DNA from: Streptomyces sp. NBC_01275
Lineage (GTDB): Bacteria; Actinomycetota; Actinomycetes; Streptomycetales; Streptomycetaceae
Assembly (NCBI RefSeq): GCF_026340655.1
Contig: NZ_JAPEOZ010000001.1
Location: 4,092,001-4,156,000 of the forward strand
Direction: 5' to 3'
DNA: 64,000 bases
A model generated the notes under the pieces. The model did not search any database, was not told the DNA's origin, and worked only from the letters and a program-made list of their open reading frames with translations. A program made the position numbers and the translations under genes. Each line of letters starts with the position of its first letter. The stretch's first letter is position 1. Shown here in pieces: positions 1 to 64,000 of the stretch.

Positions 1-25
1 TCGACCGCAGGCGCCGGCGCCGACC

Positions 26-64
26 GGGAACGGGAGGGAACGGGAACGGGAGGGAACGGGAACG
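26..64. repeat. G-rich 16-bp direct repeat
   Basis: Two copies of a 16-bp unit (GGGAACGGGAGGGAAC) at 26-41 and 42-57 plus a partial third. They lie just downstream of the stop codon of the leftward gene ending at 73. No function is apparent. It is one of several short tandem repeats in the gaps of this cluster. Confidence 0.8.
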
Positions 65-72
65 TGGAGCCG

Positions 73-1095
73 TCAGCGGGCCAGGAGCACTCCGGCGTCC
101 TCGTCGCGGGCGAGGGAGTGGACGCGGGTCGCGAGGGCCACGTCGTGGACGCCCATGCCGAACGGGTTGATCACCGTCCGGTCGGCGAGGGTGATCGGGC
201 GCGCGTAGGCCCCGGACAGGAGCGTGGCGAGGTCCGCGTCCACCTGGCGGGCTCCCGGGGCCTCGACGCCCGGGCCGGTGGCGCGGCCGGACCGGGCCAG
301 GCGGCCCAGGAGCCGGGTGTCGTCCTCGCTGACCAGGCGCCAGTCGTCGACGAACAGGTGCTCGACGCCCAGGAGCACGTCCTCGGCGGCGTCGTCCAGG
401 GACACGTTGAGGAAGACGGAACCCTCCGGCAGCCAGGCCAGGGGCACGTACGAGGTCGTGGTCGTCGTGGTGGCCAAGGAGACCGGGGCCGAGCGGACCG
501 CTGATTCGGGGTCGGCGGCGATCTCGACGTCGATCTCCGGCAGCGATGCGCGCAGCTCGTCGGCGAAGGCCTGGCGCCGGGACGGCGACAGGTCGTAGGC
601 GATCACCGACTTCACCGCGCCCTGGGCCGCCAGCAACCCCAGGTGCGTACGCGCCTGGACACCGCACCCCAGCAGGGCCACCCGGTCCACCGTGGGCAGA
701 GGGCGGACCGCGCGCAACGCCGCCACGGAGACGGCCGCGGTGCGCAGGGCGCTGATGTACGCGCCCTCCATGATGCAGACCGGCTCGGCCGTCTCCCTGT
801 CGTACAGGAGGATCAGGCCGGCGGCACGGGGCAGGCCGCGATCCGGGTTGCCCAGACTGGCGTTGATGATCTTGCATCCGTACGCGCCCTCGTGCCAGGC
901 GGGCAGGACGAGGCTGCGGGCCGCGGCTCCGTCCGGGGCGGTCCAGCGCAACGCCGCCTCGGTCGCCACTCCGGAGAGGTTCGCACGAACGGCGAGGAAG
1001 GCCTCGGTGACCGCCTCGAGCGGGTCGATCCGCGCGCACAACGACGCGACGGTCGCACCGTCGAGGTACCGCAGCGGCCTGGAGGAGGCTTGCAT
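73..1095 (-). CDS. sbnB: SbnB-like N-(2-amino-2-carboxyethyl)-L-glutamate dehydrogenase (2,3-diaminopropionate synthesis)
   Basis: A 340-residue member of the ornithine cyclodeaminase/mu-crystallin family. In the SbnA/SbnB pathway, SbnB oxidatively cleaves N-(2-amino-2-carboxyethyl)-glutamate (ACEGA) with NAD+ to give L-2,3-diaminopropionate and 2-oxoglutarate. The N-terminal half carries the substrate region (CKIINASLGNPDRGLP, EGAYISALRTAAVS), and a Rossmann fold follows (VALLGCGVQARTHL, glycine-rich). I chose ATG 1095 because GAAAGGAAG precedes it; the frame stays open upstream only through the heptamer repeat array. The subtype is inferred from a partner SbnA-like gene at 21,769-22,770. 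The two genes are usually adjacent, so the 20-kb separation is odd. An ornithine cyclodeaminase is the alternative. Confidence 0.82.
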   Translation of the reverse strand: MQASSRPLRYLDGATVASLCARIDPLEAVTEAFLAVRANLSGVATEAALRWTAPDGAAARSLVLPAWHEGAYGCKIINASLGNPDRGLPRAAGLILLYDRETAEPVCIMEGAYISALRTAAVSVAALRAVRPLPTVDRVALLGCGVQARTHLGLLAAQGAVKSVIAYDLSPSRRQAFADELRASLPEIDVEIAADPESAVRSAPVSLATTTTTTSYVPLAWLPEGSVFLNVSLDDAAEDVLLGVEHLFVDDWRLVSEDDTRLLGRLARSGRATGPGVEAPGARQVDADLATLLSGAYARPITLADRTVINPFGMGVHDVALATRVHSLARDEDAGVLLAR

Positions 1096-1149
1096 TGCTG
1101 CTTCCTTTCTCGTTACGGAACAAGGGAGATAGGGACATCCGGACAGTCC

Positions 1150-1241
1150 GAACTCGGAACTCGGAACTCCGAACTCCGAACTCCGAACTCCGAAATCGGA
1201 ACAAGGGACGTCGGAACTCGGAACTCGGAACAAGGGACGTC
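1150..1241. repeat. Heptamer tandem array in divergent gap
   Basis: Seven consecutive 7-bp units: GAACTCG twice, GAACTCC four times, GAAATCG. Then GAACAAGGGACGTC occurs twice, separated by two more GAACTCG copies. The array fills the gap between the divergent sbnB-like gene (start 1095) and the thioesterase gene (start 1298), where both promoters should lie. The heptamer period does not match the 10.5-bp helical repeat, so units fall on different DNA faces. Whether it binds a regulator or is a slippage product cannot be told from sequence. Confidence 0.9.
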
Positions 1242-1297
1242 TGACAAAGGAATGGCGACCTTGAAGCGCTCAGACGGCCTCCTCTACGGTCGCCCGC

Positions 1298-2083
1298 ATG
1301 AACTCTCCGGAATCTCGTCCCAAGAAGCCGCCGCGCTGGCTCCTGCGCCGCCCGGATCCCGACGCACCGGCCCGCCTCTTCCTTTTCCCCTACTCGGGGT
1401 GCGGCGCCTCGATGTACCAGGCGTGGCCGCGCCGCATCGGTGCGGTCGACGTCTGCCTGATCCAGCCGCCCGCCCGGCAGAACCGGATCGCCGAACCGCA
1501 CTACGGGACCTACGAGAACATGGCGCGGGACCTCGTCGAGTACCTGCGGCCGCACCTGGACCGGCCCTTCGCGTTCTTCGGGCACTGCGGCGGAGCGCTC
1601 CCCGGCGTCGAGGTGACCCGGCAACTCGCCGCGGCCGGGCTCCCGTTACCCGAGAGGGTCTTCGTCTCGGCGCAGGTGGCGCCGCACGACGGGCCGTACG
1701 GGCGGCTGCTCGAACTGGACCGGAACGGGCTGCGCGCCGAACTCGGACACATCATCGCCAACCTCGGCGGCGAGCCGAGCGGACCGCTCATCGAGATGGG
1801 CCTCCAGGTCCTCGTCAACGACCTCGAGGCGAACAAGCGGTACTCCCCCGGCCGTGTCGCCCTTCCCTCGGGCATCACCGCGATCGGCTGGTCCGAGGAC
1901 GTCGAGATCCCCACGAAGCTCATGGGCGGCTGGCAGGACACCTCGGCCGACAGCCGGCTCGTCGAGCTGAAGGGCGACCACTTCGCGTTCCTCTCCGCGC
2001 CGGAGGCGCTGCTCGCCGAGATCCGCCGGGACTTCGGCGAGGCGGCGAAAGGCCCGGCGGGGCAGGAGCAGGCGGCCGGATGA
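1298..2083 (+). CDS. Type II thioesterase with cysteine nucleophile
   Basis: A 261-residue alpha/beta hydrolase of the stand-alone (type II) thioesterase family, which normally unloads misprimed carrier proteins of NRPS lines. It shows the family start (LFLFPYSGCGAS), the nucleophile elbow FFGHCGGALPG at about residues 94-104, and the late histidine GDHFAFL at about 235. The elbow carries Cys97 where nearly all family members have Ser (GHSMG in the sister gene at 29,868). Cysteine nucleophiles are known in a few NRPS thioesterases that close strained rings, such as that of sulfazecin, so a role in release or cyclisation is possible though unproven. It is transcribed alone, divergent from the sbnB-like gene, and no strong ribosome binding site is visible at ATG 1298. 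Confidence 0.85.
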   Translation: MNSPESRPKKPPRWLLRRPDPDAPARLFLFPYSGCGASMYQAWPRRIGAVDVCLIQPPARQNRIAEPHYGTYENMARDLVEYLRPHLDRPFAFFGHCGGALPGVEVTRQLAAAGLPLPERVFVSAQVAPHDGPYGRLLELDRNGLRAELGHIIANLGGEPSGPLIEMGLQVLVNDLEANKRYSPGRVALPSGITAIGWSEDVEIPTKLMGGWQDTSADSRLVELKGDHFAFLSAPEALLAEIRRDFGEAAKGPAGQEQAAG

Positions 2084-2135
2084 GCCGGGCGGCCCGCTGC
2101 CCGCGCCGCCGTCGTCTCGTTCGCCACCGGACACG

Positions 2136-4445
2136 TCAGCGGTCTGCCGGGGGGCGGAGCACATGGCCGCGGCCCGCACGGCGTGCTCGCGGCCGCAGCG
2201 GGGGCAGGCTCGCCCAGCGGGCGTGCCGGTCCGCGTAGTGCGGGCTCAGCGGGTGCCCGGACTGGCCGGCGGGCAGCTCGACGGTGACGAGGTCGTCCAC
2301 CGTGACCACGACCCGGCCGGCCGCGCCGAACCCCGGGACGGCGGTGCGGACGCTGTGCAGCATCCCGGCTTGCGGACGGGGGCGGATGCCGAGCAGGGCA
2401 TCCGCCCACGGCGCGAGAGCGGCGAGCGGATGTCTGAGGCCGACCCGGTTCAGGCGGCCCCATTTCTGCGGGCGTTCGCGCACAGCCGCCGCCACGCAGT
2501 CGGCGACGAAGCCGTCGACGTCGGTGGTCCCGGCGGGCAGCAGCGCGCAGTCGCGGGCGCCGAGGATCGCGAGCAGCGGTCGGTCGAGGTCGCGGAACGG
2601 GAAGCGGAACGCGGGTTCGTGCTCGCGGCAGACGGCGAGATACGGCGCCAGGACGCGCCCGGCGAGGACGTTGCGCAGTCGCACGAGGACGCCGAAGGCG
2701 CGGGATTCGGTCGCGGCGGTGCCGTCCCACTCCTCGAGCAGGGACCGGACGGGGTCGGTGGGCTGGAGCGCGGCGACCGCGAGGTCACGGTAGGGCAGGT
2801 ACAGATCAGCGGCGATGTCGTGCTGCAGGGCGTGCATGCCCGCCGCGTCGTGCCGTTCGGCCGCGCCGAGGACCTCGCGGATGCGGCGAGCCCGATGGCC
2901 GGGGTCGAGGTCGAGGCCGATCCGGAACTCGTCCTCGGGCAGGGCGGCGTCGTTGGCCGAGACGAGGACGCCGTCGGCGGGATCCAGCGCCCGGGGGCGT
3001 TCCGGTCCGGTGAGGTGGCCGTCGGCGGGTTCGGTGCGCGGGGTCCCGGCCGGGCGGCGGGGCAGCAGACCCGTCGCCACGTGCGCCATCCGCTCCCGGT
3101 CGGTGACCAGGACGTTGAGGGCGACGCCGTGTGCGTCGTCGAGGACCGCGACGGCCTCGTCGACGTCGCCGGCGTGGGCGAGCCGGTGGAACCGCAGGTC
3201 GGCGGCGCGGGGGTCGTGCCCCGTCCAGCGGACGGCGATCGTCTCGCCGCACAGCGGGATGGGCGAGACCGGCATCGTGCCGTCGGTGGTGACGTCCACG
3301 GCGACCGGTCGGCGGCCACGGATGCGGACGTGCTCCGTCCTGGTGTGCAGGTCGTCCTGACCGGCGGGGACGAGGTCGAGCACGTCGGCGGTGAGGTTCG
3401 TGACGCCCCAGGCGATCCGCCCGTTGGTGCCGGTGAGGACGACCGGCAGGCCGGGGCTCGCCAGGCCGCGCAGCCGGGTGCCGGGCCAGGCGAGGTCGAC
3501 CTCGTAGAGGACGTTGGGCACGCCGAACGCCAGGTGCAGGTCGCAGGCGAGCAGCGGCTCGTCTCCCGTGGCGATCCAGCAGTTGGAGCCGGGGACGGCG
3601 CCGTCGAGGGCGACGAGGTCGGGGGCTCCCGCCGCTCCGCGATGGCCCGCCAGACCGGCGGGCAGGGCCGCAGTCCCGCCGCCGGGCAGGAAGAAGTCGG
3701 CGACGGGTGCGGGCAGCGCGCGGCGCATGACCGCCTCCGCCCGCTTGGCGTCCTCGTTCCAGGACAGCGAGTGGGACAGCACGAGCGAGGTGAGCACGCT
3801 GTCCTCCACCTGCCACGGCTGCGGCCGGTAGGACAGGAACCGGCACTCGAACGGGGTCTCGTGCGCGAAGGCGGCGTTGACGCCGTCGGCGAACGCGGTC
3901 AGCAGCTCCCGCTCCGGCCCGGCGAGCTCCTCGGTCGCGGCGTGGGCCGCGGCGGCGAGCCCGAGGCGGCGGTACACGGTGTCCAACGGCAGGGCGGTGC
4001 GGCCCCACACCTCCGCGAGCCGGCCGCTTCCGGTACGGCGTACGAGGTCCAGCTGGAAGCCGCGGTCGCGCCCCATCGTGTAGCCGAGCGCGCGGACCGC
4101 GTCGTGGTAGGTCTGCGCGGTGATCCGGGTGACGCCGTCGTCGCCGCACTCGGCCCGCACCGGTGCGGTCAGCGTGGGCACCTCGACGTCGCCGGGGCAG
4201 CGGGGCGCGGAGTCCCTGAGGGCGCGCAGCATCCGTCGCTCAACTGCGACCCGGCCACAGTTGCGGTGCACATGGCCGGCGATCCCGACCGCGCCCGCGG
4301 CGAGCACGGCCGCCGACGCCCACGGCCAGGCGAGCACGGCGCCCGCGAGCAGCACGGTGGCCGCGCCCGCGGCGCCCACCACCCGGGCTGTGGGCAGCAG
4401 CCACAGGCGGCGCAGGCGCGGACGGCGAGCCTGGCACGTGGTCAC
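2136..4445 (-). CDS. Membrane-anchored penicillin acylase family hydrolase (PvdQ-like role)
   Basis: A 769-residue Ntn-hydrolase of the penicillin amidase family; these self-cleave and use the new N-terminal Ser to hydrolyse amides, often acyl-amides. The predicted nucleophile is Ser287 in PGSNCW; a later GTNGRIAWGVTN matches the conserved substrate region. Residues 14-58 are hydrophobic (two short membrane spans or a signal anchor), placing the catalytic part outside the cytoplasm. The GTG start overlaps the stop of the upstream NRPS (GTGA), so it is co-translated as the last gene of the operon. By analogy with PvdQ, which removes the fatty acid from acylated ferribactin, it probably deacylates the lipopeptide started by the FAAL domain. 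The acyl group is unknown, and an alternative is amide formation or self-protection. Confidence 0.85.
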   Translation of the reverse strand: MTTCQARRPRLRRLWLLPTARVVGAAGAATVLLAGAVLAWPWASAAVLAAGAVGIAGHVHRNCGRVAVERRMLRALRDSAPRCPGDVEVPTLTAPVRAECGDDGVTRITAQTYHDAVRALGYTMGRDRGFQLDLVRRTGSGRLAEVWGRTALPLDTVYRRLGLAAAAHAATEELAGPERELLTAFADGVNAAFAHETPFECRFLSYRPQPWQVEDSVLTSLVLSHSLSWNEDAKRAEAVMRRALPAPVADFFLPGGGTAALPAGLAGHRGAAGAPDLVALDGAVPGSNCWIATGDEPLLACDLHLAFGVPNVLYEVDLAWPGTRLRGLASPGLPVVLTGTNGRIAWGVTNLTADVLDLVPAGQDDLHTRTEHVRIRGRRPVAVDVTTDGTMPVSPIPLCGETIAVRWTGHDPRAADLRFHRLAHAGDVDEAVAVLDDAHGVALNVLVTDRERMAHVATGLLPRRPAGTPRTEPADGHLTGPERPRALDPADGVLVSANDAALPEDEFRIGLDLDPGHRARRIREVLGAAERHDAAGMHALQHDIAADLYLPYRDLAVAALQPTDPVRSLLEEWDGTAATESRAFGVLVRLRNVLAGRVLAPYLAVCREHEPAFRFPFRDLDRPLLAILGARDCALLPAGTTDVDGFVADCVAAAVRERPQKWGRLNRVGLRHPLAALAPWADALLGIRPRPQAGMLHSVRTAVPGFGAAGRVVVTVDDLVTVELPAGQSGHPLSPHYADRHARWASLPPLRPRARRAGRGHVLRPPADR

Positions 4446-7400
4446 GGGGCCTCCAGGAGGGCTGCGGCGGTGGTCCGTACGGCGGTCGTGATCGCGGCGA
4501 GCAGTTCGGCGGCCAGTTCCTTCGGCGTGGTCGCGGGCTTATAGCGCAGCTCGAACAGCAGTTCTCCGCCGGTGGGCGCGACGCCGAGGACGAAGTCGGA
4601 CGCGGTGGCCACGACCTGGGCGCCGAGCACGTCGCGTGCGGACCGGTACGGCGCGAACACGAGGCCGTCGTCGGGTGCGACGGTGGCCGTCTCCTCCTGC
4701 GCGACGAGCATCGCCTCGAACACGGGGCCCGCGTCCGGGTGCCGGTCGCGGATCTCGGAGAGCACGTCCTCGAACGGCAGCTCCTGGTTCTCGAACGCGG
4801 CGACGCAGACCTCGCGGGCCTGCCGGCTGATCGCGACCGGATCGGCGTCGCCGAGCCGCATGCGCAGCACGACCGTGTTGGCGACGAGCCCCACGACCTC
4901 CTCCAGGCCCGGCTCGACGCGGTTGGCGAGCATGGTGGCGACGCGGACGTCGTCCTGGCCGCTCCACGCCCGCAGGGTCGCCGCGTACGCGCCGAGCACC
5001 AGCATGAAGTCGGTCATGGCGTGCTTGCGCGCCGCGGCTCGGACCGCGGCCACGTCGTCGGCCGAGAGCGTCGCCCTGGTCGACGCCGACCGCAGGCGCT
5101 GCACGAACGACGCCGTGCCCAGCTCGGCGAAGCGGCTGCCCGGGGCGCCGGCGAGCGCGGGCCACGGCGGGGTGAGCCGGTCGAGCCAGTACTCCCGCTG
5201 CCGTGCCGCCTCGCCGGTGGCGAGCCATGCGGCCCGGTCCTCGGCGAGCCAGCCGCTGCCGCGTGGGACCGGCCGGAGCGCGGGTGCGCCGTCGGCGGCG
5301 ATCTCCCGGTAGATCCGGGCGGCGTCGGACAGCAGCAGCGTGAGCGACCAGCCGTCGCACACGATGTGGTGGATGTTCAGGAAGACGACGTGCCGGTCGG
5401 CGGCGAGCCGGTACACGACGACGCGCAGGAGCGGCGCCCGGTCGAGCGGCAGCGCCTCCCGCGCGGCGGCGGCCATGAGCTTCTCGCAGTGCCGGGCCGG
5501 GTGCTCGTGGGCCGTGAGGTCCTCGACGTCGACGGTGATCGTGACGTGCGGTTCGACCACCTGGACGGGGCCGTCGCCGGTGGCCTCGATCCGGGTGCGC
5601 AGCGCCTCGTGCCGGGTCGCCAGTTCGGCGAAGGTCCGGTGCAGGAGGGTGATGTCGAGCGGGCCGTCGGCGCGCAACGCGCCCGCCATTCCGAACAGTC
5701 CGACGCCGGGCAGTCGGTCGGCGATCTCCCACATCTGGCGTTGTGCGGGGGAGAGCGGGTAGCGGGCCGCCGTCTCGGAGACGGTGGGCAGCACGGCCGG
5801 CGGCGCCGACGCCGGCGCGGTGGCGTCGGCGAGAGCGTGCGCCAGGCCGGCGATCGTGGGCGCCGACATGAAGGCGCGCATCGACAGGGCGCCGTGGCGG
5901 GCCCGGAGCCGGCTGACCACCTGCATGGCGGTGAGCGAGTCGCCGCCCGCGTCGAAGAACGGCGTCGCCGCGTCGATGTCCGCGATGCCCAGCACCTCGG
6001 TCCAGACCTCGCGGATGCTCGCCTCCAGGGCCGCGCCGGCCGGCCTCGATCCCGGTCCCGGCAGCGGTCCCGGCGGCCGTGCCGGTGCCGGTGCCGAGGC
6101 GGCCGATCGCACGGTGGTCGCGGCGGCCGCCGCCAGGGCCGGGGCCGCGTCGGCCGCGTCGGCGGACCGGTCGGACGCCAGCAGCCGGGCCAGGTCGGCG
6201 ATGCCGGGCAGCGGGGTGTCACTGAAGGGCCGCTCGGCGTCCTCGACGATCGCGGCGAGCGCCCTGCGGTGCACCTCCGCCCCCAACGCCATCGTGCTGT
6301 GCGGCAGCGCCGACGCGTCGTACTCCATCAACAGCCGCAGCTCGTGGGTGCGGACGTCGACGGTGAAGGCCGAGCTGTAGGCGTAGTGCGTGGACTCCAG
6401 CTCCTGCACGTCCAGCAGCTCCAGGCCGCCGGCGCCGACCATACGGCGGGTGTTGTGGTAGTCCGTGAAGTTGAAGCCGGAGTCGAACAGCGGCGCCGCG
6501 CCGTACCCGGCCTGGATCGCCGCGTTCGGGTACCAGCGGTGCCGCATCATCTCCTGTTCCTCCTCGTGCACGCGCACCGCCAGTTCCGCCCACGACCGGG
6601 CGCCCGGCGCGATCCGCAGGGGAAGCTGGTTGAGGAAGAGGCCGAGCACGCGGTCGGCGTCGGAGTCCTCGGGCCGGCACGCGAACACCATGCTGGTGGC
6701 CGCGTCGTCGGAGCCGGTCAGCCAGGACACGACCCGCAGGTGCGCGGCGCACAGCAGCGCCTTCACCGGCACGCCCAGCCGGGCGGCGACGGCCCGCAGG
6801 TCGCCGAGCCGGCCCGTGAGGTCCACGTGGAACTGCCGCATCACCGGCGCGCCCGACCGCTCCGGCGCGATCAGCCGGGCCGGTCCGGCGGTGCGCTCGG
6901 TCCAGAACTTCCGCTGCTCCTCGTCGGCGAGCGCCGCCCGTTCCAGCGCCACGTAGTCGCCGAACGTGGTGCGCGGGCGCGGCTGCGGGGCCGCCGTGCC
7001 CGTGTCGAGCAGCTCGCGGTACCGGGCGTGCAGGTCCTCGAAGAAGACGTTCACCGACCAGCCGTCGAGGACGGCGTGGTGGTGGGTGAAGATCAGCTGG
7101 TAGTCGTCCCCGGACGTGGTGAGCGCCACGAGCCGGAACGGGGCCGGCCGGGACAGGTCGAAGTCCTCGGCGATCTCGCGCGCCACGACCTGCCGGATCC
7201 GCTCCTCCTGGGCGTCGGCGTCGAGCCCGGTCAGCTCCTCGAACGTGAACGGCACGGCGACACCGGTGTGCACCCGCTGCACCGGGCCCAGCTCGCTTGC
7301 GAGGTCGAAGCTGGTGCGCAGCACCGGATGGGCGTCGGTGACGGCCTGCGCGGCCGCGCGGAAGGCGGCCGGGTCCAGTACGCCGCGCACCCGGTAGCTC

Positions 7401-10400
7401 AGCATGATGTGGTAGACGCGGGCGTCGGGCGCCATCTCCTGGTGGTACATCATCCCGGACTGCAGTGCGGTCATCGGGTAGGCGTCGACGACGTCCGGCG
7501 GGAAGGCGACGCCGGCCGGCAGCTCCGCGAACGGCTCGCGGACGGCGCGTTCGGCGTCGGCCTCGGCGGCTCGCGGCGCGAGAGCGGCGACCGTGGGCGC
7601 GGCGTACACGTCCCGCACGGTCAGGCCCAGGCCCCGGTCCTTGGCGAGACCCACCACGCGGATCGCGCGCATGGAGTCCCCGCCGGCGTCGAAGAAGTCG
7701 GTGCCGGTGTCGGCGGCGGGGTCGGCGAGCACCTCGCGGAACACCTCCAGCAGCAGGGCCTCGCGTCCGCCGGACGGGACGGCCCCCCGCCCGGTCGGCG
7801 TCGGCTCCGACGTCGTGGCCCCGGCCGCGGCCGCGGCGGCGACGACGGCCGCGCGGTCGAGCTTTCCGTTGTTGGTCAGCGGAAGGTCGTCGACCACCAC
7901 GACGGTGCGCGGCACCATGTAGCGGGGCAGCGTCGAGCGCACCGCCGCCAGCAGCTCCGCCGGGTCGGGCGTGGCGCCGCCCTCGGGGACGACGACGGCC
8001 ACGAGGTGCGCGCCGCTGCTGTCCGTCGTGACCGCCGCGCCGGCCGCGGTGACCCCGGGCCGGGCGGAGAGCGCCGCCTCGATCTCGGCGAGCTCCACCC
8101 GGAAGCCGTTGACCTGCACCTGCTGGTCGCGGCGGCCGAGGTAGGCCAGGGTGGTGCCGTTGCGCCGGGCGAGGTCGCCGGAGCGGTACATGCGGGCGCC
8201 CGGCACCTCGCTGAAGGGGTCCGGCAGGAACCGCAGGGCGGTCTCCCGCGGGCGGCCGAGGTAGCCGTCGCTGACCTGCGGGCCGCCGACGTAGATCTCG
8301 CCGACGCAGCGGTCGGCGACCGGTGCGCCGTCGTCGCGCAGCACGTGCAGCGCGGTGCCGGGCAGCGGCGTGCCGATGTCGGACTCCGCGGTCCGGGTGT
8401 CCTCGGGCCGCAGCCGGCGCCATGAGGCGTGCACCGTCGTCTCGGTGATCCCGTACATGTTGACGAGCTGGGTCCGGTGCCCGACCTCCTCGTACCAGCG
8501 CTCGACGAGCGTCCGGTCCAGGGCCTCGCCCGCGAACAGCACGTACCGGATGTGCTCGGTGGCGTCGGGCCGGGCGGCGAGTGCGGGCAGCATCACGGTC
8601 AGCGCGGACGGGGTCTGGCTGAGCACAGTCACCTGCTCGCGGGCGCACAGCTCGGCGAACTCCTCCGGCTCCCACGTGGTCAGCCGCGGCACCACGACGA
8701 GCCGGCCGCCGTGCACCAGGCAGCCGAACATCTCGTACATCGACACGTCGAACGAGCAGGCGTGGAAGAGGGTCCACACGTCGTCGGGGCCGAGGCCGTA
8801 GCCGTCGGCGGTCGCGTCGAGCAGGCTCAGCACGTTGCGGTGGGTGACCCGCACGCCCTTGGGCCGGCCGGTGGAACCGGACGTGTAGATCACGTACGCG
8901 GCGGTGTGCGCGGGCACGTGGGCGAGCGGCGCCTTCGCCGGGGCGCCCACGAGTTCGGCGAGGCCGGCCCGTTCCCCCGGCACGGCGTCGTCGTCGGTGA
9001 CGGTGAGCCGGGCGCCCGAGTCGCTGAGGATGTCGGTGACGCGTGCCGTCGGCCAGGACTCGTGCAGCACGAGGCATGCCCCGCCCGAGGCCATCACTCC
9101 GATGATGGCGACGACGAGGTCGAGACCGCGCGGCAGCGAGATGGCCACGACGTCCCCGGCCCCGATGCCGCGAGCGCGCAGGGCCCCCGCGGTCGCCTCG
9201 ATCCGCGCCCACAGGTCGGCGTAGGACAGGACGCCCTCGGGCGCGGTGACGGCGATCGCGTCCCCGCGTGTGCGGGCCGTCACCGCCAGTCGACCGGTCA
9301 GCGACTCGTCGGCGCGCGGCGACCGAGCGGGCGCGGCGACGGCGCCCGGGGCGGCCGCCCCGAACGGTTCCGCGGCGAGCGTCGTGACCGGGGCGGCCGG
9401 GTCGGCGCCGGCCGCCGTGAGCACGGTGAGGACGGTGCCGGCGATGGCCTCGACGTCCGCGTCGGCCACGGCCCGGCGGTCCGCCTCGACGTACAGGGCG
9501 AGCGTGTCGCCCTCGTCGCGGACCAGGAAGTTCAGGCCGTACTTGGCACCGACCTGCGCCACCTCGACGTGCTCGATCGCAAGGCCCGGGAACTCGGGTG
9601 CGGACAGCGTGGTGCCGAGGTCGGTGACGATGACGTTGAACGCCGAGCGGGAGGCCGCGACGTCCTCGGGCACGGGCGCGTGGCGGACGGCGCCCAGGAC
9701 CGCCGACCGGGTGCGGCGCACCAGCTCGGAGAAGGGGGCGGGGCCGGCGTCGAGCCGGACCGGCACCATGTCGAGCAGCAGACCGACGACCCGTTCCAGG
9801 CCGGTGCGGTCGCGGCGGGAGACCGGCATGCCGACGACCAGGTCCTCGCGCCCGGTGTAGCGGGACAGCGCGACCGCGACGGCGGTGGAGACCACGGTGA
9901 AGACGCCGGAGCGAGCCTGTTCGGCGATCCGCCGCACGGCGGCGGTGGTGTCGGCGGGCACGACCACGCGGTGGGCGTGGCCACGCTCGCCTTCGGCACC
10001 GTCGAGCGGCGGGGGCAGCGGGAGTGCGCCCAGCGACGCGTCGTCGAACTGCTCCCGCCAGTACCGGCGGGAGGCGGCGACATCGGCGTGGGCGACCCGG
10101 TCGGCCTCCCAGCGGGCGAAGTCGGCCACGGCGACGGCGTCGCCGGAGGGCGGCGGCTCCTGCCCAGCGACCCGGCTGCCGTAGCAGCGCGCCAGGTCGT
10201 CCAGGAGCGGGCCGAACGACGAACCGTCGGCGATCACGTGGTGCAGCACGAAGAAGAAGACGTGGTCCTGCGGCGCGAGCCGGAACAGGCGCATCAGCAC
10301 CGGCGGGGCCGTGTCCAGGGCCAGCGGCAGGTCGGCGAGGCGCGCGCACTCGGCAAGGCACGCGTCCATGCCGGCGGCGTCGGCCACCGTCAGCGGGGGC

Positions 10401-10822
10401 TCCACCGACGACAGGATCCGCTGCTGCGGCTCGCCGTCCGTCACCGGGAAGACGGTGCGCAGCGAGGGGTGCCGCTCGTGCAGGTCCCGCAGCGCCGTGA
10501 CGAACGCGTCCCGGTCGAGCGGGCCGCGCAGTCGGAGCGCCCCGCACAGGTTGTAGGTGCCGTCCTCGGCGAAGTACGAGGTGGCCCACAGCGAGCGCTG
10601 TGCGGCGGTCAACGGCCCGGTGTCCCCTCCGGGCGCCGGGGGCCATGTCAGCCCCTCGCGCCGGCCGATCAGGCCGACGAGGTCCTCACGGTGCCGCTTC
10701 ATCTCCGCCAGCAGCTCGGACGGCAGTTCCTCGCCCGGGCTGAGGTAGCGGAGCCGGCCGTCGGCGAGGGTCAGGGCCACGCCGCGGTCGTCCAGGCGAC
10801 GCAGCACCTCCAGCGCGCTCAC
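4442..10822 (-). CDS. NRPS: docking-C-A-PCP-C-PCP-C (last synthetase)
   Basis: A 2126-residue synthetase. Domains: TubC-type N-terminal docking domain (1-50), C (68-480, HHVIADGSS at 194), A (505-1000), PCP (Ser1050), C (1113-1540, HHHAVLDGWS), PCP (Ser1629 in FFDAGGDSL), C (1686-2120, HHIVCDGWS). The A-domain pocket reads D-V-Y-S-L-A-M-V-H by alignment to GrsA; M-V-H at the last positions is shared with threonine-type codes, but the rest differs, so the substrate is uncertain. The second module has no A domain and must be charged in trans. The protein ends in a complete-looking C domain with no thioesterase or reductase. The GTG start overlaps the preceding stop (GTGA) and has GAGGGAGAG before it. 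A proline/alanine-rich linker (about 1555-1595) precedes the second PCP. Confidence 0.95.
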   Translation of the reverse strand: MSALEVLRRLDDRGVALTLADGRLRYLSPGEELPSELLAEMKRHREDLVGLIGRREGLTWPPAPGGDTGPLTAAQRSLWATSYFAEDGTYNLCGALRLRGPLDRDAFVTALRDLHERHPSLRTVFPVTDGEPQQRILSSVEPPLTVADAAGMDACLAECARLADLPLALDTAPPVLMRLFRLAPQDHVFFFVLHHVIADGSSFGPLLDDLARCYGSRVAGQEPPPSGDAVAVADFARWEADRVAHADVAASRRYWREQFDDASLGALPLPPPLDGAEGERGHAHRVVVPADTTAAVRRIAEQARSGVFTVVSTAVAVALSRYTGREDLVVGMPVSRRDRTGLERVVGLLLDMVPVRLDAGPAPFSELVRRTRSAVLGAVRHAPVPEDVAASRSAFNVIVTDLGTTLSAPEFPGLAIEHVEVAQVGAKYGLNFLVRDEGDTLALYVEADRRAVADADVEAIAGTVLTVLTAAGADPAAPVTTLAAEPFGAAAPGAVAAPARSPRADESLTGRLAVTARTRGDAIAVTAPEGVLSYADLWARIEATAGALRARGIGAGDVVAISLPRGLDLVVAIIGVMASGGACLVLHESWPTARVTDILSDSGARLTVTDDDAVPGERAGLAELVGAPAKAPLAHVPAHTAAYVIYTSGSTGRPKGVRVTHRNVLSLLDATADGYGLGPDDVWTLFHACSFDVSMYEMFGCLVHGGRLVVVPRLTTWEPEEFAELCAREQVTVLSQTPSALTVMLPALAARPDATEHIRYVLFAGEALDRTLVERWYEEVGHRTQLVNMYGITETTVHASWRRLRPEDTRTAESDIGTPLPGTALHVLRDDGAPVADRCVGEIYVGGPQVSDGYLGRPRETALRFLPDPFSEVPGARMYRSGDLARRNGTTLAYLGRRDQQVQVNGFRVELAEIEAALSARPGVTAAGAAVTTDSSGAHLVAVVVPEGGATPDPAELLAAVRSTLPRYMVPRTVVVVDDLPLTNNGKLDRAAVVAAAAAAGATTSEPTPTGRGAVPSGGREALLLEVFREVLADPAADTGTDFFDAGGDSMRAIRVVGLAKDRGLGLTVRDVYAAPTVAALAPRAAEADAERAVREPFAELPAGVAFPPDVVDAYPMTALQSGMMYHQEMAPDARVYHIMLSYRVRGVLDPAAFRAAAQAVTDAHPVLRTSFDLASELGPVQRVHTGVAVPFTFEELTGLDADAQEERIRQVVAREIAEDFDLSRPAPFRLVALTTSGDDYQLIFTHHHAVLDGWSVNVFFEDLHARYRELLDTGTAAPQPRPRTTFGDYVALERAALADEEQRKFWTERTAGPARLIAPERSGAPVMRQFHVDLTGRLGDLRAVAARLGVPVKALLCAAHLRVVSWLTGSDDAATSMVFACRPEDSDADRVLGLFLNQLPLRIAPGARSWAELAVRVHEEEQEMMRHRWYPNAAIQAGYGAAPLFDSGFNFTDYHNTRRMVGAGGLELLDVQELESTHYAYSSAFTVDVRTHELRLLMEYDASALPHSTMALGAEVHRRALAAIVEDAERPFSDTPLPGIADLARLLASDRSADAADAAPALAAAAATTVRSAASAPAPARPPGPLPGPGSRPAGAALEASIREVWTEVLGIADIDAATPFFDAGGDSLTAMQVVSRLRARHGALSMRAFMSAPTIAGLAHALADATAPASAPPAVLPTVSETAARYPLSPAQRQMWEIADRLPGVGLFGMAGALRADGPLDITLLHRTFAELATRHEALRTRIEATGDGPVQVVEPHVTITVDVEDLTAHEHPARHCEKLMAAAAREALPLDRAPLLRVVVYRLAADRHVVFLNIHHIVCDGWSLTLLLSDAARIYREIAADGAPALRPVPRGSGWLAEDRAAWLATGEAARQREYWLDRLTPPWPALAGAPGSRFAELGTASFVQRLRSASTRATLSADDVAAVRAAARKHAMTDFMLVLGAYAATLRAWSGQDDVRVATMLANRVEPGLEEVVGLVANTVVLRMRLGDADPVAISRQAREVCVAAFENQELPFEDVLSEIRDRHPDAGPVFEAMLVAQEETATVAPDDGLVFAPYRSARDVLGAQVVATASDFVLGVAPTGGELLFELRYKPATTPKELAAELLAAITTAVRTTAAALLEAP

Positions 10823-13800
10823 AGCTCTCCCTCGAACACCGGCTCGGCGGCCGGGCGCTCGGCCCGCAGGCGGTCCAGCTCGGCGGCGACGTCCTCGACC
10901 GTGCTCAGGTCGAAGAAGTCCTCGAGCGCCAGCTCGACGCCGGTCTCCTCGGTGAGCCGGTAGACCACCTGCATCGCGGTGAGCGAGTCGCCGCCCACGG
11001 CGAAGAAGTCCTGGTCGACGGCCACCGTGTCGAGCTCCAGCAGCTCACGCCAGACCTCGGCGACCTGATCCTGTGTCGACACCTTCATCACCTTTCGCCG
11101 AGAGTTCAGTACCGCGTCGGGGTCGGCCGCGCTCGCGCGCAGCACGTCGGCCATCGCCTCCGCCCAGGTCGCGACGGTCGCGGAGTCGAGCGTCTCCGGC
11201 CAGAACAGGACCTCCAGCCGCAGCTCGTCGGCCTCGCCGGAGACGTCGATCGTCAAGTCCAGGTCCATGACGGGATCTGCCAGCTCGCGCGGCACGACCT
11301 GAAGGTCTCCGAGCCGCATCCCGGTGCGCCACGCGCTCTGGTGGGTGACCTTCACCTGGAACAGCGGGAAGCGGCCCGCCTGGCGGGGCGGGTTCACCGC
11401 CGCGACCAGCTTGTGGAACGGGAGCCGGTCGTGTTCCTGCGCGCCGAGCACCTGCCGCCTGGCCAGGTCGAGCAGGTCGCCGAAGGCCGGCAGCGCTCCA
11501 CCGGGCGCGAGCCGGACCGGCAGCTGGTTGACGAACGTGCCCATCAGCTCCTCGCTGCCGGGCCACGAGCGGTTCACCGAGTCGATGCCGAGCACCAGGT
11601 CGGTCGTCGCGGTCGCCTCCCGCAGCACGACGTACGCGGCGGCCATGACCGCCATGAACGGCGTCGCGCCGCGGGTCCGGGCGGCTTCGGCGAGGGCCTT
11701 GGTCTCCTCCGCCGTGAGGCGGGTGACCACGTGGTCGGTCACGAAGGTCGGCTTGGCCGGCCGGGGGCGGTCGAGCGGGAGGTCGATCGCCTCCGGCATG
11801 CCCGCCAGCTGTCCGGTCCAGTAGCGCGTGCACTCCTCGGCGTCCGGGCCCGCCAGCCACTCGCGTTCGGCGGCCACGTACTGGCCGTACGAGGCGCGGG
11901 GCAGCGTCACCTCGGTGTCGCCGGCCAGCGCCCGCTCGTAGTGCTCGGCGATGTCGCGCTTGAGCACCTCCAGGGACCAGCCGTCGGCGACCAGGTGGTG
12001 CAGGGCGACGGTGAGGACGTGGTGGTCGTCGGCGACCCGCTCCAACCGGACCTTGGTGAGCGGCGGTTCAAGGGTGCGGGCGGAGATCTCGAACTCGCCC
12101 GAGGCGCCCGTCTCCAGGGCGATCTCGGCCTCGGGCCATACGACGGCCTTCGGGACGCCGCGCTCCTGGGTGAAGACGGTGCGCAGCGGCTCGTGCCGGG
12201 CGACGACCGCCTTCAGCGCGTGCCGCAGCGCGTCCTCGTCGAGCGGCCCGTGCAGGTCGAGCGAGAGGATCAGCAGGTTGGGCGCCTTCCGGCGGTGCAG
12301 CTGCTCGGAGAACCACAGCCCCTCCTGCCCGGACGAGAGGGCGCCCACCGCGCGCGGTTCCGCGGGGGCGACCACGGGTTCCGCGGCCTTGATCGCGGCG
12401 AGGAGGCCCCGTGGAGTCGGGCGGGACAGGAACGCCGGCAGGGACGTGCCCTCCGCGACGAACCGGGCGCGGGCGCCGATGACCAGGGTCATCGCAAGCA
12501 GCGAGTCGCCGCCCGCGGCGAAGAAGTCGTCGTCCGGGCCGATCGCGGCCACGCCGAGGGTCTCGGCGACCAGGTCGCGCACCGCGTCCAGGTCGGTGGA
12601 CCGGGCACCGGTGGCCGGAGCGGGGTCCGCGGACGTGTCCTCGGAGGTGTCCTCGGCGCACCGGCCCTCCAGGGCCCGGTGGTCGGTCTTTCCCGAGGTG
12701 TTGACCGGCAGCCGGTCGAGCACGGTCACGTCGTGCGGGACGAGGTAGTGCGGGGCGCCGGCGCGCACGGCGGCGGCCACGTCCGTCGGCGCGTCGAGGG
12801 TCACGAACGCCCGCAGCCGGCCGCGGGTGAACACGCAAGCGGCGGAGCGTACGCCGGACACCCGCAGCAGCTCGGCCTCCACGTCGCCCAACTCGACCCG
12901 GTGGCCCCGGATCTTGACCTGGCGGTCGCGGCGGCCGTGGAAGTCGATGGTGCCGTCGGCGGCGCGGCTCACCCGGTCGGCGGTGCGGTACAGCCGGGCG
13001 CCGGGCGTGCCGGACAGGCCGTCGGGGACGAAGGTGAGCGCGGTGCGCACCGGGTCGCCGATATAGCCGCGGCCGACGCCGGCGCCGCCGACCAGCAGTT
13101 CGCCCTCGGTGCCGGCCGGCGCCTCGCGGCCCTGCGCATCCACCACGTACAGACGGGTGTTGAGTACCTCCCGGCCGATCGACGGCCAGGGCCGGGCGGC
13201 GCTCTCGGCCGCGGTCACCACATGGTGGGTGACGTCGTCGGAGCACTCGGTGGGGCCGTAGGCGTTGACGATCGGGACGTCGGGGCAGTGCTCGTACCAG
13301 CGCTGGGCGATCGCCCCGGGCAGCGCCTCCCCGGTGGCGACGAGGTACCGCAGCGAGGACAGCCCGGCCCGCAGGTCGTCGTCGAGCTGCGCGGTGAGCA
13401 CGGCGAGGAACGACGGGACGATCTCGAGGACGGTCACCCCGTGCCGGCGGACCCACGCCACCAGTTCGGCGGGCTCGGAGATGTTGCGGGGCGAGGCCAC
13501 CGCGGTCCGGGCGCCGATGGTGAGCGCGGTGAGGGTCTGCCACACCGAGATGTCGAAGGACAGCGGCGCGGTGAGACCGATGACGTCGGCCGGTCCGAGC
13601 CCCAGGTCCGCGATCTTGGCCGCCATGTGGTTGTCCATGCCGCCGTCGGCGACCATCGCGCCCTTGGGCGTGCCGGTGGACCCGGACGTGAAGATCACGT
13701 ATGCGAGGCCGTCGCGCGGCCGGTCCGGCACCGCGCCGGAGTCCGGCCGCGGCCCCGGCTTCGCGGGCTCGTTCCCGGGCTCCGCGGCGGCGACGAGCAC

Positions 13801-14189
13801 GCTCGGCTCGCGGTCGAGACCGGCCACGACCCGGGCGGCGAACTCCTCGTGCCCCGGTTCGACGAGCAGGGCCCGCACATCGGCGTCGGCACACATCCGG
13901 CGGGCGCGCCGCTCCGGCACGCCCGGCTCCACCGGCACGAAGGCCGCGCCGGCGAGCAGGACTCCGAGCACCATGGCGACGTAGCCGGGGCCGCGGTCGG
14001 CGACCAGCGCCACCACGGTCTCCCGGCCGGCGCCGGCCGCCCGCAGCGCTGCAGCGTGCCGGCGGGCCAGCGCGTCCAGTTCCGCGTACCCGTGGGTGAC
14101 GCCGTCGGCGACCACGGCGGGCGCGTCGGGGTGCTCCCGTAGGAACGAGGAGAACCGGGCAAGGACGGGGCTCACGATCGGTTCGGGCA

Positions 14190-14193
<4 letters not shown>
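10819..14193 (-). CDS. NRPS: A-PCP-C-PCP (second synthetase)
   Basis: A 1124-residue synthetase: A (1-505), PCP (Ser564 in GGDSLLAM), C (612-1030, HHLVADGWS at 732), PCP (Ser1070 in FFAVGGDSL). Its A domain pairs with the C domain ending the previous protein, so one module is split across two polypeptides. The pocket reads D-I-W-E-V-T-A-D-D, acidic at 278, 330 and 331, the type described for 2,4-diaminobutyrate domains. It is one change from the A domain of the upstream NRPS. The second module has C and PCP but no A domain. I chose ATG 14,193 (ATGATG, stop of the upstream gene within it, GGAGAGG before it); the longer open frame upstream overlaps the previous gene and does not resemble an NRPS. 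Confidence 0.95.
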
Positions 14194-20581
<6,388 letters not shown>

Positions 20582-20585
<4 letters not shown>

Positions 20586-21772
20586 TGCTTTTCCTTCCAT
20601 GTGAACCGGACGGTCGCCTCGCTCGCGCCGAACATGAGCCGCGGGTCGAGCAGGCGGGTGCCGGCCGGGTCGATCGCGAAGTCCAGGGTGGAGTCGAGCA
20701 GTTCACGCAAGGCGATGCGGATCTCCAGGCGCGCCAGCGGCGCGCCCAGGCAGTAGTGGATGCCGTGGCCGAAGGCGATGTGTGGGTTGTGCGAGCGCTC
20801 GATGTCGAACACATGCGGGTTCTCGAAGACCCGCGGGTCGCGGTTGGCGGCCGCGATCCACACCGACACCGACTGCCCGGCGGGGATCTCGTGCCCGCCG
20901 ATCACGACGTCCCGGACGGTCCTGCGTTCCACCCGGGTGGTCTCCGAGCGGTACCGCATGACCTCGTCGATGGCCGAGTCCAGGAGTTCGGGCCGGGCCC
21001 GCAGCGCGGCGACGGCCTCCGGGTGCCGTCCGAGGACGATCATCGCGTTCACGAGGGTGATGGTCGCGGCCTGCCCGGTGGACATCAGCAGCGCGACCAG
21101 CCCGGCTATCTCGTCGTCGCCGAGGCGCTCGCCGTCGATCTCGGCCGCGATGAGCTTGCTGGTCAGGTCGTCGGTGGGGGCGGCGCGCCGCTGGGCGACG
21201 AACCGGTGCAGATACGCCTCGGCGACCTGGGTCAGGGTGAGGACCTTCTGCAGGCCGTTGCCCTCGGCGCTCGGGTCGGCGAGCGCCAGGAGACTCCTCG
21301 ACCACTGCTGGAACAGCTGCTGCCCCTTGTCGGGAATGCCGAGCATCCGGGCGATGACCGTGGCGACGACCGGTGAGGCGAACTCCCGCACATAGGCCGC
21401 CTCGGGCCGGCCCCGCAGGCCGGCGAGGAGGGTCTCGACGGTCTCGCGGACCATCGGTTCGAGCCCGGCGACCCAGCGGGGGGTGAAGGCCTGGCTCACC
21501 AGTCCCCGCAGGTTGCGGTGGCGGGGCGGGTCCATCCAGGTGAGGTTGCCCGTGCGGTAGAGGCGCATCGGCGAGTCGTCTGACATGGGCCGCACCACGG
21601 CGTTGGAGAAGGCGCCGTGCTGGGCGAGCACCTCCTTGACCTCCGGGTAGCCGAAGACGTGCCAGCCTCCGTTGCCCGGGGCCCGGGTGACCGGGTCGCG
21701 GGCGCGCAGCCAGTCGGTCAGTTCGGCCTCGTCGGCCGGCGGCGGCGTCCACACGCTCGTCGTCACGCTCAT
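20582..21772 (-). CDS. Cytochrome P450 with atypical I-helix
   Basis: A 396-residue soluble bacterial P450. The heme loop is FGHGIHYCLGAPLARLE with the Cys ligand; ExxR appears as EVMR. In the I helix the usual A-G-x-D/E-T-T is replaced by T-G-Q-A-A-T, so the acid-alcohol pair that feeds protons to the iron-oxo intermediate is missing. Such changes occur in P450s that act on carrier-bound substrates or do unusual chemistry, so substrate-assisted hydroxylation or coupling is possible. The start overlaps the SbnA-like stop (ATGA) and its stop overlaps the NRPS start (ATGA). A tailoring step on the peptide or on a carrier-bound residue is inferred from position. Confidence 0.9.
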
Positions 21773-22770
21773 GCTCCCTCGGTTGCGACCGGTGTGAGGT
21801 GTTCGGCGACCCACGCGTCCGTGTAGACGGTGTCGGCGTACGGTTCGCCGCTGTCGGCGCACAGGAACGCCACCACCGGCTCCGGTCCGGTGTGCCCGTC
21901 GAAGTGACGGGTGATCGCGGCGTAGACGCAGCCGGTGGAGCCGCCCGCGTAGATGCCGTGGTCGCGCAGCAGGGCCCGGCAGCCGGCCACCTCGTCCCGC
22001 TCGGAGAGCACGACCACCTTTCTGATCCAGGCGTCGTCGATGAGCGGCGGACGGATGCTGGAGCCGATGCCCGGGATGCGTCGGCGGGCCGGCGGGGCGC
22101 CGAAGATCGCCGAGCCCTCGACGTCGACGGCGACCACGGCGGCCTCCGGGTGTTCCTCGCCGAGCCGGCGGGAGAGCCCGTTGACCGTCGCGCCGGTGCC
22201 GACCCCGACGAAGAGGTAGTCGATCCGGCCGACGTCCTCGAGCAGTTCCCGCGCGGTCAGCTCGTAGTGGCCGCGCGCGCCGTCCGGATTGGAGTACTGG
22301 TCCGGCCAGTACACGTCCGACAGCTCCGTGCGCAGCTCGGCGACCCGGGCGAGCCGGCTCAGCAGGTAGCCGCCGGCGCCGTCCGGCTCGGTGACCTTCT
22401 CCACCCGTGCGCACAGCCGCCGCAGCGTCCGCTCGGTGGCCGCGTTCACGTGGGGGTCCAGCACCGGCACGAACGGCACGTCCAGCTCGTTCAGAAACGA
22501 TGCGAGGGCGAGCGCGAAGTTCCCGGAGGACGATTCGACCACCGTGGTGGTCGAGGTGATCTCGCCGCGCCGTACCGCCTCCCGGAGGATCCAGATCGCG
22601 GCTCGGTCCTTCGCGCTCCCCGTCCGGTTCTCCGACTCCATCTTGGCGTAGAGCCGGATGCCCGGGTGAGGCAGCCGCACGACCGGGGTCCTGGGCAGGT
22701 CGCCCAGGAGCGCGTCCACCCGGTCGAGCAACTGCCGGTCTACGGGTCCTTGGTCACCGTGCGCAGACAC
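21769..22770 (-). CDS. sbnA: SbnA-like N-(2-amino-2-carboxyethyl)-L-glutamate synthase
   Basis: A 333-residue PLP enzyme of the cysteine synthase/beta-replacement family. SbnA condenses O-phosphoserine with glutamate to ACEGA, which SbnB then oxidises to 2,3-diaminopropionate. The PLP lysine is in TGSAKDRAA, the SSGN loop in ESSSGNFALALA, and the phosphate-binding glycine loop in VGVGTGATVNG. Length fits the family. The GTG at 22,770 overlaps the end of the upstream gene by 17 bases and has a poor ribosome binding site, so a later start is possible. Its context among NRPS genes with diamino-acid-type A domains, plus the sbnB-like gene at 73-1095, points to diaminopropionate rather than cysteine supply. 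Confidence 0.85.
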   Translation of the reverse strand: MSAHGDQGPVDRQLLDRVDALLGDLPRTPVVRLPHPGIRLYAKMESENRTGSAKDRAAIWILREAVRRGEITSTTTVVESSSGNFALALASFLNELDVPFVPVLDPHVNAATERTLRRLCARVEKVTEPDGAGGYLLSRLARVAELRTELSDVYWPDQYSNPDGARGHYELTARELLEDVGRIDYLFVGVGTGATVNGLSRRLGEEHPEAAVVAVDVEGSAIFGAPPARRRIPGIGSSIRPPLIDDAWIRKVVVLSERDEVAGCRALLRDHGIYAGGSTGCVYAAITRHFDGHTGPEPVVAFLCADSGEPYADTVYTDAWVAEHLTPVATEGA

Positions 22771-23599
22771 GGAAGCCCATGTCGTAGCAGCTGTAGTCGG
22801 GCAGGTTGTAGATCCGCACCCAGGCCAGGCAGCCGCGGGGGTTGCAGTTGTTGTAGAAGGAGCCGCCGCGGATCACGCCGAGCGAGATCGAGCCCGCCTT
22901 CGTCTTGATGACCCGCCCCGGCTTGTTCTCGTCGTACGGGTAGTGGTGGAAGGCGCTGGAGGTGATCTCCCAGACGTTGCCGGTGAGGTCCGCGTTGCCG
23001 TACGGGCCGGCCGCCTTCGGGTAGGCGTCGACGGGGGTGGTGTCGGCGACGTTCATGGTGTGGTTGCAGTGCTCGGCGGTGGGCTCCTCGTTGCCCCACG
23101 GGTAGGCGCGGGCGTCGGTGCCGCGCGCGGCCTTCTCCCACTCGGCCTCGGTGGGCAGCCGGGTGCCGGACCACTCGCAGTAGGCGAGGCAGTCGTAGGA
23201 GCTGACGTGGGTGACCGGGTGGTCGTCCTTGCCCTCCACGGTGGAGCCCGCACCGCGGGGGGTGCGCCAGGTGACGCCGTCGACCTCCTTCCACAGGTAG
23301 TCCTGGTCGGGGACGACGACGGCGGGGTCGCCGATCCAGACCCAGCTCTTGCCCTTCTTCTCCGCGTCGGTCACATGGCCGGTCGCCTCGACGAAGCGGC
23401 GGAAGTCGGCGACGGTGACCGGGTACCTGGCCATGCGGAACTCGGCCACGTCGACCTGGTGCTCGGGCGAGGCCGCCCGTCGCTTGCCGTCGTGCCGCAG
23501 CTCGTCGGAGCCCATGGTGAAGGGGCCGCCGGGGACGGTGACCCAGTAGTCCGCGGGGAACGTCTCGGCGGGGATCAGTTCTGCCGTCACCTCGGTCAC
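22754..23599 (-). CDS. SUMF1/EgtB/PvdO-family protein (formylglycine-generating-enzyme fold)
   Basis: A 281-residue FGE-sulfatase domain protein: VPGGPFTMGSDE near the start, VTHVSSYDCLAYCEW, LPTEAEWEKAARG, GNVWEITSS, VIRGGSFYNN, GFRVCAR at the end. Family members include the copper-dependent formylglycine-generating enzyme, EgtB-type sulfoxide synthases and PvdO of pyoverdine maturation. No sulfatase gene is in the window. The paired Cys seen near the end (NCNPRGC, SCYD) do not obviously match the copper site of true FGE. I infer an oxidative tailoring role like PvdO. The GTG start at 23,599 follows GAAGGAG and overlaps the upstream stop (GTGA); the open frame extending to 24,067 is a shadow of the DUF885 gene. 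Confidence 0.85.
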   Translation of the reverse strand: MTEVTAELIPAETFPADYWVTVPGGPFTMGSDELRHDGKRRAASPEHQVDVAEFRMARYPVTVADFRRFVEATGHVTDAEKKGKSWVWIGDPAVVVPDQDYLWKEVDGVTWRTPRGAGSTVEGKDDHPVTHVSSYDCLAYCEWSGTRLPTEAEWEKAARGTDARAYPWGNEEPTAEHCNHTMNVADTTPVDAYPKAAGPYGNADLTGNVWEITSSAFHHYPYDENKPGRVIKTKAGSISLGVIRGGSFYNNCNPRGCLAWVRIYNLPDYSCYDMGFRVCAR

Positions 23600-25221
23600 G
23601 GATTCTCCTTCGTCGTTGTGGATGCGGCCGGAACGGGCCGGCCGTCGAGGTAGTAGCGCCATACGGTGGACAGCGGAGCGCCGCCGCAGCGCAGCAGCCG
23701 GTCGTGGAAGGCCTTCAGGTCGGCGGCCGAGTCGCGGACGCCGGCCAGCTCGCGCCACCGTCGGATGTGCAGTTTGCCGAGCGTGTACATGGCTCCGGCC
23801 GGGTTGGCGACCACGGCCAGCACCTCGCGGCCGGCGCGCTCGGGCGACCACGCGCACAGCGTGGCGGCCTCGGCGGCGGCAGCGCCGAACTTCTTCCGTC
23901 CGGAGTGGACGGAGAGGAACATCAGCAGGCGGGCGGCGGCCTCCAGCGCGAAGCGCAGGGCGGCGACCTCGACGAGCGGGCGGCCCTCGGCGAGGCCGCG
24001 CTCGATCGCCAGTTCCTCGGTGTAGTGGGCCCATCCCTCGGTGGTCCCGGGGAACCACGGCACGCACCTGCGGATCACGCCGGCGTGCTCGGGAGCGGCC
24101 TCGTGGTGCAGGTAGTGGCCGGGGACGACCTCGTGCACGGCGATCATCTCGAGCATCGGCTCGTTGAGGTAGTCGCGCAGTGCGGCGGGGTCGCGCGGCT
24201 CGGGGACGTGCAGCACGTGCGGCTGCGGCACCGTCTCGAGCGGTCCGGCGTGGTCGAACACGACCGCCGCGGAGGTCGACGCGTCGCGGGCGGGCCGGAT
24301 GTCGAGACCGTACCGGCTGGTGAGGGTGACGACGTCCTGCTCGGCCCAGAACTCCCGCAGCCGCTCGATGATCCCCGACAGCGCGGTGACCACCGATCCG
24401 GCCGGGAGCTGTGCGCTCAGCAGTGCGTACGCCTCCTGCCGGCCGCGCACGCCCAGCCGTGCGGCGAGCGCGTCGAGGCGGGCGACCAGCTGCTGCACCT
24501 CGGCCTCGACCTCCGCGAGCAGCTCGTCCACCGGCGTGTCGACCCCTTCGGCCGCCTCGAGGTAGGCGGCGAGCAGGTCGGGGCCGAAGATCGCACGGAC
24601 CGGCTCGGTGGCCGCGACCTCGGCCGCGAAGCCGGTGAACGCGGCGCTCGCCGAGCCGGCCAGCTCCAGGAGAGAGCTGTCGGCCGCTTCCGGCCGCCGT
24701 GCGACGAGCTGGGCGACGGTGTTCGCGACGGACGCCGCGCGGGCTCTGGCGTTCTCGATGCCGCTGATGCGCTCGCCCGCCGGCAGAGTGCCGCCGAGCG
24801 TCTTCGCCGCGGCGCCGAGGAAGTCCGGCAGCTGCGCGAGGTGACGCGACAGCGCCGCGACGCGCTCGTCCAGCGGTGCGTACTCGCCCCGCAGGTAGAC
24901 GTGCACGTCGGCCTCGGCGAGCCAGAGGTCGGGCCCGCGGTGGGCCCGGCCGAGCTCGGCGATGCGGAACCGCTCGTCGGTGAGGACCCGCATCGCCGTG
25001 CCGAGGTCCGCTCGCACCTCCGCGTCCGCGTCCCCCGGCAGGGCGTCGAGCTGCGCGCGGACCGCGGTCAGCAGACCGTCCACATCGGACGGAGCGTCGG
25101 GCACGACGTCAGGCAGCCGGGCGTCGAATGCGTGACAGCCCGCCCGCCTGCCCACCTGCGGATATCGCTCGAAAACATAGTCGACGACAGCGGAAACGGA
25201 ATTCTGGGCAGCAGACGTCAT
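23596..25221 (-). CDS. DUF885 family putative zinc metallopeptidase
   Basis: A 541-residue DUF885 protein. The signature HEVVPGHYLHH (HExxxH) followed about 25 residues later by EGWAHYTEEL resembles the gluzincin-like zinc site of the family. No signal peptide or membrane span is seen, so it should act in the cytoplasm. The family's substrates are largely unknown. In this operon, between the MbtH-like gene and the PvdO-like gene, it could trim a peptide precursor or hydrolyse an acyl-amide; that is inference. The start ATG 25,221 has a weak ribosome binding site, and its stop overlaps the next start (GTGA). Confidence 0.85.
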   Translation of the reverse strand: MTSAAQNSVSAVVDYVFERYPQVGRRAGCHAFDARLPDVVPDAPSDVDGLLTAVRAQLDALPGDADAEVRADLGTAMRVLTDERFRIAELGRAHRGPDLWLAEADVHVYLRGEYAPLDERVAALSRHLAQLPDFLGAAAKTLGGTLPAGERISGIENARARAASVANTVAQLVARRPEAADSSLLELAGSASAAFTGFAAEVAATEPVRAIFGPDLLAAYLEAAEGVDTPVDELLAEVEAEVQQLVARLDALAARLGVRGRQEAYALLSAQLPAGSVVTALSGIIERLREFWAEQDVVTLTSRYGLDIRPARDASTSAAVVFDHAGPLETVPQPHVLHVPEPRDPAALRDYLNEPMLEMIAVHEVVPGHYLHHEAAPEHAGVIRRCVPWFPGTTEGWAHYTEELAIERGLAEGRPLVEVAALRFALEAAARLLMFLSVHSGRKKFGAAAAEAATLCAWSPERAGREVLAVVANPAGAMYTLGKLHIRRWRELAGVRDSAADLKAFHDRLLRCGGAPLSTVWRYYLDGRPVPAASTTTKENP

Positions 25222-25309
25222 TTCACTTTTCTCAGAGAGCAGCGAGCCAACGGCGCGCAGGAATGGACGTGAAGTACCCGTTCATGGAATGCGAGACGGA
25301 TTCGTCCGG

Positions 25310-25687
25310 CTAGGCCGTTTCAGCGCCCGGGCTCGGCTCGATGACTTCGCCGTCCTCGCCGTAGACCAATTCGTCGTCGAGGCTGGCCAGCATATTGCGA
25401 AGCTCCTCCGGGGACATGGCCTTCAGTTCGTCGGCGTCCACCAGCTGTGAGAGTACCATTCGACTTCCCTGTGTGATGAGAGATCCGGCATTGTCGAGGG
25501 CCTCGCGCACGCTCTTCGGGCGCATGTCGGTCCATACGCTTTCGATGTGGTCGAGGCATTCCTTGCGGGGGCGGGGGTCGCCCACCGCCGTCCAGCCGCC
25601 CGGCAGATCGCGGACCGCCGGCCAAATCGAGTACTGCTCCTCGCCGTTTACCACCACTAGGTATTGGGCGTTCTCGTCGTCGAACAT
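25310..25687 (-). CDS. MbtH-like protein with C-terminal extension
   Basis: A 125-residue protein. Residues 1-65 match the MbtH family, small partners that bind and stabilise NRPS A domains: FDDENAQYLVVVNGEEQYS, then SIWP, PGGW, CLDHIE and WTDMRPKSVRE. Typical MbtH proteins are about 65-75 residues; here about 50 more follow (70-125), acidic and helical-looking (VDADELKAMSPEELRNM, EDGEVIEPSPG). This tail may be a docking or protein-interaction segment, or a fused second small protein. It is probably the first gene of the leftward operon and serves the three NRPS A domains and perhaps the free A domain at 33,308. Confidence 0.88.
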   Translation of the reverse strand: MFDDENAQYLVVVNGEEQYSIWPAVRDLPGGWTAVGDPRPRKECLDHIESVWTDMRPKSVREALDNAGSLITQGSRMVLSQLVDADELKAMSPEELRNMLASLDDELVYGEDGEVIEPSPGAETA

Positions 25688-26207
25688 CAGATTAGAGGTC
25701 CCATACAGTCGTTCCCGATTGGGGAGAGGCGGGATGCACTATCGGCAGGAGTCACTGCTGGATATTCAACTGCCACCCATCCAGGCGGTCCGGAAATTCA
25801 TTCTCAGCAGTTCGACGGGATTCAAGCTAGGTCAGGCCGATTACGAGTGTCAAGAAACCGTGATTGCCTGCACACCCAATGAACGGAACAGCAACGTTCG
25901 TTGTCGGCGGGCGAGACGGGTGGTCAACGCAGGCCGCACGCGGTCGCCCTTGACCATAGGGCCGGACCTGGGAATCCTCGGACCCCGATAGAGGCGCTTC
26001 GTAAGCCGAAGGAACAAAAGGCCGGAGCGATCGCAGCCGTTGAACTCACTGCGCCCGCACAATCCGGAAGATTACGAGCCGGGCAGAAACCGTCCAAGCG
26101 GCGCCGCCCGAACATGAGCTGTTCTCGAAGTGGTCACCGCACACTGTTCGACCGACGCCGCGCTCCACTTGGACAGCAGCCGACGCGGAAGACGATAGGA
26201 GATGTCA
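25688..26207. promoter_or_regulatory. Divergent intergenic region of the cluster
   Basis: About 520 bases between the leftward MbtH-like operon and the rightward cupin/JmjC gene, lower in GC than its flanks. It must carry promoters for both halves of the cluster. Near 25,828-25,840 CTAGGTCAGGC resembles half of an actinobacterial iron box (DmdR/IdeR type), but the other half does not match, so I do not call iron control. Short open frames here look random. Confidence 0.5.
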
Positions 26208-27107
26208 GTGACAACGACGGCCCAAACGGTCCCTGTGGACGTGCGGACCGAGCTGAGCCCCGAGGAGTTCCGCGCCGTGTACCTGGGGCGCCGGCCGGTG
26301 GTGATGCGCGGCGCGGCCGCCCACCTGCCCGCGGTGTCCACCTGGTCGGCCGCCCATCTCGCCAAGGCGGCCCCCGACCAGCAGGTACGCGTCAAGGTCG
26401 GCACCGTCTCCGCGGGTCGCACCGCTGTCGTCCGCCTCGCCGACTACGCCCGCGAACTCGCGGAGTGGGAAGCCGAGGTCGCCAGGGGAGACGACCCCGG
26501 CGATCCGCCCGGCTATCTGCACGACGTGCCGCTGCTGTCGATGATCCCGGAGCTGCGCCGCGACCTCGAGCCGTTCCCCGCCGACTACTTCCCGCCGTTC
26601 TTCCGCGACCAGTGGTGGAAGTTTACGCAGTTCTTCGTCGGACCCTCGCGTGCGGTGACCCCGCTGCACTTCGACACCCTGCTCACCCACAACCTGTTCT
26701 TCCAGGTGCACGGGTCCAAGCAGTTCGTCATGGTGGCCGACGCCGAACGGGACAGGTGCTACACCTACAACTGGCGGTGGGCCGCGGTCGACCCGGACGC
26801 CCCGGACCTCGACCGGTACCCGCTCTTCCGTGACGCGACGGTCCTGACGGCCGACGTCCAGGCGGGCGACGTCTTCTACATGCCGCCCGGGACGCTGCAC
26901 AAAGTCACCTCCCCCGGCGCGTCGATCTCGTTCAACATCGACTGGCACGACCGCGCCAGCGCGCTGCGCGGCGTCGCCGCGGTACGCGAGGGCATGCCGC
27001 TGAAGAACCTCCGCTACAACCTGCTGTTCGCGCTCGGGGTCGTCGCCGGCCTGCCGCGTGGCCTGCTGCTGCCGGGACTGCGCTCGTACTACTCCTACAT
27101 CTCTTAG
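26208..27107 (+). CDS. Cupin-like/JmjC-type Fe(II), 2-oxoglutarate-dependent oxygenase
   Basis: A 299-residue cupin_8/JmjC-fold protein. The metal-binding facial triad is visible as HFD in TPLHFDTLLTHN and a later His in PPGTLHKV; GSKQFVMV is the usual strand after the first motif. Such enzymes hydroxylate amino acids, often on carrier proteins, or protein side chains. In this cluster it could beta-hydroxylate one of the residues; the substrate cannot be read from sequence. Start choice: AGGAG at 26,197-26,201 directly abuts the ATG at 26,202 but sits 6 bases before GTG 26,208, so I use the GTG. First gene of the rightward operon. Confidence 0.82.
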   Translation: MTTTAQTVPVDVRTELSPEEFRAVYLGRRPVVMRGAAAHLPAVSTWSAAHLAKAAPDQQVRVKVGTVSAGRTAVVRLADYARELAEWEAEVARGDDPGDPPGYLHDVPLLSMIPELRRDLEPFPADYFPPFFRDQWWKFTQFFVGPSRAVTPLHFDTLLTHNLFFQVHGSKQFVMVADAERDRCYTYNWRWAAVDPDAPDLDRYPLFRDATVLTADVQAGDVFYMPPGTLHKVTSPGASISFNIDWHDRASALRGVAAVREGMPLKNLRYNLLFALGVVAGLPRGLLLPGLRSYYSYIS

Positions 27108-27157
27108 TGAAGGCCGGCCTACGGTCGCGCTACTCCTCTCATAGGGAAGGGGCTTCC

Positions 27158-28408
27158 ATGAGCATCTTCGACCAGCACGAGTCGAACGTGCGGTCCTACA
27201 GCAGGCGCTGGCCGGTCGTCTTCTCCCGGGCGACCGGCAGCCACCTGCACTCCGAGGAAGGCCGAAGCTGGCTCGACTTCTTCGCCGGGGCCGGCTCACT
27301 GAACTACGGGCACAACAACCCGGTGCTCAAGCGGGCGCTGCTGGACTACGTCGCCAACGACGGCGTCACCCACGCGCTCGACATGTTCACCACCGCGCGG
27401 CACGACCTGCTCGAGACGCTCGTCGAGGTGGTGCTGCAGCCGCGGGGCCTGGACCACAAGGTGATCTTTCCGGGGCCGGGCGGCGCCAACGCCGTCGAGG
27501 CGGCCCTGAAGCTGGCCCGCACGGTCACCGGCCGCAGCGAGGTCGTGCACTTCACCAACTCCTTCCACGGCGCGACGCTCGGCGCGCTCGCGGTCACGGG
27601 CAATCCCTCGCACCGCCGCTCCGCCGGCGTGCCGCTCACCGGCGCGACCCCGGTGCCGTTCGACGGCGAGGACGGGCTCACCCACCCGGAGCACCTGGCG
27701 CGGCTCCTGGCCAACCCCGGCAGCGGGCTGGACCGGCCGGCCGCGGTGATCGTGGAGACCGTGCAGGCCGAGGGCGGGGTGAACGTGGCGAGCGCCGAGT
27801 GGCTGCGCGCGCTCGCGGATCTGTGCCGGCAGCACGAGATCCTGCTGATCGTCGACGACATCCAGGCGGGCTGCGGACGGACCGGCCCCTTCTTCAGCTT
27901 CGAGGACGCGGGCATCGTCCCGGACCTCGTCTGCCTGTCGAAGTCGATCGGCGGATACGGGCTGCCGCTCGCGCTCACCCTGGTCCGGCCGGAGCTGGAC
28001 GTGTGGCAGCCGGGCGCCCACAGCGGCACCTTCCGCGGCGTGAACCCGGCGTTCGTCACCGCGACGGCGGCGCTGCACACCTACTGGCGGGACGACGCGC
28101 TGGAGAAGTCGACGCGCTCCAGGGGCGAGTGGATCGGGAACGCGCTCCAGGACATCGTCAACACCCACCCCGGCGCGGGCCTGTCCGCCCGCGGCCGCGG
28201 CCTCATCCACGGTCTGGTGGTCGGCGCGGGGCTGGCCGACGCGGTCGCCGATCAGGCGTTCGCGCGGGGCCTGCTGGTGGAGACCGCCGGTCCGCGGGAC
28301 GAGGTCGTCAAGCTGCTGCCGCCGCTGACGGCCTCCGACGCGGAGCTGGCCGAGGGGCTCGCGATCCTCGAGACGTCCGTGCACGCGGTGATCGAACGGG
28401 CCGCATGA
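27158..28408 (+). CDS. Diaminobutyrate-type aminotransferase (EctB/PvdH-like, class III PLP)
   Basis: A 416-residue class III aminotransferase. It resembles EctB/PvdH enzymes that make L-2,4-diaminobutyrate from aspartate semialdehyde and glutamate: FFAGAGSLNYGHNNP, FPGPGGANAVEAALKLAR, NSFHGATLGALAVTG, DDIQAGCGRTG, PLP lysine in LSKSIGGYGLPLAL, SGTFRGVNPAFVTATAAL. ATG 27,158 follows GGGAAGGGG. It would supply diaminobutyrate to the two A domains with acidic pockets, in parallel with the SbnA/SbnB route to diaminopropionate. No ectA or ectC genes are present, arguing against ectoine. Another omega-amino acid aminotransferase is possible. Confidence 0.85.
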   Translation: MSIFDQHESNVRSYSRRWPVVFSRATGSHLHSEEGRSWLDFFAGAGSLNYGHNNPVLKRALLDYVANDGVTHALDMFTTARHDLLETLVEVVLQPRGLDHKVIFPGPGGANAVEAALKLARTVTGRSEVVHFTNSFHGATLGALAVTGNPSHRRSAGVPLTGATPVPFDGEDGLTHPEHLARLLANPGSGLDRPAAVIVETVQAEGGVNVASAEWLRALADLCRQHEILLIVDDIQAGCGRTGPFFSFEDAGIVPDLVCLSKSIGGYGLPLALTLVRPELDVWQPGAHSGTFRGVNPAFVTATAALHTYWRDDALEKSTRSRGEWIGNALQDIVNTHPGAGLSARGRGLIHGLVVGAGLADAVADQAFARGLLVETAGPRDEVVKLLPPLTASDAELAEGLAILETSVHAVIERAA

Positions 28409-28551
28409 GCCCGAACACGACCGTCCATCCGTCAGTCCGTCCGTCCGTCAGTCCGCTAGTGAACCGAGACAGGAATCTGCCGATGACCTCGCAGAACATC
28501 GACCAAGTGCGCGGCCTGCCGCACACCCCGACGCTACGGGGAGCACGCTGA
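28405..28551 (+). CDS. Small coupled ORF between aminotransferase and exporter
   Basis: A 48-codon frame whose ATG overlaps the aminotransferase stop (ATGA) and whose TGA overlaps the exporter start (TGATG). Its first half is low-complexity and reflects a CGTCCGTCAGTC-type DNA repeat at 28,420-28,455; an internal ATG at 28,483 would give a 22-residue peptide (MTSQNIDQVRGLPHTPT...). No family is recognised. Coupling on both sides suggests it is at least translated through, but it may be only a ribosome relay. Confidence 0.35.
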   Translation: MSPNTTVHPSVRPSVSPLVNRDRNLPMTSQNIDQVRGLPHTPTLRGAR

Positions 28552-29849
28552 TGGCGGAGGGAAAGGGCAGCGGCAAGCGGCGCGCCCTGGCTGAAGCGCT
28601 GGCGCCGCTCTCGATACGGGAGTTCCGCATCCTGTGGACCGGGCAGGCCGTGTCGGCCGCCGGCGGCGGGATGACCAAGGTTGCGCTGATCTTCGCCGTG
28701 CTGGCGGTGGACGGCACGGTCACCGACATCGGGCTCGTGATGACCGCGCAGGTCCTGACGCAGATCCTCTTCACACTGGCCGGCGGGGTGTGGGCGGACC
28801 GGCTGCGCCGCCAGTTCCTGATGCTGGCATCCGACCTGATCCGCGCGGCCGCACAACTGGTGCTGGCCGTTCTCCTCCTGTCCGGCGACGCCCAGGTGTG
28901 GCATCTGGCCGCCGGCGCCTCGATCTTCGGCGCCGCCCAGGCGTTCTTCGGCCCGGCGTCCAGAGGCCTGATGGCGGAGATCACGCCACCGGAACAGCTC
29001 CAGCGCGCCAACGCGCTGATGACCTTCAGCACCAGCGCCTCCACGGTGCTGAGCCCGGTGCTGGCCGGCCTGGTGATCGTGTGGTGGGGGCCGGGGCTGG
29101 TGCTGGCCGTGGACGCTGTCACGTTCGTCGTGAGCGCCGTGTCGCTGGCGATGCTGCGGCTGCCCCCGCGCACCATCCCCGCGCCCGAGTCGTTCTGGCG
29201 CGACCTGGGCACCGGCTGGCGCGAGTTCGCCGTACGACGGTGGCTGTGGCTCAACCTGATGGTGCACATGCTGCAGAACCTCGCGGTCGCGGCGTACTAC
29301 GTGCTCGGCCCGGCGATCGCGGACGAGTCGCTCGGCGGACCGTCCGCCTGGGGCGTCATCGTCGCGGGCTTCGCGGCCGGCGCCATCGCGGGCGGGTTCA
29401 TCGCGCTGAAGCTGGAGCCGGGCAGGCCGCTGATCGTCGGCAACCTCGCGCTGGCCCTGACCGCGCTGCCGCTGCTGGCCTTCGCGGTGCCGTTGCCCCT
29501 GTGGGCCGTGGTGGGCGCGGCGTTCCTCAGCGGCGCGGCGACCCTGTTCCTCGACGCCCTGTGGCAGGCGTCGATGCAGCAGCTGATCCCCGCGGAGGTG
29601 ATGTCGCGGGTCGAGTCCTACGACTGGCTGATCTCCACGATCGCCGCACCCCTCGGCCTCGCCCTGGTGGGCCCGCTGGCCTCCCAGACCGGGCAGGCCC
29701 AGACCCTGCTGATCGCCGCCGCGATGATCGTCATCCCGTGCAGTCTCACCCCGCTGGTGCCCGGCATCCGCGCGGTCCGGCGCGCTCCCGACGGCCGCAT
29801 CACCGGCCCGACCCCCACCCCGACCCCCCAGCAGCCCGCCCACGTGTGA
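28551..29849 (+). CDS. MFS exporter (EntS-like)
   Basis: A 432-residue major facilitator superfamily protein of the EntS/siderophore-exporter type: about 12 hydrophobic spans, the loop GGVWADRLRRQ after TM2 (cytoplasmic A motif) and a second half beginning near residue 215. It probably exports the finished or still-acylated product across the membrane, delivering it to the extracytoplasmic acylase. Start ATG 28,551 follows GGGGAG and overlaps the small ORF. The C-terminal tail is threonine/proline-rich (GPTPTPTPQQP). Confidence 0.9.
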   Translation: MAEGKGSGKRRALAEALAPLSIREFRILWTGQAVSAAGGGMTKVALIFAVLAVDGTVTDIGLVMTAQVLTQILFTLAGGVWADRLRRQFLMLASDLIRAAAQLVLAVLLLSGDAQVWHLAAGASIFGAAQAFFGPASRGLMAEITPPEQLQRANALMTFSTSASTVLSPVLAGLVIVWWGPGLVLAVDAVTFVVSAVSLAMLRLPPRTIPAPESFWRDLGTGWREFAVRRWLWLNLMVHMLQNLAVAAYYVLGPAIADESLGGPSAWGVIVAGFAAGAIAGGFIALKLEPGRPLIVGNLALALTALPLLAFAVPLPLWAVVGAAFLSGAATLFLDALWQASMQQLIPAEVMSRVESYDWLISTIAAPLGLALVGPLASQTGQAQTLLIAAAMIVIPCSLTPLVPGIRAVRRAPDGRITGPTPTPTPQQPAHV

Positions 29850-29867
29850 GACGACGAACGAGGAGCC

Positions 29868-30626
29868 ATGACCGACGGACAGGGTGAGTGGATCCGCCGT
29901 TACCGGGCCGCGCCCGAGGCGGCGGTACAGGTGGTGTGCCTCCCGCACGCCGGCGGGTCCGCGAGCTACTTCCGGCCGATGGCGAGGGCGCTGTTCCCCA
30001 CGGTCGAGGTGCTGGCGGTGCAGTATCCCGGAAGGATGGACCGCGTCAACGAACCGTGCGTCGACGACTTCGCGGAGCTGACCGAGCGCACGCTCGCCGC
30101 GGTGCGTCGCGAACTGGACAGGCCGGTGGCGCTGTTCGGGCACAGCATGGGCGCGCTGCTGGCGTTCGAGGTGGCCAAGCGTCTGGAGGCCGACGGGGTC
30201 GAGCCGCTGGCGCTGTTCGCGTCGGGGGCGCGGCCGCCGGGCCGGCCGCTCCCCCGGCACGCCCACACGGCGACCGACGAGGAGCTGATCGCGGAGCTCG
30301 TCGCACTGGACGGCACCGACGAACGGCTGCTGGACAACGAGGACATGCGCGTGCTGGTGCTGTCCGCGCTGCGCGCGGACTACCGGATGCTGGACTCCTA
30401 CCGATGCGACGGCCCCACGGTGGCGTGCCCGGTCGTGTCCCTGACCGGCGACGACGACCCCGTCGTGTCGATCGACGACGCGGCCGCGTGGGCGAGCCAC
30501 ACCGTCGGCCGGTCCGACCTGCACGTCTTTCCCGGCGGGCACTTCTACCTCGACGACCACTGGGCCGACGTGGGCGAGGTGCTCACGACCCGGCTCGGGA
30601 CGCACCTCCCGACGCGGACGGGCTGA
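29868..30626 (+). CDS. Type II thioesterase (editing)
   Basis: A 252-residue type II thioesterase with a complete catalytic set: GHSMG (Ser93), GDDDP for the Asp, and GGHFYL for the His. It should remove wrong acyl groups from the carrier proteins. It follows the exporter by 18 bases with GAGGAG before ATG 29,868 and is the last gene of this rightward run; a strong hairpin overlaps its stop codon. It is the ordinary counterpart of the Cys-nucleophile thioesterase at 1,298. Confidence 0.93.
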   Translation: MTDGQGEWIRRYRAAPEAAVQVVCLPHAGGSASYFRPMARALFPTVEVLAVQYPGRMDRVNEPCVDDFAELTERTLAAVRRELDRPVALFGHSMGALLAFEVAKRLEADGVEPLALFASGARPPGRPLPRHAHTATDEELIAELVALDGTDERLLDNEDMRVLVLSALRADYRMLDSYRCDGPTVACPVVSLTGDDDPVVSIDDAAAWASHTVGRSDLHVFPGGHFYLDDHWADVGEVLTTRLGTHLPTRTG

Positions 30627-30652
30627 CGACACCTGTCGTCAGCCCGTCCGCG
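30613..30652. terminator. Perfect hairpin between convergent genes
   Basis: An 18-bp perfect inverted repeat (arms 30,613-30,630 and 30,635-30,652) with a 4-base loop. It includes the thioesterase stop codon and lies between the convergent thioesterase and KAS III-like genes. There is no long T-run, as is common for Streptomyces terminators; it can work in both directions. Confidence 0.85.
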
Positions 30653-30704
30653 CGTCTGTCGTCGATATGCCGGCCGGCCGACCTCGGCGGTCGGCCGGCC
30701 CACC

Positions 30705-31703
30705 TCAGCGGTCGACCTGCCACGCGGGCTTCGCGAGGATCTCCAGGACGGCGCAGCCGAAGGCGAACCCGGTGGAGTCGCCCAGCATGACGACCCGGTC
30801 CCCTACCTCCGCGGCCCCCGTCTCCAGCAGGTGGGTGAGCCCGACGAACGAGTCGCCGCCACTGGTGAGATGGCCGACCGTGCGTCCCAGGTCCCACGTC
30901 GTGCACGCGTCGTCGATCTCGAACTCGGCGCAGAAGTCGCGGTCGACCAGGAACCGCCCGGTGTACGGCAGGAGCCAGTGCCTGATGTCGCCGGCCCCGA
31001 CCCCGGCGTCGGCGAGCACCGCCCGCACGCAGTCGCGTTTGGCTTCGGTCATCGTCCGCATCATCGACATGACGCGCTTGCGCTGCGCCTGGCGGTACTC
31101 CTTGCGGTCGTCGAACTGAGCGGGGTCGAGTGCGGTCAGTCCGCTGAACCTGCCGTCACCGACGATCTCGGTGGCGAGGAGCCGCGCGACGCCCTCCCCT
31201 CGGTCCAGCACCATGGCGGTGGCGCCGTCGGCGGGCACGCCGCCCTGGTCGTCGTGGTAGCGGTCGCCCTCGCGCGCGTACTTGTCCGCCGAGGTCAGCA
31301 CGGCCGCACTGCCCGCGGAGACGTACATCGCGCCGAGCTCCAGCGACGCGATCGCGCCGTTGCAGCCCTGCCGCAGCCCGAGAGCCCGAGCCCGGCCGTC
31401 GTGGGCCATGCCCTGGACGTAGGAGGCCGGCTCGGTGACGCCCGCCGGGCCCTGCTCGTCGACGTAGGCGTGGACGAACACCCCGATGTCGGCCGGGGCG
31501 ACGGCGGACCGGGCGATCGCGACCCGCGCCGCGTCGACGGCCATGTCGGCGGCGCAGCCGGAGCCGGCGACCGCGATCGACTCGTAACCGTGCGCTTCAC
31601 GGATGGCCGGGTCGTACCGGCCGGCCGCCACCGGGGCCTCCACCGGCTCCCGGTCCCCCAGCGCCACTGCACAGGACCGGACGTACACATCGCCCCACTG
31701 CAC
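30705..31703 (-). CDS. KAS III-like acyltransferase (ketoacyl-ACP synthase III family, altered triad)
   Basis: A 332-residue thiolase-fold protein related to FabH. The acyl-accepting Cys114 is in LGLRQGCNGAIASLELG. The other two FabH residues are changed: the HQAN region reads PYTGR (His to Tyr) and the GNTS region reads GHLTSGGD (Asn to His). This pattern resembles KAS III-like acyltransferases such as CerJ/ChlB3, which move an acyl group to O or N rather than make C-C bonds. It could therefore acylate the peptide or load a carrier. GTG 31,703 is chosen because GGGAGG lies 7 bases before it; the longer frame from 31,787 has no such site. It is divergent from the ornithine oxygenase gene. Confidence 0.82.
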   Translation of the reverse strand: MQWGDVYVRSCAVALGDREPVEAPVAAGRYDPAIREAHGYESIAVAGSGCAADMAVDAARVAIARSAVAPADIGVFVHAYVDEQGPAGVTEPASYVQGMAHDGRARALGLRQGCNGAIASLELGAMYVSAGSAAVLTSADKYAREGDRYHDDQGGVPADGATAMVLDRGEGVARLLATEIVGDGRFSGLTALDPAQFDDRKEYRQAQRKRVMSMMRTMTEAKRDCVRAVLADAGVGAGDIRHWLLPYTGRFLVDRDFCAEFEIDDACTTWDLGRTVGHLTSGGDSFVGLTHLLETGAAEVGDRVVMLGDSTGFAFGCAVLEILAKPAWQVDR

Positions 31704-32015
31704 GAAGCAACCTCCCGACGTAGTAACGCTGCTGAGCGTGAACGAGTCCGACCGTAACGATGTCCGCTCAGCTCCGGCAACGCTCATGCCCGCGGGCCGG
31801 CCGTGCGGCCGAAGACGGATCGACGCGCCTGGTCACAGCGGTGCCGGCCGGCTTGTCGCCCTCGTCCTTCGGGTGTTCACGCTCGTCCTGCGTACCTTCA
31901 CTGAGCGGCGACGCCGGGGATACGATCCCGCGACGAAACCGGGCTGGACGGGACAGAATCGATCACACTCCGTCCCGTTGGCGTCCGAAGCACTGGGCCG
32001 GAGAGGAGCACCACC
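31704..32015. promoter_or_regulatory. Divergent promoter region
   Basis: A 312-base gap between the KAS III-like gene (leftward) and the ornithine oxygenase operon (rightward). It should carry both promoters. I see no operator-like palindrome I would defend and no gene; the open frames crossing it are shadows. Confidence 0.55.
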
Positions 32016-33293
32016 GTGACAGCCGCCGCGCTGCCGAACGTACCCACCGTGGACATCGCGGGGGTCGGGTTCGGGCCCGCCAACCTCGCCCTGGCGATCG
32101 CCCTCCAGGAGTCCGACGAACCGATCACCATGGCCTTCCACGAGCGGCAGGCGAGCTTCGGCTGGCACACCGGCATGCTGATCGAGGGCGCCACCATGCA
32201 GGTCTCCTTCCTCAAAGACCTCGCGACGATGCGCAACCCCGGCAGCCGCTACACGTTCCTCGCCTATCTGCACGCCCACGGCAGGATGCCGGCGTTCATC
32301 AACAGCAAGATGCTGTACCCGTACCGGATCGAGTTCCACGACTACCTCGGCTGGTCCGCGGCGCAGTTCGACACGCACGTCGCCTACGACTCCACGGTCG
32401 TGGGCGTCCGCCCTGTCCAGGGCACGGAGGGTCACGTCGACCTCCTCGAGATCACCACGCAGGGCGCGGACGGCAGCCGGCACGTCCAGCGGGCACGCAA
32501 CGTCGTGCTCGGCACGGGGACGGCGCCCAACCTGCCGCCGGACGTCACCCCTTCGGCGCGGATCCGGCACAGCTCGCAGCTGCTCGCCGGCGACCTCGCC
32601 ACACCGCGCCACGGGCGGTACCTGGTCGTGGGGGCCGGGCAGAGCGCCGCCGAGTGCGCCGACTACCTCCACCGCACCCACGGCGACGCGGCGGTGCACA
32701 CCGTCCACTCGCGCTACGGCTACAGCGTCGCCGACGACAGCCCCTTCGCCAACGGCATCTTCGACCCGGCTGCCGTCGACGACTTCTACCAGGCGCCGGA
32801 ACAGACCAAGGACGCGCTGCTCGCGTACCACGGCAACACCAACTACGCGGTGGTCGACCTGGACCTGAGCCAGGAGCTGTACCGGCGGGTCTACCTCGAG
32901 GAGGTACAGGGCCGCCCGCGGCTGCACGTCCACCGCGTCTCACGGGTGCGTTCCTGCACCGAGACCGCCGACGGCGTCGAGGTGGAGGTGGAGTCGCTGG
33001 TCACCGGTGAGGTGACGCGGCTCGTGGTGGACGGCGTCGTCTACGCCACCGGCTACCGGCCCGTCGACCACCTGCCGCTGCTCGGCGACCTGGCCGACGA
33101 GTGCAAGAAGGACGAGAGCGGCGGCCTGTACGTGGACCGCGACTACCGGGTCCGCACCTCGGACGCGCTGCGCTGCGGCATCTATCTGCACGGCGCCGGC
33201 ACCGAGGGCAGCCACGGCCTGAGCGCGGGGCTGTTGTCCAACACCGCCGTCCGCGCGGGCGAGATCGCGACATCGATACTCCGTCAGACCTGA
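32016..33293 (+). CDS. ktzI: L-ornithine N5-monooxygenase (KtzI/PvdA-like)
   Basis: A 425-residue flavin-dependent N-hydroxylating monooxygenase. It has an FAD site (VGFGPANLALAIAL), an NADPH site (VVGAGQSAAECADYL), the family motif YATGYRP and a C-terminal GLSAGLLSNTAVRAGEI. It makes N5-hydroxy-L-ornithine, used either for hydroxamate siderophores or as the substrate of piperazate synthase. The next gene, 15 bases away, starts with a KtzT-like domain, so the product here is most likely piperazate. GTG 32,016 follows GAGAGGAG. A lysine N6-hydroxylase cannot be excluded from sequence alone. Confidence 0.9.
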   Translation: MTAAALPNVPTVDIAGVGFGPANLALAIALQESDEPITMAFHERQASFGWHTGMLIEGATMQVSFLKDLATMRNPGSRYTFLAYLHAHGRMPAFINSKMLYPYRIEFHDYLGWSAAQFDTHVAYDSTVVGVRPVQGTEGHVDLLEITTQGADGSRHVQRARNVVLGTGTAPNLPPDVTPSARIRHSSQLLAGDLATPRHGRYLVVGAGQSAAECADYLHRTHGDAAVHTVHSRYGYSVADDSPFANGIFDPAAVDDFYQAPEQTKDALLAYHGNTNYAVVDLDLSQELYRRVYLEEVQGRPRLHVHRVSRVRSCTETADGVEVEVESLVTGEVTRLVVDGVVYATGYRPVDHLPLLGDLADECKKDESGGLYVDRDYRVRTSDALRCGIYLHGAGTEGSHGLSAGLLSNTAVRAGEIATSILRQT

Positions 33294-33307
33294 TCGGGAG
33301 AGACACC

Positions 33308-35491
33308 GTGTTCGTTCCACCGATCTACCGGGTCACGGATCCCGGTCAGCTTCACCAGATCATCCGGCAACACCCGATGGCCATGCTGGTGGGCAACGGG
33401 CCCACCACCCCGTACACGACCCTCCTGCCGATCATCCACCTCCCCGGCGCCGAGGAGCCCGAGGCGTTCGCCGGGTTCTCGCTCCTGGGCCACCTCAACC
33501 GGGCCAACCCGCACTGGCGGGCGCTGGCCGGCGGCGCCCCCGCGAGCCTCGTCTTCACCGGCCCGAACAGCTATGTCACCCCGGCCCTGTACGACACTCC
33601 GGTGGCCGCGCCCACCTGGAACTTCGCCACCGCCGAGCTGACCGGTGACGTGGTGCCGCTGTCCGAGGGCGAGGAGACCCTGGAGGTCGTCCGGCGCACG
33701 GCCGAGCTGTTCGAGCGGCGGTTCGGCCAGGGCTGGGAGGCCGGCGGGTCGGTCGACTACTTCCGCTCCATCGTGAGCGGGGTCGGAGCCTTCCGGTTCG
33801 ACGTGACGTCCGGGCAGGCGATGTTCAAGCTCAGCCAGGAGAAGAATCCCGCGATCCGCGACCGGGTCGCCAAGAGCATGCTCGACGACGGCGACGGAAC
33901 CCGTCGCGCGCTGGGAGTCCACATGTGCCGAATGGGACGGACGGAGACGACGTCACGACCCACCCTGTGGGGCGGGTCCGCGGAGCCGGAGTGTCTGCTG
34001 GACGGGCTGGCCCGCACCGTGGCCGAGCGGCCCGACGAGCTCGCCCTGGTCGACGGGGCGACCCGGCTGACCTACGCGGAGCTGTGGGCCTGGGTCGCCG
34101 AACTCGCCGCGACCCTCACCCGCCACGGGATCGAACCCGGCAGCCGGGTCGCGGTGACCGGCGGACGCAGCGCGCGCACCGTCGCGGCCCTGCTCGCCGC
34201 CGTCGCGGTCGGCGCCACCTATGTGCCGCTGGACGCGTCGTATCCGGTGAACCGGCTCACGTTCATGCTGCACGACAGCGGCGCGAGCCTCCTGTTGCAC
34301 GACGGCCCCCGGCCGACGATCGCCGACGAGGTGGCGACCCTCGCCATCGAGGACCCCTCCGGGGCCGGGGCCGGCGACTTCCGGCCGGTCGCCTGCCGCC
34401 CGGACCTCCCGGTGTACGTCATCTACACCTCCGGATCGACCGGTCTGCCCAAGGGCGTGACGATCCAGCACAGCTGCCTCGACAACATGGCGGCCTGGCA
34501 GCGCACCGACTCCGTCCGGCCCGACCTGCGGACCGCGCAGTTCGCGCCCCTGAACTTCGACGTGTGCTTCCAGGAGATCCTGGGCACCCTGTGCGGCGGC
34601 GGCACCCTCGTCATCGTGCCCGAGACGCTGCGGCGCGACCCGTTCGCCTTCCTGACCTGGCTGGCCGACCACCGCATCGAGCGCCTGTTCCTGCCCTACG
34701 TCGCCCTCCACATGCTGGCGGTGGCGGCATCGGCGCAGGACGGCGACCTGGGCCTGTCCCTGCGCGAGGTGAACACGGCGGGCGAGCAGCTGCTGTGCAC
34801 GCCGCCGATCCGGGCCCTGTTCGAGGCCCTGCCCCAGGCCCGGCTCGGCAACCACTACGGACAGAGCGAGTCCGCGATGGTCAGCTCGTACGTACTGCCC
34901 GCCGACCCCGCCGCCTGGCCGTTGCTGCCGCCCATCGGCCGGCCGCTGCCGGGCTGTGAGCTGCTGGTGAACCCCACCGACCCGGAGGATCCGACCACCG
35001 GCGAACTGCTCGTCGCCGGCGCCCCGGTCTCCCTGGGCTACCTCGGCCGGCCGGAGCTGAACGCCGAACGCTTCATCACCGTCGACCCAACCCCGCAGGG
35101 ACACACCAAGGCCTTCCGCACCGGCGACCTGGTGCGCGTCGAGGACGACCTCGTGTACTTCCTCAGTCGGCTGGACCATGACGTCAAGATCCGCGGCATC
35201 CGGGTCAACCTGCTGGAGATCGAGGCCTGCCTGATGCAGCAGCCCGGCGTCGCCACCGCGGTCTGCGTGGCCCTGGAGCCGGTCCCCGGCTCGCGTCAGC
35301 TCCGCGCCGCCGTCACCCTGCACCCGGACGTGACCGAGCCCGGCGACCTTCGCGCGGCGCTGGCCGAGCTGCTGCCCGAGGCGTCCGTGCCCGCGTCGGT
35401 GACCATCCTGCCCGGGCTGCCGCGGACCCCGAGCGGCAAGATCGACCGCGACTCGGTCGCCGAGTCCCTCGCGACCAAGGGCGACCGATGA
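33308..35491 (+). CDS. Piperazate synthase-like domain fused to a free-standing adenylation domain
   Basis: A 727-residue two-domain protein. Residues 1-213 belong to the PaiB/FMN-binding split-barrel family (GHLNRANPHW, MFKLSQEKNP, IRDRVAKSML), whose member KtzT is the heme enzyme that closes N5-hydroxyornithine to piperazate. Residues 225-727 are a complete A domain (YVIYTSGSTGLPKG, NFDVCFQEILGTL, NHYGQSE, TGDLVRVE, SGKIDRD). Its pocket reads D-V-Q-F-N-A-H-M-V, close to the proline code D-V-Q-L-I-A-H-V-V, as expected for a cyclic imino acid. So one polypeptide would make and activate piperazate. There is no PCP in the protein; the next gene is one. GTG 33,308 follows GGGAGAG, and the stop overlaps the PCP start (ATGA). 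Annotation pipelines may call the first half a transcriptional regulator. Confidence 0.88.
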   Translation: MFVPPIYRVTDPGQLHQIIRQHPMAMLVGNGPTTPYTTLLPIIHLPGAEEPEAFAGFSLLGHLNRANPHWRALAGGAPASLVFTGPNSYVTPALYDTPVAAPTWNFATAELTGDVVPLSEGEETLEVVRRTAELFERRFGQGWEAGGSVDYFRSIVSGVGAFRFDVTSGQAMFKLSQEKNPAIRDRVAKSMLDDGDGTRRALGVHMCRMGRTETTSRPTLWGGSAEPECLLDGLARTVAERPDELALVDGATRLTYAELWAWVAELAATLTRHGIEPGSRVAVTGGRSARTVAALLAAVAVGATYVPLDASYPVNRLTFMLHDSGASLLLHDGPRPTIADEVATLAIEDPSGAGAGDFRPVACRPDLPVYVIYTSGSTGLPKGVTIQHSCLDNMAAWQRTDSVRPDLRTAQFAPLNFDVCFQEILGTLCGGGTLVIVPETLRRDPFAFLTWLADHRIERLFLPYVALHMLAVAASAQDGDLGLSLREVNTAGEQLLCTPPIRALFEALPQARLGNHYGQSESAMVSSYVLPADPAAWPLLPPIGRPLPGCELLVNPTDPEDPTTGELLVAGAPVSLGYLGRPELNAERFITVDPTPQGHTKAFRTGDLVRVEDDLVYFLSRLDHDVKIRGIRVNLLEIEACLMQQPGVATAVCVALEPVPGSRQLRAAVTLHPDVTEPGDLRAALAELLPEASVPASVTILPGLPRTPSGKIDRDSVAESLATKGDR

Positions 35492-35841
35492 CGACCGAAC
35501 CGACCACGACCGAACCGACGACAGTCGAGACCACGACGGACGAGACCACGACGGGCGAGCCGAGTACAGGCGAGCCGACCAGGGGCGAGCCGACTACGGG
35601 CGAGGCCGCCGGGCCGTACCGGCGGCGGATCGCCGAGATCTGGTCGGCCGCGCTCGGCGTCCCGGTCGCCACGGCCGACCACCACTTCTTCGAAGACGGC
35701 GGCGACTCCTTCCAGGCCGCGCTCGCGACCGCGACGGTGCGCCGCGAGTGGGGGCTGGAGATCACCGTTCAACTCCTCATCGATCACCCGGTGCTGGGGG
35801 ACTTCGCGGATCGGGTGGCACGGTTCGTGGACGAGAGATGA
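35488..35841 (+). CDS. Stand-alone peptidyl carrier protein with Thr/Glu-rich leader
   Basis: A 117-residue protein. Residues 45-117 are a PCP with the phosphopantetheine serine in FFEDGGDSFQAAL. Residues 1-40 are a degenerate T-x-E-P-T-T repeat, probably a flexible linker that arose from DNA repeats. The ATG overlaps the stop of the piperazate-synthase/A fusion, so it is the natural acceptor of the aminoacyl-AMP made there. It may carry piperazate to one of the A-less modules or to the final C domain. Confidence 0.9.
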   Translation: MTTEPTTTEPTTVETTTDETTTGEPSTGEPTRGEPTTGEAAGPYRRRIAEIWSAALGVPVATADHHFFEDGGDSFQAALATATVRREWGLEITVQLLIDHPVLGDFADRVARFVDER

Positions 35842-36002
35842 CAGAGCGCGTCGCTCATGCCGGGGCCGCCCGGACCCGGCGCGGGTCCGGCCGCCGCGGA
35901 GACGGTGGCGGTGGCAGTGGCAGTGGCAGTGGCTATGACGGTGGCGGTGGCGGAATCGACCGGTGCGTGAGGGAGACGAGGGAGACGAGGGAGACACAGA
36001 AC
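35838..36002 (+). repeat. Hexamer and nonamer repeats between PCP and thioesterase-like gene
   Basis: From about 35,903 to 35,953 runs a GGTGGC/AGTGGC hexamer array; at 35,969-35,995 are three perfect copies of GAGGGAGAC. An ATG at 35,838 overlapping the PCP stop would read through as a Gly/Ser-rich then RET-repeated leader of 55 residues, but the ATG at 36,003 has a better ribosome binding site, so I treat this stretch as a leader region. Confidence 0.7.
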
Positions 36003-36704
36003 ATGTTGACGATCGTGGACTACCCGGGGCGCCGGCCGGAGGCCCCGGTCACCGCGCTGGGGCTCGACGGCATGGTCACGCTGCTCACCGACCCGCTGCC
36101 GGTCGAGGGCACCGGCCCCGCGTACGCGGCCCGACTCGACGACGGCCCCGATCCGATCCTGGCGTACTGCGCCGCGTCGGCGATCGCGGTCCACCTCGCC
36201 CGCCGGTCCGGGCGCCCGCGCCCCCTGGTCCTCTTCGATCCGATGCCGACCACCGACGACGACGTCGCCCGCGCCTACGCCGACGCGATCGCCCAGGTGC
36301 CGGGGGGCGGCGAGCCGCCGGTACCGATCGAGGAGCTGCCCGCCGAACCGGAGCCGTTCCTGAAGGCCGTCCGCGAGGACCTGACACTGCGCGCGGAGAC
36401 GGCCCTGCGGGCGCAGGGGCTGGGCGACGACGTGATCGCCGAGCCGGTCGCGCACTTCGCCCGGCAGCACCTGTCCTATCTCGCCTACCTGCTGGCGGCG
36501 CGGGGCGCGCTGCCCAAGGAGCCCATCGGGCCGATGCTCCAGGTTCTCTCCCGCGACCACCCCGACCACCGGGACTGGCTCCCCGAGGGGGAGCTGACCA
36601 CCCTACGCATCGACAGCGACCGGGCCGGGCTCACGGCCCACGAGTCGACCAGGACCGGCGTCGTGTCGTTCCTGTCCGCGACAACGAGGAGGCAACAAGC
36701 ATGA
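36003..36704 (+). CDS. Small thioesterase-like alpha/beta hydrolase, Cys at nucleophile position
   Basis: A 233-residue protein with no family I can name firmly. The stretch PDPILAYCAASAIAVHLARR followed by PLVLFDPMP has the layout of an NRPS thioesterase nucleophile elbow plus next strand (G-x-S-x-G replaced by A-Y-C-A-A, with Cys56). DPMPTTDDDVARAY then resembles the lid entry. A possible catalytic His is in LTAHEST near residue 218. It may be a diverged thioesterase for release or transfer from the flanking carrier proteins, or a catalytically dead partner. ATG 36,003 has GGGAGAC before it; ATG 35,838 would add a low-complexity leader. Its stop overlaps the next PCP start (ATGA). Confidence 0.6.
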   Translation: MLTIVDYPGRRPEAPVTALGLDGMVTLLTDPLPVEGTGPAYAARLDDGPDPILAYCAASAIAVHLARRSGRPRPLVLFDPMPTTDDDVARAYADAIAQVPGGGEPPVPIEELPAEPEPFLKAVREDLTLRAETALRAQGLGDDVIAEPVAHFARQHLSYLAYLLAARGALPKEPIGPMLQVLSRDHPDHRDWLPEGELTTLRIDSDRAGLTAHESTRTGVVSFLSATTRRQQA

Positions 36705-36946
36705 CGGGCGAAGAACTGCGGACCGCCGTTCGGACGATCTGGCGGGAGGTGCTCGGGGCCGACGTGGACGACGACACCGACTTCTTCGACGCGGGCGGCA
36801 CCTCGTTCGCCGCGCTGCGCATCGTCGCGACGCTCAACGACCGGCACGGGACCCCGACGCCGGTGAAGGTGCTGTTCGACAGCCCCCGGTTCGCCGACTT
36901 CGTCGCGGTCCTGGACAAGGAGCCCGAGCTCAGCCCGCACAGCTGA
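36701..36946 (+). CDS. Stand-alone peptidyl/acyl carrier protein
   Basis: An 81-residue carrier protein with the phosphopantetheine serine in FFDAGGTSFAALR and the usual four-helix pattern. It is translationally coupled to the thioesterase-like gene (ATGA), with GAGGAGG upstream. With the PCP at 35,488 this gives two free carriers against two A-less modules. Which acyl group each holds is unknown; no A domain directly adjoins this one except a degenerate relic on the opposite strand at about 37,015-37,170. Confidence 0.93.
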   Translation: MTGEELRTAVRTIWREVLGADVDDDTDFFDAGGTSFAALRIVATLNDRHGTPTPVKVLFDSPRFADFVAVLDKEPELSPHS

Positions 36947-37014
36947 CGGGGCCGGCCGCAAGCGGGCCGCCCGGCAGGCGGCCGACCCGGCAGGCGGCCC
37001 ACCCGTCGCACGGC

Positions 37015-37170
37015 TCCGTGAACCACGTACGCGGTCAGCACCTCGCACACCCGCCGCCGCACCAGTTCGTCCAGGTGCGGCGGCTCACCCGTGCCCGTGG
37101 GGACCACGGACCTCGATCTGCCGGTCGATCCGACCGAGGAACTCCGGCGTCCCGCCCTCGAACCGGCGGC
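37015..37170 (-). pseudogene. Relic of an adenylation-domain C-terminus
   Basis: Read leftward, one frame gives FEGGTPEFLGRIDRQIEVRG, a clear match to the A8 motif of A domains (FLGRxDxQIKVRG). After a frame change, GEPPHLDELVRRRVCEVLTAYVV resembles the following helix and strand. There is no intact start, no upstream A domain and no PCP, so this is a decayed fragment. The rest of 36,947-37,607 holds no gene I can support. Confidence 0.6.
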
Positions 37171-37607
37171 ATGCATCGCACGCCGACCGCCTGCGGTCGC
37201 AACGGCCGGTCACGACGGCCGGTCCCAACAGCCGGTCGCGACATACAGCGTGTGCGCATCGCCGCGCCTGCTCGGCCGGCTCCCGGCAGTGTCGTCGCAC
37301 CGCTCTGCCGACCGCCGGTCCACCGCATCCTCGCCGACGCCGACGGCGCGGGCCGTCACCTGACCGCTCGGGCCGCGCCACCCGGCCGCTCGGGCCGCCG
37401 CCACCCGGCCGGTCGTCGACCCGTCCGGCGGCAGCGGGACGTCCTGCGCGCACCGCCGCCCGGAAGGGTGTGCCGTGCCCGGACACGCCCACGTCGACGT
37501 TCTGGTGCACGTCGTATCGCCTGGTCAACGTCCTGTCTGAGCTGGACATTCGGAGTGCCGCCTGTTGCGATGAGGACTTCCGGGCCATCGAGATTCGGGG
37601 GGCGTCC

Positions 37608-38792
37608 TTGTCTGTGTCGTTGACGGTCGACTTGTTGGATTCGGCGCCGTACGCGGACGGCAACCCGTACGAGGTGTGGCGGGCCATGCGGGAGGCCGGC
37701 CCCGTGCACCACCAGGTGGCGAAGACCGGCTCGGTGTTCTGGGCCGTGGTCGGGCACGAGGCCGGCAAACGGGTGCTGACCGACTGGAAGGTCTTCACCT
37801 CCACCCGCGGCACGACGCTGCGCGAGGACGACAACTCCGCTCCGTACCCCGGGGCCGGGAAGATGCCGGTCCTCACCGATCCGCCGCGCCACACCGACCT
37901 GCGCAGGGCTGTCGCCCCGTTGTTCACGCCGCGGGCCGTGGAGAGGCTGAGCGGGCTCGCCCACGAGGTGGCGGGCTCGCTCCTGGCCGATCTGCGCGAG
38001 CGGGGCGGCGGCGACTTCGTCACCGATGTGGCCGCGAAGTTCCCCCTCGCGGTCCAGGCCGGGATCCTGGGCATCCCTCCCGGGGACATCCCGCTGATCC
38101 TGGATGCCACGGGCCGCTCCGTGGACGAGACGGAGCACGGGGCCTCCGGCCACCACGACGTGATGACGTACTACCTGAAGGCGCTCGACGCCCGGCGGGG
38201 AGAAGCCGGCCGGGACCTGATCGGCGTGCTGCTGGAGGCTCGCGCGCGCGGCCTGCCGTTGTCGGACGAGGAGATCGTCCTGACCTGCGACAACATCGTG
38301 GTGGCCGCGAGCCAGACGGCCCGGCACGCGGCCAGCGGCAGCCTGCTGGCCCTGCTGGAGCACCCGGCGGCGTGGCAGGCGCTGCGCGAGGGGCGGGTGG
38401 GAGTCGACTCCGCCATCGAGGAACTGCTGCGCTGGACCGCGCCGGCCACGCACGTGATGCGCACCGCGGTGTGCGACACCGAACTCGCCGGCGCCACGAT
38501 CCGGGCCGGTGACGCGGTGGCGGTGTGGATCGCCTCCGCCAACCGCGACGGCGCCGTCTTCGCCGACCCGGAGAAACTGGTCCTGGACCGCCGTCCCAAC
38601 CCGCACCTGACCCTCGGCGCCGGTATGCACTTCTGCCTCGGCTCCGCCCTGGTCCGTGTGCTGCTGCGGGCGCTGCTGGAGGAGCTGATCGGGGCCGACA
38701 TGTCCCTGGCGCTCGCGAAGCCGCCCGCCCGGCAGTCCACCTGGGTGGCCAACGGCCTGCGCTCCCTGCCGGTGACGGTCGTCCCCGCCTGA
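37608..38792 (+). CDS. Cytochrome P450
   Basis: A P450 of about 394 residues: I helix VVAASQTARHAASG (Gln in place of the acidic residue, Thr kept), ExxR as ELLR, heme loop LGAGMHFCLGSALVR. The 5' end is unclear. The frame is open back to 37,470, but a G-run (GGGGGG) lies 5 bases before TTG 37,608 and the protein from there aligns well with the P450 start (LLDSAPYADGNPYEVWRAMREAGPV). It lies at the right edge of the peptide cluster and may hydroxylate the product; equally it could belong to neither locus. Confidence 0.88.
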   Translation: MSVSLTVDLLDSAPYADGNPYEVWRAMREAGPVHHQVAKTGSVFWAVVGHEAGKRVLTDWKVFTSTRGTTLREDDNSAPYPGAGKMPVLTDPPRHTDLRRAVAPLFTPRAVERLSGLAHEVAGSLLADLRERGGGDFVTDVAAKFPLAVQAGILGIPPGDIPLILDATGRSVDETEHGASGHHDVMTYYLKALDARRGEAGRDLIGVLLEARARGLPLSDEEIVLTCDNIVVAASQTARHAASGSLLALLEHPAAWQALREGRVGVDSAIEELLRWTAPATHVMRTAVCDTELAGATIRAGDAVAVWIASANRDGAVFADPEKLVLDRRPNPHLTLGAGMHFCLGSALVRVLLRALLEELIGADMSLALAKPPARQSTWVANGLRSLPVTVVPA

Positions 38793-38834
38793 CCGTCCCC
38801 GCCCGACCGTCCCCGCCCGACCGTCCCCGCCCGA
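38775..38834. repeat. 14-bp tandem repeat after P450 stop
   Basis: Three exact copies of GACCGTCCCCGCCC (38,791-38,832) beginning at the P450 stop codon, preceded by a related GACGGTCGTCCCCGCC at the end of the coding region. This looks like slippage duplication of the gene's own 3' end. The remaining gap to 39,009 shows nothing else. Confidence 0.85.
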
Positions 38835-39008
38835 CCGGCTCCGGCCCCCGCCCCCGGCGGGGAACAGCCGTACCCCACAGCGGACTTGACGGGTCTGCCG
38901 TTCCAGGCCCGCGATCAGCCGGCTCCCGGCGATGCTCGGGCCGACGCGGCTGCGCACCGTACAGCCCCTGTTCCGCGAGCACGATCCGACCACCCCAGGG
39001 AAGGCACC

Positions 39009-39836
39009 GTGAACAGCGAACTCCTTGTCTCCGACGCGAGCCGGTTCCGGGTCGACTACGAGATCAACCCCTACATGGACACCGCGGTCCAGCCCGACCC
39101 CGTGGCGGCGCTGGCCGAGCACCGGGCGATCGTGGCCGCGCACCTCGCGGCCGGCCGCACGGTCGAGTACCTGCCGTCCGCACCGGAGTGCCCGGACATG
39201 GTGTTCACCGCCAACGCCGCCCTGGTCCGCGGCGACCGCGCCGTCCTCGGCTCCCCGCCGCCCCAGCGGAAGGCCGAGATCCCCTACTTCCAGGAGTGGC
39301 TGGCCGACCGGGGGTTCGAGGTCATCGAGGCGCCCTACGCGTTCAGCGGCCAGGGCGACGCACTGGCCTGCGGCGACCTGCTGCTGACGGGGTACGGCCA
39401 GCGCACCGACGAGCGGATGCTCGGGGTGCTCGCCCGCGAGCTGCACTACGAGGTGGTGCCGCTGCGCACGGTGAGCCCCCGCTGGTACGACCTCGACCTG
39501 GCCGTCGGCGTCATCTCCCCGGACGCGCTGGCGTACTGCCCGCAGGCCCTCGACACGCTCAGTCTGCGGACCCTGCGCGGGCTCGGGGTCGAGCTGATCG
39601 AGGTGTCCGTCGAGGAGGCGGCGCGGTTCGCGCTGAACCTCGTCAGCGACGGAACCACCGTGACCATGGCCCAGGACGCGCCGCGCCTGGCCGCCACCCT
39701 GCGCGACCGCGGCCTGAAGGTGGTCGAACTCCACACGACCGAACTCGCGAAGGGCGGCGGCGGCATCCGCTGCACCGCCCTGACGCTGGACAACCCGCCG
39801 CCGAAACAGCGCTCCGACGACAGACCGCACCGGTAG
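39009..39836 (+). CDS. Amidinotransferase/DDAH-family protein (arginine or dimethylarginine hydrolase-like)
   Basis: A 275-residue pentein-fold protein. Family features: CPDMVFTANAALV, FSGQGDAL and the C-terminal cysteine loop GGGGIRCTALTLD. Active enzymes hydrolyse a guanidino group, for example methylarginine or arginine to citrulline or ornithine. At the place of the usual catalytic His (FYHLD) this protein reads WYDLD, so activity may be altered or lost. GTG 39,009 follows AGGGAAGG. If it feeds ornithine it could support piperazate synthesis, but it sits beyond the P450 and next to a sugar locus, so the link is weak. Confidence 0.75.
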   Translation: MNSELLVSDASRFRVDYEINPYMDTAVQPDPVAALAEHRAIVAAHLAAGRTVEYLPSAPECPDMVFTANAALVRGDRAVLGSPPPQRKAEIPYFQEWLADRGFEVIEAPYAFSGQGDALACGDLLLTGYGQRTDERMLGVLARELHYEVVPLRTVSPRWYDLDLAVGVISPDALAYCPQALDTLSLRTLRGLGVELIEVSVEEAARFALNLVSDGTTVTMAQDAPRLAATLRDRGLKVVELHTTELAKGGGGIRCTALTLDNPPPKQRSDDRPHR

Positions 39837-39892
39837 AGCCGCACAGCAGCGTTCCGGGACGTGCCTTGGCACGGACAGCAGGTTCCGGGACG

Positions 39893-39960
39893 TGCCATGC
39901 CACGACAGCGGCGTGCCGGAACGCGCCATGCCACGACAGCGGCGTGCCGGAACGCGCCAT
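39893..39960. repeat. 31-bp direct repeat, two full copies
   Basis: Two adjacent copies of a 31-bp unit beginning GCCATGCCACGACAGCGGCG, then a partial third; a more diverged GTTCCGGGACGTGCC pair precedes at about 39,850-39,895. Each copy contains short GGCGTGCC/GGCATG-type dyads. The role is unknown. Confidence 0.85.
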
Positions 39961-40044
39961 GCGCTGCGGGAGCCCGGCACTCCGCAGGCCGCCGACGAAG
40001 CCGAAGGGTCCGACATCTCGACAGCGGTCAGGATCCTTCGACGG

Positions 40045-40066
40045 TTCATCGAACCGGTTCGATGAA
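40045..40066. promoter_or_regulatory. LacI-type operator, 22-bp perfect palindrome
   Basis: TTCATCGAACC followed directly by its reverse complement. The core CGAACCGGTTCG with central CG is typical of LacI/GalR-family operators and is repeated twice more just upstream of the lacI-like gene at 40,400. Confidence 0.8.
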
Positions 40067-40277
40067 GCTAGCACCGAGGAAACCGGCCAGCAATACCCCC
40101 GACACGGATCCCTTCGGCCGCGCACGGCCGGCCGTCCTGACGAGGTCAGGGCGTCCCCGCCCGTCCACATCCGGCATCTGACCTGCTGCTGAGCGGGTGG
40201 CATCCCGGGCAGGCCAGGCACCGCACCTCCGCACGACTGCCGTTTCCGGGCCGTTACGGCAATTTCTGCACGAGGCG

Positions 40278-40306
40278 TTGACACCCGTCCGGGTTGCTCC
40301 TACCTT
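40278..40306 (+). promoter_or_regulatory. Sigma-70-type promoter of the lacI-like gene
   Basis: TTGACA at 40,278-40,283, a 17-base spacer, then TACCTT at 40,301-40,306. Operator copies follow at once downstream (40,316 and 40,365), which would block initiation or clearance: the arrangement of an autoregulated repressor. Confidence 0.7.
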
Positions 40307-40315
40307 CACTTCACG

Positions 40316-40327
40316 CGAACCGGTTCG
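40316..40327. promoter_or_regulatory. LacI-type operator 2
   Basis: CGAACCGGTTCG, identical to the core of the palindrome at 40,045-40,066, about 10 bases past the -10 box. Confidence 0.78.
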
Positions 40328-40364
40328 ACGATCGATAGCCGTCCGACCCTGTTCTCTGGAATCA

Positions 40365-40378
40365 TCGAACCGATTCGA
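40365..40378. promoter_or_regulatory. LacI-type operator 3
   Basis: TCGAACCGATTCGA, one mismatch from the palindromic consensus, 22 bases before the GTG start of the regulator. Confidence 0.72.
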
Positions 40379-40399
40379 CCGCGCTCAGCAAGGAGTCCC

Positions 40400-41455
40400 G
40401 TGAACATCGGTGAGATCGCCAAGCGTGCCGGTGTCTCGCGGAGCACCGTGTCCTACGCCCTGAGCGGCAAGCGCCCCGTGTCCGACGACACCCGCCAGAA
40501 GATCCAGCGGGTCATCGACGAGCTGGGCTACCAACCCAACGCGAGTGCGCGGGCCCTGGCCAACGGCCGGACCAACACCATCGGTCTGGTCTTCCCGCCC
40601 GCCGGGAACCACTACACCGGCATGCAGCTGGACTTCATCGGAAGCGTCACCGAGGCCGCCGCGGCCCACGACTACGACGTGCTGCTCTCTCCGAGCGGCA
40701 TGGACAGCGACCGCTCGTTCCAGCGGCTGCTGGGCGAGCGGCGGGTCGACGGCGCGATCCTGATGGAGATCCGGCTGCAGGACGACCGGCTCGACCACCT
40801 CACCGCGCTGGACTTCCCCTCCGTCGCCATCGGCCGCAGCGCCCACCCGCAGGGCAGTTGGTGGGTGGGCCTGGATCACACGGCACTGGCGGCGGCCTGT
40901 GTGCACCACCTCGCGGACCTGGGCCACCGCCGGGTCGCCTTCGTCAACCGGCCCGAGCAACTGCTACGGGCCGGGTACGAGTCGGCCCAGCGTGGGCTGG
41001 ACGGTTTCACCAAGGCCGCGGCGGAACGCGGGCTCACCGTCCGGACGTACTGCTGCGGGGACGACGCCGCCTCGGGCCTCGCCTGTCTGGAGCGGATCCT
41101 GCACGACGACCCCGCCACCACGGCCCTGGTCACGCTGAACGAGGCCGCGCTCGGCGGCCTCTACCGGGGGCTGGCCCAGGCCGGCCGCCATGTGCCACGC
41201 GACTTCTCCGTCACCGGAGTGGTGGCCAGTCGGTGGGCGGAGACGGTGACCCCGCAGCTCACCGCGGCGGACGTGCCGGCGGAGCAGATGGGCCGCCTCG
41301 CCGTCGACCTGCTCGTGGAGCGACTCGACCACCCCGACACACCGGCCCGGCATCATCTGCTCGCGCCGCCGATCTCGTTGCGGGCGAGCACCGCGCCCGC
41401 CGGCGCCCGGCCCGCCGACCCCGCCGCGGACTTCGGCGCCCCCACCCACCCCTGA
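40400..41455 (+). CDS. LacI-family sugar-responsive repressor
   Basis: A 351-residue LacI/GalR regulator: N-terminal helix-turn-helix (IGEIAKRAGVSRSTVSYALSG), hinge helix (NASARALANGR), then a periplasmic-binding-like sensor domain from about residue 60. GTG 40,400 follows AAGGAG. It lies directly before a sugar ABC importer and glycosidases in the same direction and most likely represses them and itself; three matching operators lie upstream. The C-terminal 20 residues are Ala/Pro-rich beyond the usual fold. Confidence 0.92.
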   Translation: MNIGEIAKRAGVSRSTVSYALSGKRPVSDDTRQKIQRVIDELGYQPNASARALANGRTNTIGLVFPPAGNHYTGMQLDFIGSVTEAAAAHDYDVLLSPSGMDSDRSFQRLLGERRVDGAILMEIRLQDDRLDHLTALDFPSVAIGRSAHPQGSWWVGLDHTALAAACVHHLADLGHRRVAFVNRPEQLLRAGYESAQRGLDGFTKAAAERGLTVRTYCCGDDAASGLACLERILHDDPATTALVTLNEAALGGLYRGLAQAGRHVPRDFSVTGVVASRWAETVTPQLTAADVPAEQMGRLAVDLLVERLDHPDTPARHHLLAPPISLRASTAPAGARPADPAADFGAPTHP

Positions 41456-41561
41456 CCGTCACCCCGCACCGCCCCCTTCACCTCGCGCATCCCGCAACGG
41501 TCGGCTGAGCGGCCCAACGCCCGGGTTCAGCGAACCAGTCAGCCCCCGATCACCCTTCCCC

Positions 41562-41752
41562 GGGCACACCCGTGCCGATGCCAGGGCACGCCCGTGCCGA
41601 TGCCAGGGCACAGCTCTGCCGACGCCAGGGCACACCCCCGTGTGCCGATCCCAGCGCCCACCCCCGTGTGCCGATCCCAGCGCCCACCCCCGTGTGCCGA
41701 TCCCAGCGCCCACCCCCGTGTGCCGATCCCAGGGCACACCCGTGCCGAGAGC
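41562..41752. repeat. Eight-unit 22-26-bp tandem array with internal dyads
   Basis: Units of the form GGGCACACCC(CC)GTG(TG)CCGATCCCA, eight in a row. The middle three (about 41,653-41,730) are exact 26-bp copies; the first three and the last are shorter variants. Several units can fold as small hairpins (GGCACAC-CCCC-GTGTGCC). The array ends 16 bases before the start of the solute-binding protein gene, so it lies in or beside its leader. Possible roles are mRNA processing or attenuation between lacI and the transporter, or a regulator array. Confidence 0.88.
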
Positions 41753-41767
41753 CATGAGGAACACGCC

Positions 41768-43012
41768 ATGAACAGATCTGCCAGACGGCGTCTCACCGCC
41801 GCAGTCCTGACCGTCGCCGCCGTCACCACCGGTGCCACCGCGTGCTCCTCCGGAGCGGGCGGCACCTCCACGAAGGCCGCGGACGGCGGCACGTACACGA
41901 TCTGGGACCCCTACCCGCAGTTCGACAAGAGCTCGGCGTGGGCGAAGCTGCTGGACGGCTGCGGCACCGAGGCCGGGGTGAAGATCAAGCGGACCGCGTT
42001 CGACACCAGCGACCTGACGAACAAGGCGCTGCTGGCGGCGCAGCAGGGCAACTCCGCGGACGTCCTCATCGTCGACAACCCGGTGGTGTCGACCCTGGCG
42101 GAGGCGGGTGTGCTGACCTCGACCGATGACAACAAGCTGGACGTCTCGAAGGTCGATCGCAACCTGCTCGCGGCCGGCCAGTCGGGCGGGAAGACGTACG
42201 GCACGCCGATCGGAGCGAACACCCTCGCCCTGTACTACAACAAGGCGGTGCTGAAGGACGCCGGGGTGGACATCGCCTCGGTCAAGGACTGGAAGTCGCT
42301 GACGGCGGCGCTCGCGAAGGTCAAGGGGGCGGGCAAGAAGGGCATCACGTTCTCCGCGATCGGCACGGAGGAGGGCAGCTTCCAGTTCCTGCCCTGGTAC
42401 TGGGGCTCCGGAGCCCAGCTGACCGCGCTCGACTCCGAGCAGGCCGTCTCCGCGCTGTCGCTGTGGAAGAACTGGCTGGACAAGGGCTACGCCCCCAACT
42501 CGGTGATCAACAACACCCAGACGACCAGCTGGCAGGAGTTCGCGAGCGGCGACTACGCGTTCGCGGAGAACGGCACCTGGCAGCTCGCCAATGCCGAGAA
42601 GGCCGGTTTCGACTACGGCGTCGTCCCCGTCCCCTCCGCCACGGGCGGCGACGCCGCGGCGCCGACGGGCGGCGAGTTCGTCACCGTCCCGGTGCAGGAC
42701 GACACCGGCCGCTACGCCACCACGCAGAAGCTCGTGTCCTGCCTGAGCAACAGCCAGAACCTGCTCGACACCGACACGACGCTGTCCTACGTGGCCCCCA
42801 CCGCCGAGGTCCAGGACAAGCAGGTCGCGGCCAACCCCGAGCTCAAGCCCTGGGTCGACGCGGTCAAGGCCGCCAAGGGCCGCACCAGTGACGACCTGGG
42901 CACCGAGTACCCGAAGATCTCGGAGCAGTTGTGGAAGGCGGTCCAGTCCGTCCTCAGCGGGTCGGCGTCGCCGAAGAACGCGCTGACCGCAGCCCAGTCC
43001 GCCGTCAAGTAG
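41768..43012 (+). CDS. Sugar ABC transporter solute-binding lipoprotein
   Basis: A 414-residue family 1 extracellular solute-binding protein. It has a lipoprotein signal with the lipobox ending at Cys26 (TGATACSS), then a MalE-like fold (KTYGTPIGANTLALYYNK, FAENGTWQLANAEKAG). It is anchored outside the membrane and delivers an oligosaccharide to the two permeases that follow. No ATPase gene is present; Streptomyces importers of this class commonly share MsiK. Confidence 0.92.
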   Translation: MNRSARRRLTAAVLTVAAVTTGATACSSGAGGTSTKAADGGTYTIWDPYPQFDKSSAWAKLLDGCGTEAGVKIKRTAFDTSDLTNKALLAAQQGNSADVLIVDNPVVSTLAEAGVLTSTDDNKLDVSKVDRNLLAAGQSGGKTYGTPIGANTLALYYNKAVLKDAGVDIASVKDWKSLTAALAKVKGAGKKGITFSAIGTEEGSFQFLPWYWGSGAQLTALDSEQAVSALSLWKNWLDKGYAPNSVINNTQTTSWQEFASGDYAFAENGTWQLANAEKAGFDYGVVPVPSATGGDAAAPTGGEFVTVPVQDDTGRYATTQKLVSCLSNSQNLLDTDTTLSYVAPTAEVQDKQVAANPELKPWVDAVKAAKGRTSDDLGTEYPKISEQLWKAVQSVLSGSASPKNALTAAQSAVK

Positions 43013-43031
43013 CCAGGACTCCGGCCAACTG

Positions 43032-44015
43032 ATGAAGCACACGACACAGTCGGCGGACCGTCGGCCGGTGCTCGACCGGACCGGGGCGGCCACCGCCGCC
43101 CCGCCCCCGGCCCGCACCACGACCCGGCGCCGCCCTCGCTCCCCGCAGTGGGCCGCCTGGGCGTTCCTCGCCCCGGTCACCCTCTACCTCGGCCTCTTCT
43201 ACGCCTATCCGCTCTACCGCAACCTCGACCTGAGCCTGCGCAACTACACGGTCCGCTCCTTCGTCCAGGGCGACGCGCCGTTCACAGGCCTGGCCAACTA
43301 CCGGACCGTCTTCGACGACCCGACCTTCGCCCCGGCACTGCTGCACACCGTGGTGTTCACCGCCGTGTGCCTGGTCTTCCAGTACGCGATCGGTCTGGCC
43401 CTCGCGGTCTTCTTCAACCAGCACTTCCGGCTCTCCGCCACCCTGCGCGCCCTGTTCCTGGTGCCGTGGCTGCTCCCGCTGATCGTGTCGGCCTCGACCT
43501 GGTCGTGGATGCTCAACAGCGACTCGGGCGTCGTCAACGCCGTGCTGCACGCCGTCGGAATCGGGCCGGTGAACTGGCTGACCTCACCGTCGTGGTCGCT
43601 GGCCTCGGTGATCATCGCCAACATCTGGATCGGCGTCCCCTTCAACCTGGTCGTCCTCTACAGCGGACTGCAGTCGATCCCCACCAGCCTGTACGAGGCC
43701 GCCGCCCTCGACGGGGCAGGCCCCTGGCGGCGGTTCTGGAGCATCGCCTTCCCGCTCCTGCGCCCGGTGTCCGCCATCACCCTCCTGCTGGGCCTGGTCT
43801 ACACGCTCAAGGTCTTCGACATCATCTGGATCATGACCAAGGGCGGCCCGGCCGACTCGTCCACCACCTTCGCCACCTGGTCCTACCAGCTCGGCTTCGG
43901 CAACCTGCTGCCCGCCTTCGGCCCCGGAGCGGCCGTCGGCAACCTGCTCGTCGTCGCCGCCCTGGTCTTCGGACTGGTCTACCTGAAGGTCCAGCGAAAG
44001 CAGGCGTCGTCGTGA
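43032..44015 (+). CDS. Sugar ABC transporter permease (MalF-type)
   Basis: A 327-residue permease with six predicted spans after a charged N-terminus and the EAA loop YEAAALDGAGPWRRFWSIAFPLLRP, which contacts the ATPase. It starts 19 bases after the binding-protein gene and its stop overlaps the next gene (GTGA). Confidence 0.93.
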   Translation: MKHTTQSADRRPVLDRTGAATAAPPPARTTTRRRPRSPQWAAWAFLAPVTLYLGLFYAYPLYRNLDLSLRNYTVRSFVQGDAPFTGLANYRTVFDDPTFAPALLHTVVFTAVCLVFQYAIGLALAVFFNQHFRLSATLRALFLVPWLLPLIVSASTWSWMLNSDSGVVNAVLHAVGIGPVNWLTSPSWSLASVIIANIWIGVPFNLVVLYSGLQSIPTSLYEAAALDGAGPWRRFWSIAFPLLRPVSAITLLLGLVYTLKVFDIIWIMTKGGPADSSTTFATWSYQLGFGNLLPAFGPGAAVGNLLVVAALVFGLVYLKVQRKQASS

Positions 44016-44857
44016 CCGGAACCGCCGTCGACACCCTGAAGCGCCGCAACCGTACGTGGGCCAAGACGACCGTCGGCGTCCTCCTCACCGCGGTCATGCT
44101 CTTCCCGGTCTACTGGATGCTCAACGTGTCCTTCACCCGCGACCAGGACATGCGCAAGTCCCCGCCGGACCTGTTCCCCGCCCACGGCACGCTGGAGGGC
44201 TACCGCGCCGTCCTCGACCAGCAGCTGCCCTACCTCGGCACGAGCCTCGTCATCGGCCTGGGCACCGTCGTGCTGACCGTGGCACTGGCCGCGCCCGCCG
44301 GCTACGCGCTGGCGAAACTCCGCCCACGCGGCGGGGGCGTGCTCAGCTTCCTTCTCCTGGTCGCCCAGATGGTCCCCGGCATCATCATGGCGATGGGCTT
44401 CTACGCCGTCTACCTCAGCCTCGGCCTGCTCCAGTCCGTCCCCGGACTGATCGTCGCGGACTCCACCCTGGCCGTCCCCTTCGCGGTCCTGATCTTCACC
44501 GCGTTCATGTCCGGCATCCCCGGCGAGCTGATTCAGGCCGCGCAGATGGACGGAGCACGGGCCCTGCGCACGTTCTGGTCCATCGTCCTGCCCATGAGCC
44601 GCAACGCCGTGGTCACGGTGTCCCTGTTCGCCTTCCTGTGGTCCTGGTCCGACTTCGTCTTCGCCAGCACCCTCGCAGGCGGCGGGGCGCACGAGCCGAT
44701 CACGCTCGGCATCTACCACTACATCGGCAACAACAACCAGGAGTGGAACGCCATCATGGCCACCGCCGTCGTGGCCTCGCTGCCCGCCACGGTGATCCTG
44801 GTCCTCGCCCAGCGCTACGTCGCCGCCGGGGTGACCGCCGGCGCCGTCAAGGACTGA
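44012..44857 (+). CDS. Sugar ABC transporter permease (MalG-type)
   Basis: A 281-residue inner-membrane permease with six spans and an EAA loop (IQAAQMDGARALRTFWSIVLPMS). The GTG start overlaps the preceding stop (GTGA). It forms the heterodimeric channel with the MalF-type protein. Confidence 0.93.
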   Translation: MTGTAVDTLKRRNRTWAKTTVGVLLTAVMLFPVYWMLNVSFTRDQDMRKSPPDLFPAHGTLEGYRAVLDQQLPYLGTSLVIGLGTVVLTVALAAPAGYALAKLRPRGGGVLSFLLLVAQMVPGIIMAMGFYAVYLSLGLLQSVPGLIVADSTLAVPFAVLIFTAFMSGIPGELIQAAQMDGARALRTFWSIVLPMSRNAVVTVSLFAFLWSWSDFVFASTLAGGGAHEPITLGIYHYIGNNNQEWNAIMATAVVASLPATVILVLAQRYVAAGVTAGAVKD

Positions 44858-44948
44858 CGCGCCCGGCGCATGAGCCGCGCTCTCCACGAGCCGCCGTGCG
44901 AGCACCGTCGCCCCGCCCGGCAGACCGCCGACCACCCCCGCTCAAGAA

Positions 44949-46730
44949 ATGAGTGCCGCCTTCATGACCGCCGCACCGTCCGGCCCGGCCTTCTCCGTTC
45001 ACGACATCCCCTTCAGCGCGCACGGATCCTGGTTCGGCATCTCTCCCGTGCTGGCGGAGAAGACGTACGCCGAGGACCTCCACCTCGTCTCGCACCAGAA
45101 CGGCATGCACGCCGTCCTGCGCCTCGTCCCCCTCGACGCCGCGACGGGCGACCGCGCCGAGACCGCCGTCCAGGCGACGCCGGGCCTGCTCACCTGGACC
45201 GGTGCGGACGGACGCATCGACCTCGCCTACGAGTCGCCGGACACCGTACGCGTACACGGCACCGGTCTCGGGTTCGACGTCAGCGCGGCGGCGCCCGCCC
45301 TGACCCCCTTCAGCGGGACCTACTTCTATCGCGACCCCGTGGACGGCGCCCACACGTTCACCTCCTACGAGACCGGACGCCGCTACCGGATCACCGTGCT
45401 GTCCGGCACGGTCGCCGACGTGCACGGTTCCCAGGTCCTGGGCGCCGGTGACCGCGGTCTCACGGTCACCGCCGGGGCGGACGGCTCGTGGGAGGTCGCG
45501 ATCGAGGAACTCGACAGCGCGCGACCGCCGTATCGCCCGTCGTCGACGTTCGGCGAGGTCATGGCGGCCGCGCGGCAGTCGTTCGCCGAGTTCGTCGACA
45601 CGGTCGCCCCATGGCGCTCGGCCGCCACCCCGGCCGCCGAACTCGCCGCCTACGTGGTGTGGTCGGCGACGGTGCGCCCGGCGGGTCTGGTCACCCGGCC
45701 CGCGGTGCTGATGTCCAAGCACTGGATGGACAAGGTGTGGAGCTGGGACCACTGCTTCAACGCCCTCGCCCTGGCCCCCGGATCCCCCGGCCTCGCCTGG
45801 GACCAGTTCGCGCTGCCCTTCGACCACCAGGACGCCGGCGGCGCACTGCCCGACTCCGTCACCCACTCCGAGGTCCTCTACAACTTCGTCAAACCGCCCA
45901 TCCACGGCTGGGCCTTCGGCCACCTGCGCCGACGGCTCCCCGAGCCGCTCACCCCGGCGCAACTGACCGAGGCGTACGACAGACTGACCCGCTGGACGGA
46001 CTTCTGGCTCACCGCGCGGCGCGCACCGGGCGCCGCCCTCCCCCACTACCAGCACGGCAACGACAGCGGCTGGGACAACGCCAGCACCTTCGACCCCGGC
46101 CGCGTGGCCGTCACCGCCGACCTCACCGCGACGCTCGTCCTCCAGCTCGACGAACTGGCCCTGCTGGCAGGCGAACTGGGCTTCCCGGACGACGCCCGGC
46201 GCCGTACCGGGACGGCCGACGCCCTCCAGGCGGCCCTGCTGGACGAGCTGTGGGACGGAACACGGTTCCTGAGCCGCCCGGCCGACGGCGGAGCCCCCGC
46301 CCAGAGCGCCAGCCTGCTCGACCTGATGCCGATCGTGCTCGGCGACCGTCTGCCCACCGCAGTCCGCGACCGGCTGGCCGAACGGATCGAGGCCCACCTC
46401 ACCGCGTTCGGCCTGGCGACCGAACACCCCGGCTCCCCGCACTACGAGCCCGACGGCTACTGGCGCGGCCCGATCTGGGCCCCCGCCACCGTCCTCATCG
46501 AGGACGGCCTGCGCCGCGCCGGGCACGAACGCCTCGCGGACGAGATCAGCGCCCGCTTCCGCGCCCTGTGCGAAACCTCCGGCTTCGCCGAGAACTTCGA
46601 CGCCCTGACCGGCCAGGGACTGCGCGACCGCGCCTACACCTGGACCGCCAGCAGCTATCTGCTGCTCGCCCGCGACCACCGCCGCCGCGCGGACGCCGGG
46701 GCCGACACCACCGTCACCACCGTCGCCTGA
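44949..46730 (+). CDS. Cytosolic (alpha/alpha)6 glycoside hydrolase (MGH1-like/GH63-type)
   Basis: A 593-residue protein with an N-terminal beta domain (1-200) and a helical barrel: KVWSWDHCFNALAL, YQHGNDSGWDNAS, GYWRGPIWAPATV, SGFAENFDALTG. These are hallmarks of the trehalase/glucosidase I-like (GH37/GH63/GH100) barrel families; an alpha-glycosidase acting on the imported oligosaccharide is likely. No signal peptide is seen. The ATG at 44,949 has a weak ribosome binding site; ATG 44,964 is an alternative. It follows the permease by about 90 bases. Confidence 0.85.
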   Translation: MSAAFMTAAPSGPAFSVHDIPFSAHGSWFGISPVLAEKTYAEDLHLVSHQNGMHAVLRLVPLDAATGDRAETAVQATPGLLTWTGADGRIDLAYESPDTVRVHGTGLGFDVSAAAPALTPFSGTYFYRDPVDGAHTFTSYETGRRYRITVLSGTVADVHGSQVLGAGDRGLTVTAGADGSWEVAIEELDSARPPYRPSSTFGEVMAAARQSFAEFVDTVAPWRSAATPAAELAAYVVWSATVRPAGLVTRPAVLMSKHWMDKVWSWDHCFNALALAPGSPGLAWDQFALPFDHQDAGGALPDSVTHSEVLYNFVKPPIHGWAFGHLRRRLPEPLTPAQLTEAYDRLTRWTDFWLTARRAPGAALPHYQHGNDSGWDNASTFDPGRVAVTADLTATLVLQLDELALLAGELGFPDDARRRTGTADALQAALLDELWDGTRFLSRPADGGAPAQSASLLDLMPIVLGDRLPTAVRDRLAERIEAHLTAFGLATEHPGSPHYEPDGYWRGPIWAPATVLIEDGLRRAGHERLADEISARFRALCETSGFAENFDALTGQGLRDRAYTWTASSYLLLARDHRRRADAGADTTVTTVA

Positions 46731-46813
46731 CGCGCGAGCGACAACCCGCCCACACGTCCGGCACGGGGGCCGGCGCAGCATCGACCAGCCGTATCCCTGA
46801 AGGGACCAAGCAC

Positions 46814-49800
46814 ATGCCAAGAATCGGGCAAAGACGCTCGAGAACCAGGCGTCTTCTCCACGGCGTCACCAAGGCGTTGCTCTCGCTGACCGTCGTAGCC
46901 GGTGTCACCACCGGGACGGCGACGCCGGCCTCCGCCGCCACCCCCACCCTCACCGTCGACCTGGGCACCACCACCGGAGCCTTCCGCGGCGGCGCCTCCG
47001 GCGCGCTGTACGGTCTGTACGGCCCGGACGTGCCGACGAACAACCTCATCGAGGGGATGGGCCTCCAGACCACCAACACGAAGGCCCAGGACGGACAGCA
47101 GCACCCCGGCTCGGACGCGCTGGAGGTCGCCAAGCCCTTCGTGGACAGCGGCGGCAAGGACGTCATGATCTACATGACGGACGTGTACCGCACGTTCAGC
47201 TACGAACGGGCCGACTACGCCGCCTACCAGGCAGCCATGAGGACCCAGGTCGAGCAGGCGATGGCGAGCCCCTACGCGAGCCACATCGTCTTCGTCCCCT
47301 ACAACGAGCCCGACGGCATGTGGTACCAGGGCATGCGCACCCAGTCGTCGCCGCTGGCCGCCTTCAACGCCGAGTGGCTGCAGACCTACCACTTCATCAA
47401 GGGCATCTGGCCCGCCGCGCGTCTGGCAGGCCCCAACCTCTCCAGCTACACCGAGTTCGCCTACAAGGGCTTCCTCACCTACTGCAAGGCCAACGACTGC
47501 CTGCCCGACGTCGTGACCTGGCACACCCTGGGCAGCCCGGCCGACGTGCGCACCACCGTCGACGACTACCGCGCGGCGGAGACCTCGGTGGGGCTCACCT
47601 CGCACCTGCCGATCGACCTCAACGAGTACGCCTACCGCTACCACCTGACCGACCCCGGCCAGATGGTCCAGTGGATCGCGGCGATGGAGGCCGAGAAGGT
47701 CGACGGGAACCTGCCCTACTGGAACATCAACGGCAACCTCGGCGACTCCGCCGCCGCCCAGAACACCCCCAACGCCCAGTGGTGGCTCTACAACTGGTAC
47801 ACCGCCATGAGCGGCAACACCGTCAAGGTCACCGGGGCGGCCTCCGACGCCGCCTACACCCTCCAGGGCCTCGCCAGCCTGGACACGGCCAAGAGGCAGG
47901 CCCGCGTCATCCTCGCCGGGGGCGGCACCAGCGGCGCCTCCAACACGGTCATCAAGAACATCGACCCCGCCGTCTTCGGCAGCACCGTGCACGTCAGCGT
48001 CCTCCAGGACCGCTACAGCGGCTACATCGGCGCGGCGGCCACCCCGACCCGGCTCTCCGACGCCGACGTCGCCGTCGCCTCCGACGGCTCGATCACGCTC
48101 CCCCTCACCCTCGACGCCATGTCCGCCTACGAGGTCATCGTCTCCCCCGGCGGCACCGGCAGCGCCACCGCCTCCGACAGCACCTGGTCGGCCGGCTACG
48201 AGGCCGAGAACGCCACGCTCAGCGGCAGCGGCTACAACATCAACACCGAGGGCGCCACCGGCAACGTCAGCAAGTTCGCCACCTCGGGCACCAAGGACGT
48301 CGGCGGCCTGCGCACCGGCTCCACCACCGTCGTCTCCTTCCCCGTCACCGTCCCCGCCACCGGCGACTACAACCTGTCGGTGTTCGGCAACAGCTACGCC
48401 AAGGACGCCGACGTCAAGGGCCCGACGAACGTGTACCTGCGCGTCGACGGCGGCGCCTCGACCGAGGTCGACATCCCCGTGGGCTTCCAGTGGGTGGTGT
48501 GGGGCCACAGCGACACCACCGTGCACCTCACCTCCGGCAGCCACACCATCACCCTGGCCACCACCGGCGACAACAGCGCGGCCACCGTCGGCGACGCCAT
48601 CATCGACAAGATCGACCTCCGGTACCAGGACACCGCCGTCCTGGGCGCCACGCTCTACGAGGCCGAACAGGCCGCCCTGTCCGACAGCGCCACCGCCTCC
48701 TACACCTCCCAGGGCCAGTCCGGAGCCGGCGCGGCGAACCTCACCACCGGCAAGTCCGCCACCTTCTGGGTCTACTCCGCCCACGACGGATACGCGGACC
48801 TGAAGACCCGCTACCGCAACACCGGCCGGGCCACCCTCACCGTCAACGGAGCGACCGCCGACGACCAGACCCTCGCGGGCGCGACCCCCGACGCCTGGTC
48901 CACCGCCACCCACCGCGTCCACCTGGACTCCGGCATCAACAAGGTCAAGGTGACCGGCGCCGGCGGCACCCTCGCCCTGGACGACCTGGCCGTCACCCCG
49001 TTCAGCGCCACCGACGCCGTCACCACCGGCAACGTCGTCACCTACCAGGCCGAGAACGGCGCCCTCACCGGCACCGCGACCGCCGACACCACCTACACCC
49101 AGGCCAACGGCGGCGTCGTCACCGGCATCGGCAACGGAACCGCCAACTCCCTCACCCTCAGCGTCAACGCCCCCGCAGCCGGCACGTACGCCATGACCAT
49201 GCGCTACGCCAACGCCGAGGAACTGCCCTCCAACCACTACAACCCCGACCTGTACGCCGAGCACGCCGACGTCAGCGTCAACGGCGGCACCCCCACCCGC
49301 GTCAACTTCGCCAGCACCCTGCACTGGAACCAGTTCAACGACTACACCGTCCCCGTCACCCTCGCCGCGGGCACGAACTCGGTCAAGTTCACCGCCTCAC
49401 AGCTCTACGACCACGACGGCACCACCATCGGCCTGGTCTACTCCGGCGGCGGCACCGACATCGGACAGCCCATGCGCTCCAGCTCCGCACCCCACCTGGA
49501 CCAGATCTCCTTCGCACCGCAGAGCCTGCACATCGGCGCCTCGACCGGCTTCTCCTCCACGGCCGTCGCCCAGCACAGCGCGCTCTGCCTCGAGGACCCC
49601 GCCCAGTCCACCGCCGACGGCGCCCAGTACCAGCAGAACACCTGCGGCACCGGCCAGGAACAGCGCTTCGACTTCCACCCCGTCACCGGCGCGACCGGCG
49701 CCTACACCGTCGTCAACCACTCCAGCGGCAAGTGCCTGGACATCTCCGCCTACTCCACGGCCAACGGGGCCGCCGTCCAGCAGTGGACCTGCCACGGCGG

Positions 49801-50008
49801 AACCAACCAGCGGTTCACCCTCAACCCCGTCACCGCGCTCGGCAACAGCCACGACTACCAGCTGGTCGCCGTCAACAGCGGCAAGTGCGTCGACGTCAGC
49901 AACGTGTCGACGACCGCCGGCGCGAAGATCCACCAGTGGACCTGCGACCCCGCGAGTGCGCTGAGCACCAAGAAGAACCAGATCTGGCGCCTGCTCGGCA
50001 AGAGCTGA
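46814..50008 (+). CDS. Secreted clan GH-A-type glycosidase with three CBM35-like and one ricin-B domain
   Basis: A 1064-residue exported protein. The signal peptide ends near ASA-A at residue 41. The catalytic part (45-440) shows VPYNEPDG (likely acid/base Glu165) and PIDLNEYAY (likely nucleophile Glu271), the pattern of a retaining (beta/alpha)8 glycosidase such as GH39-like enzymes. Three CBM35/CBM6-like sandwiches follow, each opening with a YEAE/YQAE motif (about 455, 617 and 745). A ricin-type beta-trefoil closes it (about 900-1064, QxW repeats VQQWTC, IHQWTC). It would cut a plant or microbial polysaccharide outside the cell and feed the importer upstream. RBS AGGGACC precedes ATG 46,814. 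Confidence 0.88.
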   Translation: MPRIGQRRSRTRRLLHGVTKALLSLTVVAGVTTGTATPASAATPTLTVDLGTTTGAFRGGASGALYGLYGPDVPTNNLIEGMGLQTTNTKAQDGQQHPGSDALEVAKPFVDSGGKDVMIYMTDVYRTFSYERADYAAYQAAMRTQVEQAMASPYASHIVFVPYNEPDGMWYQGMRTQSSPLAAFNAEWLQTYHFIKGIWPAARLAGPNLSSYTEFAYKGFLTYCKANDCLPDVVTWHTLGSPADVRTTVDDYRAAETSVGLTSHLPIDLNEYAYRYHLTDPGQMVQWIAAMEAEKVDGNLPYWNINGNLGDSAAAQNTPNAQWWLYNWYTAMSGNTVKVTGAASDAAYTLQGLASLDTAKRQARVILAGGGTSGASNTVIKNIDPAVFGSTVHVSVLQDRYSGYIGAAATPTRLSDADVAVASDGSITLPLTLDAMSAYEVIVSPGGTGSATASDSTWSAGYEAENATLSGSGYNINTEGATGNVSKFATSGTKDVGGLRTGSTTVVSFPVTVPATGDYNLSVFGNSYAKDADVKGPTNVYLRVDGGASTEVDIPVGFQWVVWGHSDTTVHLTSGSHTITLATTGDNSAATVGDAIIDKIDLRYQDTAVLGATLYEAEQAALSDSATASYTSQGQSGAGAANLTTGKSATFWVYSAHDGYADLKTRYRNTGRATLTVNGATADDQTLAGATPDAWSTATHRVHLDSGINKVKVTGAGGTLALDDLAVTPFSATDAVTTGNVVTYQAENGALTGTATADTTYTQANGGVVTGIGNGTANSLTLSVNAPAAGTYAMTMRYANAEELPSNHYNPDLYAEHADVSVNGGTPTRVNFASTLHWNQFNDYTVPVTLAAGTNSVKFTASQLYDHDGTTIGLVYSGGGTDIGQPMRSSSAPHLDQISFAPQSLHIGASTGFSSTAVAQHSALCLEDPAQSTADGAQYQQNTCGTGQEQRFDFHPVTGATGAYTVVNHSSGKCLDISAYSTANGAAVQQWTCHGGTNQRFTLNPVTALGNSHDYQLVAVNSGKCVDVSNVSTTAGAKIHQWTCDPASALSTKKNQIWRLLGKS

Positions 50009-50088
50009 CCGGCAGCGGATCCCGCTGAGTTCCCCGGCCACGCCGGCGGAACCTGGCTCGACTTCCGTACTTCCGTGCACGACCCCGT

Positions 50089-50121
50089 GAGAGGGCCACG
50101 ACACCCGGTCGTGGCCCTCTC
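50089..50121 (+). terminator. Hairpin terminator of the glycosidase operon
   Basis: A 14-bp perfect inverted repeat (GAGAGGGCCACGAC and its complement) with a 5-base loop, about 80 bases after the glycosidase stop. Confidence 0.85.
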
Positions 50122-50142
50122 CGTGTGGGCGGGCAAGCCGGG

Positions 50143-50283
50143 TCAGCGCTCCAGGAGCCGCATGCCCGCCTCGTCGTGGCTGTCGCCGGCGGCGGGGGTG
50201 AGGTCGTCGAGCCTGGCGATCTGCTCGGCGCTCAGCTCGATGCCGTCGGCGGCGGTGTTCTCCTCGACGCGTTGCAGCGCTGT
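50143..50283 (-). pseudogene. C-terminal relic of an aldo/keto reductase
   Basis: Read leftward, the sequence ends VEENTAADGIELSAEQIARL..., the typical C-terminus of aldo/keto reductases, with a proper stop at 50,143. No catalytic part is found to the right, where the MmyB-type regulator begins at 50,336. It is a truncated remnant. Confidence 0.65.
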
Positions 50284-50335
50284 GTCTGGACCCTCCCGCC
50301 GCCGTCACCGGCGGCGGGCGCTGCGGGCTTGTCGG

Positions 50336-51304
50336 TCAGTCGGGGGTCTCTGCCGACCCAGCCGACTCAGCCCGCTCGGAGTCGTCGACCGGCGCGGACT
50401 CGTCGATGGCGTCAGCGGTGGCGGCCCAGCTGGCCAGCAGGTTCAGGGCGTCCTGCGAACGCGACGCGGGCTCGGCGGTGTAGGTGAGGAGGAACTGGCT
50501 GGGGTCCGCCCCGAGCGGGAAGGTCTCGAACGGCAGGTCGAGGTCGCCGACGACCGGGTGGTGGAGGCGCTTCGCGCCCGTGGTGTGGATCCGGACGTTG
50601 TGGGCCGCCCAACGGCGACGGAAGTCCTCACTGCGGGTGGACAGTTCCCCGATCATGTCCGTCAGCCGCCGGTCGTAGGCGTCACGGCCGGCCTCGGCGC
50701 GCAACATGGCGACCACGTCGTTCGCGACCTCGTCCCAGTCGCGGAAGAACTCGGGTGCGTGCGGGTCGAGGAAGACGAACCGGGCGTTGTTCGGCGGCCG
50801 CGCCGGGTCGGCGTAGACCGGGGAGAACAGCGCCCGCCCCAGGGAGTTGGCGGCCAGGATGTCCAGGCGTCCGCTGAGTACGAACGCGGGTGTGCCGGTC
50901 ATCGAGTCGAGGACGCGCTGCACCGCGGGGCGTACGCGCTGCTGGGCGGGCTTGCGGCGCGGCGGGCGGGTCGTGCCGGCGCCGCGCAGGAGGTCGAGCA
51001 GGTGGATTCGCTCGGCCTCGTCGAGCCGCAGCGCTTGCGCGATGCCGTCGATGACGCTCTCGGAGACTCCGGTGGCGTTGCCGCGCTCCAGCCGGGTGTA
51101 GTACTCGCTGGAGATGCCCGCGAGCAGGGCCACCTCCTCCCGGCGCAGCCCGGTGACCCTCCGGCGGTCTCCGCCGTACGTGGGCAGTCCGGCCTGCTCA
51201 GGAGTGACCCTGGCCCGTCGCGTGCCCAGGAATTCCCGGATCTCCGCACGGAAATCACCACGCATATCGCCATTGGTGTCATAAGGGTCGTTTCTGCCTG
51301 GCAT
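50336..51304 (-). CDS. XRE/MmyB-type transcriptional regulator
   Basis: A 322-residue regulator. The N-terminal helix-turn-helix (GLRREEVALLAGISSEYYTRLERG) is followed by an MmyB-like ligand-binding domain from about 110 (LDILAANSLGRALFSP, FFRDWDEVANDVVAMLR, HHPVVGDLDLPFETF). Such regulators in Streptomyces usually control an adjacent, often divergent, oxidoreductase. Here both flanks carry only broken reductase genes (50,143; 51,416; 51,645), so its original target seems lost. ATG 51,304 has GGAG 3 bases before it; ATG 51,265 is an alternative. Confidence 0.9.
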   Translation of the reverse strand: MPGRNDPYDTNGDMRGDFRAEIREFLGTRRARVTPEQAGLPTYGGDRRRVTGLRREEVALLAGISSEYYTRLERGNATGVSESVIDGIAQALRLDEAERIHLLDLLRGAGTTRPPRRKPAQQRVRPAVQRVLDSMTGTPAFVLSGRLDILAANSLGRALFSPVYADPARPPNNARFVFLDPHAPEFFRDWDEVANDVVAMLRAEAGRDAYDRRLTDMIGELSTRSEDFRRRWAAHNVRIHTTGAKRLHHPVVGDLDLPFETFPLGADPSQFLLTYTAEPASRSQDALNLLASWAATADAIDESAPVDDSERAESAGSAETPD

Positions 51305-51415
51305 GTGCTCCACTCTACGAGCGCTTCCCGCTGGCTGGGGGTCCCTGTCAGTGACCCCCTCATCAGGGACTCCCCCACTCGCGTGACAGACGGTTCTGTT
51401 GGTGGTGCACCGCCC

Positions 51416-51586
51416 ACGGCCGAGCTCGGCTCCCACAACGACCACAAGCCCGAGGTCCGCGAGGCGATCGGCGCCTTCTACGAGCAGACCGAGGCCCTTG
51501 CCCCCGACGGCGTCGCCTACGTGGTCACCCGCCCCCGCCACGCCTCCGTCGGCGAACTGTGGATCATGCCCACCGACCAGGCCTGA
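51416..51586 (+). pseudogene. C-terminal fragment of an SDR oxidoreductase
   Basis: The frame reads TAELGSHND...PEVREAIGAFYEQ...VAYVVTRPRHASVGELWIMPT then stop, the characteristic end of short-chain dehydrogenases. There is no Rossmann or catalytic part; the region before it is the regulator's promoter gap. It is a truncated copy. Confidence 0.65.
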
Positions 51587-51644
51587 TCCCCCTCCCCTCC
51601 TCCCCTCTCTTCCCCTTCGCACCCTCCTCTGAAAGGACCCCCTC

Positions 51645-52243
51645 ATGAGCACGGTCCCCACCAGCAAGGTCATTCTCGTCACCGGCGCCGGACGCGGTCT
51701 CGGCACGGACATCGCCCGCGAGGCCCTCGCCGCCGGCCACCAGGTCGTCGCCACCGTCCCCCGCCCCGAACAGGTCGAGGAGGTTCTCGGCGGGCCGCAG
51801 GACAACCTGCTGGTCACCTCCAGGAGTTCTGCGTCGCGTACGCCGCCTCCAAGTTCGGCGTCGAGGGCTGGATGGAATCCCTGCGCTACGACGTCGAGCC
51901 CTACGGCATCCACACCACCGTCGTGGAGCCCGGCTTCTTCCGCACCGAGCTCCTCGTGGACGCCTCCACCACCTGGCCCGAGCCGACCATCGACGACTAC
52001 GCCGAGCGCACCACGGCCACCGTCGCGGCCTGGAAGAGCATGAACGGACAGCAGACCGGCGACCCCGCCAAGCTCGCCCGCGCCCTGCTGACCATCGCCG
52101 GCCAGGACAAGCCGCTGGCGCGCTTCGTCGCCGGCGCCGACGCCATCGAAGGCGTCGAGGCCAAGGCCCGGGAACTCCTCGCCCAGGCCGAGGCCTCCCG
52201 CGAACTGGGCGGCGACCTGGCCTACGACGACACCGGCGCCTGA
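51645..52243 (+). pseudogene. SDR oxidoreductase with internal deletion and frameshift
   Basis: Starts well (ATG 51,645 after GAAAGGACC) with the cofactor motif VTGAGRGLG. At about 51,817-51,830 the sequence jumps into another frame at VAYAASKFGVEGW (catalytic YxxxK). Roughly 80-90 residues that should lie between (NAG, catalytic Ser) are missing. The C-terminal half is intact to 52,243. It cannot make a working enzyme. Confidence 0.75.
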
Positions 52244-52303
52244 AACGCACGGGCTTCTCGACGCCCGCCGCCACGCCCGTCACGGCGGCTAAGGCGAGTA
52301 CGC

Positions 52304-52332
52304 CCGCGATCCGCGACAACGGCGGATCGCGG
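52304..52332. terminator. Hairpin after SDR pseudogene
   Basis: An 11-bp inverted repeat (CCGCGATCCGC and its complement) with a 7-base loop. It sits about 60 bases past the SDR stop. The rest of 52,244-52,713 shows no gene I can support. Confidence 0.5.
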
Positions 52333-52713
52333 TCCCGCGCTTCTGGGACGGCGACCCCGGCCGCGGCATCGTCGTGCATCCCGTGAACGTCCGCACACGC
52401 GTCACCGACACAGCCGTCACCCGACTGCGCGGTCCCGGCCCCTGGCCTCTCAGCGCCCATCAAGCAATCGGCGAAGAGCACAGAAGCAGCAGGTCAGAGA
52501 CGCTCTCGCCGGCCATCCTCGTCGTCTGGCCCTTATGCCGACGACGCTCGTCGGCACACATCCGCTACGCTGTCCCTGGTCGGTCGTCGGTGCGTCGCGT
52601 TGTCTGCTCGGGTGACACTGCGGAGAACGTCGCACCATGCCTGACCAGCGGGCTTGCGATCCTCGCCGAAGATCCACTTCCTGGATTTTCGACAAGGCCT
52701 TCCGCAAGCCCCC

Positions 52714-52789
52714 GCCTTCGTAGCTCAGGGGATAGAGCACCGCTCTCCTAAAGCGGGTGTCGCAGGTTCGAATCCTGCCGGGGGCACCA
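52714..52789 (+). tRNA. tRNA-Arg (anticodon CCT)
   Basis: Cloverleaf: acceptor GCCTTCG pairs with CGGGGGC (two G-U pairs); D stem GCTC/GAGC; anticodon stem CCGCT/AGCGG with loop CTCCTAA, giving anticodon CCT; T stem GCAGG/CCTGC with TTCGAAT loop; discriminator A; CCA is encoded (52,787-52,789). It reads AGG codons, rare in GC-rich actinobacteria. Such tRNA genes are common integration sites; I found no integrase or repeated 3' end in the window. Confidence 0.95.
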
Positions 52790-52791
52790 GT

Positions 52792-52837
52792 TCAGAAGGG
52801 GTCCACCTCCGAAATTTCGGAGGTGGACCCCTTCTGA
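52792..52837. terminator. 46-bp perfect palindrome after the tRNA
   Basis: Two 23-base arms with no loop (left arm starts TCAGAAGGGGTCC; centre GAAATTTC at 52,814/52,815), beginning 3 bases after the tRNA CCA. Probably a tRNA terminator, though its length and loop-free symmetry are unusual. From 52,838 to 53,427 I see no supported gene. Confidence 0.75.
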
Positions 52838-53427
52838 CATCCAGATCTGACATCAACGGGGACGGTCACTCACGGCCTGGGCATCTCTGCAGGAGCCGAT
52901 CCATGTGGCTCATGGGCTCGTGCTTCGCACTAGAGGCCCCAGGGCAGGATCAAGGCGGCCCGCCTGCGGCCGTCCGCGCGCGCTGGCGGCCACGGGCCGC
53001 CGCCGCTCCCTGTCTCCGCCACCGCTGCGCCGGCCCCCGGCCACTCAGCGCGCAACACCGCCAAGGCAGACAGCCGGGCCAGGGAGCGACTCGACCAGCC
53101 CGAGCACCAGGACGACGACCAGGACCAGGCCGAGCCCGACCAAGCGTGACCGCGCCGTCCGGCTGGCTGCCGTTCCACAATCGGAAAACGTGGCTGTGGC
53201 CGGGCCGGGGTTGCTGGAGACATACATGACGGGTGATCGTTCGGCGCACTCGCCGTCGTGGCTGACTTTCGACGGCTGAGGTCAGAACTGGGTTTCCATC
53301 AACCGAGCTGCAACAGCCCTTCTCCTTAACTCGACTACTGCGAACCGAGGTTTTCGCGGCACCCGAATTCGAGCACGCCGACCGCCCCGGTAGCATCGGT
53401 ATCGGGGTCCTGATCAGGGCTTCCATG

Positions 53428-53478
53428 ACCAGACCACCCCGGAATGCCGTCGAGGCTGAGGGGTGGTCCGGTCTTTTC
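53428..53478 (+). terminator. Possible terminator hairpin
   Basis: GACCACCCC (53,432-53,440) pairs with GGGGTGGTC (53,460-53,468), followed by CGGTCTTTTCTG with a short T-run on the plus strand. No plus-strand gene is identified just before it, so its client is unclear. Confidence 0.4.
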
Positions 53479-53530
53479 TGTTGTGACCCCTCACACGAGC
53501 GACGCGAGGGGAGTTGTCGGGAAGTCGGGG

Positions 53531-54367
53531 TCAGATCAGGGCTTTACCCACTTCATAGATGGTGGGTCGATCCTCTGGTGCGTGGCTGAGCATGGCGTCG
53601 ATGAGTTCGCCCAGCTTGCCGGGTGCCTTCACGGGTCGTCGTCGGCCGTTGGCCACGGCTTCTCGCTGTACGGGGCGCGGAGCGTCGTCGGGGTATTCGA
53701 CGGCTCGCCAGCCTGTGGCGGAGATGAGCAAGGAGGCCCCGAGCGCGTAGACGTCGGCTTCCTGCGTGGGCTCGGCTTCTCCGGTGTCGAGGACACTGCG
53801 CGCGATCTCCAGCGCTTCGTAGTGGACGAGGCAGCCGCGGAACGGGAAGTCGTACGCCTCGGGTACGGGGCCGCCCCGGGCCAGGGCGAGGTCGATGAGG
53901 TGCGTTCGTTCCGGCCCGATGATGAAGTGGGCGGGCTGCACATCGCCGTGAGCCCAGCCCCGCACGTGGAGATCGGCCAACGCTTGGACGCACCCCAGCG
54001 TTACGTCGGCGTCCGGTTTGATCGACGCCTTCTGCTTACGGCATGGCTCCCACAGCTTGTGCAGGTCGGGCCCTTGGTGCCACGGCTGGATGTTCCATGT
54101 GCCGTGCTCCCACTCGCCGTACGCGATGTCGTCGACGCCGAGGCGATGCAACACGGCGCCCTCGCGCGCGGGCGCGAGCGCGGTCCAGGGCTGGGCAGAC
54201 CACTCCGCCGTGGCCTCGATCGGGTGGCCGAGCTTCACGGCGTAGCGACCCCGGTGACTCTCCACCTCCCAGACCGTGGAGCCCCGGCGGTTGACGACCA
54301 CGCGCTGTGTCGTGGGCAAGAGCGCGTCGAGCACCACGATCGGCAGTTCAGGGGTTGAGCCGGGCAA
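53531..54367 (-). CDS. Atypical protein-kinase-like/APH-fold protein
   Basis: A 278-residue kinase-fold protein. The ATP lysine is probably in RYAVKLGHP; the catalytic loop reads HGDVQPAHF (an APH-like HGD with His instead of Asn); the metal-site DFG is replaced by IDLALA; DVYALGASLL and APEDRPT match the C-lobe of Ser/Thr kinases. It may be a weak or pseudo kinase. TTG 54,367 is chosen because GGAAGGAG lies 8 bases upstream; the long frame to 54,886 continues into the neighbouring gene. It forms a minus-strand group with the next two or three small genes. Confidence 0.8.
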   Translation of the reverse strand: MPGSTPELPIVVLDALLPTTQRVVVNRRGSTVWEVESHRGRYAVKLGHPIEATAEWSAQPWTALAPAREGAVLHRLGVDDIAYGEWEHGTWNIQPWHQGPDLHKLWEPCRKQKASIKPDADVTLGCVQALADLHVRGWAHGDVQPAHFIIGPERTHLIDLALARGGPVPEAYDFPFRGCLVHYEALEIARSVLDTGEAEPTQEADVYALGASLLISATGWRAVEYPDDAPRPVQREAVANGRRRPVKAPGKLGELIDAMLSHAPEDRPTIYEVGKALI

Positions 54368-54435
54368 CGTCTCTTCTCCTTCCGGGCGAGCGGCCGACCC
54401 CGAGTCGGGGCCGGCCGCGTCGCTGGTGTCGTGTG

Positions 54436-54880
54436 CTACGCCTGACCGTACGGTCGGCCGCAGTCCGAGTCGCAGTTGGCGAGGTTCATGCCGTCCACAG
54501 TCCACAGGTCGTCGAAGACCGTGAACCCGGCCGCCTTCATGGCGCGTGCCGAGGAGGCGACCTTCTCCAGGTCGCGGGTTCCTCCGCCGGGCTTCGGGTT
54601 GTGGTGCAGGAAGCGGCCCGCGTACCGCTCGCACAGCTCCGCGTACTCCTTCGTGTGCAGGATGAGCGCGTGCAGGCCGAAGTCCACGTCGTCGGACGGA
54701 ACCATGGGGACGGTGGCAGTGGCCGCAGTGACCAGGAACGCGACCGCCTGGTCCGCGATCCGCTCGGCGCGCTCGGGGGACTGCCCCGTTGTGGACGACC
54801 ACGAAGCGGGCCAGGCTCTCGAACAGCTCTTCACCAGCCACCGTGCGGCCGGTCTTCTGATCGTTCGCCGTTGCCGTCAT
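54436..54880 (-). pseudogene. Conserved-looking hypothetical with a frameshift
   Basis: ATG 54,880 (CAGGAG before it) opens MTATANDQKTGRT...LFESLARFVVVHNG. Near 54,780-54,790 the reading must shift by one base to continue SPERAERIADQAVAFLV... to the stop at 54,436 (...CDSDCGRPYGQA). The two halves join into one protein of about 148 residues. The shift lies at a run of C/G, so a sequencing slip is as likely as a real mutation. No known family is recognised. Confidence 0.6.
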
Positions 54881-55031
54881 GTGCAATCTCCTGGGGTGAG
54901 ATGGTGCGCGGCACGTACTACTCGCCCTGATCGCCGAGTTCGGCTCGTAGACGATCGGGAAGCGAGGTTGGAGGCCGGCCCCGAACGGGGACGGGGAGCC
55001 GGGCGATCGGCACCCGTTCGGGGCGGCCGGT

Positions 55032-55130
55032 CTACAGGCAGTCGCCGAGAGCCATGCCGATCACCAAGCCGCACGAACTGCTGACGCAGGTGATGAACGA
55101 GGCCCCGACGTACCGGCTGATGGCTCGCAT
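55032..55130 (-). CDS. Small hydrophobic peptide
   Basis: A 32-residue frame (MRAISRYVGASFITCVSSS...) with one likely membrane span. Its ATG overlaps the stop of the upstream gene (TGATG), which argues for real translation. Function unknown; two Cys residues flank the hydrophobic core. Confidence 0.4.
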   Translation of the reverse strand: MRAISRYVGASFITCVSSSCGLVIGMALGDCL

Positions 55131-55360
55131 CACAGCCCGACCCGACTGTTGCCGTTCCTCGCAGCCAGACGCGCGCTCAGTTCTTCCCGTGCGCTGAGTC
55201 TGACCACGTTGCCCGGCATGGCATCCCACTCCCTGCCGCCACGGACCGGCCGCAGCTGCACACGGCCTCCGACCTCGCCCATGACGACGCCGACACGTCC
55301 GCTGGCACTGTCCTGCGCCAGCTCACCGATGCCTGGTCTGGTCTGCTGATTGCTCGCCAT
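55130..55360 (-). CDS. Small hypothetical protein
   Basis: A 76-residue protein (MASNQQTRPGIGELAQDSA, then GRVGVVMGEVGGRVQLRPV and REWDAMPGNV). It resembles small Streptomyces proteins that accompany XRE/kinase gene groups; the middle looks like a short beta-barrel. Divergent from the XRE-TPR regulator at 55,487. No function is assigned. Confidence 0.6.
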   Translation of the reverse strand: MASNQQTRPGIGELAQDSASGRVGVVMGEVGGRVQLRPVRGGREWDAMPGNVVRLSAREELSARLAARNGNSRVGL

Positions 55361-55486
55361 GCACACGAGCATCGCAACCAGGGGACCCCTGCCAAAAGGT
55401 CAGGCTGATTACCCAACTTGGTTAACATCGCGGCAAGTAGAGAATCCGCGACGTTGCGTAGCCCTCGCAGTGTGGGAGCTTGCCCA

Positions 55487-56827
55487 ATGCCCGACGCCGA
55501 CCGGCCGCAGGAACTGCCTGCCCGGCTGCTCACCGATCCCGAGATGATCAATGCGTGCCGGGTGCGGGATTTCTCCAGAGTCTTCCGGCTGGTGAAGACC
55601 AGGGCGGGCATCTACCCGTCGATGATCGCGCGGCGATGCGACCTGACTCCGAGTCGAGTCGGCGAAGTGATCGCAGGACGCCGCCAGTTGCTTCACATGG
55701 ATGTCATCGAGCGCATCTCAGACGGCTTGCGCATCCCAGGAGGCATGCTCGGTCTTGCCCGTCGGTCTTGGGAGACGCCTCAGGCTCTTGCCGTTTCCGA
55801 GCGCGAGGCACCTCAAGTGCCGGAGCCTGAACAGCAGGCACCCGCGTCTCTGCCTGGGCCCGATGTGGACAGCATCCTTGCGCTGACCACGCGAACCAAC
55901 CTCAGCGCAGCCACACTTGAAGCCTTCCGGTCCTCTATCGAGGACTACTGGCGACGAGACGACCAGCATGGTGGGGAAGCTCTGAGGCCGGCCGTCGTGG
56001 GCCAGCTCCGCTACGTGGTGGGACTGCTGAAAGAGAGCCGACCTCCGTCGATCCAGAACGGCCTGTACGGAATCGCCGCCGAGTTGGCACGTCTCACCGG
56101 TTGGATCTACTTCGACGCCCGCCAGTACAACCAGGCCCGCGCGTACTTCACCGAGGCCCTGCAACTGGCCAAGGCCATCGACGACCACCAGTTCATGGCC
56201 AACGTCCTGGCCTGCATGAGCTTGCAAGACACTTACCAGGACAAGCCCGCGGATTCCCTGGCACTCGTGACCGCCGCTCAGGACCAGGCTCGCTCGGCCG
56301 TCGGCACCACGCCACGTGTCCTGTCGATGCTGTCCATGCGCGAGGCGTTCGCCCATGCCACGCTCGGCAGCCAGACGTCCACTCACCGGGCCATCACCGA
56401 AGCACACCGCCAGTTCGAGCAGATCCAGGCGAGCGACCCGGACCCGTCGTGGGTGGCCTACTTCGACGAGCTGAAGCTGATAGTGGACACAGGCATTGCC
56501 CACGGCCGACTGGGCGAGGCAGCGACAGCTGAACCCTTAATCGCGGATGCGTTGCGTCGGGAGGCCCGCACCAATCAGCGCGGCCGAGCGTTTCACGCCT
56601 TCTGGCTGGCCCGAACGCAGCTCGACCAGGGCAAGCTGGACCAGGCGTGCAGCACCGCCACACAAGCTCTGGAGTCGGCTTCCGCAGTGGCCTCGGAGCG
56701 AGTCTCAGGCCATCTCAGGGAGTTCTACGGCCAGTTGGCCCCACACAGGCAGGAGCCCGTAGCTCTGGCCTTCGAGGCACGGCTACGGGCAGTCCTGCCG
56801 CCGGTCAGCGGATCGCTTCATCCATGA
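55487..56827 (+). CDS. XRE-type regulator with TPR-like C-terminus
   Basis: A 446-residue protein. A helix-turn-helix region lies at about 30-80 (YPSMIARRCDLTPSRVGEVIAGRRQLLHMDVIERISDGL). The long helical C-terminal part (about 150-440) has TPR-like units (ARLTGWIYFDARQYNQARAYF, ALQLAKAIDD, LDQACSTATQALE). Proteins of this layout are abundant in Streptomyces and may sense peptides or small signals. ATG 55,487 follows GGGAG. Its 3' end overlaps the convergent NUDIX gene by 23 bases. Regulation of the divergent small genes is plausible. Confidence 0.82.
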   Translation: MPDADRPQELPARLLTDPEMINACRVRDFSRVFRLVKTRAGIYPSMIARRCDLTPSRVGEVIAGRRQLLHMDVIERISDGLRIPGGMLGLARRSWETPQALAVSEREAPQVPEPEQQAPASLPGPDVDSILALTTRTNLSAATLEAFRSSIEDYWRRDDQHGGEALRPAVVGQLRYVVGLLKESRPPSIQNGLYGIAAELARLTGWIYFDARQYNQARAYFTEALQLAKAIDDHQFMANVLACMSLQDTYQDKPADSLALVTAAQDQARSAVGTTPRVLSMLSMREAFAHATLGSQTSTHRAITEAHRQFEQIQASDPDPSWVAYFDELKLIVDTGIAHGRLGEAATAEPLIADALRREARTNQRGRAFHAFWLARTQLDQGKLDQACSTATQALESASAVASERVSGHLREFYGQLAPHRQEPVALAFEARLRAVLPPVSGSLHP

Positions 56828-57338
56828 GCAGGTAGAGGAGACCAACGAGAGACCCGCTGCTGACGATCTCACGGCGATCGATCATCCCGCGCACCTCGCT
56901 GAGGGGGATCCACTCGATGCGGTCCGACTCGTTCTTCTCCGTGGGCGGTCCGACGTAGGTCGCGCCGTCCGCGCGGAAGACGTGGTGTTGAGAGTCGGTG
57001 ATGCCGTTGGCCGGCTCGGCGTAGATAAGGGGCTTGATGGGGCCGGGACGCCAGCCTGTCTCCTCCAGCACTTCGCGGGCTGCTGCTTGCTCAGGCGACT
57101 CGCCCTCTTCGACAAGGCCCATGGGCAGCTCCCAGGCCCACGAGTCGGTGATGAAGCGGTGCCTCCACATCATCAGGACCTCTTGCCGGTCGTTGACCAC
57201 AGCGGCCACGGCCAGATGCCGGAGCCGAACGACGTGGTACTCCCACCTGCGCCCGTCAGGCTGTTGGACGTCCACCAAGCACAGGTTCACCCACTTGTTC
57301 GTGTAGATCTGTCGCTCACCGTGGGTCTTCCACTCCAT
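56805..57338 (-). CDS. NUDIX hydrolase
   Basis: A 177-residue Nudix protein; the box lies at about residues 74-96 (GLVEEGESPEQ then REVLEETGW). The flanking fold (WEYHVVRLRHLAVAAVV, SDRIEWIPLSEVRGMI) resembles ADP-ribose pyrophosphatase-type members. It hydrolyses a nucleoside-diphosphate-linked substrate, not identifiable here. It is convergent with the XRE-TPR gene. Confidence 0.92.
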   Translation of the reverse strand: MEWKTHGERQIYTNKWVNLCLVDVQQPDGRRWEYHVVRLRHLAVAAVVNDRQEVLMMWRHRFITDSWAWELPMGLVEEGESPEQAAAREVLEETGWRPGPIKPLIYAEPANGITDSQHHVFRADGATYVGPPTEKNESDRIEWIPLSEVRGMIDRREIVSSGSLVGLLYLLMDEAIR

Positions 57339-57584
57339 ACCTGCGGCCCCTCTCGATCGGTCTCCAGGATCTCAGACCGATCCGGAGGAGGGCGCAAGTT
57401 CGGCTCTTTTCGCGTCACCTTGACGAGATGTCCTGCAAGCGGCCACGTTTCGGTCGGAGTGGCCAACGCCAGGAGCAGGAATCCAGCTCTGTGGGTTGCC
57501 GTACGACCGCTTCGTCCCGAAGCAGCCTCGGCGGGGTGCCTCTTGGGGAGTGCGGCTCTGAGCCGCGACAATGGGCCGCGACAC

Positions 57585-57625
57585 TCATGTTGGCCCGGCG
57601 GAGACGTAGTTCCGGGCCAACATGA
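57585..57625. repeat. 14-bp inverted repeat with 13-base spacer
   Basis: TCATGTTGGCCCGG (57,585-57,598) and its exact complement (57,612-57,625). It lies in the gap between the NUDIX gene and the nuclease relic, where GC content drops. It could be a terminator, an operator or a recombination site. The rest of 57,339-57,745 shows nothing else. Confidence 0.75.
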
Positions 57626-57745
57626 CATCTGTGGTGCGGCTGCCGCCATGAGCACTCGGTGCGCCCGCCGTCGTTCGCCCCTCGCCCCAGTGACGATGTC
57701 CGTAGGCGCAACGCAATATGCAACGTTGCGATCTCCGGTGAATTT

Positions 57746-58435
57746 TTACTTGGTATCCACATCCTGCGCTTCTGGTGGATTCAGGATAAGAGCTGAAGAA
57801 GGAGTATCTCGGGAGAACTCTAGCCAATGTCCGGAAAACTCTTGTGGCGCGACTACGGTGAGTCGATGCCTCCCAGGGGATACAGGATCAACTCGAACGA
57901 TACGGGCATCATTCTTCGCGGTGGGACCTACTGGCGACCGCAGCTCAGCCAGAGAATCCAAACGTTGAGCCTCCATCAGAGAATGGGCGATCTTCTCAAC
58001 AGCTGCTTCAAGAAGCGCAAAAACGTCGCCCATTAGGTCCAAGCGATAGGCGCACCAGCCGCTCACCGCATCAATAGGACCCGATTCTTGAGCTGCTTTA
58101 GCTGCCTGTCCGGCACCTTTGGTATTCAATGACAAGACCTGCTCCAGCGTACCCTGCGGGTGAAGCCAGAGACCAGCATCGCGCCAGATGGAGAGAAGCT
58201 TTTCCTTTCGTACCTCATTTCCTGTTCCTGAGGGTACCTGTGAGGCTAGCCACGTTCCCCTGCTTTTTTCGTCGTTTTTCACACCCGCAGAGCCCATGGC
58301 AGTAACTAGAGGATGAAGTGCTGTGGACGTGTTAGGAGGGTCCAAAGCGAGAACTGTCCGATACCCTTCGACCACTGCGGGAATTGCATCCATTGCCCGC
58401 TTTACTTCCGGGGCAAAGCAAGCATCAAGGTCTGC
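57746..58435 (-). pseudogene. C-terminal part of an OLD-family-like nuclease (TOPRIM region)
   Basis: The frame from about 58,435 to 57,746 reads like the TOPRIM/C-terminal part of OLD-type ATP-dependent nucleases: DLDACFAPEVK, RGTWLASQVPSG, KEKLLSIWRDAGLWLHPQGTLEQVL. GC content and codon use are clearly lower than in the neighbours, suggesting transfer. The N-terminal ATPase is absent; to the right of about 58,435 the frame is only the antisense of an antitoxin gene. It is a truncated phage-defence-type gene. The family call rests on these motifs only. Confidence 0.55.
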
Positions 58436-58693
58436 CACACCTCTTACATCGAGCCCAATCTTGAGCTGGTGGAGTCGATCAAGGAGCGCGTCGACGCACG
58501 CGGGGTGTCCGGCTACATCGCGGCCGCTGCCGCTCATCAGGACGCCATGGACCGACTGCGCGAGCTGGCCGGACGACTCGAGGAAGAGCACGGCGCCGTG
58601 ACGGACGACGAGCAGCAGGCAGCGCTGGACCGCATCGCCGCCATTGACGGCTGGCATGACGAGCATCGATCGCATTCGGACGAGGCCGCGTGA
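58427..58693 (+). pseudogene. Antitoxin-like gene, 5' end lost
   Basis: From about 58,427 the frame reads IEPNLELVESIKERVDARGVSGYIAAAAAHQDAMDRL... to 58,693, typical of short type II antitoxins paired with PIN toxins. No start codon with a ribosome binding site lies at the expected place. The frame is open back to 58,313, but those residues are the antisense of the nuclease relic. A fused N-terminus could still be translated from 58,313, so it may retain function. Confidence 0.55.
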
Positions 58694-59136
58694 GCCGCGC
58701 CGCCCAGGCGAAGCTGCACCGCCCGCGACAGCGCGTCTTCGTATTCGACTCCGAGGCCCTCTCCAAGGCAGTTCAGGGTGATCGGGAAATGACTGCGCTG
58801 ATCAAGACAGCTCCGCGGCTCGACATCCCGATCATCACCTCAGCGCTCACGACCTTGGTCGCATGGGACCCTCGCGAAACGTCGAGGCAGGCACTGTGGA
58901 ACTGGACGTTGTCCCGGATCCGAGTCGTGCACACGGACGACCAGGTGATCACCATGGCGCGCGACATCCTGAAGACAGCCGGCCTGCATGGGCACAAGTA
59001 CGCCATCGACGCGATTCTGGCGGCTGTGGCCGGGCGGGAAGCCGAGCAAGGAGCTGAGGCAACCGTCTTCACCTCCGACACCGACGACATGAATCAACTC
59101 CTCGCGGGACACTCCGTGCGAGTCGAGAAGGTCTGA
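58690..59136 (+). CDS. PIN-domain (VapC-like) toxin
   Basis: A 148-residue PIN nuclease. Acidic residues are placed as in the family: FDSEALS near the start, YAIDAILAAVA, and TSDTDDMNQL near the end. Such proteins cleave RNA. The GTG start overlaps the antitoxin stop (GTGA). The antitoxin looks 5'-truncated, so either the pair still works or the toxin is inactive or silent. Confidence 0.82.
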   Translation: MSRAAQAKLHRPRQRVFVFDSEALSKAVQGDREMTALIKTAPRLDIPIITSALTTLVAWDPRETSRQALWNWTLSRIRVVHTDDQVITMARDILKTAGLHGHKYAIDAILAAVAGREAEQGAEATVFTSDTDDMNQLLAGHSVRVEKV

Positions 59137-59452
59137 CGAGACGCCGCCCGCACCTGACTCCGGCGACTCGTCGGCTCCCCGACTGCCCGCTGGCCGTACA
59201 CCGACGGGCGCCTTCCGTCACGGGTGATCAAGCCGACCGCCGGAGCCGCGTGTGATCGCGTGTGAACGCGTGTTATGTCTCGATCTGCAGGTTCGGCAGC
59301 GGCATGCCCATGCCCATGCCCATGCCCAAGGTAGGTAACGAGCGCCGAGTTCGGCCATGAGGCGTCTTGAGGGAACTCGCGGGGGGCGAGCGGCGAAGGA
59401 GGGGTGAAAGCCCAGACTTCGAAGCTTGTTCCCTTGAACGAGAGGAGCCCCG
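59137..59452. other. Non-coding gap with CCCATG repeats
   Basis: No gene is supported. At about 59,302-59,330 GCATGCCCATGCCCATGCCC is a hexamer slippage tract. The 3' part must carry the promoter of the sigma-factor gene; I cannot point to its boxes. Confidence 0.5.
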
Positions 59453-60070
59453 ATGACCGCCGAGCCAGGCGTCCGCGCGGGGGCGGAGAGTGATGCCTCG
59501 GTGATTGCGCGGTCCCGGGATGAGCCCGAGGCATTCGCCGTGCTCTTCGACCGGTACGCGGATGCGGTGCACCGCTATCTGGCCCGCAGGCTCGGTGGCG
59601 AGCCGGCCGAAGACCTCGTGGCAGAGACCTTCACCACCGCCTTCCAGCAGCGGCACCGGTACGACCCTTTGCGGGCCACGGGTGAGGGCGCCCGGCCCTG
59701 GCTGTTCGGCATAGCGACCAACCTGGTCGGCCGGCACCGGCGGGCCGAGGCCCGCCGCTTCAAAGCTCTGGCCCGCATCCCGACGCCAGCCGATCACGAG
59801 GAGCCGCTGGCCGACCGTGCTGCGGCCCGGGTGGGGGCGCAAGCCGTGGGCCGCGAGCTGGCAGCGGCACTGGCTGCACTGTCCGCGCGGCACCGGGACG
59901 TGCTGCTGCTGGTGGCGTGGGGCGGTCTCGGCTACGAGGAGGTGGCCCAGGCCCTCGGTGTCCCCATCGGCACGGTGAGATCACGGCTGTACAGGGCCCG
60001 CGGCAAGCTGCGTGAAGCGTTGGGCGGATCCGATCCGACGACACTGCGAGAGGTACCCGGCCATGACTGA
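59453..60070 (+). CDS. ECF-type RNA polymerase sigma factor
   Basis: A 205-residue sigma factor: region 2 at about 27-100 (FAVLFDRYADAVHRYLARR, AEDLVAETFTTAFQ, PWLFGIATNLV) and region 4 at about 135-190 (ALSARHRDVLLLVAWGGLGYEEVAQALGVPIGTVRSRL). GAGGAG precedes ATG 59,453. It overlaps by 8 bases the CU044_5270-type gene, its usual partner, which probably acts as or with the anti-sigma factor. Confidence 0.93.
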   Translation: MTAEPGVRAGAESDASVIARSRDEPEAFAVLFDRYADAVHRYLARRLGGEPAEDLVAETFTTAFQQRHRYDPLRATGEGARPWLFGIATNLVGRHRRAEARRFKALARIPTPADHEEPLADRAAARVGAQAVGRELAAALAALSARHRDVLLLVAWGGLGYEEVAQALGVPIGTVRSRLYRARGKLREALGGSDPTTLREVPGHD

Positions 60071-61046
60071 CGAACTAGAACTCCTGCGAGACTGGGACGC
60101 GGACGCGGCCCCGCTCACCGAATCGGCCCGAGCGAGGGCCCGCCACCGACTGCTCAACACGATGGCGCGCGCGCAGCGGCACCCCGACGCTGCCCCCGGC
60201 CGCCGCCACGTACTGCGCTTTGCGGCAGCCGGGGCGGTTGCTGTGGCGGTGACGGGAACGGCGGTTCTGATCACTGAGGGCGGCGCCGACGAGGGCGATC
60301 GCGCCGACCGCGCCGACCGCGTATCGGGCACGGCGACCCCGCGGATGAGCAACGTCAGCGCCGTGACAGTACTGAACGGGGCGGCGGTGTACACGGGCAG
60401 GCACGAGAAGACCGTGGCTCCGCGCGACGACCAGTTCATCTACTCGAAGCGAATCATCAAGGAGACCGAGCGCAGGACCGGTGCGGTCAAGACCTACGAG
60501 GACGTGAACTGGGACTCGGTGGACGGCTCCAAGCGCTCCCTGACCATGGAACTCGGCCGGGTGATCTGGGAAGAGCCCATGAAGAAGGGCGAGAGTGTGT
60601 GGCCGCCTCGGGAATGGAGCGAGCTGAAGAAGCTGCCCACCGACCCGCGACAGCTCATCCCGCGCATCGGCCTCGGAACCTCCAGCATGCCGATCAGCGA
60701 CTTCACCGCACAAGAATGGTTCAACGCCTACTTCATGCTCGGTGAGCTCCTGAAGTGGCCGGTGCTGCCCCAGGGACTGCGCCCCGCCGCGTACAAGGCG
60801 CTGGCCCTGGTGCCAGGGGTCAAGGCGGTTCCGGGGGTGAAGGACTCCGCCGGGCGCACGGGCGTGGGGATCTCCTACCCCGAGAGTCCGTTCGCCAAGG
60901 GCAAGTACCTCATCTTCGACCCGGAATCCTACGAGTTCCTGGGCTTCCGGGACGAGCGGACTTCGGCGTCCGGCGACAAGACGTACATCCAGGTATCGCA
61001 CGTGGTGGACTGGGCGATCGTCGACCGACTGAAGCAGCTCCCCTAG
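60063..61046 (+). CDS. CU044_5270 family protein (putative anti-sigma partner)
   Basis: A 327-residue protein. The N-terminal cytoplasmic segment (LLRDWDADAAPLTESARARARHRLL) is followed by one membrane span (about 50-71, FAAAGAVAVAVTGTAVLIT) and an extracytoplasmic domain (90-327) with YIQVSHVVDWAIVDRL at the end. The layout and the overlap with the ECF sigma gene match the CU044_5270 family, thought to be membrane-bound sigma regulators. The outer domain may sense envelope signals. Confidence 0.88.
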   Translation: MTDELELLRDWDADAAPLTESARARARHRLLNTMARAQRHPDAAPGRRHVLRFAAAGAVAVAVTGTAVLITEGGADEGDRADRADRVSGTATPRMSNVSAVTVLNGAAVYTGRHEKTVAPRDDQFIYSKRIIKETERRTGAVKTYEDVNWDSVDGSKRSLTMELGRVIWEEPMKKGESVWPPREWSELKKLPTDPRQLIPRIGLGTSSMPISDFTAQEWFNAYFMLGELLKWPVLPQGLRPAAYKALALVPGVKAVPGVKDSAGRTGVGISYPESPFAKGKYLIFDPESYEFLGFRDERTSASGDKTYIQVSHVVDWAIVDRLKQLP

Positions 61047-61357
61047 TGGGTGTTGGCCGCGGAGACTCCGACGCGTAGGGGCAGTCCGTTCGCGTCGGAC
61101 AGGACGTGCATCCCGGAACCGGGCCTACCTCGGTCCACGGGGCTCGGGCCTGCAAGTTCGCCCCTTTTTCAGCGCGGATGTGTGCGGGGTCGAGGACCGC
61201 GCGGGAGAGGTCGACCAGTCCCCGTTCGTCCAGGAGCTGGAGAACCCTCTGATGCGGTCGCCCCTTGACCAACAAGTAGATGATCGCGGCGAAGACCGCC
61301 TCGTCATCAATGTTTGCGACCCCGCCGCCTTGCTGCCTGCCCGTGCCGAGGAGTCCA
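61047..61357 (-). pseudogene. IS5-family transposase relic
   Basis: Read leftward: DDEAVFAAIIYLLV, LDPAHIRAEKG, then after a frameshift VDRGRPGSGMHVLSDANGLP. These are the hallmarks of IS5-type (IS1647/IS112-like) transposases, but the N- and C-terminal parts and several stretches are missing. It lies directly after the CU044_5270 gene. No terminal inverted repeats were identified. Confidence 0.75.
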
Positions 61358-62212
61358 TCAGCCCTGGGAGCCCAGGTAGTAGGGCCGGTTGTGGGCGGCC
61401 ACCGGGGGTGACTGGTAGGTCCAGGCGCCGACGGCGCGGGTGTCACCGAGCAGCTGGTGGAGGTCGCGACCGAGGTCGTTGTCGTGGGCATGGACAGTCA
61501 GGCGTACGCGGTCGGTGTGGTGCGGGGCGCTCAGGTCGTACCAGCGATAGGGCTGGTAGACGTTCATGGGTCCCGCGAGGGCCCGGCCGTCGGTGTCGGT
61601 GCCGTAGCCGGTGATGGGGGTGTTGTTGGCGGGAGTGGCCGCCAGGCCGTCCAACTCGGCTGTGAGGGAGATTAGTTGTGTGTCCTCACGCAGCAGGGTG
61701 TCGTCCCGCGCCACCTCGGCCGCCTTGCAGTGCACGGTCCAGGTCTCGCCCGCCGGACCGTTCAGGGACGGCAGGTCGACCTCGAACCAGCCCGGGTACT
61801 TCGGCTCGGCGTACAGCTCGCGTCCGGCCGTGATGGCGTACGGGTTGTCGCACACGACGTGGATGCGGGCGATGCCGAGGAGCTTCGTCTGGTCCCAGCC
61901 CTGCGCGTACTGCGCGTAGGTCAGCTCGGGGATGCGGTCCGCCTGGGCGGTGGGGAAGGCGACGACGTTGTACTCGATCTCCTGGGTGACGCCCCCGCCG
62001 AACGCGTACTGCGCGAAGTAGAGCTGGTAGTTGAGCGAGACCAGGGCCCGGCCGTCGAAAGTGGCGGCGGTCAGGGCGGGGTGATGCTTGGCGAGCAGGT
62101 CCCGGACCGGTCCCGCCTCGGTGAGCCAGTCGATGCCGACGTTGTGCAACGCACCGTAGTGGAAGGGGAGTTGGAAGGGCTCGGCGACGGGCGGCAGGGG
62201 CAGCGGGCTCAT
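61358..62212 (-). CDS. Acetoacetate decarboxylase-like family protein
   Basis: A 284-residue protein. GRELYAEPKYPGWFEVDLP matches the core of the acetoacetate decarboxylase-like fold (Pro-Lys after Glu), with ALVSLNYQLYFAQYAFGGGV and YTYAQYAQ-like stretches before it. Whether it keeps the Schiff-base lysine is unclear. It is 28 bases from the GMC oxidoreductase and in the same direction, so the two probably act on the same small substrate. Its product is unknown. Confidence 0.65.
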   Translation of the reverse strand: MSPLPLPPVAEPFQLPFHYGALHNVGIDWLTEAGPVRDLLAKHHPALTAATFDGRALVSLNYQLYFAQYAFGGGVTQEIEYNVVAFPTAQADRIPELTYAQYAQGWDQTKLLGIARIHVVCDNPYAITAGRELYAEPKYPGWFEVDLPSLNGPAGETWTVHCKAAEVARDDTLLREDTQLISLTAELDGLAATPANNTPITGYGTDTDGRALAGPMNVYQPYRWYDLSAPHHTDRVRLTVHAHDNDLGRDLHQLLGDTRAVGAWTYQSPPVAAHNRPYYLGSQG

Positions 62213-62240
62213 GCGGGCACTCCTGGGGTACGTGGGGCAC

Positions 62241-64000
62241 TCATGCGGGAACGTCTGGGGTGAGGGCGGCGGGGCGGTCCCGTTCGGCGAGGTCGGCCTC
62301 GATGCGCTGGGCGCTGCGCAGGGCGAGGGCGGCCATGGTCAGAGTCGGGTTGGACGTGGCGACGGAGGGCATGCTGCCGCAGCCCACGGCGTACAGGCCG
62401 GGGTGGTCCCAGCACCGCTGCCATGAGTCGACCACCGAGACTCCCGGGGAGTCGCCCATGATGTGAGTGCCGGCGGCGTGGCCGGCGCCGCGATAGCCGT
62501 AGAGGCGGCCCTTGCGCTCGAAGCGGCCGGGCCACGCCGCCGCGGGCTCGTAGTCGGTGTGGTCCTCGGCGCCGAGCAGGGCGAAGATCTGGTCGGACAC
62601 GCGCTTGGCGGCGGCCATGCCGTCCTTGACGTGGTCCGACAGATCGTAGGTGACCTGGGGGCGGGGCAGGCCGAGCTGGTCGCGTGCGTGCGGGTGGAGG
62701 GTGACGCGGTTGGCGGGATCGGCGCCCTGCTCCATCTCGAACTGCAGGGCGAACTGGCGGCGTACCCGGTCCCCGACGGCGCGCCGCAGATCGGCTCCGA
62801 ACAGGCCCTCTTCGTGGAGGAGTTGGGCTACATCGCCGTCCACCGAGCCCTTGGCCCACGCCCACCCCCAGTTGCCGACCTCGATGCGAAAGGGCGCCCG
62901 CGTGCGCCGTTCAGGCCCGGCACGGAAACCCTCGAAGCCCGAGGTGGACCCGGGCCCGCGATAGGGGTCGACCGCTTCCGGCATGAGGCCCCAGGTGAGC
63001 AGCACCGGGTGATCCATCAGGTTGCGGCCGACCTGACCGCTGCGGGTGGCGAGCCGGGACAGGAGCAGCAGTCGGGCGTTCTCGATGGCGTGCGCGGCGA
63101 GCACGACGACGGCGGCGTGCACCCTCGTGGCCTGACCGTCGTACGAGAGGTACTCCACGCCCGTGGCGCGCCCGTTCCCGTCGACGAGCACACGGCTGAC
63201 CACGGCCCGGTCCACGAGCGTGACCGAACTCCCCCATTGTCCTTGCGTCTTGAGCGGGGTGTACTTCGCGTACGAGGGGCAGTGCGGGATGCACGTCGCG
63301 TTGCCCACGCACCGGTTGGCTGGGTCGGGCCGCCCCTGGGCGCCGCGCGGAACATAGCCGCGCCCGCCGTCATAGCCCGGGTCCGGCACGCTGTTACGGG
63401 CCTGCGGGGTGCCGACCAACCGCAGTTCGACCTCGCCCAGGGCCACCGGGTCCTTGATGTGCCGTCCGTCAAGGCTCGCCGCGAGGAGGCGGTCCAGGCG
63501 GCTGGCGGGCAGGGCCCGCATGGGGAAGGTGTAGCCGTCGGGGAAACCGAGCCCTACGTGCGCGCGCTGCTCGTAGGTGTCGGCGGCCACCCCCAACTCC
63601 CCTTCCGCCGCCCGGTAATGGGGCTCCAGGTCGTCATAGGTGAGCGGCCAGCGGCGCCCGTACCCGAAGGCTTCGGTGTCAAAGTCCTCCGGCAGCATGC
63701 GCGGGGCGAGGCCGGTCCAGACGTTGCCGGTGCCGCCGTTGGCCCTGACGTAGCCGCTGGCGTACGGGAGCGGGCCGTCCTGCAACAAATGGCCGGCCGC
63801 GCGGAATCCCGGGTCGCCGTCCGCGCCCGTCAGGTCGGTGACCTCGGGCCAGTCGGCGGCGGGGTGGGACCGGTGGGCGGAGCCCGGCACCTTCGCGGAT
63901 GCCGTGGCGTACCGGTCGAGGGCCTCACGGTGGCCTCGCGCGGGGTCGGTGGCGCGCTCCCCGGCCTCCAGGACCAGGACACGGCGACCCCGGCGGCTCA
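62241..64000 (-). CDS. GMC-family oxidoreductase (5' end beyond window)
   Basis: At least 586 residues; the N-terminal FAD dinucleotide fold lies past the right edge, where only SRRGRRVLVLEAGE is visible. The rest is intact: GYVRANGGTGNVWTGLAPR, NRCVGNATCIPHCPSYAKY (a Cys-rich loop), VVLAAHAIENARLLLLS, GRNLMDHPVLLTW and the C-terminal GTHIMGDSPGVSVVD...NPTLTMAALALR. It oxidises an alcohol or polyol-like substrate with FAD. The Cys-rich loop recalls the GMC subgroup that includes gluconate/sorbitol dehydrogenase-type enzymes. Confidence 0.9.
   Translation of the reverse strand, partial: SRRGRRVLVLEAGERATDPARGHREALDRYATASAKVPGSAHRSHPAADWPEVTDLTGADGDPGFRAAGHLLQDGPLPYASGYVRANGGTGNVWTGLAPRMLPEDFDTEAFGYGRRWPLTYDDLEPHYRAAEGELGVAADTYEQRAHVGLGFPDGYTFPMRALPASRLDRLLAASLDGRHIKDPVALGEVELRLVGTPQARNSVPDPGYDGGRGYVPRGAQGRPDPANRCVGNATCIPHCPSYAKYTPLKTQGQWGSSVTLVDRAVVSRVLVDGNGRATGVEYLSYDGQATRVHAAVVVLAAHAIENARLLLLSRLATRSGQVGRNLMDHPVLLTWGLMPEAVDPYRGPGSTSGFEGFRAGPERRTRAPFRIEVGNWGWAWAKGSVDGDVAQLLHEEGLFGADLRRAVGDRVRRQFALQFEMEQGADPANRVTLHPHARDQLGLPRPQVTYDLSDHVKDGMAAAKRVSDQIFALLGAEDHTDYEPAAAWPGRFERKGRLYGYRGAGHAAGTHIMGDSPGVSVVDSWQRCWDHPGLYAVGCGSMPSVATSNPTLTMAALALRSAQRIEADLAERDRPAALTPDVPA

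Follow-up and report, generated by a model that had tools for sequence, protein, structure and literature searches.

Can one polypeptide both make piperazate and activate it for peptide assembly? The question is raised by a gene of Streptomyces sp. NBC_01275, lying in the 64,000-nucleotide stretch analysed here (the window), for which the original prediction was a piperazate synthase (PZS)-like domain fused to its own adenylation (A) domain. As judged from the comparisons assembled below, the product is very probably a bifunctional enzyme that would form L-piperazate from N5-hydroxyornithine and then adenylate it for a coupled carrier protein and for NRPS modules devoid of A domains.

Architecture of the fusion

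The gene (33308..35491; features lie on the forward strand of the window unless stated otherwise) starts with GTG, immediately preceded by GGGAGAG, and encodes 727 residues with no internal stops. Pfam recognizes FMN_bind_2 (residues 2-167, 2e-32), AMP-binding (235-579, 4e-66), and AMP-binding_C (637-711) in the protein, and no condensation domain on the same chain. Accordingly, a PZS domain (residues 1-205; 33308..33922), delimited by PDB matches to SbPZS (9qlk, E 3.4e-67), PipS, and KtzT as well as by a residue map, is connected through an interdomain stretch (residues 206-234; 33923..34009) to an A domain (residues 235-711; 34010..35440) placed by Pfam and by code alignment. An AlphaFold2 model built from a 45-row alignment (pLDDT 86.8, pTM 0.68) comprises two well-folded parts and a low-confidence link at residues 212-215. 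The 50 rows listed by a fold search with this model were NRPS or other adenylating chains and included no PZS, so that the search is uninformative on the N-terminal half. In one fused relative (P0007), a long additional stretch separates the PZS and A domains, in the region corresponding to residues 206-234.

That the two domains share a single ORF was thus confirmed, and the arrangement recurs in other genomes. Among the best 120 of 985 homologues passing the E-value threshold, 14 proteins are fused, comprising the window protein itself (P0002), P0003-P0010 (77-91% identity), and P0016-P0020 (54-55%); their hosts, among the matches listed, are Streptomyces and Saccharothrix/Umezawaea/Nonomuraea. 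The 13 further fusions, of 721-791 residues, show that the arrangement is no assembly accident; in S. atratus (L002) and in S. albiflavescens (L003), the fusion was likewise read as a single ORF. Searching 394 genomes of the class with the window protein (P0001) gave a match in its own genome only, and within that 10.4-Mb genome the fusion protein is the only match to PF04299.

Substrate of the adenylation domain

The pocket letters D-V-Q-F-N-A-H-M-V, predicted earlier, were confirmed by alignment, with the Met at code position 330 corresponding to residue 524 (codon 34877-34879). The description of this pocket as proline-like holds insofar as DVQ..AH.V presumably resembles proline codes, but this pocket is shared by a set of related standalone A domains that are associated with PZS genes. 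Among the matches listed, all 15 rows with a PZS domain carry DVQFNAHMV (the window protein being counted twice, as P0001 and P0002), whereas Val at position 330 occurs in four of 121 rows (P0011-P0014), none with a PZS domain; Thr occupies the position in five other rows of the 121, and P0015, known from a 6.3-kb contig, is without a PZS domain yet retains Met. The literal string DVQFNAHMV gave no match in the literature search, and it differs from the in-line piperazate codes DVFSVASY and DVFTVAAY given in the available part of a published account (PMC10888640).

Genome-wide counts support the conclusion that the A family tracks PZS genes. Of 392 Streptomyces genomes, 12 contain family members (E<=1e-100); 11 of these also encode a PZS, and the twelfth (G273) is a deletion derivative described below. 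PZS genes as a whole occur in 50 of the 392. The corresponding hypergeometric probability is 5.6e-10, or 2.9e-8 once the two fused genomes are removed, values that ignore kinship of the genomes; the underlying counts derive from the best first-look candidates, with two scored per genome for the A family and up to eight for PZS. Similarly, in the family of G763, P0016 matches (E<=1e-100) were found in eight of 390 genomes, at loci containing an N-oxygenase in 8/8 cases and a PZS in 7/8. Physical linkage is looser in unfused, undeleted Streptomyces loci of the A family, four of nine having neither N-oxygenase nor PZS within the 12.5-20 kb stretch and five of nine having no PZS there; in three of the 11 genomes (G123, G187, and G350), the PZS is separated from the A gene by more than 1 Mb or lies on a different contig.

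Natural deletion derivatives

Two relatives, G273 and S. silvae (L004), possess the same cluster without N-oxygenase and PZS, the matched genes being 67-88% identical, and no PZS match was found anywhere in the G273 genome. In the interval separating the KAS III and A genes, both retain two stretches recognizable from the window: a 66-base block located upstream of the N-oxygenase in the window (31872..31937; 55/66 identical in each; score 77 versus a shuffled maximum of 35) and the 3' end of the PZS-coding part (33850..33929; 66/80 and 68/80 identical; scores of 90 and 100 in G273 and L004 versus a shuffled maximum of 34). No coding remnant of the N-oxygenase is evident between the KAS III and A genes of either relative (scores 25 and 23 versus a shuffled maximum of 34). 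A further scar is preserved in the P0011 protein itself, in which residues 1-21 resemble the start of the N-oxygenase (67 versus a shuffled maximum of 41) and residues 22-45 the C-terminus of the PZS (73 versus 50), followed by the A domain. In the A tree, P0011-P0014 fall together (SH-aLRT 99) within a ten-row group (96), six members of which are fused proteins. The scars and this nested position together indicate that N-oxygenase and PZS were lost from a fused ancestor, the scar evidence being direct for P0011, L004, and G273, and the loss being assigned to P0012 and P0013 from the tree.

The pocket changed along with the deletion. Only L004 and G273 among 28 loci have Val at position 330, and the change to Val is accompanied by a replacement of QSESAMV by PSETHVV, in addition to a local dip in identity at residues 501-530. 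This pairing of PZS loss with a Met-to-Val change suggests that the two halves of the fusion would serve the same molecule. Loss of N-oxygenase and PZS by deletion in descendants of a fused ancestor, accompanied by a change of the A pocket, constitutes the strongest evidence in this analysis.

It is against this record that a separation of the two activities has to be weighed, with the PZS domain making piperazate for use elsewhere and the fused A domain activating proline or another amino acid. Such a division of labor appears improbable: the presumed likeness of DVQ..AH.V to proline codes, the different published in-line piperazate codes, and the A-family members lacking a nearby PZS would suit it, but Val330 is confined, among the matches listed, to relatives without a PZS domain, three of them bearing deletion scars (P0011, L004, and G273), and the family co-occurs with PZS. 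Moreover, the NRPS of the cluster has two modules without an A domain, and none of its in-line A domains carries a published piperazate code. The proposed tie between the A domain and the PZS product is thus supported by the pocket change, by co-occurrence, by the unfused operons, and by the literature, with activation of piperazate itself standing as a prediction.

The surrounding cluster

An ornithine/lysine N-oxygenase of the KtzI type (32016..33293; PF13434, E 2.9e-102) ends 14 bases before the fusion gene, rather than the 15 originally given; it scores higher against PDB chain 9nns, labelled lysine oxygenase 'MbtG' (2.6e-138), than against KtzI (3.3e-120). Downstream, the ATG of a free-standing peptidyl carrier protein (35488..35841; PF00550, E 8.8e-12) overlaps the stop codon of the fusion gene (ATGA), and a second small carrier-protein-like ORF with a DAGGTS motif was read from the sequence at 36701..36946. 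The cluster also includes a type II thioesterase (29868..30626; PF00975, E 5e-54) and a cytochrome P450 (37470..38792) that is kept in relatives of the cluster with and without a PZS (L002, L003, L004, and G273). On the reverse strand, three NRPS ORFs (4442..20600), analysed by domain counts and by a motif and code scan, contain two C-T modules with no A domain and three in-line A domains whose aligned codes are DIWL-TADD (one letter gapped), DIWEVTADV, and DVYSLAMVH; none of the three matches a published piperazate code.

A possible source of ornithine is an arginine-dihydrolase-like enzyme of the ArgZ/DDAH fold (39009..39836; PDB match Sll1336, E 4.7e-31), as ArgZ is described as converting arginine back to ornithine in the portion of PMC12930504 available. 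The window cluster and that of S. albiflavescens both carry the gene, and it lies close to the PZS in four of 18 other PZS loci (L006, L011, L016, and L020). It is missing from the G273 deletion cluster, but also from the S. atratus locus, although PZS and A are fused there; the S. atratus genome contains just one distant copy. Because of this patchy distribution, the gene weighs little and is accessory at most as a PZS partner. A pyoverdine-like product, prompted by penicillin-amidase, FGE-like, and EctB-like genes, was set aside, the chromophore being reported in Pseudomonadales only, according to the accessible text of PMC12971057.

The EctB-like diaminobutyrate aminotransferase (27107..28408; TIGR02407, 597.9 bits against a cut-off of 552.2) brings a second substrate into consideration, in that its product could be N4-hydroxylated by the N-oxygenase, cyclized by the PZS domain to 5-azaproline (pyrazolidine-3-carboxylate), and activated by the A domain. 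The location of the gene in the operon and a pocket that we take to resemble proline codes would accommodate this route. Formation of 5-azaproline from N4-hydroxy-diaminobutyrate in vitro is recorded for KtzT and for PAI2, a Streptomyces homologue, in the available part of a review (PMC11705231). Nevertheless, the route seems decidedly unlikely, since EctB is kept (87-88%) in clusters without N-oxygenase and PZS (L004 and G273), and no EctB match was found in the 20-22 kb of L005-L008, loci that combine N-oxygenase and PZS with an A domain of identical code. Diaminobutyrate was consequently set aside as the PZS substrate; given its retention where N-oxygenase and PZS are lost, the EctB-like enzyme probably serves the NRPS, two in-line A domains of which carry DIW..TAD-type codes that we take to be diaminobutyrate codes.

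Identity of the N-terminal half

The N-terminal half, first described as a PaiB fold with KtzT-like motifs over residues 1-213, proved to be of the PZS type by sequence search, residue map, and tree, with the domain placed at residues 1-205. Its nearest solved chains in a PDB sequence search are SbPZS (3e-67), PipS (3e-56), KtzT (1e-53), and LnzB (6e-43), whereas the dehydratase NohD (2e-38) and PaiB (2e-16) are more distant. Active-site positions were taken from those given for SbPZS in the available part of PMC13274692, which is also the source for the roles of the heme-ligand His and the catalytic Thr, Tyr, and Lys. The window protein has a PZS-type residue at each of the 13 mapped sites (Thr38, His62, Asn64, Asn67, Tyr95, Ala101, Pro102, Thr103, Tyr151, Ile155, Lys174, Glu178, and Lys179), among them the predicted heme ligand His62 (codon 33491-33493), assigned by alignment to SbPZS, and the predicted catalytic residues Thr103, Tyr151, and Lys174.

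The heme ligand had been put forward as the residue by which PZS and PaiB proteins could be told apart; the His is present, but it fails as a discriminator, as 30 of 30 PF04299 comparison rows have it as well. Other positions (SbPZS numbering) are more informative: Asn63, Ala100, and Glu or Asp177 occur in 118, 118, and 120 of 120 PZS-like proteins, respectively, as against Ala63 in 29, Val100 in 29, and Asn177 in 25 of the 30 comparison rows. At all three sites the window protein is on the PZS side (Asn, Ala, and Glu), with none of the PaiB-side states. The 14 fused proteins are likewise PZS-type at the checked sites, with the exception of Gly177 in P0016 and P0018. NohD has the same residue at 12 of the 13 sites and, at the remaining one, a Leu that is seen in PZSs too; it also has the PZS states at 63, 100, and 177, so that residues alone do not exclude dehydratase activity. 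Six of the comparison rows (L133-L138) score far nearer to the PZS profile than the other PF04299 rows do, and L134 has several PZS states.

A tree of 75 rows (14 fused proteins, five solved chains, 46 of the 120 PZS-like proteins, and 10 of the 30 comparison rows, with six PaiB-like rows as the root) nests the fused domains among PZSs, apart from both the NohD branch and the PaiB-like root; the outcome that the original prediction had named as speaking against it, a grouping with PaiB proteins, was thus not seen. Taken together, these comparisons support a PZS-like N-terminal half rather than a PaiB regulator. A PaiB-like regulator, an NohD-like dehydratase, or an inactive heme-binding remnant, as might be read from the Pfam and database names (FMN-binding negative regulators), the near-complete set of checked residues in NohD, and the Gly177 of two Saccharothrix-type fusions, is highly improbable in view of the complete set of PZS-type positions, the nesting among PZSs, and the N-oxygenase directly upstream.

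Origin of the fusion

Adjacent separate genes for N-oxygenase, PZS, and A domain occur in the same order in nine loci (L005-L008, L072-L075, and L077). In L072-L075 and L077, PZS and A are in different frames; in L005, the PZS ends with TAG and an in-frame GTG follows six bases on; and in L006-L008, the start of the A gene overlaps the end of the PZS gene. These unfused and often coupled loci indicate that the fusion joined operon neighbors. The Streptomyces and Saccharothrix-type fusions are placed apart in both the A tree (63 rows) and the PZS tree, although a constraint uniting all fused rows (along with the unfused rows closest to them) was not rejected (p-AU 0.314 and 0.406, respectively). 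Two independent fusions may accordingly have occurred, but a single origin is compatible with both tests. A literature search, with subscription journals mostly outside its scope, turned up no mention of a PZS-A fusion, which, as far as searched, is an undescribed combination of two known enzyme types.

Proposed mechanism and significance

Under the favored reading of a bifunctional enzyme, the N-oxygenase would convert ornithine to N5-hydroxy-L-ornithine, from which the heme-dependent N-terminal domain would close the N-N bond to yield L-piperazate, both steps being those expected from family knowledge. The C-terminal A domain would then adenylate L-piperazate, and, to judge from gene content, the activated residue would be passed to a carrier protein and from there delivered to one of the two A-less C-T NRPS modules; the simplest candidate for this carrier is the translationally coupled protein at 35488. 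PZSs are dimers, according to the accessible portion of PMC13274692, and the fusion would accordingly hold two A domains per PZS dimer. It is plausible, and offered here as a proposal, that piperazate would be channelled. In its full form the proposal is tentative: piperazate might travel from heme site to adenylation site to carrier with no free pool, in an enzyme born from fused coupled neighbors, possibly twice, and reversible toward a proline-type residue through deletion of the first half and retuning of the pocket.

For an undescribed fusion of known enzyme types, as far as searched, the comparative evidence appears unusually clean, in that three lines (the fusion itself, the order of genes in operons, and a natural deletion) jointly indicate what substrate an entire family of standalone A domains uses. 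The code DVQFNAHMV could consequently mark piperazate in genome mining, beside the known in-line codes. The deletion derivatives, in turn, single out a few A-domain residues, in the region of QSESAMV versus PSETHVV, as an apparent specificity switch, which would be of use in engineering. Synthesis and activation of a hydrazine amino acid within one chain would also provide a convenient biocatalyst, as well as a test of channelling against a route through free piperazate.

Comparison with known systems

PaiB/FMN_bind_2 regulators share PF04299 and the heme His with the window protein but mostly have the Ala63, Val100, and Asn177 states given above. PltF-type proline adenylation likewise pairs a free A domain with a free carrier and involves the same A fold (PltF 6o6e, E 1.4e-46; 7thq by fold search), although these enzymes are only 28-29% identical in the fold search, and no acyl-CoA-dehydrogenase-type enzyme was found among the window ORFs run against Pfam.

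Closer parallels exist for each half. Among A proteins, MatJ of the matlystatin cluster is a predicted piperazate activator with 59% identity to the marformycin piperazate A protein MfnK (PMC5719088, in the part available), and LydK of the lydiamycin cluster, a standalone A domain, has the same code as MatJ (PMC12130866, likewise in part). MatJ and LydK are described in these excerpts as belonging to clusters with KtzI and KtzT homologues, as here, and the same excerpts mention no PZS domain on MfnK, MatJ, or LydK. The S. aureoverticillatus locus (L012/L054), whose PZS (P0163) is named Lyd13 by one source, has the code DVQFNAHMV; MatJ, MfnK, and LydK were compared by description only. KtzT, PipS, SbPZS, and LnzB belong to the sequence family of the fused domain and share with it the heme His, the SbPZS set of active-site residues, and an N-oxygenase in the operon; the solved PZS chains are, however, proteins of 218-229 residues, whereas the PZS forms the N-terminus of a 727-residue protein here. 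Finally, N-oxygenase-PZS didomain enzymes are known (Hu et al., cited in the available part of PMC11705231), in which a PZS is also fused to a neighbor in the route; these join the PZS to the upstream step, N-hydroxylation, whereas the window protein joins it to the downstream step, activation.

Variation among fused and stand-alone piperazate synthases

The length of the link between the piperazate synthase (PZS) and adenylation (A) domains of the fused proteins seems to be uncritical because one fused homologue, P0007 (791 aa), carries a long additional stretch separating the two. The Saccharothrix-type fusions P0016 and P0018 possess Gly where each of the 120 PZS-like proteins has an acidic residue, Glu or Asp, and may differ in activity or substrate. 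Two stand-alone PZSs, P0122 and P0123, exhibit 71-72% identity to the fused PZS domain and share one clade with the Streptomyces fusions in the PZS tree; they perhaps represent a split form of this lineage that pairs with the stand-alone A protein P0015.

Genomic surroundings of the fusion gene

Between the carrier protein and P450 genes, the S. albiflavescens genome (G212) contains an open frame of 1039 codons with an A-domain-like start, which is absent from the corresponding interval of the window (35842-37470); the 968 bases 3' of this frame are retained there (91% identical) and contain a 233-aa ORF and a putative second carrier protein gene. A second, distant (38%) N-oxygenase is encoded 4.5 kb before the window (contig positions 4086256-4087524, locus L060), with matches near the cluster in G212 and also in the deletion derivative G273, a genome with no PZS.

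Ornithine-cyclodeaminase-like and PLP-dependent (PALP) enzymes are encoded within one cluster (73-1095 and 21769-22770, both minus strand), a pairing also found in 2,3-diaminopropionate biosynthesis. The NRPS cluster spans two segments (4442-25221, minus strand, and 26202-31787), has a ligase-like start, and includes two A domains of the DIW..TAD type. Its further genes encode a penicillin amidase (2136-4445), an FGE-like protein (22754-24067), and EctB-like, cupin, and KAS III-like proteins, of which the amidase/FGE/EctB set is reminiscent of pyoverdine maturation genes.
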